From positions 1 to 43,480 of the forward strand of contig CAIRHQ010000190.1 in assembly GCA_903878475.1 (NCBI GenBank): a DNA stretch of 43,480 bases. Reading direction: 5' to 3'. Position numbers and translations under genes: made by a program. The notes under the pieces are model-generated. The model made no database searches. It was not told the origin of the DNA and was given only the letters and a program-made list of their open reading frames with translations. How positions within the stretch are numbered: the first letter of the stretch is position 1; every line of letters starts with the position of its first letter. This document shows, in pieces, positions 1-43,480 of the stretch. Source of the DNA: an uncultured Bacteroidota bacterium (GTDB lineage Bacteria > Bacteroidota > Bacteroidia > Chitinophagales > Chitinophagaceae).

Positions 1-684
1 AGCCGTAGTACCCCGCATCACCACGATGGGACCCATATGCACGGTTCCATCAAAGAAGCTGATGGGTGCCGGAGAAAATTTTGCAGTAGCCAACACTTGT
101 TTCCAAAGCTCGGTGGCTTCTTTACTCAACAGTAATACTTCCCTGAATTTGTCGATATCAAATTTTTGTCCGCTGGTTTGTTCACAAACCGGGATCATGG
201 ATTTGAACTGTTCACTCACATCATTGATCTCTGTATCAGTGACCTCATCGAGATAGCGAGGCGGGAATATGCCAATGGCAGGACATTTAAATTCTTTTGC
301 AAAAAAATCGAACCAGTCCTGCACTTCCCTGCATTGGTTGGTATTGTATACGATCAAGTCGGGCTTTGGAATTCCCTTCATACCATAATGATCCTGTAAG
401 GGCGTACGCTTATTCATGTATGCTCCAATATCACTGGTGAGATAAGAGCAAATATCTCCGGAGTATCCAAGGTTGACGGAGGATGCAATATGATCACCTG
501 CTTTACGGGTGGCGCCCAGCAAGGCTCCATGGTTCTCAGGAAAATATACTTCAAAACCAAATGAGCGAAGGAGTTCGGCAGGACCCACACTGGTACACCA
601 GGCTATTTTTTTTGCCTGTTCAAATCCCAGGAAATATTCCTTCATCAATTTGCGCAATTGCTTGGTGGCTTGTATCTCGTACAT
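1..684 (-). CDS. HgdB/BcrB-like 2-hydroxyacyl-CoA dehydratase family subunit (partial, C-terminus off the left edge)
   Basis: An open frame starts at the ATG at 684-682 and runs off the window, giving the first 228 residues. They match the 2-hydroxyacyl-CoA dehydratase / benzoyl-CoA reductase catalytic-subunit family. Family-typical segments are FPENHGALLGA (48-58), GDICSYLTSDIG (76-87), a conserved-looking Cys in NTNQCRE (115-121) and HMGPIVVMRGTTA (216-228), the counterpart of the IGP...FRGT segment of BcrB. Cys79 and Cys118 are the likeliest [4Fe-4S] ligands; this is inference. The start lies one base after the TAA of the acyl-CoA ligase (TAATATG), so the two are almost certainly cotranscribed and perhaps translationally coupled. 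It is not a duplicate of the bcrB at 4764-6065: the sequences differ clearly. Its substrate is unknown; a partner subunit may lie beyond the edge. Confidence 0.85.
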   Translation of the reverse strand, partial: MYEIQATKQLRKLMKEYFLGFEQAKKIAWCTSVGPAELLRSFGFEVYFPENHGALLGATRKAGDHIASSVNLGYSGDICSYLTSDIGAYMNKRTPLQDHYGMKGIPKPDLIVYNTNQCREVQDWFDFFAKEFKCPAIGIFPPRYLDEVTDTEINDVSEQFKSMIPVCEQTSGQKFDIDKFREVLLLSKEATELWKQVLATAKFSPAPISFFDGTVHMGPIVVMRGTTA

Positions 685-685
685 A

Positions 686-2434
686 TTAACCGACGTTTTG
701 ATTTTCAAGAATACTTTCAAATTCAGCGAGGCGGATCACATACACTTCATTATCGATCGGGTTATCGGCTCCGTATAAATTCTCCAAATGTGCTTTGTAG
801 GCTTTCACTACATTCCTTGGCGCTACTTTCATGGAAGGTGTTAAGGTTCCTTTTTCGAGCGACAACTCATCATCAATGATCATGGCCGATTTGATCTTGG
901 CAAACTTTTGACCGATACCACAATTGGCATCGTGTAAGCATCCCCGTAAGCAACGGCCTAATTCATTCAGGCTACGCGGACAAAAGCATCCTTCCAATGG
1001 CGATACCAGGTAATCCGGGCGTTCCAGTAATTTTTTATTGGGAAACAGGATGGCCACCGGATACTCTTCTCCGCTGCCTACCACCATGGCGAAAGAAATA
1101 TAATGGCATTTTAGTTCGATGAGTTTCTCCAGATCGGAGGGCACCACTTTTTCGCCATTCGATAATTTAAATATCCGGTCCTTGCGGGTGATCAGCTTCA
1201 ATCCATTATCCGTGATCTCACCAATATCGCCGGTACAGAACCAACCATCCTCTGTGAAAATTCCTTTATTCGCTTCATCATTTTTATAATAGCCCTTCAT
1301 CACATTCGGCCCCTTCACCTGTATCTCTCCATCTTCTGCCAAACGAATGCCTACGCCCGGTATGGGAAATCCCACTACGCCGGATTGTCTTTTTCTTGAT
1401 GGATCAGTGAGTGCACAACAAGGAGAGGTTTCGGTTAGTCCCCATCCCTCGAGCACCGGAATATTCCTGCTTTCAAATTCATCTGAAAGTTTTTGAGGCA
1501 GGGCAGCCGCAGCCGTAAAAATGAATTTCAATTGTGAATGAAAGAAAAGATCATTGGCTTCCTGATCGTGCCGCGTAAGATCGAAAAGTGATTGATATAC
1601 TTTAGGTACACTAAAAAAAACAGTGGGTTGTATCAGCTTCCAATTTTCAAGGATCGTTACCGGATCTTTTCCGAAACCAGATTCAAGTGATAGTGTGGCG
1701 CCATTATATAAAGCAGAGAACAATTCGAAGATGCCGCCAAAACTATGGTGCCAGGGCAGGTAAGAAAGGAACCGGTCGGATGAGTTGATGGTCCATACCT
1801 GCGATAGTGCAATTTGTTGGGATAATATATTCTTATGCGATAGCTGTACACATTTAGGAATCCCCATGGTACCCGATGTGTACATATTCAAACAGATGTC
1901 CTCTATATCTTCTGCAGTATTCAAGGCAAATGATTCATCAGTTCGGGCTTTCAGCAAACAGGAATAATCATGCTGATTGGGAAAATATTTTTTCTCTACT
2001 GATTCAAATACAAAAATCTCTTTCACATCAATATCCACTAGCCTGCTCAATTGAGTATCGCCGGCAACGGCCAGCCATTTGGCATCAGAATGATTGATCA
2101 GCAATTCGGCCGTCTCGCGGTGAAAGAAAGCGAATATGGGAACACAGATTCCACCCGAGGCCATTACAGCAAGTTCCAGTTCGAGCATCTCTTTGCTATT
2201 GGGCGAAAAGATGACCAGTTTATCACCTGCAGCAAATCCATACTGCTTCAGGTTATATGCGATGTTCAGGATATTGTTATACATCTCCTTCCAGCTGATG
2301 CCCGAATAATGATCACCCTGCTTCGATTGAAAAACAATCTTATCCCCCCAGCGTGCGGCATTGGCTACCAGCATACTGGCAATATTCGGAATGGATGTTA
2401 CCGAATCCTGAATTGGATAGTTCTTGTACTCCAT
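686..2434 (-). CDS. AMP-forming acyl-CoA ligase (long-chain-type), substrate unknown
   Basis: A 582-residue ANL-superfamily enzyme that would activate a carboxylic acid to its CoA thioester through an acyl-adenylate. Visible motifs are the phosphate-binding loop YTSGTMGIPK (185-194), GWGLTET (330-336), GWFCTGD (397-403) and the hinge region ITRKDRIFKLSNGEKV (415-430). The residue after the P-loop PK is Cys where Gly is usual. Overall layout and length resemble long-chain fatty acyl-CoA synthetases (FadD15/FAA type) more than the shorter benzoate-CoA ligases. It begins 17 bp after bcrD and ends one base before the next dehydratase-like gene, so it belongs to the same transcription unit. From context it may supply the CoA thioester reduced by the Bcr proteins. 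That role is inferred; a fatty-acid or dicarboxylate substrate is equally open. Confidence 0.9.
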   Translation of the reverse strand: MEYKNYPIQDSVTSIPNIASMLVANAARWGDKIVFQSKQGDHYSGISWKEMYNNILNIAYNLKQYGFAAGDKLVIFSPNSKEMLELELAVMASGGICVPIFAFFHRETAELLINHSDAKWLAVAGDTQLSRLVDIDVKEIFVFESVEKKYFPNQHDYSCLLKARTDESFALNTAEDIEDICLNMYTSGTMGIPKCVQLSHKNILSQQIALSQVWTINSSDRFLSYLPWHHSFGGIFELFSALYNGATLSLESGFGKDPVTILENWKLIQPTVFFSVPKVYQSLFDLTRHDQEANDLFFHSQLKFIFTAAAALPQKLSDEFESRNIPVLEGWGLTETSPCCALTDPSRKRQSGVVGFPIPGVGIRLAEDGEIQVKGPNVMKGYYKNDEANKGIFTEDGWFCTGDIGEITDNGLKLITRKDRIFKLSNGEKVVPSDLEKLIELKCHYISFAMVVGSGEEYPVAILFPNKKLLERPDYLVSPLEGCFCPRSLNELGRCLRGCLHDANCGIGQKFAKIKSAMIIDDELSLEKGTLTPSMKVAPRNVVKAYKAHLENLYGADNPIDNEVYVIRLAEFESILENQNVG

Positions 2435-2451
2435 ATTAACTGAGCGATGGA

Positions 2452-3291
2452 CTAAGCCATCATTTTTTCTTTTGCTGCCAGTTTCTCATGCCGGAATCCT
2501 CCCCACAATGCTGCTCCGATGGCACCGGCATAAGCAGCATCGGGATGGGTTTTGACAATGAATTTTTTATCCGAATCCTTTAGCTGTTCTTCCAGTGCCT
2601 GCATCATTCCGGTATTCAGTGCCATTCCGCCGGTAAGGATAATGGGCGACTCGGCCCTCAATGAACTCAATAATTTGATGACACGGTTGGCAATGGACAA
2701 ATGAATTCCCTTGATGATATTGGGCGTAGTGATGCCGCGCGATACCATATTGATCACATCTGTTTCTGCCAGCACCGCACATATTCCCGAGGATATTTCC
2801 GGATTATCGGCTTTCAGTGATACTTCACCCACTTCTTCAATAGATAATCCGAGATAGCGGGAAATATTTTCTACAAATTGTCCGGTACCTGATGCACATT
2901 GCCCGGTCATTTTATAATCGAGTACCCTTGCATCTGTAGAGATTCTGATGGCCCGCACAAATAAGGCTCCCATATCTACCACCGTCATGGCATCCGGGAA
3001 AAAATAATTTGCACCCCTAGCATGGGTGGTCATACCATAAAAATGTCCGCGTTTGCGTTTCACCAGATCCCCTTCACCGGTGGAAGCGAGATAAACGATA
3101 TCCTCATACTGGAGATTGAATTTTTTCAGCATCCCCTGGATCATTTCATCGGCCACCTGTGTAGGATTTCTTTTCCTGATCTTCTCGGTTTGCTTGTCGA
3201 GGAATTTCGGTGTGGCACCATATTCCATCAGCACCAACTTGATAAAGTTGCTACCCACATCAATCCCCATCGTATAATTTTTTTGTTCCAT
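2452..3291 (-). CDS. bcrD: Benzoyl-CoA reductase class I, subunit D (BcrD-type ATPase/activator)
   Basis: A 279-residue BadF/BadG/BcrA/BcrD-family ATPase. In class I benzoyl-CoA reductase, BcrA and BcrD form the ATP-hydrolysing electron activator, which carries one bridging [4Fe-4S] cluster. The ASKHA phosphate loop is GIDVGSNFIK (9-18). The second nucleotide segment is VVDMGAL (104-110). Cluster ligands are Cys132 in MTGQCASGTGQF (128-139) and Cys171 in SSGICAVLAETDVINMVS (167-184). The adenosine motif is LTGGMALN (219-226). TTHARGA (88-94), the SSGICAVLAETDV block and the C-terminal GAIGAALWGGFRHEKLA (256-272) agree with the remembered Thauera BcrD, more closely than with HgdC activators of dehydratases. 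It follows bcrA by 11 bp and precedes the ligase by 17 bp. Cytoplasmic. Confidence 0.9.
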   Translation of the reverse strand: MEQKNYTMGIDVGSNFIKLVLMEYGATPKFLDKQTEKIRKRNPTQVADEMIQGMLKKFNLQYEDIVYLASTGEGDLVKRKRGHFYGMTTHARGANYFFPDAMTVVDMGALFVRAIRISTDARVLDYKMTGQCASGTGQFVENISRYLGLSIEEVGEVSLKADNPEISSGICAVLAETDVINMVSRGITTPNIIKGIHLSIANRVIKLLSSLRAESPIILTGGMALNTGMMQALEEQLKDSDKKFIVKTHPDAAYAGAIGAALWGGFRHEKLAAKEKMMA

Positions 3292-3302
3292 GTTATTTTA
3301 TA

Positions 3303-4727
3303 TTAGTTCATGTCAATTTTTTCTTTTTTTGCGGAAGGCAGATCAGCCTTCATATTTCTTCTGGCAAACATGGCACCACCAAGGGCACCCATGAAGATGG
3401 AATCAGTATGAATATTGATCTTGATGGAACTACCATAATTTTCAAGCACCAATTGCGACAGATATTTAATCACCGCAGGGTTACGCGCCACACCACCCGT
3501 GAATGTAAATTCATTGAATACGCCACCCGAGCGGGCGATCAATGACATGGCACGCATGATGATGGCCTTATGTAATCCGGCAAGAATATCTTCACGTCTT
3601 TCGCCAAGATTGGTCAGTTCGCGCAACTCGGCACCGGCAAACACCGTGCAAGTAGAACAGATATTCACTTCTTTCTCTGCCTTCATAGCCATCGGACCCA
3701 GTTCATTCAATGAGATACTCATTTCATCAGCGATATAGCCGAGGTATCTTCCGCATCCTGCTGCACAACGGTCATTCATTTGGAAACTGGTAACCAATCC
3801 ATATTTATCTACCTGTATGGCTTTTGTATCTTGTCCGCCAATATCCAGCACCGTTCTGGTTTCCGGGAAGATGGCATGGGCACCAAAAGCATGACATAAT
3901 ATTTCTGATCGAATACAATCTTCGGGGAAAGGAAGTAAGGCACGGCCATATCCGGTTCCCGTCATATTGGAGATATTGAATTCGATTGTTGCAATTTCAT
4001 CAATATGTTCGCGAAGCGATTCGGATACATGATCGAAATTGCCTTTCAGCAAATTCATCTCGGCATCAAAATTCACAGAGGTTTCATCATTGGTGGTATC
4101 CGGAAGATTTTTATATTTTACTTTCAGTTCATCCATGGCCTTGTGGATGAGTTCCTTGAAATCGAATAGAACACGGATATTTTCTGCAGGACTGATACTT
4201 TTATCCCAAACCGTCATCAGGGGTTCAAACAATTCGGAACCCAGCTTATTCACTTCCTCATTGTATTTTTCAGAAACGATATCGCGGAAGAACTGATTTT
4301 TCGCGCCCAGATCGTTATACAAATAATCGTGTTTGATCACCGGCTTGAACGAGCGGCGTATGCTGCGCAGATGGTTGATATAGAACTCCTGGGTTTCTTC
4401 ATCCTTAAAGAAACTGCGACAGGTCTTTAATAATTCTTCGCCCAGCTTATCCAACCGCACTTTAAATTGTTCATACTGGAAAACACTCTCCAGGTCGTTG
4501 ATGTATTTTTTATAATGCGGATTGGCAGCGATCTCGGCTTCCAATTTTTTCTTAAGAATAGAAAAACGAGCATTGTATACTGCCTCATCGCGGGCGATAT
4601 CGGCCGCTACAGAATAATTGGCCCGGGTATTGGTGATGCCCCTACCAATGATCTCATCCTGTTCATTAATGATAACGGCTTTTGATGTAGTAGAACCCAG
4701 ATCAACACCGAGATAATATTTATTCAT
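3303..4727 (-). CDS. bcrA: Benzoyl-CoA reductase class I, subunit A (BcrA-type ATPase/activator)
   Basis: A 474-residue partner ATPase of BcrD. The N-terminal ASKHA loop is GVDLGSTTSKAV (7-18). It is followed by a charged, probably helical insertion of about 230 residues (about 25-255), after which the fold resumes with TGTGYGRALLPF (256-267). DIGGQDTKAI (295-304), NDRCAAGCGRYLG (318-330) and CSTCTVFAGAEL (357-368) follow; Cys321 and Cys360 are the likely [4Fe-4S] ligands. The adenosine motif is FTGGVARNP (409-417). The long insertion separates BcrA from the short HgdC activators (about 260 residues) and fits BcrA (about 440). The gene starts 36 bp after bcrB and ends 11 bp before bcrD. It is expected to pair with BcrD and pass electrons to BcrB/BcrC. 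Confidence 0.9.
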   Translation of the reverse strand: MNKYYLGVDLGSTTSKAVIINEQDEIIGRGITNTRANYSVAADIARDEAVYNARFSILKKKLEAEIAANPHYKKYINDLESVFQYEQFKVRLDKLGEELLKTCRSFFKDEETQEFYINHLRSIRRSFKPVIKHDYLYNDLGAKNQFFRDIVSEKYNEEVNKLGSELFEPLMTVWDKSISPAENIRVLFDFKELIHKAMDELKVKYKNLPDTTNDETSVNFDAEMNLLKGNFDHVSESLREHIDEIATIEFNISNMTGTGYGRALLPFPEDCIRSEILCHAFGAHAIFPETRTVLDIGGQDTKAIQVDKYGLVTSFQMNDRCAAGCGRYLGYIADEMSISLNELGPMAMKAEKEVNICSTCTVFAGAELRELTNLGERREDILAGLHKAIIMRAMSLIARSGGVFNEFTFTGGVARNPAVIKYLSQLVLENYGSSIKINIHTDSIFMGALGGAMFARRNMKADLPSAKKEKIDMN

Positions 4728-4763
4728 ATGCTTCGATTTCTTTTTTTATTTTATTATTTGTCA

Positions 4764-6065
4764 TTATACTTCCACGCCTTCCTGCGACAGGATGACCTTC
4801 CGCTGCCCCAGCATCTGGAAATAAGATTCCAGTCGGTTCTTGATATTGGCATAAGAGAAATATCGCGGATCAACCAGGTCACTCTCAATGAACCCAACAG
4901 GAACGCCTGAACGATGTTCGATCTCGCGCATGATCATGAGCTGACCGGCAGAGAATGAATTGCAACTTTTGATCGAGTTGATGAGAAAACCATCCGCCTT
5001 ATATTCCTTCACATAATCGGCCAGCAGGTTCACCCGTTGTGGCAGGTTCATATTGGTATAACAACCCATGCAGTATTTGGCCAAACTCTCGAGCGGTTCA
5101 TCCGGATCATGCCTGAATCCCAGATCATACACCCCTCCTACTTTTGTATAAGAAGAAGCCACGATCACGGCACCCATATCATAAAATATTTTCCAGAACT
5201 CGCGGAAATTGGTCCAGTTAGGAGGACCCTCTACCACCAACCTGAATTTTTCTTCCTTCATTTCACCTTCAGGCGTAATGGGGCCAAGTCCGAGCCGAAT
5301 TCTTTCCTGCACCTCATGATACAGTTCGGTATAATATTCAACTGCTGCATCTGTACCTCGGAAGGCTGTAAAAATGGGACCGATATAATACACGCCGGCG
5401 AAATAAGCATCAATGGGAGAAGGTTTGTGTTTGGCACTTTCCAGGATCTTTACCAACAGGTCTTCGGCCTTGGCAGAGTTGACCATCATCTTCGACAACC
5501 GATCCATATCAAATGCCTTTCCTGAAACCTGTTCCATTTTAGGGATCACCTCTTCTTTCAATTGTTTCACCATATACTCCAGCTGTTCGGGTGTGATCTT
5601 TCCATCTTCCTGATAAGGAGTATGCAACATGGCTACCGGTACGCCGGGATATAATCTTTCCAGGTTCTCGAACCATTTCATAAAAGTGAAACAACCTGTA
5701 TAACTTAAGAGTAAGAGATCGGGTGGAGGCAATGTTTCGCCGGTTGGACCGATATTTCCTTTCAGCATCATGCCGATATCGCATTTCACATAGGTACATA
5801 CATCTTCACTGAAGCCGAGCTTCTCTGCTTCACGGATATATTCTGCCGATTTTTTTCTCATACCCGATTGCAGGGCATTGATCTCGGGATATACAGGTAG
5901 CATATCAAACGATAGGATCAGTTCGGTTAAATTTCCCGGCACAAAAGTGTACACCACTTTTTTACCGGTTTCCTTTGTGTTACCGAGTTCTTTGAAAAGA
6001 TCCGCCAGCATATCCTTTTGGATCACCATGCTTTTTTCCTTGATCGCATCTTTTATATCTGCCAT
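4764..6065 (-). CDS. bcrB: Benzoyl-CoA reductase class I, subunit B (BcrB-type catalytic subunit)
   Basis: A 433-residue member of the HgdB/BcrB family, full length for BcrB. In class I enzymes BcrB and BcrC form the active-site half, with [4Fe-4S] clusters, where the CoA-bound aromatic ring is reduced. Recognisable blocks are TFVPGNLTELI (40-50), SEDVCTYVKCDIGMM (86-100), LLLSYTGCFTFMKWF (118-132), YYIGPIFTAFRGTDAAVEYY (226-245), EGPPNWTNFREFWK (279-292), YCMGCYTNMNLPQR (331-344) and INSIKSCNSFSAGQL (362-376). Cys90, Cys125, Cys335 and Cys368 are candidate cluster ligands. These blocks match the remembered Thauera BcrB almost word for word, much more closely than any HgdB. It lies between bcrC (52 bp) and bcrA (36 bp), the usual CBAD order. 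Confidence 0.92.
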   Translation of the reverse strand: MADIKDAIKEKSMVIQKDMLADLFKELGNTKETGKKVVYTFVPGNLTELILSFDMLPVYPEINALQSGMRKKSAEYIREAEKLGFSEDVCTYVKCDIGMMLKGNIGPTGETLPPPDLLLLSYTGCFTFMKWFENLERLYPGVPVAMLHTPYQEDGKITPEQLEYMVKQLKEEVIPKMEQVSGKAFDMDRLSKMMVNSAKAEDLLVKILESAKHKPSPIDAYFAGVYYIGPIFTAFRGTDAAVEYYTELYHEVQERIRLGLGPITPEGEMKEEKFRLVVEGPPNWTNFREFWKIFYDMGAVIVASSYTKVGGVYDLGFRHDPDEPLESLAKYCMGCYTNMNLPQRVNLLADYVKEYKADGFLINSIKSCNSFSAGQLMIMREIEHRSGVPVGFIESDLVDPRYFSYANIKNRLESYFQMLGQRKVILSQEGVEV

Positions 6066-6117
6066 AATCTAAATTTTAAACCGCAACACGCATGCACTGC
6101 GGGATGAACAAAATGGG

Positions 6118-7281
6118 TTAGGCCCATAATTTTATTGAATCAGAAAAAGTACCCGCCTGTTCTTTGATCACTTTGAACTGACCGGTATTTTCATGAAATT
6201 GAAAATTGATCTGTGGAATGCCTGCTGCGTCACATGCTTTTTGCATCTCGGGTTTATCGAGCAATGCCGGATCGCAAAAGCTCGCAGCACTAAAGATGAC
6301 GCCGTCGGCATGCCGTTCTTTTACCAATTTCACCAGCCGATCGCCCTTAGGATTACCTACATCGTATACGGCAGAAGAAAATGTACTCTTGGTCAAATAG
6401 GCATCAACTATTGCTCCCAAAGGATCATCGGATTTGTCATCCACATCACCCTGTATCCATCTTGAACCCAGCATAAGATCATCGTCAACAATATAACAAC
6501 CCGCCATTTCGATCGACTTGAGCAATCCAATGGGTGGTTGCTCGCAGAATGAACCGCTGATCACTACACGAATATTATCCAGTGGCTCTCCTCTTTCTTC
6601 ACTGATCACTTCAACCACCTGTTCTAGGATTTGGTTATGTTCTTCCACCGTCATCACCAAACCTGCACGAATAATATGATAGGTATCTACCGCAGACAAT
6701 CGCCAGGGATAATCCTGGCGTATCTGGTAAATATGTTCTATCAGTTTTCTGTTGGTATTATACAAACCGATGGCATGATTCAGCTTTTCGGTGCTGAGCT
6801 TAACGCCATTCACCTGGAACAGATCATCGAGGACTTTTTCCAGTTCTTGCCGGAAGAAAACGCCACCAATACTTGGACTAAAATTTTGAGGATAATCGAA
6901 ATACCGTTGAAATTTTCCGCGCTCCACTAATTTGAACATGCCGGAAAGATTGCGCACACAATCGCAGATGGCCGGAAAAACAAATCCGTCGAAATCATCC
7001 AGACTATTATCCAGCGCCATTTCAATTACGCCGCGGGGAAGGTGACAGATATACGACTGGTAATACGCATCCCCTTTGATGATCTGCTTACGATCGCCAA
7101 CGCCCATGATCCCCACGCCCATACCATTTACGGCATGAACGATCTCCCGGGGAAAATAGATCGGCAGAAAACCAAGCAGAAGTCTTCCGGGCTCGGCAGC
7201 TTTCCATTGACGGGCTTTGGAAAAATGCAGGTCAAAAGCCTGTTCGGTACAATGGGCAAGTAATGCATCTAATTGCTTCAT
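6118..7281 (-). CDS. bcrC: Benzoyl-CoA reductase class I, subunit C (BcrC-type catalytic subunit)
   Basis: A 387-residue first gene of the operon, of BcrC length (about 385). Blocks seen include LPIYFPREIVHAVNGM (39-54), YYQSYICHLPRGVIEMAL (73-90), FPAICDCVRNLSGMFKL (102-118), SGSFCEQPPIGL (242-253), GCYIVDDDLMLGSRW (261-275) and FSAASFCDPALLDKPEMQ (330-347). It ends ENTGQFKVIKEQAGTFSDSIKLW (364-386), like known BcrC. Cys79, Cys106, Cys246 and Cys336 are candidate cluster ligands. With BcrB it should bind the acyl-CoA and carry out the two-electron ring reduction. The ATG at 7281 follows a 380-bp gap, so the operon promoter should lie there, although no clear promoter was found. An alternative reading as a 2-hydroxyacyl-CoA dehydratase subunit is less likely, given all four Bcr-type partners in order. 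Confidence 0.9.
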   Translation of the reverse strand: MKQLDALLAHCTEQAFDLHFSKARQWKAAEPGRLLLGFLPIYFPREIVHAVNGMGVGIMGVGDRKQIIKGDAYYQSYICHLPRGVIEMALDNSLDDFDGFVFPAICDCVRNLSGMFKLVERGKFQRYFDYPQNFSPSIGGVFFRQELEKVLDDLFQVNGVKLSTEKLNHAIGLYNTNRKLIEHIYQIRQDYPWRLSAVDTYHIIRAGLVMTVEEHNQILEQVVEVISEERGEPLDNIRVVISGSFCEQPPIGLLKSIEMAGCYIVDDDLMLGSRWIQGDVDDKSDDPLGAIVDAYLTKSTFSSAVYDVGNPKGDRLVKLVKERHADGVIFSAASFCDPALLDKPEMQKACDAAGIPQINFQFHENTGQFKVIKEQAGTFSDSIKLWA

Positions 7282-7661
7282 GAAACAGTATGTTTATAAT
7301 ACGGGTGATCAGTGTTTTTAATGGTCAAAGGCTCAGTAGTTTCCATCAAAAAAAACACTATATAAAGGTCAACAGCAATCGTTTTTGAGTGGGAATTCGA
7401 AGTTCACATACCCATATTACAGGTATTTCATATAGCATTCGACGAAGAAAAACACAGATTCCCAATCAATTACAATTTATTTTTTTGCACGAAAAATAAA
7501 CATGACCATGATTAGGGAGAGATATGATAAAAATCATTGGGGTATAAAAATGATAATCTTAATGAATAAAATTATAACAGGAAGGGATATACGCAAATAA
7601 GGGATATCAGGAATTAAAGCCATATAAAAATAGGCTGACCGGAAAGGGCATGGCGTTTTGC
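7282..7661. other. Gene-free AT-rich gap upstream of bcrC
   Basis: This 380-bp stretch has no credible coding frame. It lies between the start of bcrC and the stop of bglX, so it should contain the bcr promoter. I could not find a full TTTG/TAnnTTTG pair facing bcrC. The arms at 7627-7635 and 7660-7668 (AAAATAGGC/GCCTATTTT, 24-nt loop) overlap the bglX stop and could form a weak terminator for bglX. Confidence 0.5.
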
Positions 7662-9923
7662 CTATTTTATCAGTTCAAATTGGTCTTTCAATCGGATATC
7701 ACGCGATGAAGCGCCGATCATTAGTTCAAATTCGCCGGGTTCGGCTACCCAATTCAATTGGTCATTATAGAATGAAAGCAGTTCTTTGGTGAGGGTAAAT
7801 CTTATCGTTCTTGTCTCACCCGGATTCAGCTTTATTTTATCAAATCCTTTCAGTTCGGATACCGGTCTACAGATCGACCCTACCCTATCTCGCAGGTATA
7901 ATTGTACCACCTCATCCCCCACCATTTTACCGGTATTGGTCAGCTCGAAGGATAGTTCCAACTGGTCCGATGCCTTCATTTTCTTAGAGCTCAATTGCAG
8001 ATGGCTATATTCAAATTTCGTGTAGCTGAGTCCAAACCCAAATTCATATTTAGGGAAGATGGACAGGTCATTATACGAACTGTTGTAATTGCGGTTGGTA
8101 TCGCTGGTGGCTGGTCGGCCGGTATTGAAATGACTGTAATAGATCGGTATTTGTCCCTCATTACGCGGAAAACTGATGGGTAGTTTTGCCGAAGGATTCA
8201 CATCCCCGAACAACACATCAGCAATGGCATTACCCGCTTCTGAACCCAACCACCAAGTGTACATGATCGCCGGAGCGTGATCGGCAGTATAATTAAATAC
8301 CAATGGACGGCCGGCGTTGATCAACACTACTACGGGTTTACCGGTGGCCAACAAGACTTTCAATAGATCTTCCTGCACACCGGGGATATTGATATTGCTG
8401 CGGCTCTTGGCTTCTCCGCTCATATCACGACGCTCGCCAATACTCAGGATCACCACATCAGCCTGTTGAGCAACAGCAACAGCTTCAGCAAACCCATCTT
8501 TATTATCGCCTTCAATATCGCAGCCTTTCGCGTACAATAGTTTTGTATCGGCACCCAGTTTATTTTTCACCCCTTCCCATTGTGAAACAATAAAATTGGA
8601 ATCCACCCCCGGAACTTCCACATCCCAGAATCCTTTGTTCTGTTTCAGGGCCTTTACCAGCGGACCAATAAAAGCGATACTATGTGTTTGCTTGGAAAGA
8701 GGGAGAATGGGATTGGTTTGACCAGGCATATTTTCATTTTTCAGCAACACAATACTTTTAGCCGCAATCTGCCGGGCGATTGTTGCATGGGCAGGATCAT
8801 TAAGTTCTTTGGTTTCCCTGGCTGCATCACAGAAACGGTAGGGATCATCAAATAATCCCATTTCAAATTTCTTTTGTAGGATCCTTTTCACCGCTTCATC
8901 AATTAATGCCATCGGAACTTTTTTATCCTTCACCAGTTGCACCAGGGTATGTTTATAATTTCTGCTTTCCATATCCATATCGCAACCCGCCGTGATGGCC
9001 GATAAAGCCGCTTCGTATTCATTTTTTACATTGCCATGGTTGATCATTTCACCGATCGAGCCCCAGTCGCTCACCACAAAACCTTTAAAGCCCCATTTAC
9101 CTTTCAGTATATCGCGTTGCAAGTAGCGGTTACCCGTAGCCGGTACTCCATTCAGGTCATTGAAGGAATTCATAAAAGTAGCGGCACCGGCAGCAGCCGC
9201 AGCTTTGAACGGAGGAAGGTATACTTCCCATAACAACCGGTTGCTCATATCCACTGAATTATAATCACGGCCACCAATAGCCGCACCATAGGCGGCAAAA
9301 TGTTTGACACAGGCCATCACCGCATTGAGCTTACCCAATCCTTCGCCCTGAAAACCTTTTACCCTTGCAGCAGCAATGGCCGAACCCAGAAAAGGATCTT
9401 CTCCTGCCCCTTCCATCACCCTTCCCCAGCGCGGATCGCGGGCAATATCCACCATGGGTGCAAAGGTCCAGTGAATACCGGCAGCACTGGCTTCAGTAGC
9501 CGCTATGCGGGCCGATAAACGAATGGCATCCATGTCCCAACTGCAAGCTTCTGCCAATGGAATGGGGAAAGTGGTTTTGAATCCATGTACTACATCCTGA
9601 CCAAATAATAGCGGAATTTTTAACCTCGACCGCATAGCGATCTCCTGCCATTTACGGGTACGAGCGGTTCCCACACAATTCAGCATGGAACCAACCTGGC
9701 CCAGTTGTATCTGACCGGCCTTATCATTATCCAGCGTTAAGGGACCTGTAGCATTCCAGTCGTCGTTATACTGGTTCATCTGTCCGATCTTTTCTTCCAG
9801 TGTCATCAGTTTACATACTGAATCAGCTTTCTGACTGATGGATCTATTTTGTGCAGTACTGAACAACACAGCAAAGATTCCAAACACTGTGATGACGAAA
9901 TGGGAAAGATATTTTATTCGCAT
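7662..9923 (-). CDS. bglX: Periplasmic beta-glucosidase, GH3 (BglX)
   Basis: A 753-residue retaining glycoside hydrolase that releases beta-linked glucose from the non-reducing ends of oligosaccharides, probably in the periplasm. An N-terminal signal peptide (about residues 1-25, ending FSTAQ) is visible. The GH3 barrel contains LLFGQDVVHGF (105-115), APMVDIARDPRWGR (155-168), EGAGEDP (171-177), KHFAAYGA (207-214) and the nucleophile loop VVSDWGS, with Asp286 as predicted nucleophile. The second alpha/beta domain follows (QIAAKSIVLLKNE, SIGERRDMSGEA), then a C-terminal fibronectin-III-like domain (about 640-750). Length and order are normal for BglX. It stands alone: no SusC/SusD or other glycan-utilisation genes are next to it, so its natural glycan is unknown. 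The gap upstream carries a tandem repeat. Confidence 0.95.
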   Translation of the reverse strand: MRIKYLSHFVITVFGIFAVLFSTAQNRSISQKADSVCKLMTLEEKIGQMNQYNDDWNATGPLTLDNDKAGQIQLGQVGSMLNCVGTARTRKWQEIAMRSRLKIPLLFGQDVVHGFKTTFPIPLAEACSWDMDAIRLSARIAATEASAAGIHWTFAPMVDIARDPRWGRVMEGAGEDPFLGSAIAAARVKGFQGEGLGKLNAVMACVKHFAAYGAAIGGRDYNSVDMSNRLLWEVYLPPFKAAAAAGAATFMNSFNDLNGVPATGNRYLQRDILKGKWGFKGFVVSDWGSIGEMINHGNVKNEYEAALSAITAGCDMDMESRNYKHTLVQLVKDKKVPMALIDEAVKRILQKKFEMGLFDDPYRFCDAARETKELNDPAHATIARQIAAKSIVLLKNENMPGQTNPILPLSKQTHSIAFIGPLVKALKQNKGFWDVEVPGVDSNFIVSQWEGVKNKLGADTKLLYAKGCDIEGDNKDGFAEAVAVAQQADVVILSIGERRDMSGEAKSRSNINIPGVQEDLLKVLLATGKPVVVLINAGRPLVFNYTADHAPAIMYTWWLGSEAGNAIADVLFGDVNPSAKLPISFPRNEGQIPIYYSHFNTGRPATSDTNRNYNSSYNDLSIFPKYEFGFGLSYTKFEYSHLQLSSKKMKASDQLELSFELTNTGKMVGDEVVQLYLRDRVGSICRPVSELKGFDKIKLNPGETRTIRFTLTKELLSFYNDQLNWVAEPGEFELMIGASSRDIRLKDQFELIK

Positions 9924-9983
9924 AGGTTAAATTGATACGGTGCAAAGTAATTTCAAATGAGCAAATTAGCAAATGGAGATAAA

Positions 9984-10280
9984 GCAATAGATACACGGAA
10001 TACACGGATAAATACTGATACCACACTGATCTTCCGTGAAAATCTGTTTAGATCCGTGTCATGCGGGTAAGACAATAGATACACGGATGACACAGATTGA
10101 TACTGATAAACACGGATAAAATACTTTTACTCACTGATCTTCCGCGATCATCCATTTAGATCCGTGTCATGCGGGTAAGACAATAGATACACGGATGACA
10201 CAGATTGATACGGATAAAATACTTTTACTTACTGATCTTCCGCGATCATCCGTTTATATCCGTGTCATCCGTGTATCCAT
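9984..10280. repeat. Tandem repeat, about 100-bp units with inverted ACACGGATGACAC motifs
   Basis: Units start with ACTGATCTTCCG at 10025, 10133 and 10231, giving periods of 108 and 98 bp. The second unit lacks about 10 bp beside GATACGGATAAAAT. A degenerate half-unit precedes them from 9984. Each full unit contains ATCCGTGTCAT and later ATACACGGATGACAC (10079-10093 and 10187-10201). The reverse complement GTGTCATCCGTGTAT closes the array at 10262-10276, so the transcript could form large hairpins. It fills the gap between uxaA and bglX. Such CCGTGT-rich intergenic repeats are commonly dispersed in Bacteroidota genomes. Nothing here looks coding. Confidence 0.85.
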
Positions 10281-10293
10281 CATTATCTCAATA

Positions 10294-11934
10294 TTATAAT
10301 GACACACCCCGCTTCCATGGAATAAAATCATCTTGATTAAGGAGTACTGCTTTCGGGATCAATTCTCCACTGGCGGCCTTGATACAATATTCCAATATGG
10401 CTTCCCCCATTTCTTCAATGGTCTTTTCTCCTTCTATTACTGGACCGGCATCAATGTCGATGATATCGCTCATGCGTTTCGCAAGATCACTGTTGGTAGC
10501 GATCTTAATAGTAGGACAAACAGGATTACCGGTTGGTGTTCCCAGTCCTGTAGTAAACAAGATCAGTGTAGCCCCGCTGGCAGCTTTTCCGGTGGTAGCT
10601 TCAACATCATTTCCAGGTGTACACACAAGACTTAAGCCGGGTTGCGTAGCTGGTTCTGTATAATCCAGCACATCCACTACCGGTGAACTGCCCCCTTTTT
10701 TTGCAGCACCGGCACTCTTCATAGCATCGGTGATCAAACCATCTTTGATATTTCCCGGGGAGGGGTTCATATGAAAACCCGATCCTGCCTTGATGGCCTG
10801 ATCAGCATAGACATTCATCAGCCGAATAAATTTTTGGGCAGTAGCTTCATTGGCGCTGCGGTCAATGAGATCCTGTTCAACACCGCAAAGCTCAGGGAAC
10901 TCGGCCAATAGAATTTTCCCGCCCAAGGCCACCACCAGATCACTGCAATATCCTACTGCAGGATTGGCTGAAATTCCACTAAATCCATCACTGCCACCAC
11001 ATTTAACACCAATACATAATTTACTGAGGGGCGCTGGTTTTCTCTCTTGTTGATTGATGTGCACCAACCCCGAAAAAGTTTTTTGTATCGCCGCAGTCAC
11101 CAATTGCTCTTCGCTTTGTGTTGACTGCTGTTCAAAAATATATAGTGGCTTATCAAACTCAGGGTCCAGTAACTTAATATCATTCAATAGGTCTTGCACC
11201 TGCAAATGCTGGCAACCTAAACTCAAGATGGTAATACCTCCTACGTTAGGATGATTGGCATAGGCGGCAAGCAGTTTCCCTAAAATAGCTGCATCCTGGC
11301 GCGTTCCGCCACACCCTCCCTGATGATTAAGAAATTTAATGCCGTCTACATTTTTAAATAAGCGGTTTGCAGGACCGGGTAATTGAGTATCCAGATTAAC
11401 CCCAGTGATATCTTCTCCATCCCTATAGGCATTTGCAAGTTCCTGTGTAAATCGTTTATACTTGCCCGTTACCGCGTAACCCAGTTCATTATGAAGCGCC
11501 TCTCTGATCACATCTAAATTCCGGTTTTCACAAAAAACTGTAGGAATGAAGAGCCAGTAATTGGCTGTACCCACTGCTCCATTTTGGCGATGGTAGCCAT
11601 TAAAGGTCCGGTTGATGAATTTTGACAGATCCGGTGGCTGCCAGGCATAGGATGTTTGCCGATATTGAAAAGGTTCGGCTGCATGTTTCAGGTTTTCGGT
11701 TGTGATCAATCCACCTTGTTCAACCCTGGCTTGAGCTTTCCCCACCAGCACACCATACATAATAACTGCATCCCCTTGCTGTAAAGTTTGGGTAACAAAT
11801 TTATGTTTGGCCGGTACAGCATCCACCAAAATAAAATCCGCCCCATTATGGCGAACTTGCTCTCCCTTATTTAATGCAACCAATGCCACCATTACATTAT
11901 CCATTGGATGCACTTGTAGAACTTTTTGCTTCAT
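10294..11934 (-). CDS. uxaA: Altronate dehydratase (UxaA)
   Basis: A 546-residue protein from the ATG at 11934 (MKQKVLQVHP). It dehydrates D-altronate to 2-keto-3-deoxy-gluconate in the galacturonate branch of hexuronate catabolism. The N-terminal SAF domain (about 1-95) is followed by the catalytic UxaA domain with NRTFNGYHRQNGAVGTANYW, HQGGCGG, SLGCQ, GVKCGGSDGFSG, HMNPSPGN and FTTGLGTPTGNP segments typical of the family. The frame opens upstream to a GTG at 11961, which lies directly against an AAGGAG; the ATG fits the family start better. No signal peptide. It is not accompanied by uxaB, uxaC, kdgK or kdgA here, which is unusual because these genes often cluster. Downstream is the tandem repeat. 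Confidence 0.93.
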   Translation of the reverse strand: MKQKVLQVHPMDNVMVALVALNKGEQVRHNGADFILVDAVPAKHKFVTQTLQQGDAVIMYGVLVGKAQARVEQGGLITTENLKHAAEPFQYRQTSYAWQPPDLSKFINRTFNGYHRQNGAVGTANYWLFIPTVFCENRNLDVIREALHNELGYAVTGKYKRFTQELANAYRDGEDITGVNLDTQLPGPANRLFKNVDGIKFLNHQGGCGGTRQDAAILGKLLAAYANHPNVGGITILSLGCQHLQVQDLLNDIKLLDPEFDKPLYIFEQQSTQSEEQLVTAAIQKTFSGLVHINQQERKPAPLSKLCIGVKCGGSDGFSGISANPAVGYCSDLVVALGGKILLAEFPELCGVEQDLIDRSANEATAQKFIRLMNVYADQAIKAGSGFHMNPSPGNIKDGLITDAMKSAGAAKKGGSSPVVDVLDYTEPATQPGLSLVCTPGNDVEATTGKAASGATLILFTTGLGTPTGNPVCPTIKIATNSDLAKRMSDIIDIDAGPVIEGEKTIEEMGEAILEYCIKAASGELIPKAVLLNQDDFIPWKRGVSL

Positions 11935-12041
11935 TGTTTCTGATATTTTTTCGCATGGCACTCCTTGCAGGAAATGTTGCCGGAATTAACAAAAGCAAAA
12001 CTGATACTTGCAGAACAATACTCCCCCACTGAAGATCGTTT

Positions 12042-12839
12042 TTAATTAATGACGATCTCATACAGATTGCCTTCTGATGTGCGGGTGTACAATTTGCCAC
12101 CTTCTTCAAACAAGTACCTTGATTTTTTTAACTGGGTATTGTCAAGTTCTTTTTTAGTACCATCGGCCAGGGTTGTTTCAGAAAAGGCACCTGAGTCTTC
12201 GATGCTGTATAATTTATCCTTCACTACGGAAGAGAGATTACCTCTCCAGTTTTTTGATTTTGCGATTTTTTTCCAGGCACCGGTGCTGGTATTGATTTCA
12301 TAAAAGGTTCCATTACTCACCATCGTGTAGAGTGAAGCTTCATATTTGAACATGAATCCAGGAGTATAAAATTCAGCTTCTCCGATCGGTTTTCTTGTAC
12401 TGGTATTAAATCCGTAATATCTATAAAGGACGCCATTTTCAATGGCATAAAATGTATTGCCCACAACCACCACATAGGTGATCTCCTTCCAATAGCCCAT
12501 ATTGGATAACACCGACCAATTACCGGTAGCAGGGTCAATTTGGGTCATGCTGCCATCGTCATCGATTACATAAAGCCGGTTGTTGAGGGTAAAAAAGAAT
12601 TTTAAATGACTATATGTGGCTTTCCCCACCCTTGAATATTCACCGGAGGTTAGATCTGTCTTATAGATCGATCCGTTTTGATCAACAGAATAAAGAAAGC
12701 CAGCACTATGTGCTGAAATCGATAGCGTGGAGCTCAGCAGTACATTGTCTTTACCCACCTGTTTTAGGGTAACCGTTTGTGCGGTAGCTCCAATATTGAA
12801 AAGCACAATGGAAAACAGAATTAAAATGAAGTTTTTCAT
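12042..12839 (-). CDS. Secreted protein with propeller-like repeats, function unknown
   Basis: A 265-residue protein with a clear signal peptide (MKNFILILFSIVLFNIGATAQ). The mature part holds about five repeats of roughly 45 residues. Each has a pattern like LYxIDxxGxxxxIDxxTGxWxxxxxxxxW, for example YVIDDDGSMTQIDPATGNWS and YTMVSNGTFYEINTSTGAWK. This suggests a tachylectin- or beta-propeller-like sheet protein exported to the periplasm or cell surface. No catalytic motif is visible. A TAAATTTG -7 element lies about 20 nt upstream. It is the last gene before the degenerate tRNA-derived repeat at 12961, so it marks the likely edge of the accessory region. Ligand and role cannot be named. Confidence 0.75.
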   Translation of the reverse strand: MKNFILILFSIVLFNIGATAQTVTLKQVGKDNVLLSSTLSISAHSAGFLYSVDQNGSIYKTDLTSGEYSRVGKATYSHLKFFFTLNNRLYVIDDDGSMTQIDPATGNWSVLSNMGYWKEITYVVVVGNTFYAIENGVLYRYYGFNTSTRKPIGEAEFYTPGFMFKYEASLYTMVSNGTFYEINTSTGAWKKIAKSKNWRGNLSSVVKDKLYSIEDSGAFSETTLADGTKKELDNTQLKKSRYLFEEGGKLYTRTSEGNLYEIVIN

Positions 12840-12859
12840 ATCGTTTAATTTAAGCCTGG

Positions 12860-12867
12860 CAAATTTA
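12860..12867 (-). promoter_or_regulatory. Putative -7 promoter element for the propeller-like protein
   Basis: CAAATTTA on the plus strand reads TAAATTTG on the minus strand, a perfect match to the Bacteroidota -7 consensus TAnnTTTG. It ends 20 nt before the ATG at 12839. No TTTG was found at the correct -33 spacing, so the call rests on one box and its position. Confidence 0.4.
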
Positions 12868-12960
12868 ATATTTCAGGGGCTGGTTGCTTTGTGAAAATAA
12901 CTTTACAGTTGGTTTTGTTTAACTGCAAATTAATTGATTTTTAGCTGTGCCACGAGAGTA

Positions 12961-13041
12961 TTTGTGGAGGGTATCAGCCAAATGTCGAATCTTTTTTGGA
13001 TGACCTAAAGCAATTGTAATCTGCTGACTTGTAATTATTGG
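12961..13041. repeat. Degenerate copy of the tRNA-Ala 3'-end repeat (att-like)
   Basis: It begins TTTGTGGAGGGTATCAG, two mismatches from the tRNA-Ala 3' end at 18134-18151. It then continues as a diverged copy of the element at 15807-15891: CAAATGTCGAAT, TTGGATGA/CCTAAAGCAA and GTAATTATTGG are shared. The two copies are direct repeats and bracket the PAP2/EptA pair, as expected for old attachment-site scars. Confidence 0.7.
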
Positions 13042-13072
13042 AAAATATAGCAACACTGGTCCGATGCCCCCA

Positions 13073-14623
13073 TTATTTAAAAATATTTAAGTCCTCATTA
13101 TAAACCGGGCTTTGTATGCCGAGAAAATTTAAAACACTGTGAAATACATGGCCCTGAGACAACTCATTATTGGGTTTCAATTGTCTTGAACTGTTTTCAG
13201 ACATCCACACTATAAACGGGATCTCGTATTGTTCTTTGGGTGCAAGACTTAGCGGCAAACCATGCATGTATAGATTCTTTTCTCCCAAAGATTCACCATG
13301 GTCTGAAACAAAAATCATGGCACTTTTATACGCTTTTAATTGTTGCAGGTCTTCAATCAAATTATGCAAGATATAATCGGTATAAACAATCGTATTGTCG
13401 TAGGCATTAATCAGTTCTGTTTGAGAGCATTTCCCTAATTCCACCGTGTTGCAAACGGGCTTAAAAATTTCAAATTGGGGTGGATATTTCTTACTGTAGG
13501 TAGGTCCATGACTTGTACTGCTGTGCAATACAATCAATATTTTATTTTTTGTACTCGCGGCTATCTGTTCTTTCAGATCTGTCAGCAGCACCTCATCGTA
13601 ATTACACCCCACGTCTTTACAATTTTTTTTCAGTGCTTCCTCACGCTGGTAATTTTTTATATGGATGGGCGGTTCTCCCCAGTTGGTAGTCCGCCAGATA
13701 ACCTCTACGCCATTTCTTTCCAAATAATTGGGTAAAATTTCATACAGGTCATCAGTATGGGCATGCTCTAAAATACCTTTTACACCTGCTGAAGTGTAGG
13801 TGGCACAGGAGTTGGCATTGAAATGAAATACGCCAGGGGTATTGGAAAGAAAAGGATTGGTATTTTTTTCGTATCCATATAAAGAGAAGTTTTGGCGCCT
13901 TGCTGATTCTCCTATCACCAGGACCACCACCGCTTTCTGGCTATCTTTTATGGTAGCATTGGGCAATAAAATTTCTTTTTTATTCTCCTGGTACTTATGC
14001 GTATAATAAAGAGAAATATTTACGGTGTAGCACCATGGCATTGCTAGTCCGCCCAATGTTTTTGAATTCTTATCAATCCACAGCCAATTGCGGGCATTCA
14101 CAAATGCGATGGCTACAATAAATAACAGGGTAAGGGAAGTGACAATAAAAAACCGCTTTACTGTTACATTGATGATTTTAGCCTTAATGATATAGATGCT
14201 GGGAATTACACCCAGCAGGATTACGTATAGTATTAATTTAAACGAAAAAAAACTGGTAGCCTCTGCATGGTCTGTATTGAGCACATTCCCCACCATGGCT
14301 TCGTCTATGATAATATGGTAGGTATTTACAAAGTAAAGAGCAATGGCATTAACAATAAAGAATACAACCGATAGAAATTTTCCCACAAAGCGTGAAAGAA
14401 AGAAAACCAGGAAGAAAGCAAAAGCATTGGCAACCACCATCAGGATCATTAAGGTGATAACAATGTTAATGCCGTTCAGGCTTTTATAATCAAGGTTGTT
14501 AAAGACAAATTGGTAAAAGGGGTAATGAAAGAGTAAAAAATTAAGAACGCTTATCAATAAAACAAAAGGGATTATTTTTATATTATTTTTTAACGAATAC
14601 ATAGATGATTTTATAAAATGCAA
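13073..14623 (-). CDS. eptA: Lipid A phosphoethanolamine transferase (EptA/PmrC/MCR family)
   Basis: A 516-residue inner-membrane enzyme of the alkaline-phosphatase-like YhjW/YjdB/YijP family. It would transfer phosphoethanolamine from phosphatidylethanolamine to lipid A phosphates. Five hydrophobic segments occupy about residues 15-180, then a periplasmic catalytic domain. Metal and active-site features are VLVIGESARRQNFSLYGY (234-251, Glu239), the Thr cluster in NSCATYTSAGVK (271-282, nucleophile probably Thr275 or Thr277), SDHGESLGE (440-448, Asp441 and His442) and LYMHG (451-455, His454). Six Cys in the catalytic domain could form disulfides, as in MCR proteins. An in-frame ATG at 14602 (MYSLKNN) is an alternative start. 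Either way the start overlaps the 3' end of the PAP2 gene, so the pair is an operon. The substrate is inferred from the family. Confidence 0.85.
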   Translation of the reverse strand: MHFIKSSMYSLKNNIKIIPFVLLISVLNFLLFHYPFYQFVFNNLDYKSLNGINIVITLMILMVVANAFAFFLVFFLSRFVGKFLSVVFFIVNAIALYFVNTYHIIIDEAMVGNVLNTDHAEATSFFSFKLILYVILLGVIPSIYIIKAKIINVTVKRFFIVTSLTLLFIVAIAFVNARNWLWIDKNSKTLGGLAMPWCYTVNISLYYTHKYQENKKEILLPNATIKDSQKAVVVLVIGESARRQNFSLYGYEKNTNPFLSNTPGVFHFNANSCATYTSAGVKGILEHAHTDDLYEILPNYLERNGVEVIWRTTNWGEPPIHIKNYQREEALKKNCKDVGCNYDEVLLTDLKEQIAASTKNKILIVLHSSTSHGPTYSKKYPPQFEIFKPVCNTVELGKCSQTELINAYDNTIVYTDYILHNLIEDLQQLKAYKSAMIFVSDHGESLGEKNLYMHGLPLSLAPKEQYEIPFIVWMSENSSRQLKPNNELSQGHVFHSVLNFLGIQSPVYNEDLNIFK

Positions 14624-15416
14624 AAAATAGACTGGCTATTGCCAGGTAATAAATTACCAGATTTTCATTGATTATTCCGTTGATCAACGAAATACAGCAA
14701 ACCAGCATCAATACCATAAGAACCGGATAATATTTTGGATTGTTAATCCAGGCCCAGATCTTGAATTCCCGGCTGATAAAAATACCTATAAGTCCCGAAA
14801 TATACCCAATAATACTGCCGGTAATAACATCAAGCGGGTAATGTGCGCCTACACCTACTCTTGTAAACGCAATCATTAGTCCGGTAATGATGATGAAAGA
14901 AACCCATAAAATTTTGTATTGCAGCTTTTCGGGCATAAATGCAAACATCAAAACGGTAAGTGTTGTGAACACGGTAATGGAGTGCCCCGACGGCAAACTG
15001 GCCTGCCCAACGGCTTTGTTCCCGATGACAATAAAACTATTGTTATCAAACACCACGGCCGGCCTTGCCACGCCAAATATATTTTTTAATACATTGGAAA
15101 ATATAAGCGACAGCAGCGAGGCCGATAGTAAAGCCTCCCACATTTTGGGGGCATAGAGAATGAAAATGCTTAAAAATGCCAGGAAAACGGAAGCATCTCC
15201 TATTTGGGTAAGATTATAGAGGATTTTTGGAAACTGGCCCAGGTGAAAATTAATAAAAAAGAAAGCATCCTTTTGTACCTGTATATATTTATCAACAGAT
15301 AAAGCATCCCGGCTATACAGCCATAAAACCATTGCAATCAGCAGCAATATGGGTAAATAAAATAAAGATGGTTTGAGCCTGGCATAATTTTTAATAACAC
15401 ATATGTTCATTTGCAT
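14583..15416 (-). CDS. PAP2-family membrane phosphatase (lipid A 1-phosphatase-like)
   Basis: A 277-residue integral membrane phosphatase with about six to eight hydrophobic helices. All three PAP2 signature motifs are present: K111x6RP (KNIFGVARP, 111-119), PSGH (142-145) and R186x5HxxxD (RVGVGAHYPLD, 186-196, His192 and Asp196). In this family they form the phosphohistidine active site facing the periplasm. Next to a phosphoethanolamine transferase, the likely substrate is a lipid A phosphate or undecaprenyl pyrophosphate. The ATG at 15416 is followed by a second possible start three codons in (MNICVIK). It overlaps eptA by 41 bp. A TAAATTTG -7 element lies about 22 nt upstream. Substrate assignment is inference. 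Confidence 0.85.
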   Translation of the reverse strand: MQMNICVIKNYARLKPSLFYLPILLLIAMVLWLYSRDALSVDKYIQVQKDAFFFINFHLGQFPKILYNLTQIGDASVFLAFLSIFILYAPKMWEALLSASLLSLIFSNVLKNIFGVARPAVVFDNNSFIVIGNKAVGQASLPSGHSITVFTTLTVLMFAFMPEKLQYKILWVSFIIITGLMIAFTRVGVGAHYPLDVITGSIIGYISGLIGIFISREFKIWAWINNPKYYPVLMVLMLVCCISLINGIINENLVIYYLAIASLFFAFYKIIYVFVKK

Positions 15417-15438
15417 TTTATTTACAAGGCTGCTTTTA

Positions 15439-15446
15439 CAAATTTA
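15439..15446 (-). promoter_or_regulatory. Putative -7 promoter element of the PAP2-eptA operon
   Basis: CAAATTTA on the plus strand is TAAATTTG on the minus strand, a perfect Bacteroidota -7 box, 22 nt before the PAP2 start. The expected TTTG at -33 is not recognisable, so this is a partial match. Confidence 0.4.
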
Positions 15447-15674
15447 TTTCAGCGGTACTGGTATTGTTAGACATTAATGAATATGTCAAATAATTTGTCA
15501 CCTTAAAATCTACATCCATTGCAGTTCCGATGTTCACATACTTGGAGCAGTAGCAGGAAAAAGTCCATTGGGACTGCCAGGCAGGTGCAGGAATCTGGGT
15601 AAACATGTAAAGTTACCGGCGAATTTAGTAAATCCTGAGTATTTAGCGCTTTATAAAAGCTCAAACTGGAATGC

Positions 15675-15694
15675 CTGCCAGTTGGCAGTTTTTT
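15675..15694 (+). terminator. Rho-independent-like terminator, plus strand
   Basis: Stem CTGCC (15675-15679), loop AGTT, stem GGCAG (15684-15688), then TTTTTT. It faces the plus strand, where no gene remains upstream, so it may be a relic of a deleted gene. Confidence 0.45.
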
Positions 15695-15776
15695 AATGCA
15701 TTACTATAGCCATGTAAGGATAAGGATGTAATCTACTTGCCTTCATGGATGTTTACAATTTGAATAAATAGGGCAT

Positions 15777-15802
15777 AAAAAATCCCGCATTATGCAGGAT
15801 TT
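15777..15802 (-). terminator. Terminator-like hairpin beside the att copy
   Basis: Arms AAATCC-C-GCA and TGC-A-GGATTT with loop TTA, followed on the minus strand by a run of T (plus-strand A 15777-15782). It sits 5 bp from the tRNA 3'-end copy at 15807. This mirrors the terminator 15 bp from the real tRNA. It could be the original tRNA-Ala terminator displaced by an integration; that is inference. Confidence 0.5.
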
Positions 15803-15806
15803 TGGA

Positions 15807-15891
15807 TTTGTGGAGAGTATCGGGCAAATGTCGAATAATTTATTGGATGAACTAAAGCAACTTTTGCAAATTCTTGACCTGTAATTATTGG
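15807..15891. repeat. att-like direct repeat of the tRNA-Ala 3' end
   Basis: The first 18 bases, TTTGTGGAGAGTATCGGG (15807-15824), are identical to 18134-18151, the last 14 bases of tRNA-Ala(GGC) plus four bases of flank. The following 67 bp resemble only the copy at 12961, not the tRNA. This is the arrangement left by integration into a tRNA 3' end. After the core a short frame reads MSNNLLDELKQLLQILDL (15828-15884), probably by chance. Confidence 0.8.
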
Positions 15892-15929
15892 AATAATTCG
15901 GAGACAATATATCACCAACCATCAAGTAG

Positions 15930-16265
15930 TTCATTTGGTTTGACTACCTACAAGCTAAATGGAATTTTAATATTAAAGACCAGGAAACAATCACCACAAC
16001 AACACTAACTAATATTCTTACTGAGCATCTAGCTATTGGAAAAAAAATAGATTTGTTAACAGTGGATGTGGAGGGCCATGAATGGGAAGTAATCAAGGGA
16101 CTTGATTTGAATTTGTATCGACCTACAATTATTGTATTGGAATGCCACAACCTTGAAGATTTTTCTAAAAGTTCAGTATATCAACATTTAATTGCTAACG
16201 AATACAAATTAGTTGGGTTTGTCATTATGAATGCTTATTTCCGTAACAGTAGAACTGAATCGTAA
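15930..16265 (+). pseudogene. FkbM-family methyltransferase, 5'-truncated remnant
   Basis: The open frame begins straight after a TAG at 15927 and reads 111 residues to a stop at 16265. Its core, KKIDLLTVDVEGHEWEVIKG (about 37-56), is the FkbM SAM-methyltransferase signature (DVEGxExxVLKG), and the rest fits the C-terminal part of that domain. The SAM-binding N-terminal half is missing and no ATG lies in the conserved part; a TTG at 16053 would give only 70 residues. Truncation falls within 40 bp of the end of the att-like repeat, so it was probably cut by a recombination event at the island border. FkbM enzymes typically O-methylate sugars or antibiotics; the original substrate is unknown. 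Confidence 0.7.
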
Positions 16266-16703
16266 AATCCAAGGTATTTAAACTACAGATACGTATAGTT
16301 TTTTTAAAATGAAAAAGCGAATTCCTGTTAGAATAGGTAAATCGTCGTGCTAAAGGAATTAATTGTTATAGTATTTAGTTAAGATACCACTGACGATTTG
16401 CAAATATTAGCTAGCAAAAGTTTTTGTTGTAGTTTAATTATTACAAATAAAATGATCCGTACTATTTTTATGAATAAGGTGGATAGGTAATAGAAATATG
16501 GTTTTATTTATCTTATTTTTGTTACACCACCAAAGTCGGTAAAAAATGTAAATATTGATCTTTGTCCTACTTGTATATACAACCTATTAAAAACCATGAA
16601 TAAACTCCACTGTTTAATTTCCTTTTTTTTGATTACTCTAAATCTGTTCCTTGCGTTAAGGATTAATTTATTTTAAAGTGCATAAGCATTAAATGAAAAC
16701 ATC
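16266..16703. other. AT-rich gap without a gene
   Basis: About 440 bp with only very short frames, such as a 26-codon hydrophobic frame at 16596-16676. A TATTTTTG box at 16514-16521 resembles a -7 element facing the DUF1566 gene, but it is about 180 bp upstream and has no -33 partner. I see nothing else. Confidence 0.4.
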
Positions 16704-17147
16704 ATGAAAAAATATCTCCTATTACTATTTACTGCCACCTTATTTCTAGGCACTGTAGGCAAAGCAATTGCACAAGGAAATACAATTGGCAAGCCTGTGA
16801 AATTTGGAAAATTACTAATTGCCCAATATGATATTGGAGAATTGAATTGGGCCGATGCCAAAAAAGCCTGTGCCAAATTGGGAACTGGTTGGCGCTTGCC
16901 AACAAAAGATGAACTTAATGTATTGTACGAAAACAAGGATTCTATTGGTGAATTTTATCCTATAAAATATCCTGGTGTTATTTTTTATTGGAGTGCTACG
17001 TTGAGTACATCTCGAGGTGACGCACAAAGCAATGCAAAAAATGCTTGGTTTCAAGATTTCGCAGATGGCAGTCAGAAAGATTTTGATAGCTATTGGTCAA
17101 GCAACAAGGTTGTTAAATACTATGTCCGTGCTGTTCGATCTTTTTAA
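16704..17147 (+). CDS. Secreted DUF1566 (Lcl C-terminal-like) domain protein
   Basis: A 147-residue protein with a signal peptide (MKKYLLLLFTATLFLGTVGKAIAQ). The mature part is one DUF1566-like domain: NWADAKKACAKLGTGWRLPTKDELNVLY, then YWSATLST, AWFQDFADGSQ and a terminal YYVRAVRSF. Each matches the family pattern (WRLPTxxEL...YWSS...A...F..G......RAVR). DUF1566 domains occur in surface and collagen-like-protein-associated modules and are thought to fold like C-type lectin/FGE domains. No function is known for this one. It is the only apparently intact gene between the att-like repeat and the integrase remnant, and the only plus-strand complete gene in the island, so it may be the surviving cargo. 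Confidence 0.75.
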   Translation: MKKYLLLLFTATLFLGTVGKAIAQGNTIGKPVKFGKLLIAQYDIGELNWADAKKACAKLGTGWRLPTKDELNVLYENKDSIGEFYPIKYPGVIFYWSATLSTSRGDAQSNAKNAWFQDFADGSQKDFDSYWSSNKVVKYYVRAVRSF

Positions 17148-17291
17148 TTTTTATCACTTTGTAAATCGTTGTATATCCCACCTAAGGGATTAATTAATCT
17201 GATTAAACACTCATTTTCGGCTCTTGTTTTCACAAACCGAAACTTAGAAAATATAAAAAAATGGTTCTTTGAGTCACGACCCAAGGCGTAA

Positions 17292-17564
17292 TATTTAGTT
17301 AAAAAAACAGACCTTCATTATCAACATTTATACGGTGAAATTAAATTAGCAAAAAATAAAAAATTTGTTCCAGCTTTTTTTAGATTAGGTAAAGCAGCCA
17401 TATTTCTTGGTTTAATAAGTTTAGTCTTACCTTTTTTTGGATTAAGGATTCGGGGTGCCGCTTATCTTGAACAACCAGGTGCAAAGCTTTATACAATTTT
17501 GGTGGGTGTAGGATTAGTGCTATTAGCATTTTTTGTTTCTGTAATGGACAAAGATGATAAATAG
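17292..17564 (+). pseudogene. Small two-helix membrane protein frame lacking a start codon
   Basis: A 90-codon open frame ends with MDKDDK and a TAG at 17562-17564. It opens directly after a TAA at 17289 and has no ATG before the last seven codons. It encodes two hydrophobic segments: about residues 37-49 (AAIFLGLISLVLPFF) and 67-83 (LYTILVGVGLVLLAFFV). The codon pattern looks coding, so it is probably a 5'-truncated gene, or one with a non-standard start. I do not recognise a family. It lies in the island debris. Confidence 0.4.
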
Positions 17565-17747
17565 TTTTATTTTTTCGCCTTACAGAAATTTCAACAATAC
17601 AGCATCATCATTTCTTTCATCGTTGGCTTTATTTCTTTCTTTTCCTCTTTTGAAGTTTTGCTATTGCTATAGCATATGTCTTCAAACCAAATTGAACTAA
17701 TTCTTGGAGTGTGTTTAGCGCACTTTTTGCTGAAGACTTACAACTAG

Positions 17748-18032
17748 TTACTGTAACTTATTTTGCCTTAAATATTCTTTAGGAGTGCAACCTTTTATTT
17801 TTTTGAAAGAAGAATAAAAGGAAGGCTTGCTGCCAAACCTGTAAATCGTCAGCACAATCTGAAGAGCTGTTTTTCCAGCTTGCAGAAGATTCAGTTTATT
17901 ATAGATAGATAAACTGAGGGAATATCTTTTGCCTTGATACCTCCATCTTAGTCTTATACGACCTTCACAATTAGTAATTGAAACTGCTCCTTTGTTGGAT
18001 TTCTGACCCAAACCTGACCCAAACTGATCCAT
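17748..18032 (-). pseudogene. Integrase N-terminus fused to an AraC-type C-terminus (chimeric remnant)
   Basis: A 94-residue frame made of two unrelated pieces. Residues 1-46 (MDQFGSGLGQ..., AVSITNCEGRIRLRWRYQGK, RYSLSLSIYNK) match the arm-type DNA-binding N-terminus (DUF3596-like) of phage tyrosine integrases, which normally exceed 300 residues. From about residue 48 the frame reads as the last helices of an AraC-family HTH: LLQAGKTALQIV, then YRFGSKPSFYSSFKKIKGCT and PKEYLRQ. The catalytic integrase domain (R...HxxR...Y) is absent, and so is most of the regulator. The start is about 105 bp from the tRNA 3' end, the usual site for an integrase next to its attachment site. The parsimonious reading is a deletion joining two genes. 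Activity is not expected. Confidence 0.7.
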
Positions 18033-18091
18033 TTGATACCCAATTTAATTATGACTGGGTCAAATTTGGCACCGTAAAATGAGATGGAAAT

Positions 18092-18119
18092 AAAAAAAGC
18101 CCTTCATTTAGAAGGGCTT
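18092..18119 (-). terminator. Rho-independent terminator downstream of tRNA-Ala
   Basis: Arms AAGCCCTTC (18097-18105) and GAAGGGCTT (18111-18119) with loop ATTTA, followed on the minus strand by seven T. It lies 19 bp past the tRNA 3' end in the direction of tRNA transcription. Confidence 0.85.
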
Positions 18120-18137
18120 ATACACTACAAGTGTTTG

Positions 18138-18211
<74 letters not shown>

Positions 18212-18240
18212 ATTATAATTATTTATTTAAAGAACACTTA

Positions 18241-18321
18241 CTCTATCGAACCAACGACCTTCCCGAATGCCTTCGGGACGCTCTAGCCATCCCGATAGCT
18301 ATCGGGAGAGCTACCCCCCCC
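18241..18321 (-). pseudogene. Degenerate tRNA-Ala-like sequence carrying two palindromes
   Basis: Read on the minus strand it follows the real tRNA-Ala closely: a G-run, TAGCTC, TGGCTAGAGCG, then AGGTCGTTGGTTCGA. Two differences stand out. The perfect 18-base palindrome TCCCGATAGCTATCGGGA (18290-18307) is inserted in the D loop. The anticodon arm is replaced by TCCCGAA-GGCA-TTCGGGA (18261-18278), which is again self-complementary and keeps the GGCAT of the anticodon loop. The 3' part after TTCGA does not pair with the acceptor strand. It is unlikely to be a working tRNA. Confidence 0.65.
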
Positions 18322-18394
18322 TATTACTATTTAAGCTACGCCCCTCAAATGGAGTGCAAATATATACGCAATAACACAGGCTTCAAAATCAATT

Positions 18395-19156
18395 TTAATT
18401 TTGTTTGTTAGCCGGATTTACAGGAGTTTTCTGGTTATTAGTATTCACTTTTCCTCCTCCGTTTTCGATGGCAATCATAGCATCCAGGTTCTGGCGGGCC
18501 AGTACAAAATTGCTATCGAGTGCTAATGCTTTTTGGAAATATTCTTTGGCTTCAGGTTTTCTATCCAGATCATAAAGAGCTAATGCATGAATATTATACA
18601 CGCCGGCCTGTAAATACGTTCTGCCGGTTTGATCGCCTACATTATAACTCATCACAAATTCTGGTTTGTATTGCAATTTTTCTGCAACCATTGCCGTAGC
18701 CACACATTCTGCCAGCCTTTTAATGCTGTATTGCAGCTCCATCAATTTATAAGCATGATAAGGATTCTTGGTCTTGCCAAAAAGCTTATCAAATATATCA
18801 ATGGCTTCTTTAGGTTGTTGTAATTTATCCAAACAGATCCCTTTCATTTCAAGCAATCCATTATCGGCCGGATTTTCTTTTAGCCGCTTATCTGCCCAAA
18901 AATAACACTGTGGAAAATTACCCATTTGCATATAGAGCATGGCCAGTGTATCGGCATAAGGATTAGAAGCCCCTTGTTCTGAAATATAATAATTCAAAGC
19001 AATGATGCCGGTACTGATATCTCCGGCCAGCAAGGCCTGGTTAAATACTTTCAGATGGGCATTATTCTTAACAGGGGTTGTTGCCGGTTTACCTGATTGG
19101 GCAATCAATAGGCTGCTCATGGTCATGGCAACACATATCACGATAAGTTTTTTCAT
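18395..19156 (-). CDS. Secreted TPR-repeat protein
   Basis: A 253-residue protein with a signal peptide (MKKLIVICVAMTMSSLLIAQ). The mature part carries helical repeats of TPR type: PYADTLAMLYMQMGNFPQCYFWADKRL, NGLLEMKGICLDKLQQPKEAIDIFDKLF and, near the end, YNIHALALYDLDRKPEAKEYFQKALALDSNFVLARQNL. The last 25 residues are a polar tail. Such periplasmic TPR proteins act as scaffolds; no partner can be named. It follows citrate synthase by 79 bp, but a strong terminator lies between them, so it is probably transcribed mainly from its own promoter. It starts at the only suitable ATG before the signal peptide. Confidence 0.8.
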   Translation of the reverse strand: MKKLIVICVAMTMSSLLIAQSGKPATTPVKNNAHLKVFNQALLAGDISTGIIALNYYISEQGASNPYADTLAMLYMQMGNFPQCYFWADKRLKENPADNGLLEMKGICLDKLQQPKEAIDIFDKLFGKTKNPYHAYKLMELQYSIKRLAECVATAMVAEKLQYKPEFVMSYNVGDQTGRTYLQAGVYNIHALALYDLDRKPEAKEYFQKALALDSNFVLARQNLDAMIAIENGGGKVNTNNQKTPVNPANKQN

Positions 19157-19183
19157 GTAATTAATTTGAGCGCTGAAATTAAT

Positions 19184-19210
19184 AAAAAAACCCGGAACAA
19201 TGCTCCGGGT
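19184..19210 (-). terminator. Rho-independent terminator after citrate synthase
   Basis: Arms ACCCGGA (19190-19196) and TCCGGGT (19204-19210), followed on the minus strand by seven T. It stands 26 bp after the gltA stop. Confidence 0.85.
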
Positions 19211-19235
19211 CAGTAAAGTTTACGCTAAAAAATGG

Positions 19236-20561
19236 TTAATCACCCCATATCTCGCCTTTTCCGTCGAGCCAATCTTTAACCAGGCTGGTAGTAACCGATT
19301 TTGGCCTTTCCAAAGCAAAGCCCAGGGCCCTATCCCAGCACAAACTTGCCAGTACACCCAAAGCCCTTGACACACCAAATAAAACGGTATAAAACTCATA
19401 TTCCACCATGCCATAATGCACCAGCAATGCTCCACTATGAGCATCTACATTGGGCCATGGATTTTTAATTTTTGCGATGGACTGCAAAATGGGCGGTACG
19501 GCTTCATAAATATTCCAAACGGTTTGCACCAATGCATCATCGGGCATATGTTTTTTACCGAATTCCATTTGAGCAGTAAATCGTGGATCGGTCTTCCTCA
19601 ACACCGCATGTCCGTATCCGGGCACCACTTTACCTTCACTCAATGTCTTTTTCACATACTCTTCAATCTGAGCTTTGGATGGGGTATCAGTACCGATCTC
19701 TTCTCTTAATTCATAGATCCATTTGATCACTTCCTGATTGGCCAATCCATGTAATGGACCCGCTAATCCGTTCATTCCTGCAGCAAAACTTAAATATGGA
19801 TCAGATAAGGCAGACCCAACCAGGTGAGTGGTATGGGCTGATACGTTACCACCTTCATGATCAGCATGAATGGTCATGTACAAACGCATCAATTCATGAA
19901 ATCCTTCTTCTTCATATCCCATCATATGAGCAAAATTTCCGGCCCAGTCGAGCAATCCATTGGGTTGAATATGTTCGCCATTCTTATACTTACGGCGATA
20001 AATATACGCAGCAATACGAGGAAGGCGGGCGATCAGATCGAAAGTATCATCAAACACAGCATCCCAATAATCTTTTTTGCTCATGCCCTTGGCATAGCGT
20101 TTGGTAAACTGACTTTCCGTTTGCAAGCTCATGATGGCCACTACAAACTGCGTCATGGGATGGGCACTGATCGGCAATGCCTCAATAGAATCAAATACAT
20201 GATTGGGTACATGGCTCCTGCGCTGCCATACACTGCTGATATGGTGCACATCATCTTCAGAAGGAAGTTCGCCAACCAGCATCAGGTAAAACAATCCTTC
20301 AGGAAGGGGTTCTGAGCCTCCCGGGGCTTTTGGTAATTTTTCACGCAATTCCGGAATAGAGTAACCCCTGAACCGGATCCCATCCTGTGCATCCAGTAAG
20401 GAAGTTTCGGTTACCAGTCCGGTCATGCCGCGCATACCCTGATAAACCTGGCTAAGCGTTACTTCACCGATCTTTTTTTCACCGTGTTCTTTCAGGAGAT
20501 TTTTAATTTCAGCAGCTACTGAATCTGCTTTTATTTTGAACCTGTCTTTAACGATTCCCAT
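19236..20561 (-). CDS. gltA: Citrate synthase, mitochondrial (eukaryotic) type
   Basis: A 441-residue enzyme condensing acetyl-CoA and oxaloacetate to citrate at the entry of the TCA cycle; cytoplasmic. The catalytic triad is visible: His271 in GPLHGLAN (268-275), His318 in PGYGHAVLR (314-322) and Asp373 in NVDAHSG (371-377). IHADHEGGNVSAHTTHLVGS (231-250), the following ALSDPYLSFAA and VLFGVSRALGVL match animal mitochondrial citrate synthase nearly residue for residue. This places it with the dimeric type I enzymes rather than the hexameric, NADH-inhibited E. coli GltA type. Length also fits the mitochondrial form. It is monocistronic by context: its own possible promoter at 20633-20664 and a terminator at 19184-19210. 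Confidence 0.95.
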   Translation of the reverse strand: MGIVKDRFKIKADSVAAEIKNLLKEHGEKKIGEVTLSQVYQGMRGMTGLVTETSLLDAQDGIRFRGYSIPELREKLPKAPGGSEPLPEGLFYLMLVGELPSEDDVHHISSVWQRRSHVPNHVFDSIEALPISAHPMTQFVVAIMSLQTESQFTKRYAKGMSKKDYWDAVFDDTFDLIARLPRIAAYIYRRKYKNGEHIQPNGLLDWAGNFAHMMGYEEEGFHELMRLYMTIHADHEGGNVSAHTTHLVGSALSDPYLSFAAGMNGLAGPLHGLANQEVIKWIYELREEIGTDTPSKAQIEEYVKKTLSEGKVVPGYGHAVLRKTDPRFTAQMEFGKKHMPDDALVQTVWNIYEAVPPILQSIAKIKNPWPNVDAHSGALLVHYGMVEYEFYTVLFGVSRALGVLASLCWDRALGFALERPKSVTTSLVKDWLDGKGEIWGD

Positions 20562-20632
20562 AAAATATGATTTAACATGATAGAAATAAACAATCGCATT
20601 ATCAATCCGGCAGGGCTGCCTAGATGGATTCC

Positions 20633-20664
20633 TAAAATTACGATGACTGCCCCGCTAAAACAAA
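20633..20664 (-). promoter_or_regulatory. Possible Bacteroidota-type promoter of gltA
   Basis: On the minus strand TTTG (20661-20664), a 20-bp spacer, then TAATTTTA (20633-20640), one base off TAnnTTTG. It lies about 70 bp before the gltA ATG. Confidence 0.45.
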
Positions 20665-20708
20665 AGTTTTGAAAAGAAACCAACCCTAAAAAAGATGATT
20701 TCGCTCAT

Positions 20709-21803
20709 CTACTTGGGTGATCTTTTGTAAAAATAAAAGGCCAGTAAGCCGAAAAAGAAATTGGGCGTCCAAGCGGCCAGGAAAGGGGTTAAATTTCCCT
20801 TGGTAGCAAATACAATTGAAAAACGGCTGAATAGGATATAGAATACACTGATCACAACACCGGTTGCCAGGTGGAACCCACTTCCCCCTCTGATCTTGCG
20901 CGACGCCAACACAGCCCCGATAATAGTAAGGATCAATACCGATACCGGGATCGCATCTCGGTTATATCTTTCTACTAACAGGGTGCTCAACATTTCTGAG
21001 CCCCGCATCTTTTCCATCTTGATAAACGCATCCAGTTCCGGAGTAGGCAGCTGGTCTTTGAGATACTCGTCGCGCCTTAACTCCCTTGGTTTAAAATTAT
21101 AATTCTGAAGTAAAGTAGGTGAACGTTTAACCCGCTCTGAAATACTATCCAAGTTCCGTTCGGTAACCAATGCCAGGTTCCATTTTTTATTTGCTGTATC
21201 CCAATTAAACGATTCAGCCCTGAGGTTGTAGTTAAGTTTTCCGTTTTTAAACTGCTGGATAAAGAATCCCACTCCAATTTTGGAAACGGTATCGTATCCA
21301 CGAATACCGGCATAGGTATTTGAATCGATCCTGAAATATATCTTTTGCTTATAGGTTGTATTGCCATTGTTGTTCCCGAAATTCGGGTCAACATATTTGG
21401 TTTCAAAATCGCCCCATTTTTTATTTGCCTTGGGCACTACATACTGGTAACCTACCCAAAGCAAAGCCGACAAAAACAATCCTCCCACTACATAAGGCAA
21501 CAGAAAACGCCGGAAACTTACTCCACTGCTAAGGATGGCGATCACTTCCGACCTGGCCGCCATTTTAGAAGTAAAAAAAATAACGGCAATGAAAACAAAT
21601 AAAGGGAAAAGCATTGCGTCTATACGTGGAATAAACCCGAAATAATAGTCGGTAATGATATTCCAGACGGGCAATTTAGATTTTACAAAATCATCGGTCT
21701 TTTCGCTGATATCTACCACCACTACGATGGCCGTGAACAGGATCAGACAAAAGAAAAAGCTGGTCAGGTATTTCGACAATATGTACCGGTCAATCTTTTT
21801 CAT
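20709..21803 (-). CDS. LptF/LptG-family permease of LPS export
   Basis: A 364-residue inner-membrane protein from the ATG at 21803 (MKKIDRYILSKYLTSFFFCL), the family's usual start; the frame extends 12 codons further upstream without support. YjgP/YjgQ proteins form the LptB2FG transporter that lifts lipopolysaccharide out of the inner membrane. The layout fits: one helix at about 15-35, two helices at about 50-120 (FGFIPRIDAMLFPLFVFIAV; SSGVSFRRFLLPYVVGGLFLSALLWVGYQYVVP), a periplasmic beta-jellyroll (about 125-270) and three C-terminal helices. Bacteroidota often have single scattered LptF/G genes, as here, with no lptB or lptA nearby. I cannot tell F from G. It precedes no obvious partner and ends 147 bp before gltA. 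Confidence 0.88.
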   Translation of the reverse strand: MKKIDRYILSKYLTSFFFCLILFTAIVVVVDISEKTDDFVKSKLPVWNIITDYYFGFIPRIDAMLFPLFVFIAVIFFTSKMAARSEVIAILSSGVSFRRFLLPYVVGGLFLSALLWVGYQYVVPKANKKWGDFETKYVDPNFGNNNGNTTYKQKIYFRIDSNTYAGIRGYDTVSKIGVGFFIQQFKNGKLNYNLRAESFNWDTANKKWNLALVTERNLDSISERVKRSPTLLQNYNFKPRELRRDEYLKDQLPTPELDAFIKMEKMRGSEMLSTLLVERYNRDAIPVSVLILTIIGAVLASRKIRGGSGFHLATGVVISVFYILFSRFSIVFATKGNLTPFLAAWTPNFFFGLLAFYFYKRSPK

Positions 21804-21909
21804 ACAGGTTAGTACCCGCAAAAGTAGCGGAATTGACAATGGCTATGAAATCAAGGAGTGAAGATTTTGTGAAATTGTAACCCGTAAGCTAGCCTTTTCT
21901 ATCAGATAT

Positions 21910-23166
21910 TCAGTTGGCTGTATCTGAAACAGCTGCAGTGAATGCTTTTCCTATTCCTTTAGCAGCAATCCACCCACTGGTCCAGGCCTGCTGAAAATTA
22001 AAACCACCGGTTACCCCATCCACATCCATCACCTCCCCGGCAAAAAATAAACCAGGCTGTATCTTACTTTGCATCGTATTCACATCAATATCGGCCAAAC
22101 TCACTCCACCAGCTGTAACAAACTCCTCTTTAAATCCTGTTCTTCCCTTAACCTCAAATTCCTGTACGCATAAATTTTTGATCAGCTTGTTCTGTGCCAT
22201 GGCAGGCAGATCGGCCCACCGGATATTTTCGGGTATACCCGACTGCAACATTAAATATTCCCACAAACGACTGGGTAATGCAAAAGGATTTCGGTTTGCC
22301 ATTTTTTGGGTGGCCAGGGTAAACCGCAATTGCTGCATTTTTTCGCGCAGGCTTTGCTCATTATGATCAGGTATCCAGTTCACGAATATTTTAAAATGAT
22401 ACTTACAATCTGCCATTACCCTTGCCCCCCAGGCAGATAATTTCAATACCGCAGGTCCACTCATTCCCCAATGGGTGATCAGCAATGACCCTTGCGAGGA
22501 AAGCTTAGTTCCCGCCATCTTTACCGATACCTGATCTACTGTTACACCCATCAGTGCCGTAATATTATTCCCCGGTATATTAAAAGTAAACAAGGATGGC
22601 ACCGGCAACTCAATATGATGGCCGGTTTGCTGCAGCCAATAATAGGCTTCCGGTTTCGCATAGCCGCCGCCAGCCATACATACAAAATCTGCTTCCAGCG
22701 TTTTGGTATTGGATAACTGAATGATGAATTTATTTTCGGAAAAGCTGAGTCCCTTTACTTCTGCATTCATCATGATCTGCACGCCATACTGAGTGGCCTC
22801 ATTCAAAAAACAATCGATGATGGTTTGGGATGAATCAGTGATGGGAAACATTCGCCCGTCGGGCTCCGCCTTCAATTTAACGCCGCGCTGCTCAAACCAG
22901 GAAACAGTATCCGTGGTAAAAAAATGATGGAATGCTTTCTTTAAAAATGAATGTCCGCGGGGATAATGTCCGATCATATCAGCAATGCTATCGGAAGCAT
23001 GCGTTACATTACAACGGCCGCCCCCACTGACTTTTACCTTACTCAATAATTTTCCTGATTTTTCTATCACCAGTACTTCCAGCGCTGGTTGTATTCGGGC
23101 TGCATTGACAGCACAAAAAAATCCAGCGGCCCCTCCACCGATCACAACGAGTCTTTTTCTTTTCAT
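21910..23166 (-). CDS. BaiN/YhiN (HI0933-like) FAD-dependent flavoprotein
   Basis: A 418-residue member of the HI0933 flavoprotein family. An N-terminal dinucleotide-binding motif VVIGGGAAGFFCAVNAAR (7-24) and EKSGKLLSKVKVSGGGRCNVTH (about 35-56) define the FAD site. The C-terminal GEVMDVDGVTGGFNFQQAWTSGWIAAKGIG (about 376-405) is the family's second signature. Members are NAD(P)-type flavoproteins of mostly unknown substrate; BaiN from gut Clostridium reduces bile-acid intermediates, which is not implied here. It lies 52 bp after map in the same direction, at the place where infA and the alpha operon would normally follow. It may be read with the ribosomal/secY transcript. Soluble, with no signal peptide. 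Confidence 0.88.
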   Translation of the reverse strand: MKRKRLVVIGGGAAGFFCAVNAARIQPALEVLVIEKSGKLLSKVKVSGGGRCNVTHASDSIADMIGHYPRGHSFLKKAFHHFFTTDTVSWFEQRGVKLKAEPDGRMFPITDSSQTIIDCFLNEATQYGVQIMMNAEVKGLSFSENKFIIQLSNTKTLEADFVCMAGGGYAKPEAYYWLQQTGHHIELPVPSLFTFNIPGNNITALMGVTVDQVSVKMAGTKLSSQGSLLITHWGMSGPAVLKLSAWGARVMADCKYHFKIFVNWIPDHNEQSLREKMQQLRFTLATQKMANRNPFALPSRLWEYLMLQSGIPENIRWADLPAMAQNKLIKNLCVQEFEVKGRTGFKEEFVTAGGVSLADIDVNTMQSKIQPGLFFAGEVMDVDGVTGGFNFQQAWTSGWIAAKGIGKAFTAAVSDTAN

Positions 23167-23218
23167 GAGGTGATGCTTCTAAGCTCAAAAAATATACAAG
23201 AAAGATATAGCGGGAATA

Positions 23219-24019
23219 CTAATAATCTGAACAAAGTGCCGTGTTGGCTTTTTCGGCTGCCTCTATTTCCACAAAGCTGGATAAGATATCTGCTTTGCCT
23301 TTTTGAATACAGATATCATGCTCGTAATGAGCAGAAGGTTTTCCATCAACGGTACGAATGGTCCATCCGTCCTTGTCGTGGTAAACTTCCCGGGTACCCA
23401 GGTTGATCATAGGTTCAATGGCAATGACCATTCCGTCTTTTAATTTGGCGCCGGTACCGCGTTTACCAAAATTGGGCACCTGGGGTTCTTCATGTAAATG
23501 CCTTCCCAGTCCATGCCCCACCAGGTCGCGCACCACACCATAACCATGCTCGCGCTCGGTATATTGCTGAATGGCATTGGCGATATCGCCTACCCTGGCC
23601 CCATGCACGGCTTGCTCAATCCCTTTGTACAAAGAGGTCTTGGTTACCTGCATCAATTTTTTTATCTCGTCTGGCACAGCACCTAACGCAAAGGTATAAG
23701 CGCTATCTCCATGAAATCCATTTTTAAAAACGCCTACATCTACGGAAACCACATCCCCATCTTTCAACTCCTTGTTAGAAGGGAATCCATGAACCACTGC
23801 ATCATTTACCGATATACAACAAGCATAAGGAAAGCCATTATACCCCTTAAAAGAAGGCAATGCCTGGTGGTCCTTAATAAAAGTTTCGGCTTCTTTATCA
23901 AGATACAGGGTAGATACCCCGGGCCTAATGATACCGGCAACCATGGCCAGCGTTTTACTCACGAGCAAAGCGCTTTGCCGCATCAATTCTACCTCAGCCT
24001 TGCTTTTATAATGTATCAT
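23219..24019 (-). CDS. map: Methionine aminopeptidase, type I
   Basis: A 266-residue enzyme from the ATG at 24019 (MIHYKSKAEVELMRQS); an upstream in-frame start at 24070 would add 17 unrelated residues. It removes the initiator methionine from nascent proteins. The five metal ligands are visible: Asp94 (VSVDVG), Asp105 (GDSAY), His169 (GHGLGRHLHEEP), Glu202 (AIEPM) and Glu233 (HYEHD). His77 is the conserved substrate-side histidine. It follows secY by 81 bp, as in most Bacteroidota spc operons, but the next gene is a flavoprotein instead of infA. A strong hairpin lies between secY and map (24040-24066). Confidence 0.95.
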   Translation of the reverse strand: MIHYKSKAEVELMRQSALLVSKTLAMVAGIIRPGVSTLYLDKEAETFIKDHQALPSFKGYNGFPYACCISVNDAVVHGFPSNKELKDGDVVSVDVGVFKNGFHGDSAYTFALGAVPDEIKKLMQVTKTSLYKGIEQAVHGARVGDIANAIQQYTEREHGYGVVRDLVGHGLGRHLHEEPQVPNFGKRGTGAKLKDGMVIAIEPMINLGTREVYHDKDGWTIRTVDGKPSAHYEHDICIQKGKADILSSFVEIEAAEKANTALCSDY

Positions 24020-24039
24020 AATGATATTCTTGTTAACAC

Positions 24040-24066
24040 AAACCCCGACATAAACAGTCGGGGTTT
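24040..24066 (-). other. Strong hairpin between secY and map
   Basis: Perfect 10-bp arms AAACCCCGAC (24040-24049) and GTCGGGGTTT (24057-24066) with a 7-nt loop. The minus-strand side is followed by GTGTTAACAAG, not a T-run, so a complete terminator is unlikely. It could attenuate or process the transcript between secY and map. Confidence 0.6.
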
Positions 24067-24100
24067 GCAAAAATATTTAAGACTCCCAACCGGGATGTTT

Positions 24101-25438
24101 TTATATACCCGAAGCAACTGTTTGTCTTCCCTGGATCCTTCCGCTGCTCATTAAACCATCATATTGGCGCATAAGCAATTGAGTTTCGATCTGCTGTAGT
24201 GTATCCAAAATAACACCTACCATGATCAACAATGAAGTACCTCCGAAGAAAGTAGAGAAATCCTGCTGCATGCCAAATAATTTCTGGAAGATACCAGGCA
24301 GGATACCCACCAAGGCCAGTAAAACGGCACCGGGTAAAGTAATTCTGTCCATGATGGTTCCAATATAATCGGCAGTTGGCTGACCTGGCTTAACCCCCGG
24401 AATGAATCCGTTGTTGCGCTTCAGTTCATCGGCCATTTGCTTAGGATTAAAGATCAAAGCAGTGTATAAGAAAGTAAACGCGATCACACAGAATGAATAC
24501 ACGAACATGTAAACAGTATTGGTATGATCAGTAAAATATCGTGCCCAGCCTTCGTTTTTGAATCCGGTGAAAACAGTTGGTAAGAATAGGATCGCCTGAG
24601 CAAAGATGATCGGCATTACACCAGATGCATTTACTTTCAAAGGAAGAAAATTACGGGCTCCGCCAAACTGGCGATTGCCTACGATCTGTTTCGCGTAATT
24701 TACCGGCACTTTTCGAGTACCCTGAACCAGCATAATAATACCCAGAATAATAGCGATCAGGAAAACGATCTCGATCAGCATGATCAGGATACCACCGGCA
24801 CCACGGGTAGACCTAGCCGCCCATTCGTGCAGGAATGATTGTGGTAAACGGGCCAGGATACCTACCATGATGATGATAGAAGTACCATTTCCCAATCCTT
24901 TATCGGTGATCTTTTCACCCAACCACATTACAAATAAGGTTCCTACGGTAAGTAATACTACAGTAGACAACCAGAAATAAGGTGCATATGCATGTATGAT
25001 GGCGGCGCCATTACCCAAACTTTTCAGATAGGTGATGGTAGCGGCAGCCTGAAATGCGGTTACAATAACAGTGAGGTAACGTGTCCATTGATTGATCTTC
25101 TTTCTTCCACTTTCACCTTCTTTTTGGATCTTGGCCATTTGCGGAACCAATATCGTCATCAATTGCATGAAGATAGACGCAGAGATATAAGGCATGATAC
25201 CCAGGGCAAATATCGAAGCCCTGTTAAAGGAACCTCCCACAAAAGCATTCAGCAGGTCCAGCATACCATTTGATTTGCTGTTTGCATTGATCTTTGCTAA
25301 TTCATTGGGATCGATACCTGGGAGAACAATTTGAGAGCCGATACGGTATATGAAAATCAATAAGAGTGTGAACACAATTTTATTGCGTAACTCATCGATG
25401 CTCCAGATGTTTTTGAGTGTTTGAACGAACTTCTTCAC
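24101..25438 (-). CDS. secY: Preprotein translocase subunit SecY
   Basis: A 445-residue channel-forming subunit of the SecYEG translocon, with ten hydrophobic helices from about residue 18 on. Family marks include RIGSQIVLPGIDP (32-44), the plug-region LLNAFVGGSFNRASIFALGIMPYISASIFMQL (about 61-92), GLGNGTS (about 180-186), LPLKVNASGVMPIIFA in helix 7 and the C-terminal FFGGTSLLIMVGVILDT. It lies 91 bp after rplO, the conserved position at the end of the spc ribosomal operon, so synthesis of the secretion channel is tied to ribosome synthesis. It starts MKKFVQTLKNIWSI, typical of the family. Confidence 0.97.
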   Translation of the reverse strand: MKKFVQTLKNIWSIDELRNKIVFTLLLIFIYRIGSQIVLPGIDPNELAKINANSKSNGMLDLLNAFVGGSFNRASIFALGIMPYISASIFMQLMTILVPQMAKIQKEGESGRKKINQWTRYLTVIVTAFQAAATITYLKSLGNGAAIIHAYAPYFWLSTVVLLTVGTLFVMWLGEKITDKGLGNGTSIIIMVGILARLPQSFLHEWAARSTRGAGGILIMLIEIVFLIAIILGIIMLVQGTRKVPVNYAKQIVGNRQFGGARNFLPLKVNASGVMPIIFAQAILFLPTVFTGFKNEGWARYFTDHTNTVYMFVYSFCVIAFTFLYTALIFNPKQMADELKRNNGFIPGVKPGQPTADYIGTIMDRITLPGAVLLALVGILPGIFQKLFGMQQDFSTFFGGTSLLIMVGVILDTLQQIETQLLMRQYDGLMSSGRIQGRQTVASGI

Positions 25439-25529
25439 TGAATTAAAACGATTTAAGTGTTTTGCGCAAAACTGAAATAACGCATTTTACTGCGACTGCC
25501 ATACGGCAGGTGAGTCAAATATCGTGAAA

Positions 25530-25979
25530 TTATTTTACTATCTCCACGGAACCTCCGGCGGCTTCAATGGCTGCCTTCGCTTTTTCGCTCACGGCATTCA
25601 CTTTGAAACTGTATTTGCCTTTCAGTTCGCCATTGCCCAATACTTTAACGCTATCGAACTGACTGATCAATCCGTTAATGTATAAATGCTGCAGGCTGAA
25701 TTCGGTCAGGCTATATTTTTCTGCCAACTGGTCGATCTGACCCAGGTTGAGTACTTTGTATTCAATACGATTGTTGTTCTTGAATCCACGCTTAGGGATA
25801 CGACGCTGAATAGGCATCTGACCACCTTCATGGGCTTTTTTACTTTTGTAACCCGCGCGACTTTGTCCGCCCTTATTACCTTTTGTAGAAGTTCCGCCTT
25901 TTCCGCTCGCTTCACCGCGACCAATTCTTTTTTCTTTGTGCGTAGCGCCTTTTGCGGGCTTAAGTGTGTGTAGTTTCAT
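25530..25979 (-). CDS. rplO: 50S ribosomal protein L15
   Basis: A 149-residue 23S rRNA-binding protein of the large subunit. The N-terminal basic, Gly-rich extension has RIGRGEASGKGGTSTKGNKG (18-37) followed by GGQMPIQRRIPKRGF (52-66), the L15 signature region. The C-terminal domain ends AAIEAAGGSVEIVK. Order rpmD-rplO-secY is the conserved spc arrangement; 114 bp separate it from rpmD and 91 bp from secY, so expression should follow the upstream cluster. Confidence 0.97.
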   Translation of the reverse strand: MKLHTLKPAKGATHKEKRIGRGEASGKGGTSTKGNKGGQSRAGYKSKKAHEGGQMPIQRRIPKRGFKNNNRIEYKVLNLGQIDQLAEKYSLTEFSLQHLYINGLISQFDSVKVLGNGELKGKYSFKVNAVSEKAKAAIEAAGGSVEIVK

Positions 25980-26093
25980 TGTATCCTGATTTTGTACTTA
26001 CGGGGAATCACCCCTCGCGTTGTTTATAAATCAACAAACTGGCTTCCGCCAATCTGCCATTATTTGAATCATGTACCGGCAGTGGTAAAAGAA

Positions 26094-26276
26094 CTAAGCC
26101 AGTTCTTCCACTTTTACCAGATGCAGCACTTTGGTAACCATACCCAATATTTGTGGGGTAGCTTCCACTTCAACGGTTGCATTCATCTTTTTCAAGCCTA
26201 ATGCTACCATTGTTCTTTTCTGGCGCTCTGATCTGTCGATCACACTTTTAACCTGTGTTACTTTTATCTTTTTCAT
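26094..26276 (-). CDS. rpmD: 50S ribosomal protein L30
   Basis: A complete 60-residue protein of the short bacterial L30 type: MKKIKVTQVKSVIDRS, then RQKRTMVALGLKKMNATVEV, the RNA-binding beta-alpha-beta core. L30 is absent from some bacteria but kept here between rpsE (79 bp) and rplO (114 bp), its usual site. Confidence 0.96.
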   Translation of the reverse strand: MKKIKVTQVKSVIDRSERQKRTMVALGLKKMNATVEVEATPQILGMVTKVLHLVKVEELA

Positions 26277-26355
26277 AATTAAAGTCGTTTGTTAGGAGTG
26301 AAGTATTCATACCTCGGTGATTATTAAAAACCGGAAGCATGATCATCTCACTCGA

Positions 26356-26874
26356 TTACCCGTTAAATACTTTTTTCAACGAAACATTGCGTGCTTTTGC
26401 TACGGCAATGGGTTCCCTTAAGGTAGCCAATGCTTTAAAAGTAGCTTTTACCACGTTATGCGGATTGGCCGAACCGAGGTTCTTAGCCAATACATCGGTA
26501 ATGCCTGCAGCTTCCAGTACGGCGCGCATGCTACCTCCGGCAATCACACCAGTACCATGAGCGGCTGGTTTGATATACACTTTAGCAGCACCTTCCTTAC
26601 TCAACTGGTCGTGCGGAATAGTACCATGCATCAGCGGAATCTTGATCAGATTCTTTTTGGCATCTTCAATTCCTTTGGTAATGGCTTCCTGCACTTCTTT
26701 GGCTTTTCCCAAACCATGCCCAACCACACCGGCTTCGTTACCCACTACAACTAATGCAGAAAAACTAAAGGCACGTCCGCCCTTGGTTGTTTTTACTACA
26801 CGGTTAATGGCAACCACTTTGTCTTTCAACTCAAGGTCACCGGCTTTTACTCTGTTTAAAATTAAATTTGACAT
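26356..26874 (-). CDS. rpsE: 30S ribosomal protein S5
   Basis: A 172-residue small-subunit protein that contributes to decoding accuracy and mRNA entry. The N-terminal double-stranded RNA-binding domain reads [32 protein letters not shown], and the central [18 protein letters not shown] is the family signature. The C-terminal S5 domain has [22 protein letters not shown]. It begins [13 protein letters not shown] 25 bp after rplR, so the two are tightly linked. Confidence 0.97.
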
Positions 26875-26899
26875 TTATTTTCTGATTAGAAATTTATAA

Positions 26900-27253
26900 T
26901 TAAAAAACAAGGCCACCTTCTCTAGCGCCTTCAGCAACTGCCTTAACCCTTCCATGATAGATATAACCACCACGATCAAATACCACGGTAGTGATACCCA
27001 ATTCAGATGCCTTGCGGGCGATGGCAGCTCCTACCAATTTACTTTTTTCGATCTTGGGTGCTTTCTGAGCTTGGATATCTTTTTCCCTTGATGAAGCAGC
27101 AGCGAGGGTAACCCCGTTGTTGTCGTCGATCAATTGCGCATAGATATCACTGTTACTCCTGAACACACTTAAACGGGGTTTAGCAGCAGCACCACTTATC
27201 TTTTTGCGTATGCGATACTTAATCTTTACTCGAGCACTTGATTTGTTATTCAT
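26900..27253 (-). CDS. rplR: 50S ribosomal protein L18
   Basis: A 117-residue 5S rRNA-binding protein. [20 protein letters not shown] (24-43) and the terminal [25 protein letters not shown] are standard L18 segments. It lies 101 bp after rplF and 25 bp before rpsE in the conserved L6-L18-S5 order. Confidence 0.97.
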
Positions 27254-27354
27254 AATCTTTTATTTTTTTCTCCGATACTGCCGGAGATATTTAGCGATTG
27301 GTCATTTAGTTTGAACCTTTCGGAACCACTAAGCAACTGATGAACTAATAAACA

Positions 27355-27909
27355 TTATTTACCTGCTGCCTTACCTGCTTTTCTTCTCAACACTTCGCCG
27401 GCAAATTTCACACCTTTACCTTTGTATGGTTCAGGCTTACGTAAACTCCTGATCTTAGCACAAACCTGGCCGATCAATTGTTTGTCGATGCTTTCAAAAT
27501 GGATCATCGGATTTTGTCCTTTATCCTGTGAGGTAGACACTTTTAATTCTTTTGGAATTTCAAAGATGATATTGTGTGAATATCCCAAAGCAAGATCCAA
27601 CAGGTTACCCTGGTTAGACGCTTTATAACCCACACCCACCAATTCAAGTTGTTTTTTATATCCTTCTGTTACGCCTTTCACCATATTGCTGATGAGCGAG
27701 CGATACAAACCGTGCATAGCACGATGACGGATCTGATCGGTAGGACGGATCACTTCAACAACACCTTCTTTCACTTCCAGGTTAATATCCCTGTCAATGG
27801 TTTGCTTCAGTTCGCCCATGGGTCCTTTTACAGTAACCACATGATCTTTTCCGAATACCACAGTAACACCACTTGGAATTTCTACCGGTTTTTTACCTAT
27901 ACGAGACAT
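27355..27909 (-). CDS. rplF: 50S ribosomal protein L6
   Basis: A 184-residue protein of the sarcin-ricin loop region, taken from the ATG at 27909 (MSRIGKKPVEIPSGV), which is the universal L6 N-terminus. The frame extends ten codons upstream without family support. Two homologous L6 domains are seen, and the C-terminal signature is KIRSLRKPEPYKGKGVKFAGE. It follows rpsH by 89 bp. Confidence 0.97.
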   Translation of the reverse strand: MSRIGKKPVEIPSGVTVVFGKDHVVTVKGPMGELKQTIDRDINLEVKEGVVEVIRPTDQIRHRAMHGLYRSLISNMVKGVTEGYKKQLELVGVGYKASNQGNLLDLALGYSHNIIFEIPKELKVSTSQDKGQNPMIHFESIDKQLIGQVCAKIRSLRKPEPYKGKGVKFAGEVLRRKAGKAAGK

Positions 27910-27998
27910 AGTCTTTTGTTTTTTATTTTTTTCTCCCAACCGGTCAGCCTGCTATAGGTTCGGCTTAATGGTTCAGGAAAATTAAAATCTGTGAACGA

Positions 27999-28397
27999 TT
28001 AATAAATATTACACAATACTTCTCCACCCACATTCTGCGCACGGGCTTCCTTGTCGGTCATTACTCCTTTAGAAGTAGACACGATGGCTACACCCAATCC
28101 ATTCTTCACACGTTTGAAATCGCCTGGTTTTGCATAAGTACGCAAACCCGGACGGCTCACCCTTTCCAGACTTTGAATAACGGGCAACTTAGTAGCCACA
28201 TCATATTTCAAAGCGATCTTGATCACACCTTGTTTCTTATCTTCTTCAAATTTGTACTTCAGGATATATCCTTTGTCGTACAAAATTTCAGTGATGCGTT
28301 TTTTCAGGTTGCTGGCTGGGATCTCCACGATGCGGTGATTGGCCATCTGCGCGTTACGAATTCTTGTTAAATAATCTGCTATCGGATCAGTAACCAT
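27999..28397 (-). CDS. rpsH: 30S ribosomal protein S8
   Basis: A 132-residue 16S rRNA central-domain binder and, in many bacteria, the translational repressor of the spc operon. The N-terminus DPIADYLTRIRNAQMANH and the C-terminal GLGVAIVSTSKGVMTDKEAR are standard. I could not identify an S8 target structure in the upstream leader. It lies 78 bp after rpsN. Confidence 0.97.
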   Translation of the reverse strand: MVTDPIADYLTRIRNAQMANHRIVEIPASNLKKRITEILYDKGYILKYKFEEDKKQGVIKIALKYDVATKLPVIQSLERVSRPGLRTYAKPGDFKRVKNGLGVAIVSTSKGVMTDKEARAQNVGGEVLCNIY

Positions 28398-28475
28398 TGT
28401 TATTTCAGTTAATTGATTAATAAATTTTTTACAATGCGATATCCTCTTGTTCCGCTGTTGCGGATCAGGGGGTTT

Positions 28476-28745
28476 TTACCAGCTGGCTTTTGTTACACCT
28501 GGAATCTTTCCCTGCAAAGCCATATCCCGAAACATGTTTCTGGATAAACCAAAATGCCGCATGTATCCCCTTGGACGGCCGGTGAGTTGGCATCGGTTCT
28601 TTAACCTTACCGGTGATGCATTTTTTGGAATCAGATCCAAAGCGGCATAGTCTCCGGCTGCTTTCAGTGCGGCGCGCTTGGTAGCATATTTAGCTACCAT
28701 CACTTCGCGTTTGCGCTGCCTGGCTTCAATTGATTTTTTTGCCAT
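28476..28745 (-). CDS. rpsN: 30S ribosomal protein S14 (zinc-independent form)
   Basis: An 89-residue S14 of the long C-minus type: the CxxC...CxxC zinc ligands of the short 61-residue form are missing. Family segments are [33 protein letters not shown] (45-77) and the end GVTKASW. It sits 10 bp after rplE, in the normal L5-S14-S8 order. Confidence 0.97.
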
Positions 28746-28755
28746 TATTGCTTAG

Positions 28756-29322
28756 TTATTTTTTAACGTTTTTAAAAGGCATACCCAATTCTTTCAGCAA
28801 TTCAAATGCTTCTTCATTGGTACCCGCTGTGGTTACAAATGTGATATCCAAACCGGTGATCTTATTTACTTTGTCGATATCGATCTCCGGAAAGATGATC
28901 TGCTCGGTAACACCCAGTGTATAGTTTCCACGGCCATCAAATGATTTGTCATTGATGCCTTTGAAATCACGTACACGTGGCAGTGATACAGAAACCAGCC
29001 TGTCGAGGAACTCATACATCTTTACACCGCGTAAAGTAACCCTTGCCCCAATCGGCATGTTCTTACGCAATTTAAAGTTTGAGATATCTTTCTTAGACAT
29101 GGTAGCCACTGCTTTCTGTCCTGTGATGTTTGATAACTCATCCACAGCGATATCGATCAGCTTTTTATCTGTAACGGCACCATTCACACCACGATTCAAA
29201 CAAATCTTGGTGAGGCGTGGAGCCTGCATTACAGTTTTATAACTGAATTTCTTCATTAAAGCAGGTACAACTTCTTGTTTGTACTTATCTGCTAATCTTG
29301 GAGTGTTTTTTGTTGTGCTCAT
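28756..29322 (-). CDS. rplE: 50S ribosomal protein L5
   Basis: A 188-residue 5S rRNA-binding protein contacting the P-site tRNA. Segments include [17 protein letters not shown] (34-50), [18 protein letters not shown] (97-114), the loop around [21 protein letters not shown] (129-149) and [12 protein letters not shown]. Its ATG overlaps the TAA of rplX by one base (TAATG), so the two genes are translationally coupled. Confidence 0.97.
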
Positions 29323-29660
29323 TATTTGATTACCTCCCCTGATTTTTTAGCTACTCTTACTAATTTTCCGTCTACCCTGGTACGCTTGATCTTGGTGGGC
29401 GCACCTGCCTTAGCATCCCACAGCATCACATTACTGATGGCAATAGGTGCTTCTTTTTTCACGATACCACCCTTGGTATTCTGAGAAGTTGGCTTGGTAT
29501 GTTTGGTAACGATGTTAACACCTTCTACCAGAACACGGTTTTTTTCTGAAATAATTTCCAACACCTTGCGGGGCTTCTTCAGGTCCTTGTCTTCACCGGT
29601 AATAACTACTACCGTGTCGCCTTTTTTGATGTTGAACTTTGGTTTAAATCTTGTACTCAT
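29322..29660 (-). CDS. rplX: 50S ribosomal protein L24
   Basis: A 112-residue assembly-initiating protein with an N-terminal KOW motif ([20 protein letters not shown], 11-30) and [16 protein letters not shown] (43-58). Its stop shares a base with the start of rplE. It is 59 bp downstream of rplN. Slightly longer than E. coli L24 (about 104), mostly at the Lys-rich C-terminus. Confidence 0.97.
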
Positions 29661-29719
29661 TGTTTATCAATTTTCAAGTGGGCAGTTGCCAGTTTGCACA
29701 CTCTGTTTTAATGTTGTAA

Positions 29720-30088
29720 TTATAATACTTCAGGTGCCAGTGAAATGATCTTCATATAACCCTTGTCTCTCAACTCACGAGCCACTGGGCCGAAAATACG
29801 GGTACCCCTTGGTTCATCAGATGCATTCAGTAATACCACGGCATTGTCATCGAAACGGATATACGAACCGTCTTTCCGACGCAATTTGTTGGTAGTACGA
29901 ACGATAACGGCTTTGCTAACCGTACCTTTTTTGATACCACCGGCAGGCATTGCATCTTTTACGGTAACAACGATCTTATCACCGATTTTTGCATAGTCCT
30001 GGCCGCTATTACCCAGTACACGGATACAAAGCACTTGTTTGGCACCGCTATTGTCTGCTACGTTTAATCTACTTTCTTGCTGAATCAT
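29720..30088 (-). CDS. rplN: 50S ribosomal protein L14
   Basis: A 122-residue, highly conserved protein at the subunit interface: [18 protein letters not shown] (1-18), [20 protein letters not shown] and the terminal [20 protein letters not shown] are textbook L14. It lies 87 bp after rpsQ and 59 bp before rplX. Confidence 0.98.
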
Positions 30089-30175
30089 CTTAATTGATAT
30101 TTGTTGTTTGTTGCCTGCTGTTGGTGTGTCATATTATACTGCCATCCCAAACCTAGACTGAAAACTGTACACTTA

Positions 30176-30433
30176 TTATTTAACTTTTTCTACCACTTCA
30201 ACCAGTCTCCAACGCTTGGTTTTGCTCATCGGGCGACTCTCCATGATCTTCACTGTATCACCGATGCTGCACTCATTTTTTTCATCATGGGCGTGGAACT
30301 TGGTCGTCTTTTTCAAGAACTTACCATACAAAGGATGTTTTACTTTCCTTTCTACATTCACCGTAATGGTTTTATCCATCTTGTTGCTGGATACCACACC
30401 TAATTTCGTTTTCCTTAAATTTCTTTCGGCCAT
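30176..30433 (-). CDS. rpsQ: 30S ribosomal protein S17
   Basis: An 85-residue OB-fold protein that binds 16S rRNA early in assembly. [20 protein letters not shown] (12-31), [19 protein letters not shown] and [25 protein letters not shown] match the family. It is 65 bp after rpmC. Confidence 0.97.
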
Positions 30434-30498
30434 TGTTAATGATTTTAGCTTTCGCTTTTATTCAAACTTTTTTTCTGATCCTTATTGGGGAACAAGAA

Positions 30499-30708
30499 TT
30501 AAAATCCTAATTGTACTTTTTTTAATGCGGTTTTCAACCTGGCAATATCCCTTCTCAGTGCACGGATGCTTTGTGGATTCTCCAGCGGAGAAATAGCATG
30601 AGCAAAAGAAAGTTTCTTGATGCGCAATTCGTCTTCTGCGATCCTTGCTTTAAGGTCCGCCTCATTCAATCCGTTCAGGCTTTTTACAAAATCTATTTTC
30701 TTAGACAT
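30499..30708 (-). CDS. rpmC: 50S ribosomal protein L29
   Basis: A 69-residue two-helix protein near the peptide exit tunnel. The long helical hairpin ends with ENPQSIRALRRDIARLKT (43-60), the L29 signature region. It stands between rplP (48 bp) and rpsQ (65 bp), its universal place. Confidence 0.95.
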   Translation of the reverse strand: MSKKIDFVKSLNGLNEADLKARIAEDELRIKKLSFAHAISPLENPQSIRALRRDIARLKTALKKVQLGF

Positions 30709-30756
30709 TTTTATTCGTTTTATTAACCTGCGTACAGGCCTATTCGATAATCAGTG

Positions 30757-31176
30757 TTATGCTTCGTAATCGTGACGAACCACAAATTTTGTCAGGATCG
30801 GCAATTTTTGTGCAGCCAGTGCAAATGCTTCTTTCGCTACTTGTTCGCTTACTCCATCAGCTTCAAACAAGATCCTTCCGGGTTGTACAATAGCAGCCCA
30901 TCCTTCTGGGTTACCTTTACCTTTACCCATCCTTACCTCTGCAGGCTTAGCGGTGATCGGCTTGTCGGGGAATATCCTGATCCACACATTTCCTTCACGC
31001 TTCATATGACGGGTCATGGCCTGACGGGCACTTTCGATCTGGCGATTGGTTAACCAAACACTATCCAGTGCTTTTAAACCAAATGCACCAAATGCTAAAG
31101 TAGCACCACGCTTGGTATCACCCTTCATTCTGCCTTTTTGCGTCTTCCTGTGTTTAGTTCTTTTCGGTTGTAACAT
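30757..31176 (-). CDS. rplP: 50S ribosomal protein L16
   Basis: A 139-residue protein that organises the A-site region of 23S r[22 protein letters not shown] (1-19), the Arg-rich [29 protein letters not shown] region and [14 protein letters not shown] are diagnostic. It lies 103 bp after rpsC. Confidence 0.98.
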
Positions 31177-31279
31177 CGTAATTCAATTTGCTATTTTGAG
31201 TATTTACTGTTCAGGTGATCTTTTAAAAAGCATCCCGGAATCAGCAGCATTCTATTTCAATTTTTTTAAACGGGCAATC

Positions 31280-32089
31280 CTAGTTCCTTCTTCCACCGCC
31301 GCCACCGCCGCGATTTCCACCACCACCACCACGGTTTCCACCACCGCCGCCGCCGCCACGCCTATCATCTCTGCGATCATCCCTTCTATCAAATCCACCC
31401 TGGCGCTCTCCTACTTCTTTTCCACCACCTGCAACCACATTCGGGTTCAGGTCGCGCTTACCCAATACTTCACCTTTACAGATCCATACCTTGATACCGA
31501 TTTTTCCATAAACGGTAAGGGCAAATACGTTTGCATAATCAATATCCATACGCAGGGTATGCAATGGGGTACGACCCTGTTTGATTTCTTCGCTACGAGC
31601 GATCTCCGCTCCACCTAATCTTCCACCTACTTTTACTTTAATTCCTTCAGCACCCATACGCAGGGCAGAAGCGATCGCCATCTTGATGGCTCTTTTATAG
31701 TTGATCCTGTTCTCTAATTGACGAGCAATGGTATCAGCTACAATATTGGCATCCAATTCAGGACGACGGATCTCCAGGATATTGATCTGCACATCATCTT
31801 TACCACATAATTTCTTCAACTCTTCCTTGATCCTGTCTACCTCTCCACCGCCTTTACCAATGATGATTCCGGGCTTAGAAGTGTGAATGGTCACGATCAG
31901 TTTATTCAGGGTACGCTCGATCACAATCTTTGCAATACCGCCTTTGTTGATACGTGCATTCAGGTAATTCCTGATCTTGTTGTCTTCGACAAGCTTTTTA
32001 GGATATTCAGTTTTGCTGGCGAACCAGTTACTGTCCCAACCACGGATGATTCCCAACCTTGCGCCTATCGGATTTGTTTTCTGACCCAT
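31280..32089 (-). CDS. rpsC: 30S ribosomal protein S3 with a Gly/Arg-rich C-terminal tail
   Basis: A 269-residue protein at the mRNA entry channel with helicase activity. The KH domain (about 40-110) carries the [13 protein letters not shown] loop (76-88), and the C-terminal S3 domain runs to about residue 213. After residue 219 comes an extra tail of about 50 residues: an Asp/Arg section ([12 protein letters not shown]) and then Gly runs broken by NRG and RRN, a low-complexity RGG-like segment absent from E. coli S3 (233 residues). Related tails occur in some Bacteroidota. The Gly-coding repeats make this 3' end (31280-31400) locally repetitive. It is 24 bp after rplV. Confidence 0.96.
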
Positions 32090-32113
32090 ATTATTGGTTA
32101 ATACTTTTGATGA

Positions 32114-32461
32114 TTAATTTTTAGTTGCTTTTGTATCTACAATTACCGTTACATGGTTACTGCGTTTGCGAACCCTGTATCCACGGCCTTGTGGTGCCGG
32201 ACGCATACGCTTAATTACCCGGGCTCCGTCAACCATGATCGTTTTAACGATCAGGGTATTTTCATCACCACCTTCATTCTTTTGCTTCCAGTTGCTGATG
32301 GCAGAAACTACCAGTTTGCGTAAAGGAACTGCAGGATGTTTTGGATTATGTTCCAAAACAGCCAATGCCTTTTCAACCTCCATTCCACGGATCAGGTCTA
32401 CCAGTAAACGCATTTTACGTGGTGAAGTGGGATAATTATTCAATTTTGCTACTGCTTCCAT
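32114..32461 (-). CDS. rplV: 50S ribosomal protein L22
   Basis: A 115-residue protein lining the exit tunnel. [29 protein letters not shown] (8-36) and the beta-hairpin with [24 protein letters not shown] (80-103) are typical. It is 82 bp after rpsS and 24 bp before rpsC. Confidence 0.97.
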
Positions 32462-32543
32462 ATTACTAAGTTTCGGGTTCCGGTTTCGGGTTCCAAATGG
32501 GTGATCTTACCTACTCTGGAACGCGCAACGCGCAACTTATTTT

Positions 32544-32816
32544 TTATACAATTTTCTTACTTGAGTGTCCTCTGAAATTTCTGGTGGGTGCAAATTCACC
32601 CAGTTTATGTCCTACCATGAATTCGGTCACATACACCGGAATGAATTTATTCCCATTGTGTACCGCAAATGTTTGTCCTACGAAATCAGGAGTGATCGTG
32701 CTTCTGCGACTCCAGGTTTTGATCACACCCTTTTTACTTTTCCCTGCAATGATCGCAGAAACTTTCGCATCAAGCTTAGCTTCTACATAAGGACCTTTTT
32801 TTAACGAACGAGCCAT
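32544..32816 (-). CDS. rpsS: 30S ribosomal protein S19
   Basis: A 90-residue protein of the small-subunit head. [11 protein letters not shown] (1-11), the [45 protein letters not shown] region and the terminal Lys-rich end are diagnostic. It is 97 bp after rplB. Confidence 0.98.
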
Positions 32817-32913
32817 GTTTTTTTAATTTGCCAATGTGCTGTTTGAACGCGCACATCTTATTTTTTAATTTTGTTTATTTATCTCGCTTGCGTGAGACCA
32901 TTTTAACAATCCA

Positions 32914-33756
32914 CTATTTATTCGGCAGTTTCTTACCATTCCTTCTGGTGATGATCATTTTATCAGATCCTTTACCGCGTGTACGAGTGATCTCTCCTTT
33001 TGCATATTTACCCTTGCGACTGCGTGGATGTCCACCAGATGCCCTTCCTTCACCACCACCCATCGGGTGATCTACCGGGTTCATGGCTACCGCCCTTGTT
33101 CTTGGACGAATACCTTTCCAACGGTTACGACCTGCCTTACCCATGCTTTCCAGGTTGTGATCGCTATTGCTTACCACACCTACTGTTGCATAACATTTGA
33201 TCAGCACTTTCCTCAACTCACCACTTGGCATTTTCAGGATCGCGTATTTTTCTTCTTTATTGGTTAACTGGGCTGAGGTTCCGGCGCTGCGCACCAGGAT
33301 ACCACCATGACCAGGTTGCATTTCTAAGTTGTGTACGTTAGTACCCAATGGCATGTTCTTCAACATCAGGGCATTCCCTAATTCTGGAACAGCATCATCT
33401 CCACTGATAACGGTTTGGCCTACCTGCAATCCCTGAGGAGCGAGGATATAACGTTTTTCACCATCGGCATAAGACAATAAGGCGATAAATGCGGTACGGT
33501 TTGGATCGTATTCGATGGTTTTTACAGTAGCAGGAATATTCTTCTTGTTACGGGTAAAATCCACTACACGATACATGGTTTTGTTTCCACCACCCATATA
33601 ACGCATGGAACGCCTTCCCTGCACGTTACGACCGGCAGTATTCTTTTGCTTTTCCAGCAATGATTTTTCCGGAATATTGGTCGTGATCTCTTCGTATGCA
33701 TTACCAATCCTCCAGCGAGTACCTGCGGTTGTGGGTTTGTATTTTCTAAGTGCCAT
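32914..33756 (-). CDS. rplB: 50S ribosomal protein L2
   Basis: A 280-residue protein essential for peptidyl-transferase activity and subunit association. [16 protein letters not shown] (1-16), the OB and SH3-like domains, and the C-terminal loop [21 protein letters not shown] (about 226-246) with its essential His are all seen. It lies 58 bp after rplW. Confidence 0.98.
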
Positions 33757-33814
33757 TGTTTACTTTTTATTTGTCAAAACTTTGCGGTGCTGACCACCAT
33801 TCATTAGTTAATAA

Positions 33815-34114
33815 TTATACAGTGCCGTACAGATCAATTGAATCTCCTTTGGCTACTGTTACGATCGCTTTCTTCTTAGAAGGCTTGCGGCCAACGATGA
33901 ATCCGGCTTTGGTATACTTCGCTTTTGCTTTTGAAGGCACTACGATAGTATTTACATTCTCAACCTGTACACCATAAAAACTTTCTACGGCTTTTTTGAT
34001 CTCCAGCTTATTCGCCTTCTTATCCACTACAAAAGAGTAGCGGTTCATTTTTTCTGTTTGTTTATTCGCTTTCTCAGACAGAATCGGCTTTATTAATACA
34101 TCAGACAGTTTCAT
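33815..34114 (-). CDS. rplW: 50S ribosomal protein L23
   Basis: A 99-residue exit-tunnel protein and docking site for trigger factor and SRP. DVLIKPILSEKANKQTEKMNRYSFVVDKKANKLEIKKAVE and the exposed GRKPSKKKAIVTV C-terminal strand fit L23. It is 25 bp after rplD, so the two are closely coupled. Confidence 0.97.
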   Translation of the reverse strand: MKLSDVLIKPILSEKANKQTEKMNRYSFVVDKKANKLEIKKAVESFYGVQVENVNTIVVPSKAKAKYTKAGFIVGRKPSKKKAIVTVAKGDSIDLYGTV

Positions 34115-34139
34115 GCTGTTTCAATTTTTTATTTATCAA

Positions 34140-34772
34140 TTATGCCTCGGCAATATCATCACTGAATATCTTGGCTGCACTTTCAGTCAACACCAATACA
34201 TTCGCATTTAAAATATCATAAGTATTCAAATCGCTTAATAAAGTACCACTCACTGTTGGAACATTGCGCAAGCTCAGGTACAGGTTATCATTGTATTCCG
34301 GAATCACTACCAGTGTTTTCTTACCGCTAATGTTCAGGTTCTTCATGATGCTGGTAAATGCAGATGTTTTTGGTGTATCCATGTTCACATCTTCTAACAC
34401 CATGATCGCATTTTCCTTGGCTTTATAGGCCAGTGCACTCATCTTAGCCAGATCTTTCACTTTACGATTCAGTTTGATATCGTATTTGTGCGGTTTTGGG
34501 CCGAAGATGGTACCACCACCCTTGTACAAAGGGTTACGGAGATTACCTTTACGTGCTCCACCGGTTCCTTTTTGCTTATGCAATTTCTTAGACGAACCAT
34601 GTACTTCCATACGGGTTTTCACCTTATGCGTACCCTGGCGCTGTGCACCCTGAAATTGTTTAACAGCCAGATAGATCACATGATCATTGGGTTCAATCCC
34701 GAAAATCTCTTCCGGTAATTCAACCGTTCTGCCGGTTTTCTTTCCTTCTTTATTTAATACATCTACTTGCAT
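34140..34772 (-). CDS. rplD: 50S ribosomal protein L4
   Basis: A 210-residue protein with a tunnel-reaching loop (THKVKTRMEVHGSSKKLHKQKGTGGARKGNLRNPLYKGGGTIFGPKPHKYDIKLNRK, about 48-103). In E. coli L4 also represses the S10 operon; no such target is evident here. It is 35 bp after rplC. Confidence 0.97.
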   Translation of the reverse strand: MQVDVLNKEGKKTGRTVELPEEIFGIEPNDHVIYLAVKQFQGAQRQGTHKVKTRMEVHGSSKKLHKQKGTGGARKGNLRNPLYKGGGTIFGPKPHKYDIKLNRKVKDLAKMSALAYKAKENAIMVLEDVNMDTPKTSAFTSIMKNLNISGKKTLVVIPEYNDNLYLSLRNVPTVSGTLLSDLNTYDILNANVLVLTESAAKIFSDDIAEA

Positions 34773-34807
34773 CGTACTTATTTTTATAAGGCCAGCGGCC
34801 CTGTTGC

Positions 34808-35425
34808 TTATTTTTGAATTAAAACAATAGAACCGTTATGGCCGGGAACCGAACCACTAATTAATATGTAATTTTTTTCGGGGAAAATCTTTACAACGGT
34901 AAGTCCTTTCATGGTAACGCGATCCTGACCCATACGGCCACCCATGCGCATACCTTTAAATACACGGCTCGCATCGGAAGAGTTACCGATTGAACCCGGA
35001 GCACGCTGACGATCATGCTGACCATGCGATTGCTGACCCACACCGGCAAATCCATGGCGCTTTACAACACCCTGGAATCCTTTACCCTTGGTGGTACCCA
35101 CAACTTCAACACTGTCACCTTCGGTAAAAATGTCGACTGTGAATGTTTCACCAACATTCTTGTCTAGTTCGCTATCGCGTATTTCCTGAACGAATTTTTT
35201 AGGAGAGGTTTGAGCTTTGGCGAAGTGATTCACTTCGGCTTTGATGGCGTGTTTTTCTTTTTTATCACCGAATGCTATTTGGAGAGCATTATAACCATCG
35301 GTTTCTACAGTTTTCTTCTGTGTTACTACGCAGGGACCGGCTTCAATAATGGTAACAGCAGTTTGTTTGCCTGTTGTATCGAAGATACTGGTCATGCCAA
35401 TTTTTTTTCCAATAATACTTTTCAT
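34808..35425 (-). CDS. rplC: 50S ribosomal protein L3
   Basis: A 205-residue protein near the peptidyl-transferase centre. [16 protein letters not shown] (1-16), the [16 protein letters not shown] region (about 113-128), the following [16 protein letters not shown] with the residue modified in E. coli (Gln), and [13 protein letters not shown] are diagnostic. The gap to rpsJ is 121 bp, the longest in the cluster. Confidence 0.98.
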
Positions 35426-35546
35426 TGTATCTTGTTTTTATCCAGCGCTCCCGCAATCGGGGAGATGGATGTTCAATATTTTTTTGTTTTTAAGAGCTTA
35501 CCCGCTGCTTTTACCCACCCCGGAAATGACCGGGAGGTAAAGTTCA

Positions 35547-35852
35547 TCAGGCCTTGATCTCAACATCCACACCACTTGGCAAATCCAATTTGCTCAAAGC
35601 ATCTACCGTACGGCTGCTGCTGGTGTAAATGTCTAATAAACGCTTGTGCGTACAGAGTTGGAACTGCTCACGTGCCTTTTTATTGGCATGCGGTGAACGC
35701 AGTACTGTGAAAATTTTCTTATGCGTAGGCAAAGGAATTGGTCCTGTTACCACGGCGCCGGTACTGCGAACAGTTTTTACAATCTTTTCGGCTGACTTAT
35801 CAACCAGGTTGTGGTCGTAAGACTGTAATTTGATTCTGATTCTCTGTGACAT
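35547..35852 (-). CDS. rpsJ: 30S ribosomal protein S10
   Basis: A 101-residue protein, also NusE in antitermination complexes. [22 protein letters not shown] (4-25), [36 protein letters not shown] and [12 protein letters not shown] are the family blocks. It is the first gene of the ribosomal cluster, with a well-formed promoter directly upstream. The fusA-rpsG-rpsL genes, which often precede it, are absent. Confidence 0.98.
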
Positions 35853-35892
35853 ATAAAAAGAACTTTAGATTACCGTTTTTTAATTTGGAGTG

Positions 35893-35924
35893 CAAAGGTA
35901 AGGGGATAAAATGTAATGACAAAA
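35893..35924 (-). promoter_or_regulatory. Bacteroidota-type promoter of the S10-spc-secY cluster
   Basis: On the minus strand TTTTG (35920-35924), a 19-bp spacer, then TACCTTTG (35893-35900). This is a full match to the TTTG/TAnnTTTG pair used by the Bacteroidota primary sigma factor. It lies 40 bp before the rpsJ ATG, leaving a short leader, and very probably drives the whole cluster. Confidence 0.8.
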
Positions 35925-35966
35925 GAAAGGCTAAAGTTTTTTTGAAACCTTAGCTCCTTTCTGAAA

Positions 35967-35992
35967 AATAAAAAACAGCCCCAAAAGGCTGT
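35967..35992 (-). terminator. Rho-independent terminator after the DUF2807 gene
   Basis: Stem ACAGCC (35975-35980), loop CCAAAA, stem GGCTGT (35987-35992), followed on the minus strand by a run of eight T. It insulates the rpsJ promoter from the upstream lipoprotein gene. Confidence 0.85.
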
Positions 35993-36054
35993 AGATCATG
36001 GCTGGAAGCTGAAAAGCGAGCTAAACCAGCTGTATACCGGAAATTTTCCGACAA

Positions 36055-36756
36055 TTATTCGCCTTGTTCAACCTGCCCCCCGCTGCTCTCAGTCCTATCC
36101 ACCGCAGCGCCACCATGGTATTTGATACTACCCCCACTACTGGCCCTGGCCTTCAGGGTAACACTGGCATGCACATTTGCCGAACCCCCACTACTCACCG
36201 ATACCGTGGCATTTTCGCTCAACAATTTACCCGATTTCAACTCAGCACCACTACCTACCTGTGCCGTGTAATCCTTTGTTCTTCCCCTTAATTCTATCGT
36301 TGAACCACTGCCCAACTCAACATCTGTTACGGGCGCATCAATGGAAAAGCTAATGCTACTCCCGGAAGCAGCCCTAAAACTCATCTTTGCATCTGATCGC
36401 AATTCCCCGGTTCCCTTTACATCAGAACCCGCATTGGCCACCACTGAATTAATAACCGGAGAAATGATCATAACCCGCAGATGTACATCTCCGAAACTAT
36501 GAAGATGCTTGATCCGGATCTTCAATACCCCGCCCTGCACAATAGTTTCAATATATTTTAAAATATTATCATCCGACTCAACAACCACTTCCGTAACAGG
36601 CCCATTCTTTAACGTCACCTCAAATCCACCTTCAACCACAATTCCATCAAAATTTCCGGTAACCCTTTTTTCTGTTACAATATTCCCGCTGCCGGTGGTA
36701 TATGTACAGGCACTCAGAGCAACTATGGCAAGCAGCATCAAGGCGATTATTTTCAT
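36055..36756 (-). CDS. DUF2807 (GIN-domain) lipoprotein
   Basis: A 233-residue protein from the ATG at 36756 (MKIIALMLLAIVALSACTY); the frame runs 22 codons further upstream without support. The lipobox LSAC gives a lipidated Cys17, so it is anchored in the outer or inner membrane, facing the periplasm. The rest is a right-handed parallel beta-helix of the DUF2807/GIN type: NFDGIVVEGGFEVTLKNG, IRIKHLHSFGDVHLRV, then many short Gly/Ser turns (VANAGSDVKGTGEL, ELGSGSTIEL, VSSGGSANVH) and GGSIKYHGGA near the end. The family is common and multi-copy in Bacteroidota, with adhesin-like or cell-envelope roles proposed. It diverges from guaA and has its own promoter and terminator. Confidence 0.85.
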   Translation of the reverse strand: MKIIALMLLAIVALSACTYTTGSGNIVTEKRVTGNFDGIVVEGGFEVTLKNGPVTEVVVESDDNILKYIETIVQGGVLKIRIKHLHSFGDVHLRVMIISPVINSVVANAGSDVKGTGELRSDAKMSFRAASGSSISFSIDAPVTDVELGSGSTIELRGRTKDYTAQVGSGAELKSGKLLSENATVSVSSGGSANVHASVTLKARASSGGSIKYHGGAAVDRTESSGGQVEQGE

Positions 36757-36773
36757 GACTGTAAATTTTAATA

Positions 36774-36804
36774 CAAATATAAATTTTATGACGCGAATTG
36801 GAAA
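36774..36804 (-). promoter_or_regulatory. Bacteroidota-type promoter of the DUF2807 gene
   Basis: On the minus strand TTTC (36801-36804, one base off TTTG), a 19-bp spacer, then a perfect TATATTTG (36774-36781). The -7 box ends 17 nt before the ATG at 36756, which supports that start over the longer frame. Confidence 0.6.
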
Positions 36805-36849
36805 CTTGCGAAACCATAACATGCAAGTTATTATTTAACTTTACGCCCT

Positions 36850-38388
36850 ATGACGGAAAAAATACTCATCCTCGATTTTGGATCCCAATACACCCAGCTC
36901 ATTGCCCGTGCTGTAAGAGAAGCCAATGTATATTGTGAAATCATTCCCTTCCACCAAGCTATTACCTTCGAAAACAATCTTAAAGGGATCATTTTAGGCG
37001 GCTCTCCTTTTTCGGTGAATGACCCAAATGCCCCGCAGGTAGATATTGAAGCGATGGTAAAACAAGTACCGGTACTGGGCATCTGCTACGGTGCTCAACT
37101 TACTGCCAAAAGCTTTGGTGGCAGGGTCGACAAAAGCGAAAAAAGAGAATACGGTCGCGCCAGTTTTGAAATTGTAAAAGAAGATACTTTATTACAACAG
37201 ATCCCCACCCCCTCACAGGTATGGATGAGCCATGCCGATACCATCATTCAACTGCCCAACGAATTTGAATGCCTGGGCACTACCGAAAGCATTCCGGTAG
37301 CAGCTTTTAAAAAAACCAATACAACCGGTGGATTCGATCTTTATGGACTCCAATTTCACCCCGAAGTATACCATTCAACTGAAGGCAAGACCATCATAAA
37401 AAATTTCCTGGTCAATATCTGTCACTGCACACAAAACTGGACTGCAGCGCATTTCATCACCGATACAGTTGCCGCACTTAAAAAACAGATCGGCGATAAA
37501 AAAGTGATCATGGGATTGAGTGGCGGTGTAGACAGCACCGTAGCCGCTACCCTTATCCATAAAGCCATTGGAAAAAATCTATTCGGCATTTTTGTTGATA
37601 ATGGTGTGCTTAGAAAAAACGAATTTCAACAGGTACTGGACACCTATGCCATACTGGGATTGAATGTAACCGGCATTGATGCACGGGAACATTTTTATAC
37701 AAAACTGGCCGGCAAAACAGATCCCGAAGAAAAAAGAAAGATCATTGGCAGAAGTTTCATTGAAATTTTTGACCAGGAATCACATAAGATTGAAGGTGTT
37801 GAAATGCTGGGACAAGGAACCATCTACCCCGATGTGATCGAATCGGTATCGGTGCATGGACCATCGGCTACCATTAAATCGCATCACAATGTGGGCGGAC
37901 TTCCGGATACCATGAAATTACAATTGGTAGAACCGCTGCGTACGCTTTTTAAAGATGAGGTGCGACGGGTAGGACTTGAACTGGGCATACCCCATGATAT
38001 GCTTTTCAGGCATCCGTTCCCGGGACCAGGTTTGGCCATTAGAATTTTAGGCGAGGTAACAGAAGAAAAAGTGATGCTGTTGCAAGAAGCCGATGATATT
38101 TATATAAAGGCACTTAAAAAACACAATCTCTATGCCAGCATCTGGCAGGCTGGTGCAATATTATTACCGGTAAAAAGCGTAGGCGTAATGGGCGATGAAA
38201 GAACTTATGAATTTACGTTAGCATTAAGGGCCGTAACCTCAGTTGATGGTATGACGGCCGACTGGGCTCATTTACCCTATGAATGCCTGGCAGAAATATC
38301 CAATGAGATCATCAATAATGTAAGAGGGATCAATCGTGTGGTGTATGATATCAGCAGCAAACCACCGGCTACCATTGAATGGGAATAA
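36850..38388 (+). CDS. guaA: GMP synthase (glutamine-hydrolysing)
   Basis: A 512-residue enzyme that aminates XMP to GMP in purine synthesis. The N-terminal class I glutamine amidotransferase has Cys79 in GICYGAQL (77-84), with His170 and Glu172 in QFHPEVYH (168-175). The ATP-pyrophosphatase domain starts with the PP-loop SGGVDST (224-230), and the dimerisation domain ends [12 protein letters not shown], the usual GuaA terminus. It is the first plus-strand gene after the long minus-strand ribosomal block. TAACTTTA just before the start resembles a -7 box but has no partner at the correct spacing. The next gene follows 53 bp later and may be cotranscribed. Confidence 0.97.
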
Positions 38389-38441
38389 GAAGAGTCAATG
38401 AATTACAGATCTGAAACCCTTATGCAGATAACAAAAAGAAT

Positions 38442-39644
38442 ATGACCGTAACAGTAAAACATACCCTTATCACCGCACTGATCTTTCTAGCAGTTGTTAC
38501 AACCAATACTGCAAGCGCACAGAATGCATCAGGAAATACAATCCCCCATTATAAAATAGGCATTTTTGCTACCCTCTATCTTGATTCAATTTTTAGCAAT
38601 AATAATTTCAGATACAGCAAAGGCATTCCCAGATTTATCATTCCAGCGGCAGACTTTGTACAAGGTGCGATGGTAGCACTCGATTCGATGCCCCACCCTG
38701 ATGCGCATATTGATGTAATCGTGTACGATTCTAAATCTTATAACACAGGCCTTACCACCCTGATCAAGAACAAAAAACTTGATAGCCTTAATTTAATGAT
38801 CGGTAATGTAAAGGATGCCGAATACAAACAACTGGCTGATTTTGCCTTGCTGAAAAAGATTCCATTCATTTCTGCTACCTATCCCAATGACGGTGGCATT
38901 ACACAAAACCCATATCTCGTTATCGTCAATTCAACCCTGAAAGCGCATTGCGAAGCCATCTACAGCTATATCCTACAAAATCACGGAACCGATAAGATCA
39001 TATTATGCCGTCAACCCGGCACCCAGGAAGATATGGTAGCCTCCTTTTTTAAACAGTCAAATGAACAAGATGGCCAACCCCTGCTGCAGATCGAAACACT
39101 CAATTTTGATAGCGCGCATGGAGAAATATTTTTGAAAACAAAACTCGACAGCAATCGACAAACGCTGATCATTGGGGCAAGTTTGGATGAGAATTTTGCC
39201 ACAAAACTGGTGGCTGCCTGCTCAAATCTTAATAGCACCTACCCCATCATGTTAGTAGGCATGCCTAATTGGGATGGATTCACAGGACTCCAGAAAAAAA
39301 ATGACAAGAATGAATTTTCCGTGTATTTCACCTCGCCGTATTTTAACGATAAAACGGATGATTACAGCAAGATGGTCCTGAACTTGTATGCAAAAAAATA
39401 TAAAGGGAAGCCTAGCGATATGGCTTTTAAAGGATTTGAAATGACCTGGCTTTTTTCTCAAATGCTCATGCAGTATCCCAATAACCTATTGGCGCACCTC
39501 AACGATAAGCCCATTAAGATTTTTAATGATTATAATTTCAGACCGGTATGGTTGAAAAAACAAAATACGCTGGCCGACTATATTGAAAACAAGCACCTCT
39601 ATTTCATTAAAATAGCCAATGGCACCAAGACCAAGGTTTGGTAA
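38442..39644 (+). CDS. Periplasmic-binding-protein (type I)-like secreted protein
   Basis: A 400-residue protein with a signal peptide (about residues 1-27, ending ASAQ). The mature part has the two-lobed type I periplasmic-binding fold of the leucine/LivK class. KIGIFATLYLD opens the first lobe, then AADFVQGAMVALDSMPHPDAHIDVIVYDSKS, a segment FALLKKIPFISATYPNDGGITQNPYLVIVNST, and TLIIGASLDENFATKLVAACSNLNSTYPIMLVGMPNWDGF in the second lobe. No ABC permease or ATPase is nearby. In Bacteroidota similar proteins, some with LysM domains, are linked to cell-wall sensing rather than uptake; no LysM is seen here. Ligand unknown. Starts MTVTVKHTLITALIFL, 53 bp after guaA. Confidence 0.7.
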   Translation: MTVTVKHTLITALIFLAVVTTNTASAQNASGNTIPHYKIGIFATLYLDSIFSNNNFRYSKGIPRFIIPAADFVQGAMVALDSMPHPDAHIDVIVYDSKSYNTGLTTLIKNKKLDSLNLMIGNVKDAEYKQLADFALLKKIPFISATYPNDGGITQNPYLVIVNSTLKAHCEAIYSYILQNHGTDKIILCRQPGTQEDMVASFFKQSNEQDGQPLLQIETLNFDSAHGEIFLKTKLDSNRQTLIIGASLDENFATKLVAACSNLNSTYPIMLVGMPNWDGFTGLQKKNDKNEFSVYFTSPYFNDKTDDYSKMVLNLYAKKYKGKPSDMAFKGFEMTWLFSQMLMQYPNNLLAHLNDKPIKIFNDYNFRPVWLKKQNTLADYIENKHLYFIKIANGTKTKVW

Positions 39645-39658
39645 TAGGGCCCCCTATT
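39643..39658. terminator. Short hairpin between convergent genes
   Basis: AATAGG (39643-39648), loop GCCC, CCTATT (39653-39658), overlapping the stop of the binding-protein-like gene and facing the convergent membrane-protein gene. It could end transcription from both sides, but the stem is short and has no T-run. Confidence 0.3.
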
Positions 39659-39685
39659 TCCATAATGCAAAACGGTAAGCGGAAA

Positions 39686-40198
39686 TTATTTAGTCAGATG
39701 CTTTCTCTGTAAGCTATACAGGAATACAAATAACAAGGGGATACCGATATTGGTAACAATACTCATGGCACCGGTGAACGAAGAGGTTCCCATAATGATC
39801 AAGCCACCTACAATAGGAGCTAACTCTCCGGCAGTATACAACCAGAATCCGTCTTTTCTTCTTTTACGCATCCACAGGGCACCTACAAAGCAAAGGGCAA
39901 TGGATACCAGTCCGATGATCATCAGTGGGACCAAATTTTGCTTGGCCAATTCAATAGCCAAACGCCCCTTCTCCATATCGGCTAATTCCTTTTCCGAAAA
40001 TTCTTTACCAGAACTGGCGGCTTTTTCCATCAAGCCTTGCAGAAAATTATAGAACGCGGGTAAGAACGCAGTGATCAGTCCGAAAATAGCGCAACTGATA
40101 AACGTTAAAATGGTCAACACATTCAACCCGGTTGGCAGTTTATCATCGATCGCCATATCCGATTGCTGAAGATCATTGGGGGTATTCATCTGGTCCAT
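39686..40198 (-). CDS. Small integral membrane protein, function unknown
   Basis: A 170-residue protein with a polar N-terminus (about 1-25) and four hydrophobic segments: about 26-52 (LNVLTILTFISCAIFGLITAF...), 92-111 (LVPLMIIGLVSIALCFVGAL), 120-138 (WLYTAGELAPIVGGLIIMG) and 145-163 (IVTNIGIPLLFVFLYSL). A charged loop of about 30 residues separates the first two. Such proteins are common in Bacteroidota with no assigned function. A second ATG three codons in (MNTPND) could also be the start. It lies 85 bp after the DUF5916 gene and may be read with it. Confidence 0.75.
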   Translation of the reverse strand: MDQMNTPNDLQQSDMAIDDKLPTGLNVLTILTFISCAIFGLITAFLPAFYNFLQGLMEKAASSGKEFSEKELADMEKGRLAIELAKQNLVPLMIIGLVSIALCFVGALWMRKRRKDGFWLYTAGELAPIVGGLIIMGTSSFTGAMSIVTNIGIPLLFVFLYSLQRKHLTK

Positions 40199-40282
40199 AT
40201 GCGTAATTTTTTATACAATGTAATCTGTTTGTTTTTGATTTCAAAACATTATTCAAATTATTCGGCAGCAATTTCAGGAGGA

Positions 40283-42748
40283 TTATTTCTTTTTTCGCAG
40301 GGTAAGGTAGTCGAGGAAGTATACCATTTTAACAGTGAGTTCATTACTGTGTGGGCTATTGATCACTTTGCCCAAATTATTGAAATACCCGGTGCTTGAA
40401 TAGGGATCAACATAGGCATTTCCGCCCAAAGCGTTTTTCCAGGCAATGGTTAAACGGCTACCCAGCAAAAAATCCCAGGTATAAAAAAGATCGAGATTGA
40501 ACGTATTGAAGTTTACATCTTTTCCCGGAATAAAATTCACTTCACTCCAATACCCATCATTTTTCAGGTTATAAAATTCTTTATTTTTTACCCAGGTCCA
40601 ATAATGCCGCATACGCACATTCAAATTCATCCTTGCATTAAAATTATACTGCCCCGATAATATGGTGGTATTGGTCTTAATGTTACGATGGGCTATGATC
40701 GGGGACCCATCTGGATTATTCATGAACGACCATCCCCAATTTCCTTTTTCACCAACAAATTCTGAGCTGCCCGATAACTGGAATTTGTTGCTGAAGCGAT
40801 ACCGCAGTCCGAGCGTATTTTCCCAATAAGCATCATGTGCAATGCTCCCTTTTGCGCCGCCCAGTTTCCAATTGAAAAATGTTTTCTTGCGACTGTCGGA
40901 ACTTCCCGAAGCGGCTAGATAGACATAAGGAGTATGGTTGAGGAAATAGCCGTTATACGACCCCGAATTCACAAAATAATTTCTTGTCCATTGCGGAACG
41001 ATATTGGCTGAAAAAGTTATATCCCAGAAATTTCTAAACAAATAAAATGCAGAAGCATCCAATTCGGTATTTGTCCAAAGAAATGGCTTATACAAATATT
41101 TACTGGTGAGGTTTAGTTTGTAGATATGATTCAGAAAATAACGCGTTGGCTTTAATTTATTATAGCTGATTGCGGCGCTGTAATAAAATGAATTATTATT
41201 CTGTAAAAAGCCCAGATCATTGGGATTGTAGGAATCACTGATCAGTCCAACCGATCCATTGTACTGAATCAACCCACTCACTTTTCCAAATCCGGTTACG
41301 GTATAAAAACCGTTTTGATGAATTTGCTTACCCCAGATGCTGCTGTATTTTCCGGTGAAAGAAAAATTGTGCAGATTTTTTTTATCAAAAAGCGAAACAT
41401 CAAGGCTGCTCACGTTGGCATTCCGGCTATTCCCTTTACGCAATACATTGGTGTTGGTAAATCCAATGGATGAGCGATTTTTCAATGCCTGGTCTAGTAC
41501 AAGAATATTATAGTTGGTGAGGGGATCGGTTAAAATGCTGGTGTCGATCCCTGTACCAAGATTGGTTACCCTGGCATACATAGGAACAGTAATTGCATTG
41601 AATATTCCGATACCGAGTTTCCCTTTTGTACGGCCCGAAAATTTTGTAGCATTATATAATCGGGTAATGCCGGGGTTCTTGTCAATTTTATAAAGCGGAT
41701 CGTGTCCGTATTTATTCAATACACCTGAAGCCCCGCCTGGAGCGGCACCTACTCTTCGTGAATAAAACAATCCGGCTTTATTAAATAACTCTGTGCCTTC
41801 GGTAAAAAAAGGTCGATAGTCATCAAATTTTACTTCAAAAGGGGAAAGGTTGAGATACACATTATCACTTTGTACCTGGGCAAAATCAGGGATGAGTGTC
41901 ATGTCTAATGTAAAACTTTCATTGATCCCATACTTTACATCCATTCCTCCGCTTTTCAGGTATTCCGTTACATTCCCCTTTTGGGTAGGAGAAACCCTGA
42001 AACCACCTGACAGATAAGGCAGGAATGACAAGCGCAAAGGCGGCGTTATATTTTTCAATCCGACCCAATCACCCCACTGGTTGATATCTCCATTGATATT
42101 AGGATTGACCGGGCTCCAGATACTATTCTCATTTTCTTTGCGGATGAACCGGGCAAAATTAATGCCCCAGTCTTGCAGGTTTTTCTTAGAGAACCTTATT
42201 GCACTGAATGGGATTTTTATTTCAACCACCCATCCGTCATTTTTTATACTCGTCTTGCTTTCCCACACAGCGTCCCATGATGCATCAAATACAGTTCCAG
42301 AGCCATTGGCGCCATTTTGCGATTCCTTGGCATCGCCCTGGGTACCGGCAGCGGTTACACGAAATACAAATGCATTTTGTCGGTCGTGATACGTATCAAA
42401 ACCCACCAAAAAATAATCGGCATTCTGCATGGATACAATATCCCTTGCGGTGATCTGTCTGCGAATATCATCCGGATTTTCGTACAGATAAGCTCCGATG
42501 TACACGGCCGAATTATCATACGCTATTTTAACCTGTGTTTTATGGGTGGAAGCCTTACCAAAGACCGGACTAGAAGTGATGAAATCACCGGTTGATTCAA
42601 TCGATTGCCAGGCGGCATCATTGAGGTCGCCGTCAATTTTTATCGACTGGGTTATTTTAACTGCAGGGATATGCCGAACCTGGGCAGGAGCGACAAATAT
42701 AAATAAGCACGGCAGCACAATCAATATCAGGCGTAAACGTATATGCAT
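40283..42748 (-). CDS. DUF5916 outer-membrane protein with CBM9-like domain
   Basis: An 821-residue protein with a signal peptide (about 1-23, ending APAQ). Residues about 35-230 form a family 9 carbohydrate-binding-like sandwich: IDGDLNDAAWQ (37-47), VYIGAYLYENPDDIRRQITARD and ADYFLVGFDTYHDRQNAFVFRVT. The rest matches DUF5916, a beta-barrel-like region with FARFIRKENENSIWSPV, YGINESFTLDMTLIPDFAQVQSD and FFTEGTELFNKAGLFYSRRVG, and ends in an amphipathic strand (MVYFLDYLTLRKKK). The family is widespread in Bacteroidota and was annotated as a membrane-associated hydrolase or receptor; true substrates are unknown. It is probably an outer-membrane barrel with a periplasmic domain. The gene stands between a small membrane protein and proline dehydrogenase, with no SusC/D pair. 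Confidence 0.87.
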   Translation of the reverse strand: MHIRLRLILIVLPCLFIFVAPAQVRHIPAVKITQSIKIDGDLNDAAWQSIESTGDFITSSPVFGKASTHKTQVKIAYDNSAVYIGAYLYENPDDIRRQITARDIVSMQNADYFLVGFDTYHDRQNAFVFRVTAAGTQGDAKESQNGANGSGTVFDASWDAVWESKTSIKNDGWVVEIKIPFSAIRFSKKNLQDWGINFARFIRKENENSIWSPVNPNINGDINQWGDWVGLKNITPPLRLSFLPYLSGGFRVSPTQKGNVTEYLKSGGMDVKYGINESFTLDMTLIPDFAQVQSDNVYLNLSPFEVKFDDYRPFFTEGTELFNKAGLFYSRRVGAAPGGASGVLNKYGHDPLYKIDKNPGITRLYNATKFSGRTKGKLGIGIFNAITVPMYARVTNLGTGIDTSILTDPLTNYNILVLDQALKNRSSIGFTNTNVLRKGNSRNANVSSLDVSLFDKKNLHNFSFTGKYSSIWGKQIHQNGFYTVTGFGKVSGLIQYNGSVGLISDSYNPNDLGFLQNNNSFYYSAAISYNKLKPTRYFLNHIYKLNLTSKYLYKPFLWTNTELDASAFYLFRNFWDITFSANIVPQWTRNYFVNSGSYNGYFLNHTPYVYLAASGSSDSRKKTFFNWKLGGAKGSIAHDAYWENTLGLRYRFSNKFQLSGSSEFVGEKGNWGWSFMNNPDGSPIIAHRNIKTNTTILSGQYNFNARMNLNVRMRHYWTWVKNKEFYNLKNDGYWSEVNFIPGKDVNFNTFNLDLFYTWDFLLGSRLTIAWKNALGGNAYVDPYSSTGYFNNLGKVINSPHSNELTVKMVYFLDYLTLRKKK

Positions 42749-42825
42749 CGGATAACGGGATAAAGATAAATGAATATCCCTTACCTGAATTGATTGCCGA
42801 ATAAAAAAATAACAATTGTTTGGTA

Positions 42826-43480
42826 TTATTTAATACCCCTGCGATCCATTTCCTTTCTGATAAAACTGAGTTCCTTTCCGGTTTGCCCTGATACTGAACT
42901 GTTTTCCTGAGCCCTGCGCATGAGATATGGGATCACATCCTGGAGTGGACCAAACGGCAAATATTTACTTACTGAATAACCTGCTTTGGCAAGATTGAAA
43001 GTGATATTATCACTCATTCCGTATAACTGCGATAGATGAATATGCGGGTGATGATTGGGCAAACCTTTTTTTGCCATCAACTCAGTAGTGTACATATTGC
43101 TATATTCATTATGAGAGGCAACTACTACGGATATACGATCAATATGTTCGATACAATATTCAACGCATTCATTAAAATCTTTATCACAGGAAACTTTATC
43201 AGGTTGTATGGGAGAAGGGTAATTCATCGCCACTGCACGTTCCCTTTCTTTTTCCATATAAGCGCCACGCACCAATTTAGTACCCAGGATGAAATTTCTT
43301 TCCAGTGCTGCTTCATAAGAATCCTTTAAAAACTGCAGCCGATCGTGCCGATACAATTGTAGTGTATTGTACACAACAGGTTTTTGTTTATTGAATACAT
43401 CCATCATCAACATGGTCAGTGCATCTATCGGTTCCTGTATCCAGGAATCTTCTGCATCGAAGAGTACGCCTACATTATGA
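42826..43480 (-). CDS. Proline dehydrogenase (partial, N-terminus off the right edge)
   Basis: The C-terminal 217 codons of an FAD-dependent proline dehydrogenase, which oxidises proline to pyrroline-5-carboxylate. The frame stays open to the window edge (VGVLFDAEDSWIQEPIDAL). Signature segments are VVYNTLQLYRHDRLQFLKDSYEAA, GTKLVRGAYMEKERERA, where the Arg binds the substrate carboxylate, and VVVASHNEYSNMYTTELM. It ends KYLPFGPLQDVIPYLMRRAQEN followed by a Lys-rich tail. Architecture is the monofunctional, eukaryote-like form seen in Bacteroidota rather than bifunctional PutA. It is inside the ETFDH/electron-transport-linked class by family knowledge. Next gene downstream is the DUF5916 protein in the same direction, 77 bp away. 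Confidence 0.9.
   Translation of the reverse strand, partial: HNVGVLFDAEDSWIQEPIDALTMLMMDVFNKQKPVVYNTLQLYRHDRLQFLKDSYEAALERNFILGTKLVRGAYMEKERERAVAMNYPSPIQPDKVSCDKDFNECVEYCIEHIDRISVVVASHNEYSNMYTTELMAKKGLPNHHPHIHLSQLYGMSDNITFNLAKAGYSVSKYLPFGPLQDVIPYLMRRAQENSSVSGQTGKELSFIRKEMDRRGIK

Follow-up and report, generated by a model that had tools for sequence, protein, structure and literature searches.

Anaerobic opening of the benzene ring is known mostly from other bacteria, and Bacteroidota are usually regarded as degraders of polysaccharides and proteins. The closest described systems are the Bcr/Mbd-type class I benzoyl-CoA reductases (BCRs), among which the 3-methylbenzoyl-CoA reductase MbdONPQ of Thauera chlorobenzoica (PDB 9g87/9gai) is the nearest solved relative of the enzyme studied here, and the Bzd-type BCRs (BzdNOPQ, PDB 8s02), of the same enzyme class and reaction. 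Two further systems are relevant: the 2-hydroxyacyl-CoA dehydratases (HadBC, PDB 3o3m; the phenyllactate dehydratase FldABC) and the double-cubane cluster protein DCCP (PDB 6eno, 7yyl).

Benzoyl-CoA degradation in Bacteroidota is already in print once, in the single mention that we found in the literature: the Bacteroidota MAG 18, from a benzene-degrading nitrate-reducing reactor, has genes for anaerobic benzoyl-CoA degradation, and the passage reporting it does not name the reductase class (PMC8099898). A passage of PMC10936416 reports bcrABCD in MAGs of Krumholzibacteriota, superphylum relatives of Bacteroidota. These two passages describe neither an operon structure nor a module like the HGD3 module presented below.

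Gene content of the bcr operon

The window, i.e., the whole stretch of 43,480 nucleotides that we analysed, contains four unbroken open reading frames (ORFs) between positions 2452 and 7281 of the minus strand. The initial annotation had claimed four adjacent bcrCBAD genes here: the ORFs lie exactly at the positions it gave, the NCBIfam matches agree, and the sequence blocks it quoted are found in BcrD (SSGICAVLAETDV) and BcrB (EGPPNWTNFREFWK). The subunits were named on the basis of NCBIfam equivalog cut-offs, which three of them exceed. The gene bcrC (6118..7281, minus strand, 387 aa), encoding the gamma/electron-transfer subunit of class I BCR, reached 443 bits with TIGR02263 (cut-off 421); bcrB (4764..6065, minus strand, 433 aa), encoding the catalytic subunit, 707 bits with TIGR02260 (cut-off 487), compared to 89 bits with the BzdO model and 185 with the HadB model; and bcrD (2452..3291, minus strand, 279 aa), encoding an ATPase/activator subunit, 320 bits with TIGR02261 (cut-off 313). 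The other ATPase/activator gene, bcrA (3303..4727, minus strand, 474 aa), had TIGR02259 as its top family with 439 bits, below the cut-off of 578; the runner-up family stood far under, at 181 bits, and the BcrA proteins of all six relatives tested were also below this cut-off (422-441 bits). Because the other three subunits pass their cut-offs, the BcrA score is read as a probable sign of lineage divergence. The bcrCBAD match is not due to chance.

The operon continues beyond the window start, a point absent from the initial annotation. Downstream of bcrD lie a gene for an AMP-forming acyl/aryl-CoA ligase (686..2434, minus strand; PF00501, 219 bits) and the 5' part of HGD3 (1..684, minus strand; PF06050), a third HGD-D gene of the 2-hydroxyacyl-CoA dehydratase/BCR alpha type, which is truncated by the contig end. 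Searching the window with Rfam returned a single tRNA and nothing else.

From the window the operon appears to run into two short contigs, C230 (locus L005) and C2, in the order C2-C230-C190, where C190 is the window contig. The ends of C2 and C230 overlap exactly over 141 bases, and those of C230 and the window inexactly (129 of 134 bases identical). The two contigs carry a ketopantoate-reductase/activase fusion, a thiolase, had and oah, genes resembling dch and fadJ, and, on C230, what seems to be the rest of HGD3. The whole operon is found in one piece and with equal gene order in the single-contig Bacteroidota genome G097 (L115), and in another such genome, G332 (L116), one piece spans oah to bcrC. 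A genome search for dch, had and oah, as proposed in the initial annotation, found had, oah and a dch-like gene, apparently within the bcr operon: had (TIGR03201, 458 bits, cut-off 339) and oah (TIGR03200, 520 bits, cut-off 464) scored above cut-off, and the dch-like gene below it (top family TIGR03189, 225 bits, cut-off 292), as did both dch-like genes tested from relatives (235 and 212 bits). With the thiolase, the fadJ-like gene and the CoA ligase, these genes support the first of the alternatives left by the initial annotation, anaerobic ring reduction, and the set very probably represents a Thauera-type benzoyl-CoA pathway.

The predicted activity is, with high confidence, that of a Bcr-type class I (ATP-dependent) BCR in a catabolic operon of the benzoyl-CoA pathway. 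By analogy with characterised relatives, the electron donor would be reduced ferredoxin: BcrA and BcrD would spend ATP to drive its electrons via BcrC onto the BcrB [4Fe-4S] cluster, where benzoyl-CoA would be reduced to 1,5-dienoyl-CoA. Going by family identity and the known order of the pathway, Dch would then hydrate, Had oxidise and Oah open the ring to give 3-hydroxypimeloyl-CoA, which the FadJ-like enzyme and the thiolase would shorten. Benzoyl-CoA may be supplied by the CoA ligase of the operon and perhaps also by a 4-hydroxybenzoyl-CoA-reductase-like enzyme encoded outside it, whose HcrA/HcrB-like proteins scored below cut-off; hcr-like genes occur at 25 of 80 BcrB loci, and in some relatives they lie beside bcrC.

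The host is probably a facultatively anaerobic Bacteroidota bacterium. Its genome encodes three COX1-family proteins. A NarG profile search of the genome gave one match of 21 bits against a cut-off of 1084, so no NarG was found and nitrate respiration via this enzyme was rejected. Judged by eye, the match falls in a formate-dehydrogenase-like ORF.

Active-site residues, phylogeny and genomic linkage

We compared the Bcr subunits with characterised proteins, taking the roles of the alpha-subunit active-site residues from a passage of PMC11971306. Three [4Fe-4S] cysteines and a glutamate (equivalent to BzdO Glu65 and HadB Glu55) are kept in all 80 BcrB rows, every one of which has Val or Ile in place of HadB Ser37. 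In the alignment, read by eye, BzdO His131 corresponds to Phe in both BcrB and MbdO, and BzdO Trp46 has no counterpart. As for BcrC, six cysteines are conserved, none of them in fewer than 68 of the 72 rows, and all are common to MbdN. Three of the six [8Fe-9S] cysteine positions of BzdN are kept in 72/72 BcrC rows, and MbdN is without the same other three; Cys 11, 246 and 262 (window numbering) lie outside the BzdN set, occur in 68 or more of the 72 rows and are also present in MbdN.

The characterised references of the phylogenetic tree were the Mbd, Bzd and Had sequences from the PDB, with no named Thauera or Rhodopseudomonas Bcr included. BcrB grouped with MbdO (support 94/84) and BcrC with MbdN (98/95), both apart from HadB/HadC; grouping with the 2-hydroxyacyl-CoA dehydratases, the outcome that the initial annotation had named as speaking against it, was not observed. 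A plasmid collection searched for named proteobacterial Bcr yielded 14 records, all below 60% identity, with the best rows at 23-27%.

A class I aryl-CoA reductase acting mainly on a substituted benzoyl-CoA or another aryl-CoA is quite unlikely: the nearest solved relative does reduce 3-methylbenzoyl-CoA, and for the CoA ligase no NCBIfam ligase model was above cut-off among the best 25 of 103 families, none of which fixes its specificity, but BcrB, BcrC and BcrD exceed the Bcr equivalog cut-offs and the operon encodes equivalogs of Had and Oah, enzymes that belong to the pathway for the unsubstituted compound. That bcrCBAD encodes a Had/Hgd/Fld-type 2-hydroxyacyl-CoA dehydratase mistaken for a BCR, as a common superfamily (PF06050, PF01869) and the HadB match of BcrB might suggest, was rejected as extremely improbable given the cut-offs passed, the tree and the replacement of Ser37, to which the two ATPase subunits of the BcrA/BcrD kind and the dearomatisation genes had and oah can be added.

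The origin of the operon was evaluated in the same way. Its absence from all 23 congeners and its tetranucleotide composition, the correlation with the remaining contig being lowest for the bcr and ligase block (r 0.82; 0.83-0.85 in sliding windows over this stretch, 0.85-0.96 elsewhere), could point to a mis-assembled or mis-binned proteobacterial piece. This is very unlikely, because the S10/spc ribosomal operon lies on the window contig as well, and it was rejected: the same contig carries citrate synthase, the GC content of the operon (0.42-0.45) matches most of the contig, the GC3 of its genes (0.45-0.50) is near that of nine other genes (0.39-0.47), and a similar operon occurs in two Chitinophagaceae-named MAGs (L014 and L020) and in the single-contig genomes G097 and G332. 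The initial annotation had asked whether the piece is linked to a Bacteroidota chromosome, and the ribosomal operon provides this link.

Mapping across Bacteroidota, also suggested there, showed that 3 of 395 sampled genomes pass for Bcr; among the nearest 80 BcrB loci seen, 70 are Bacteroidota-named. The distribution of the trait within the phylum is patchy. Among the 57 loci with enough room (4 kb or more), 56 have a CoA ligase (AMP- or ADP-forming) after bcrD. By record titles, many loci come from lake, groundwater and bioreactor MAGs. If our reading is true, anaerobic ring reduction is a patchily distributed trait of Bacteroidota, and markers based on Proteobacteria may undercount the turnover of aromatic carbon in the habitats of such loci.

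The HGD3-KPR-activase module

HGD3 and the activase fused to a ketopantoate-reductase (KPR) domain form a module within the bcr operon; where loci have room, HGD3 is present in 48/55 and KPR in 40/43. Strong orthologues of HGD3 and the module were found in 4 of the 395 genomes, exactly the four with a class I BCR (BcrB or BzdO models), including G198, a Bacteroidota genome with a Bzd-type BCR. The activase scored 166 bits with TIGR00241 (cut-off 125). HGD3 reached 199 bits with the HadB model and 162 with BcrB, both far below cut-off, and its top TM-scores were to HadB (0.87-0.88), with 0.71-0.76 to DCCP. The equivalents of the Cys triad, Ser37 and Glu55 of HadB are kept in 54/54 HGD3 rows, the serine being found in 0/80 BcrB. 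Furthermore, HGD3 has two additional invariant cysteines, 30 and 289, the second aligning to DCCP Cys309 and BzdN Cys263; with one at a double-cubane position and the other beside a second such position, these residues may bind a cluster of unusual type. A beta subunit dedicated to HGD3 was not found, the HGD-D proteins detected in the genome being BcrB, BcrC and HGD3 only. The residues suggest that HGD3 may work like a 2-hydroxyacyl-CoA dehydratase, yet we do not class it as a member, because no dedicated beta subunit with which it could form an alpha-beta heterodimer was found in the genome.

HGD3, with its reductase and activase, is the least explained part of the operon. The module would be a second ATP-primed radical enzyme linked to aromatic catabolism. 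Most likely, KPR would convert a 2-oxoacid to an (R)-2-hydroxyacid, to which a ligase would attach CoA; HGD3 would dehydrate the 2-hydroxyacyl-CoA to an enoyl-CoA, and thiolysis would then give (4-hydroxy)benzoyl-CoA, for example from phenylpyruvate through phenyllactate and cinnamoyl-CoA to benzoyl-CoA. Our best guess is that HGD3 feeds 2-hydroxyacids, perhaps phenyllactate, into benzoyl-CoA. The reaction type and direction of this feeder model (2-oxoacid to enoyl-CoA to benzoyl-CoA) are possible, although we hold them with more doubt than confidence. Only tentatively do we extend the model to aromatic-degrading anaerobic Bacteroidota, in which a beta-less HGD3, as a homodimer or borrowing BcrC/BzdN, and the KPR-activase would turn 2-hydroxyacyl-CoA derived from (hydroxy)phenylpyruvate into (hydroxy)cinnamoyl-CoA, feeding aromatic amino acids to benzoyl-CoA, so that one operon would lead from the keto acids of Phe and Tyr to the opened ring.

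Two alternatives, both unlikely, were considered. The module could act in the lower part of the pathway, with HGD3 in reverse converting glutaconyl-CoA to (R)-2-hydroxyglutaryl-CoA, which, once freed, KPR would turn into 2-oxoglutarate, and a 2-oxoacid:ferredoxin oxidoreductase would then deliver electrons to the BCR. The genome has genes for such an oxidoreductase, and the occurrence of the module in our sample only with class I BCRs, of both subtypes, is expected of a shared lower-pathway role; on the other hand, this scheme requires a non-decarboxylating glutaryl-CoA dehydrogenase, and we know of no precedent for a dehydratase run in reverse in catabolism. Similarly doubtful is that HGD3 is an alternative catalytic subunit pairing with BcrC, so that the reductase would accept further aryl-CoA esters. 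No beta/gamma-type partner other than BcrC was found in the genome and HGD3 mostly lies within the bcr operon, but HGD3 keeps the dehydratase serine, is closest in fold to HadB and has its own activase, and it is present in G198, where BzdN, a protein very different from BcrC, was the sole gamma subunit of class I detected. The module poses a clear, testable question of enzymology, namely the role of an alpha-only 2-hydroxyacyl-CoA-dehydratase-like enzyme beside a benzoyl-CoA reductase.

Comparison with known systems

The operon most resembles the Bcr/Mbd-type systems, with which it shares the four subunits, the gene order C-B-A-D, the active-site Cys and Glu, the six BcrC cysteines, all found in MbdN, and the presence of had, oah and dch-like genes nearby. 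It differs in its Bacteroidota host, in BcrA and Dch scores below the curated cut-offs, and in the KPR-HGD3-activase module conserved in the operon. The distance from the Bzd type is evident from the BcrB score with the BzdO model, just 89 bits, and from the different cysteine set of BcrC.

HGD3 is like HadBC and FldABC in its Cys triad, in the Ser37 and Glu55 equivalents and in fold, and its module likewise comprises an activase and a 2-oxoacid-reductase-like partner; unlike them, it is without its own beta subunit, has an activase fused to a ketopantoate-reductase domain, carries Cys 30 and 289 in addition, and is set in a benzoyl-CoA operon. With DCCP it shares the combination of one HGD-D protein and an activase, as well as the cysteine corresponding to Cys309, but only part of the BzdN double-cubane cysteine set is present in HGD3, which is nearer to HadB.

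The reductase genes and their chromosomal setting

The initial annotation described four adjacent minus-strand genes of a class I (ATP-dependent) benzoyl-CoA reductase (BCR) at 2452-7281, and uninterrupted open reading frames (ORFs) with short gaps between them were found there in the window ORF listing: bcrC (6118-7281), bcrB (4764-6065), bcrA (3303-4727), and bcrD (2452-3291). The subunit assignment held for BcrC (443 bits, cut-off 421), BcrB (707, cut-off 487), and BcrD (320, cut-off 313), which exceeded the NCBIfam cut-offs, and less firmly for BcrA, for which the BcrA model was the best family at 439 bits, under its cut-off of 578. The next-best family scored 181 bits on this protein, and a sub-cut-off BcrA score is common to the lineage (422-441 bits in 6/6 relatives). 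Bzd- and Had-type models gave far lower scores on BcrB and BcrC. In an IQ-TREE phylogeny of 46 rows of HGD-D (2-hydroxyacyl-CoA dehydratase/BCR alpha-type) proteins, including Mbd references from Thauera chlorobenzoica, BcrB joined MbdO (94/84) and BcrC joined MbdN (98/95) rather than the dehydratases; the deep joins of this tree are uncertain because long branches meet.

The available text of PMC11971306 describes the catalytic [4Fe-4S] cluster of BzdNO, with Cys95/128/380 as ligands and Glu65 and His131 near, and six BzdN cysteines that hold an [8Fe-9S] cluster. The [4Fe-4S] Cys triad and the Glu are kept in 80/80 aligned BcrB rows; by eye, Phe stands at the position of BzdO His131 in both BcrB and MbdO, and no residue corresponds to Trp46. 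BcrC keeps 3/6 BzdN cysteines (72/72 rows) and carries three outside that set (Cys 11, 246, and 262, in at least 68/72 rows), all common to MbdN. Judging from the alignment, the cluster ligand set of BcrC is predicted to be different from that of BzdN, and the cluster type is perhaps the same despite the other ligands.

The linkage of these genes to a Bacteroidota chromosome, which the initial annotation had presumed, was borne out: the window is an entire contig of a 2.85-Mb, 245-contig genome (listed as 100% complete and 1.08% contaminated), and citrate synthase, SecY, and S10/spc ribosomal proteins lie on the same contig as the operon. The operon GC content (0.42-0.45) is like that of most of the contig, and GC3 is 0.45-0.50 for five operon genes vs 0.39-0.47 for nine other genes. 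The tetranucleotide correlation with the rest of the contig is lowest for the bcr and ligase block (0.82; sliding windows 0.83-0.85 across this stretch vs 0.85-0.96 elsewhere), a weak hint of foreign origin. Two other features were observed on the contig. A low-GC stretch at 15417-18136 (about 0.32-0.36, with a dip to 0.32 at 16-18 kb) has a single ORF of at least 120 aa (147 aa) and ends with a tRNA-Ala, the sole Rfam match there. At 10294-11961 (-), an altronate/galactarate dehydratase-family protein scores 292 bits, far below the galactarate dehydratase cut-off of 731.

The operon beyond the window and its relatives

Downstream of bcrD, a CoA ligase gene (686-2434) is followed by a gene for a third HGD-D protein (HGD3), which the contig end truncates so that the window has its 5' part. 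Its remaining half is on contig C230, followed by a fusion of a ketopantoate-reductase domain (KPR) and an activase, a thiolase, Had, and the start of Oah; contig C2 carries the remainder of Oah, then Dch and a FadJ-like protein. C2 and C230 overlap exactly over 141 bases. The C230/window overlap (window 1-134, C230 locus L005 5024-5157) has 5 mismatches in 134 bases, and this junction may therefore mix strains; the mismatched ends suggest co-assembled strains. Among the downstream pathway genes named in the initial annotation, had (458 bits, cut-off 339) and oah (520, cut-off 464) were recovered as NCBIfam equivalogs, and dch as a best score of 225 bits, under its cut-off of 292, as in 2/2 relatives.

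The operon was also found in two single-contig Bacteroidota genomes. In G097 (locus L115), one piece holds fadJ-like, dch, oah, had, thl, an activase-KPR fusion, hgd3, ligase, bcrD, a saccharopine-dehydrogenase-like gene, bcrA, bcrB, and bcrC; in G332 (L116), oah through bcrC lie within the stretch examined. The saccharopine-dehydrogenase-like gene (by eye) separates bcrA from bcrD in 6/80 loci (L016, L023, L033, L043, L052, and L085) plus L115. At 4694-8398 (-) of L116, HcrA/C- and HcrB-like genes separate KPR from activase; many other loci have the two as a fusion.

Of 591 candidate stretches from a BcrB scan of public species genomes, at least 580 were confirmed as related to some extent. 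By name, the best 80 of these comprise 70 Bacteroidota, 3 Chlorobiota, 2 Ignavibacteriota, 2 Pseudomonadota, 1 Armatimonadota, and 2 neither. The Armatimonadetes-named contig (L038) has bcrCBAD 73-82% identical to those of the window, with none of the genes that follow in the window operon within the 12.3 kb examined. BcrB was found in none of 23 other species of the window's genus, in 2/39 relatives searched (window genome included), and above cut-off in 3/395 sampled Bacteroidota genomes, the several searches of 395 genomes being taken to cover one and the same sample. In an 81-row BcrB tree, Ignavibacteriales-, Competibacteraceae-, and Flavobacteriales-named MAGs are intermixed, which points to transfer or mis-binning.

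An hcrAC-like (4-hydroxybenzoyl-CoA-reductase-like) gene occurs in 25/80 loci, and upstream of bcrC in 21 of the 49 having at least 6 kb before it, where it belongs to a divergent block hcrB-hcrAC-SDR-xdhC-mobA. NCBIfam scores are below cut-off both in locus L049 (HcrA-like 811 vs 995, HcrB-like 215 vs 405) and on contig C196 of the window genome (803 and 223 bits). Ferredoxin reduction is plausible, as 2-oxoacid:ferredoxin oxidoreductase genes of VorB type (560 bits, cut-off 399) and a partial KorA-like gene at a contig end (412 bits, under 483) are present in the window genome. It also encodes, by eye, a formate-dehydrogenase-like gene and, among three COX1-family proteins, two terminal-oxidase-like ones and a NorB-like one that lacks an NCBIfam match and adjoins a small c-type protein. 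A profile search of the genome found no NarG; in the sister locus L019, a NarG-like ORF (by eye) lies at 2-1597 (-), ~7 kb upstream of bcrC. The host is most naturally taken for a facultative anaerobe.

In the open-access passages available, a single Bacteroidota MAG is stated to degrade benzoyl-CoA anaerobically (PMC8099898), in a passage that does not name the reductase class; earlier reports may exist. As far as the available parts of these papers go, bcrABCD is reported in Krumholzibacteriota, and other pathway genes are also rare among 37 representative FCB genomes (PMC10936416); a benzoate-CoA ligase survey found the gene in Proteobacteria (PMC10803450); and no Bacteroidota bcr is named in PMC10477309, PMC10116835, PMC11362221, or PMC4846661.

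The KPR-HGD3-activase module

In 68/80 loci bcrD lies on the right strand, and downstream counts were limited to loci with enough room. A CoA ligase follows bcrD in 56/57 loci (at least 4 kb), HGD3 in 48/55 (at least 5 kb), and KPR and an activase domain in 40/43 and 33/43, respectively (at least 7.5 kb). Five of the seven loci without HGD3 in range (L065, L066, L068, L074, and L084) have the ligADP-KPR layout, which places HGD3 after dch where visible (L058, L069, L079, L081, and its start in L068), so HGD3 may be out of range in these five; it is missing within range in L038 and L075.

Among the 395 Bacteroidota genomes, strong HGD3 matches (62-83% identity) occur in four, namely the window genome (split in two pieces), G097, G332, and G198; in 14 others the matches are partial and do not exceed 34%. 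The same four have KPR matches of at least 51% and activase matches of at least 49%; next-best matches over 200 residues reach at most 25% and 35%, respectively, and any match occurs in 98/395. A class I BCR was likewise detected with the BcrB or BzdO model in these four alone, of Bcr type in three and Bzd type in G198 (BzdO 658-659 bits, cut-off 449). The module thus tracks anaerobic benzoyl-CoA metabolism and not one reductase subtype, although four genomes are few. In G198, HGD3, KPR (two places), and activase are on different contigs, one KPR adjoining hcrB/xdhC/mobA-like genes. Its Bzd-type genes (C15:100000-112000, 3090-7217 (+)) give BzdN 485, BzdO 659, and BzdQ 444 bits, all over cut-off; ~3 kb beyond them lies a gene for an ADP-forming CoA ligase, which shares 69% identity with the L058 ligase.

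We propose, as one of several readings, a route to aryl-CoA. The KPR-type reductase would yield an (R)-2-hydroxyacid, a ligase would convert it to the CoA ester, and activase-primed HGD3 would form the enoyl-CoA through a ketyl radical, as known dehydratases do; aryl-CoA would then follow after hydration, oxidation, and thiolysis steps. Given the Hcr-like enzyme encoded in the genome, benzoyl-CoA could be the end product from phenylpyruvate as well as from hydroxyphenylpyruvate. KPR keeps conserved blocks, including W.KTILN and TEI...NGK, which in PanE house the catalytic Lys and Glu. In the available passages, a phenylpyruvate, phenyllactyl-CoA, cinnamoyl-CoA, benzoyl-CoA sequence is put forward hypothetically for a benzene-degrading organism (PMC13416013), and Bacteroidota MAG 18 is said to express peptidases and anaerobic benzoyl-CoA degradation enzymes (PMC8099898), which would fit an amino-acid diet. 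The module itself was not mentioned in the open-access literature met by searches aimed at other subjects than this gene arrangement.

HGD3 forms its own clade in the 46-row tree (100/99), separate from BcrB. It carries the alpha-subunit Cys triad and Glu, and the position of HadB Ser37 is Ser in 54/54 HGD3 and 0/80 BcrB rows. NCBIfam scores are far under cut-off (HadB 199, BcrB 162 bits). Its AlphaFold model (mean pLDDT 83) has the highest TM-score with the dehydratase HadB (0.87-0.88), followed by MbdO (0.84-0.86), BzdO (0.80-0.82), the double-cubane cluster protein DCCP (0.71-0.76), and beta-type subunits (0.67-0.70), whereas MbdO ranks first by Foldseek E-value and, slightly, by phmmer (157 bits, HadB 148); the family of HGD3, not its substrate, is therefore clear. 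Cys30 and Cys289 are invariant (14/14): Cys289 aligns with BzdN Cys263 and DCCP Cys309, and Cys30 sits one residue off BzdN Cys36. Since the window genome has only three HGD-D proteins, HGD3 is without a beta subunit of its own, unlike the known 2-hydroxyacyl-CoA dehydratases, which the available text of PMC11574389 describes as alpha-beta heterodimers.
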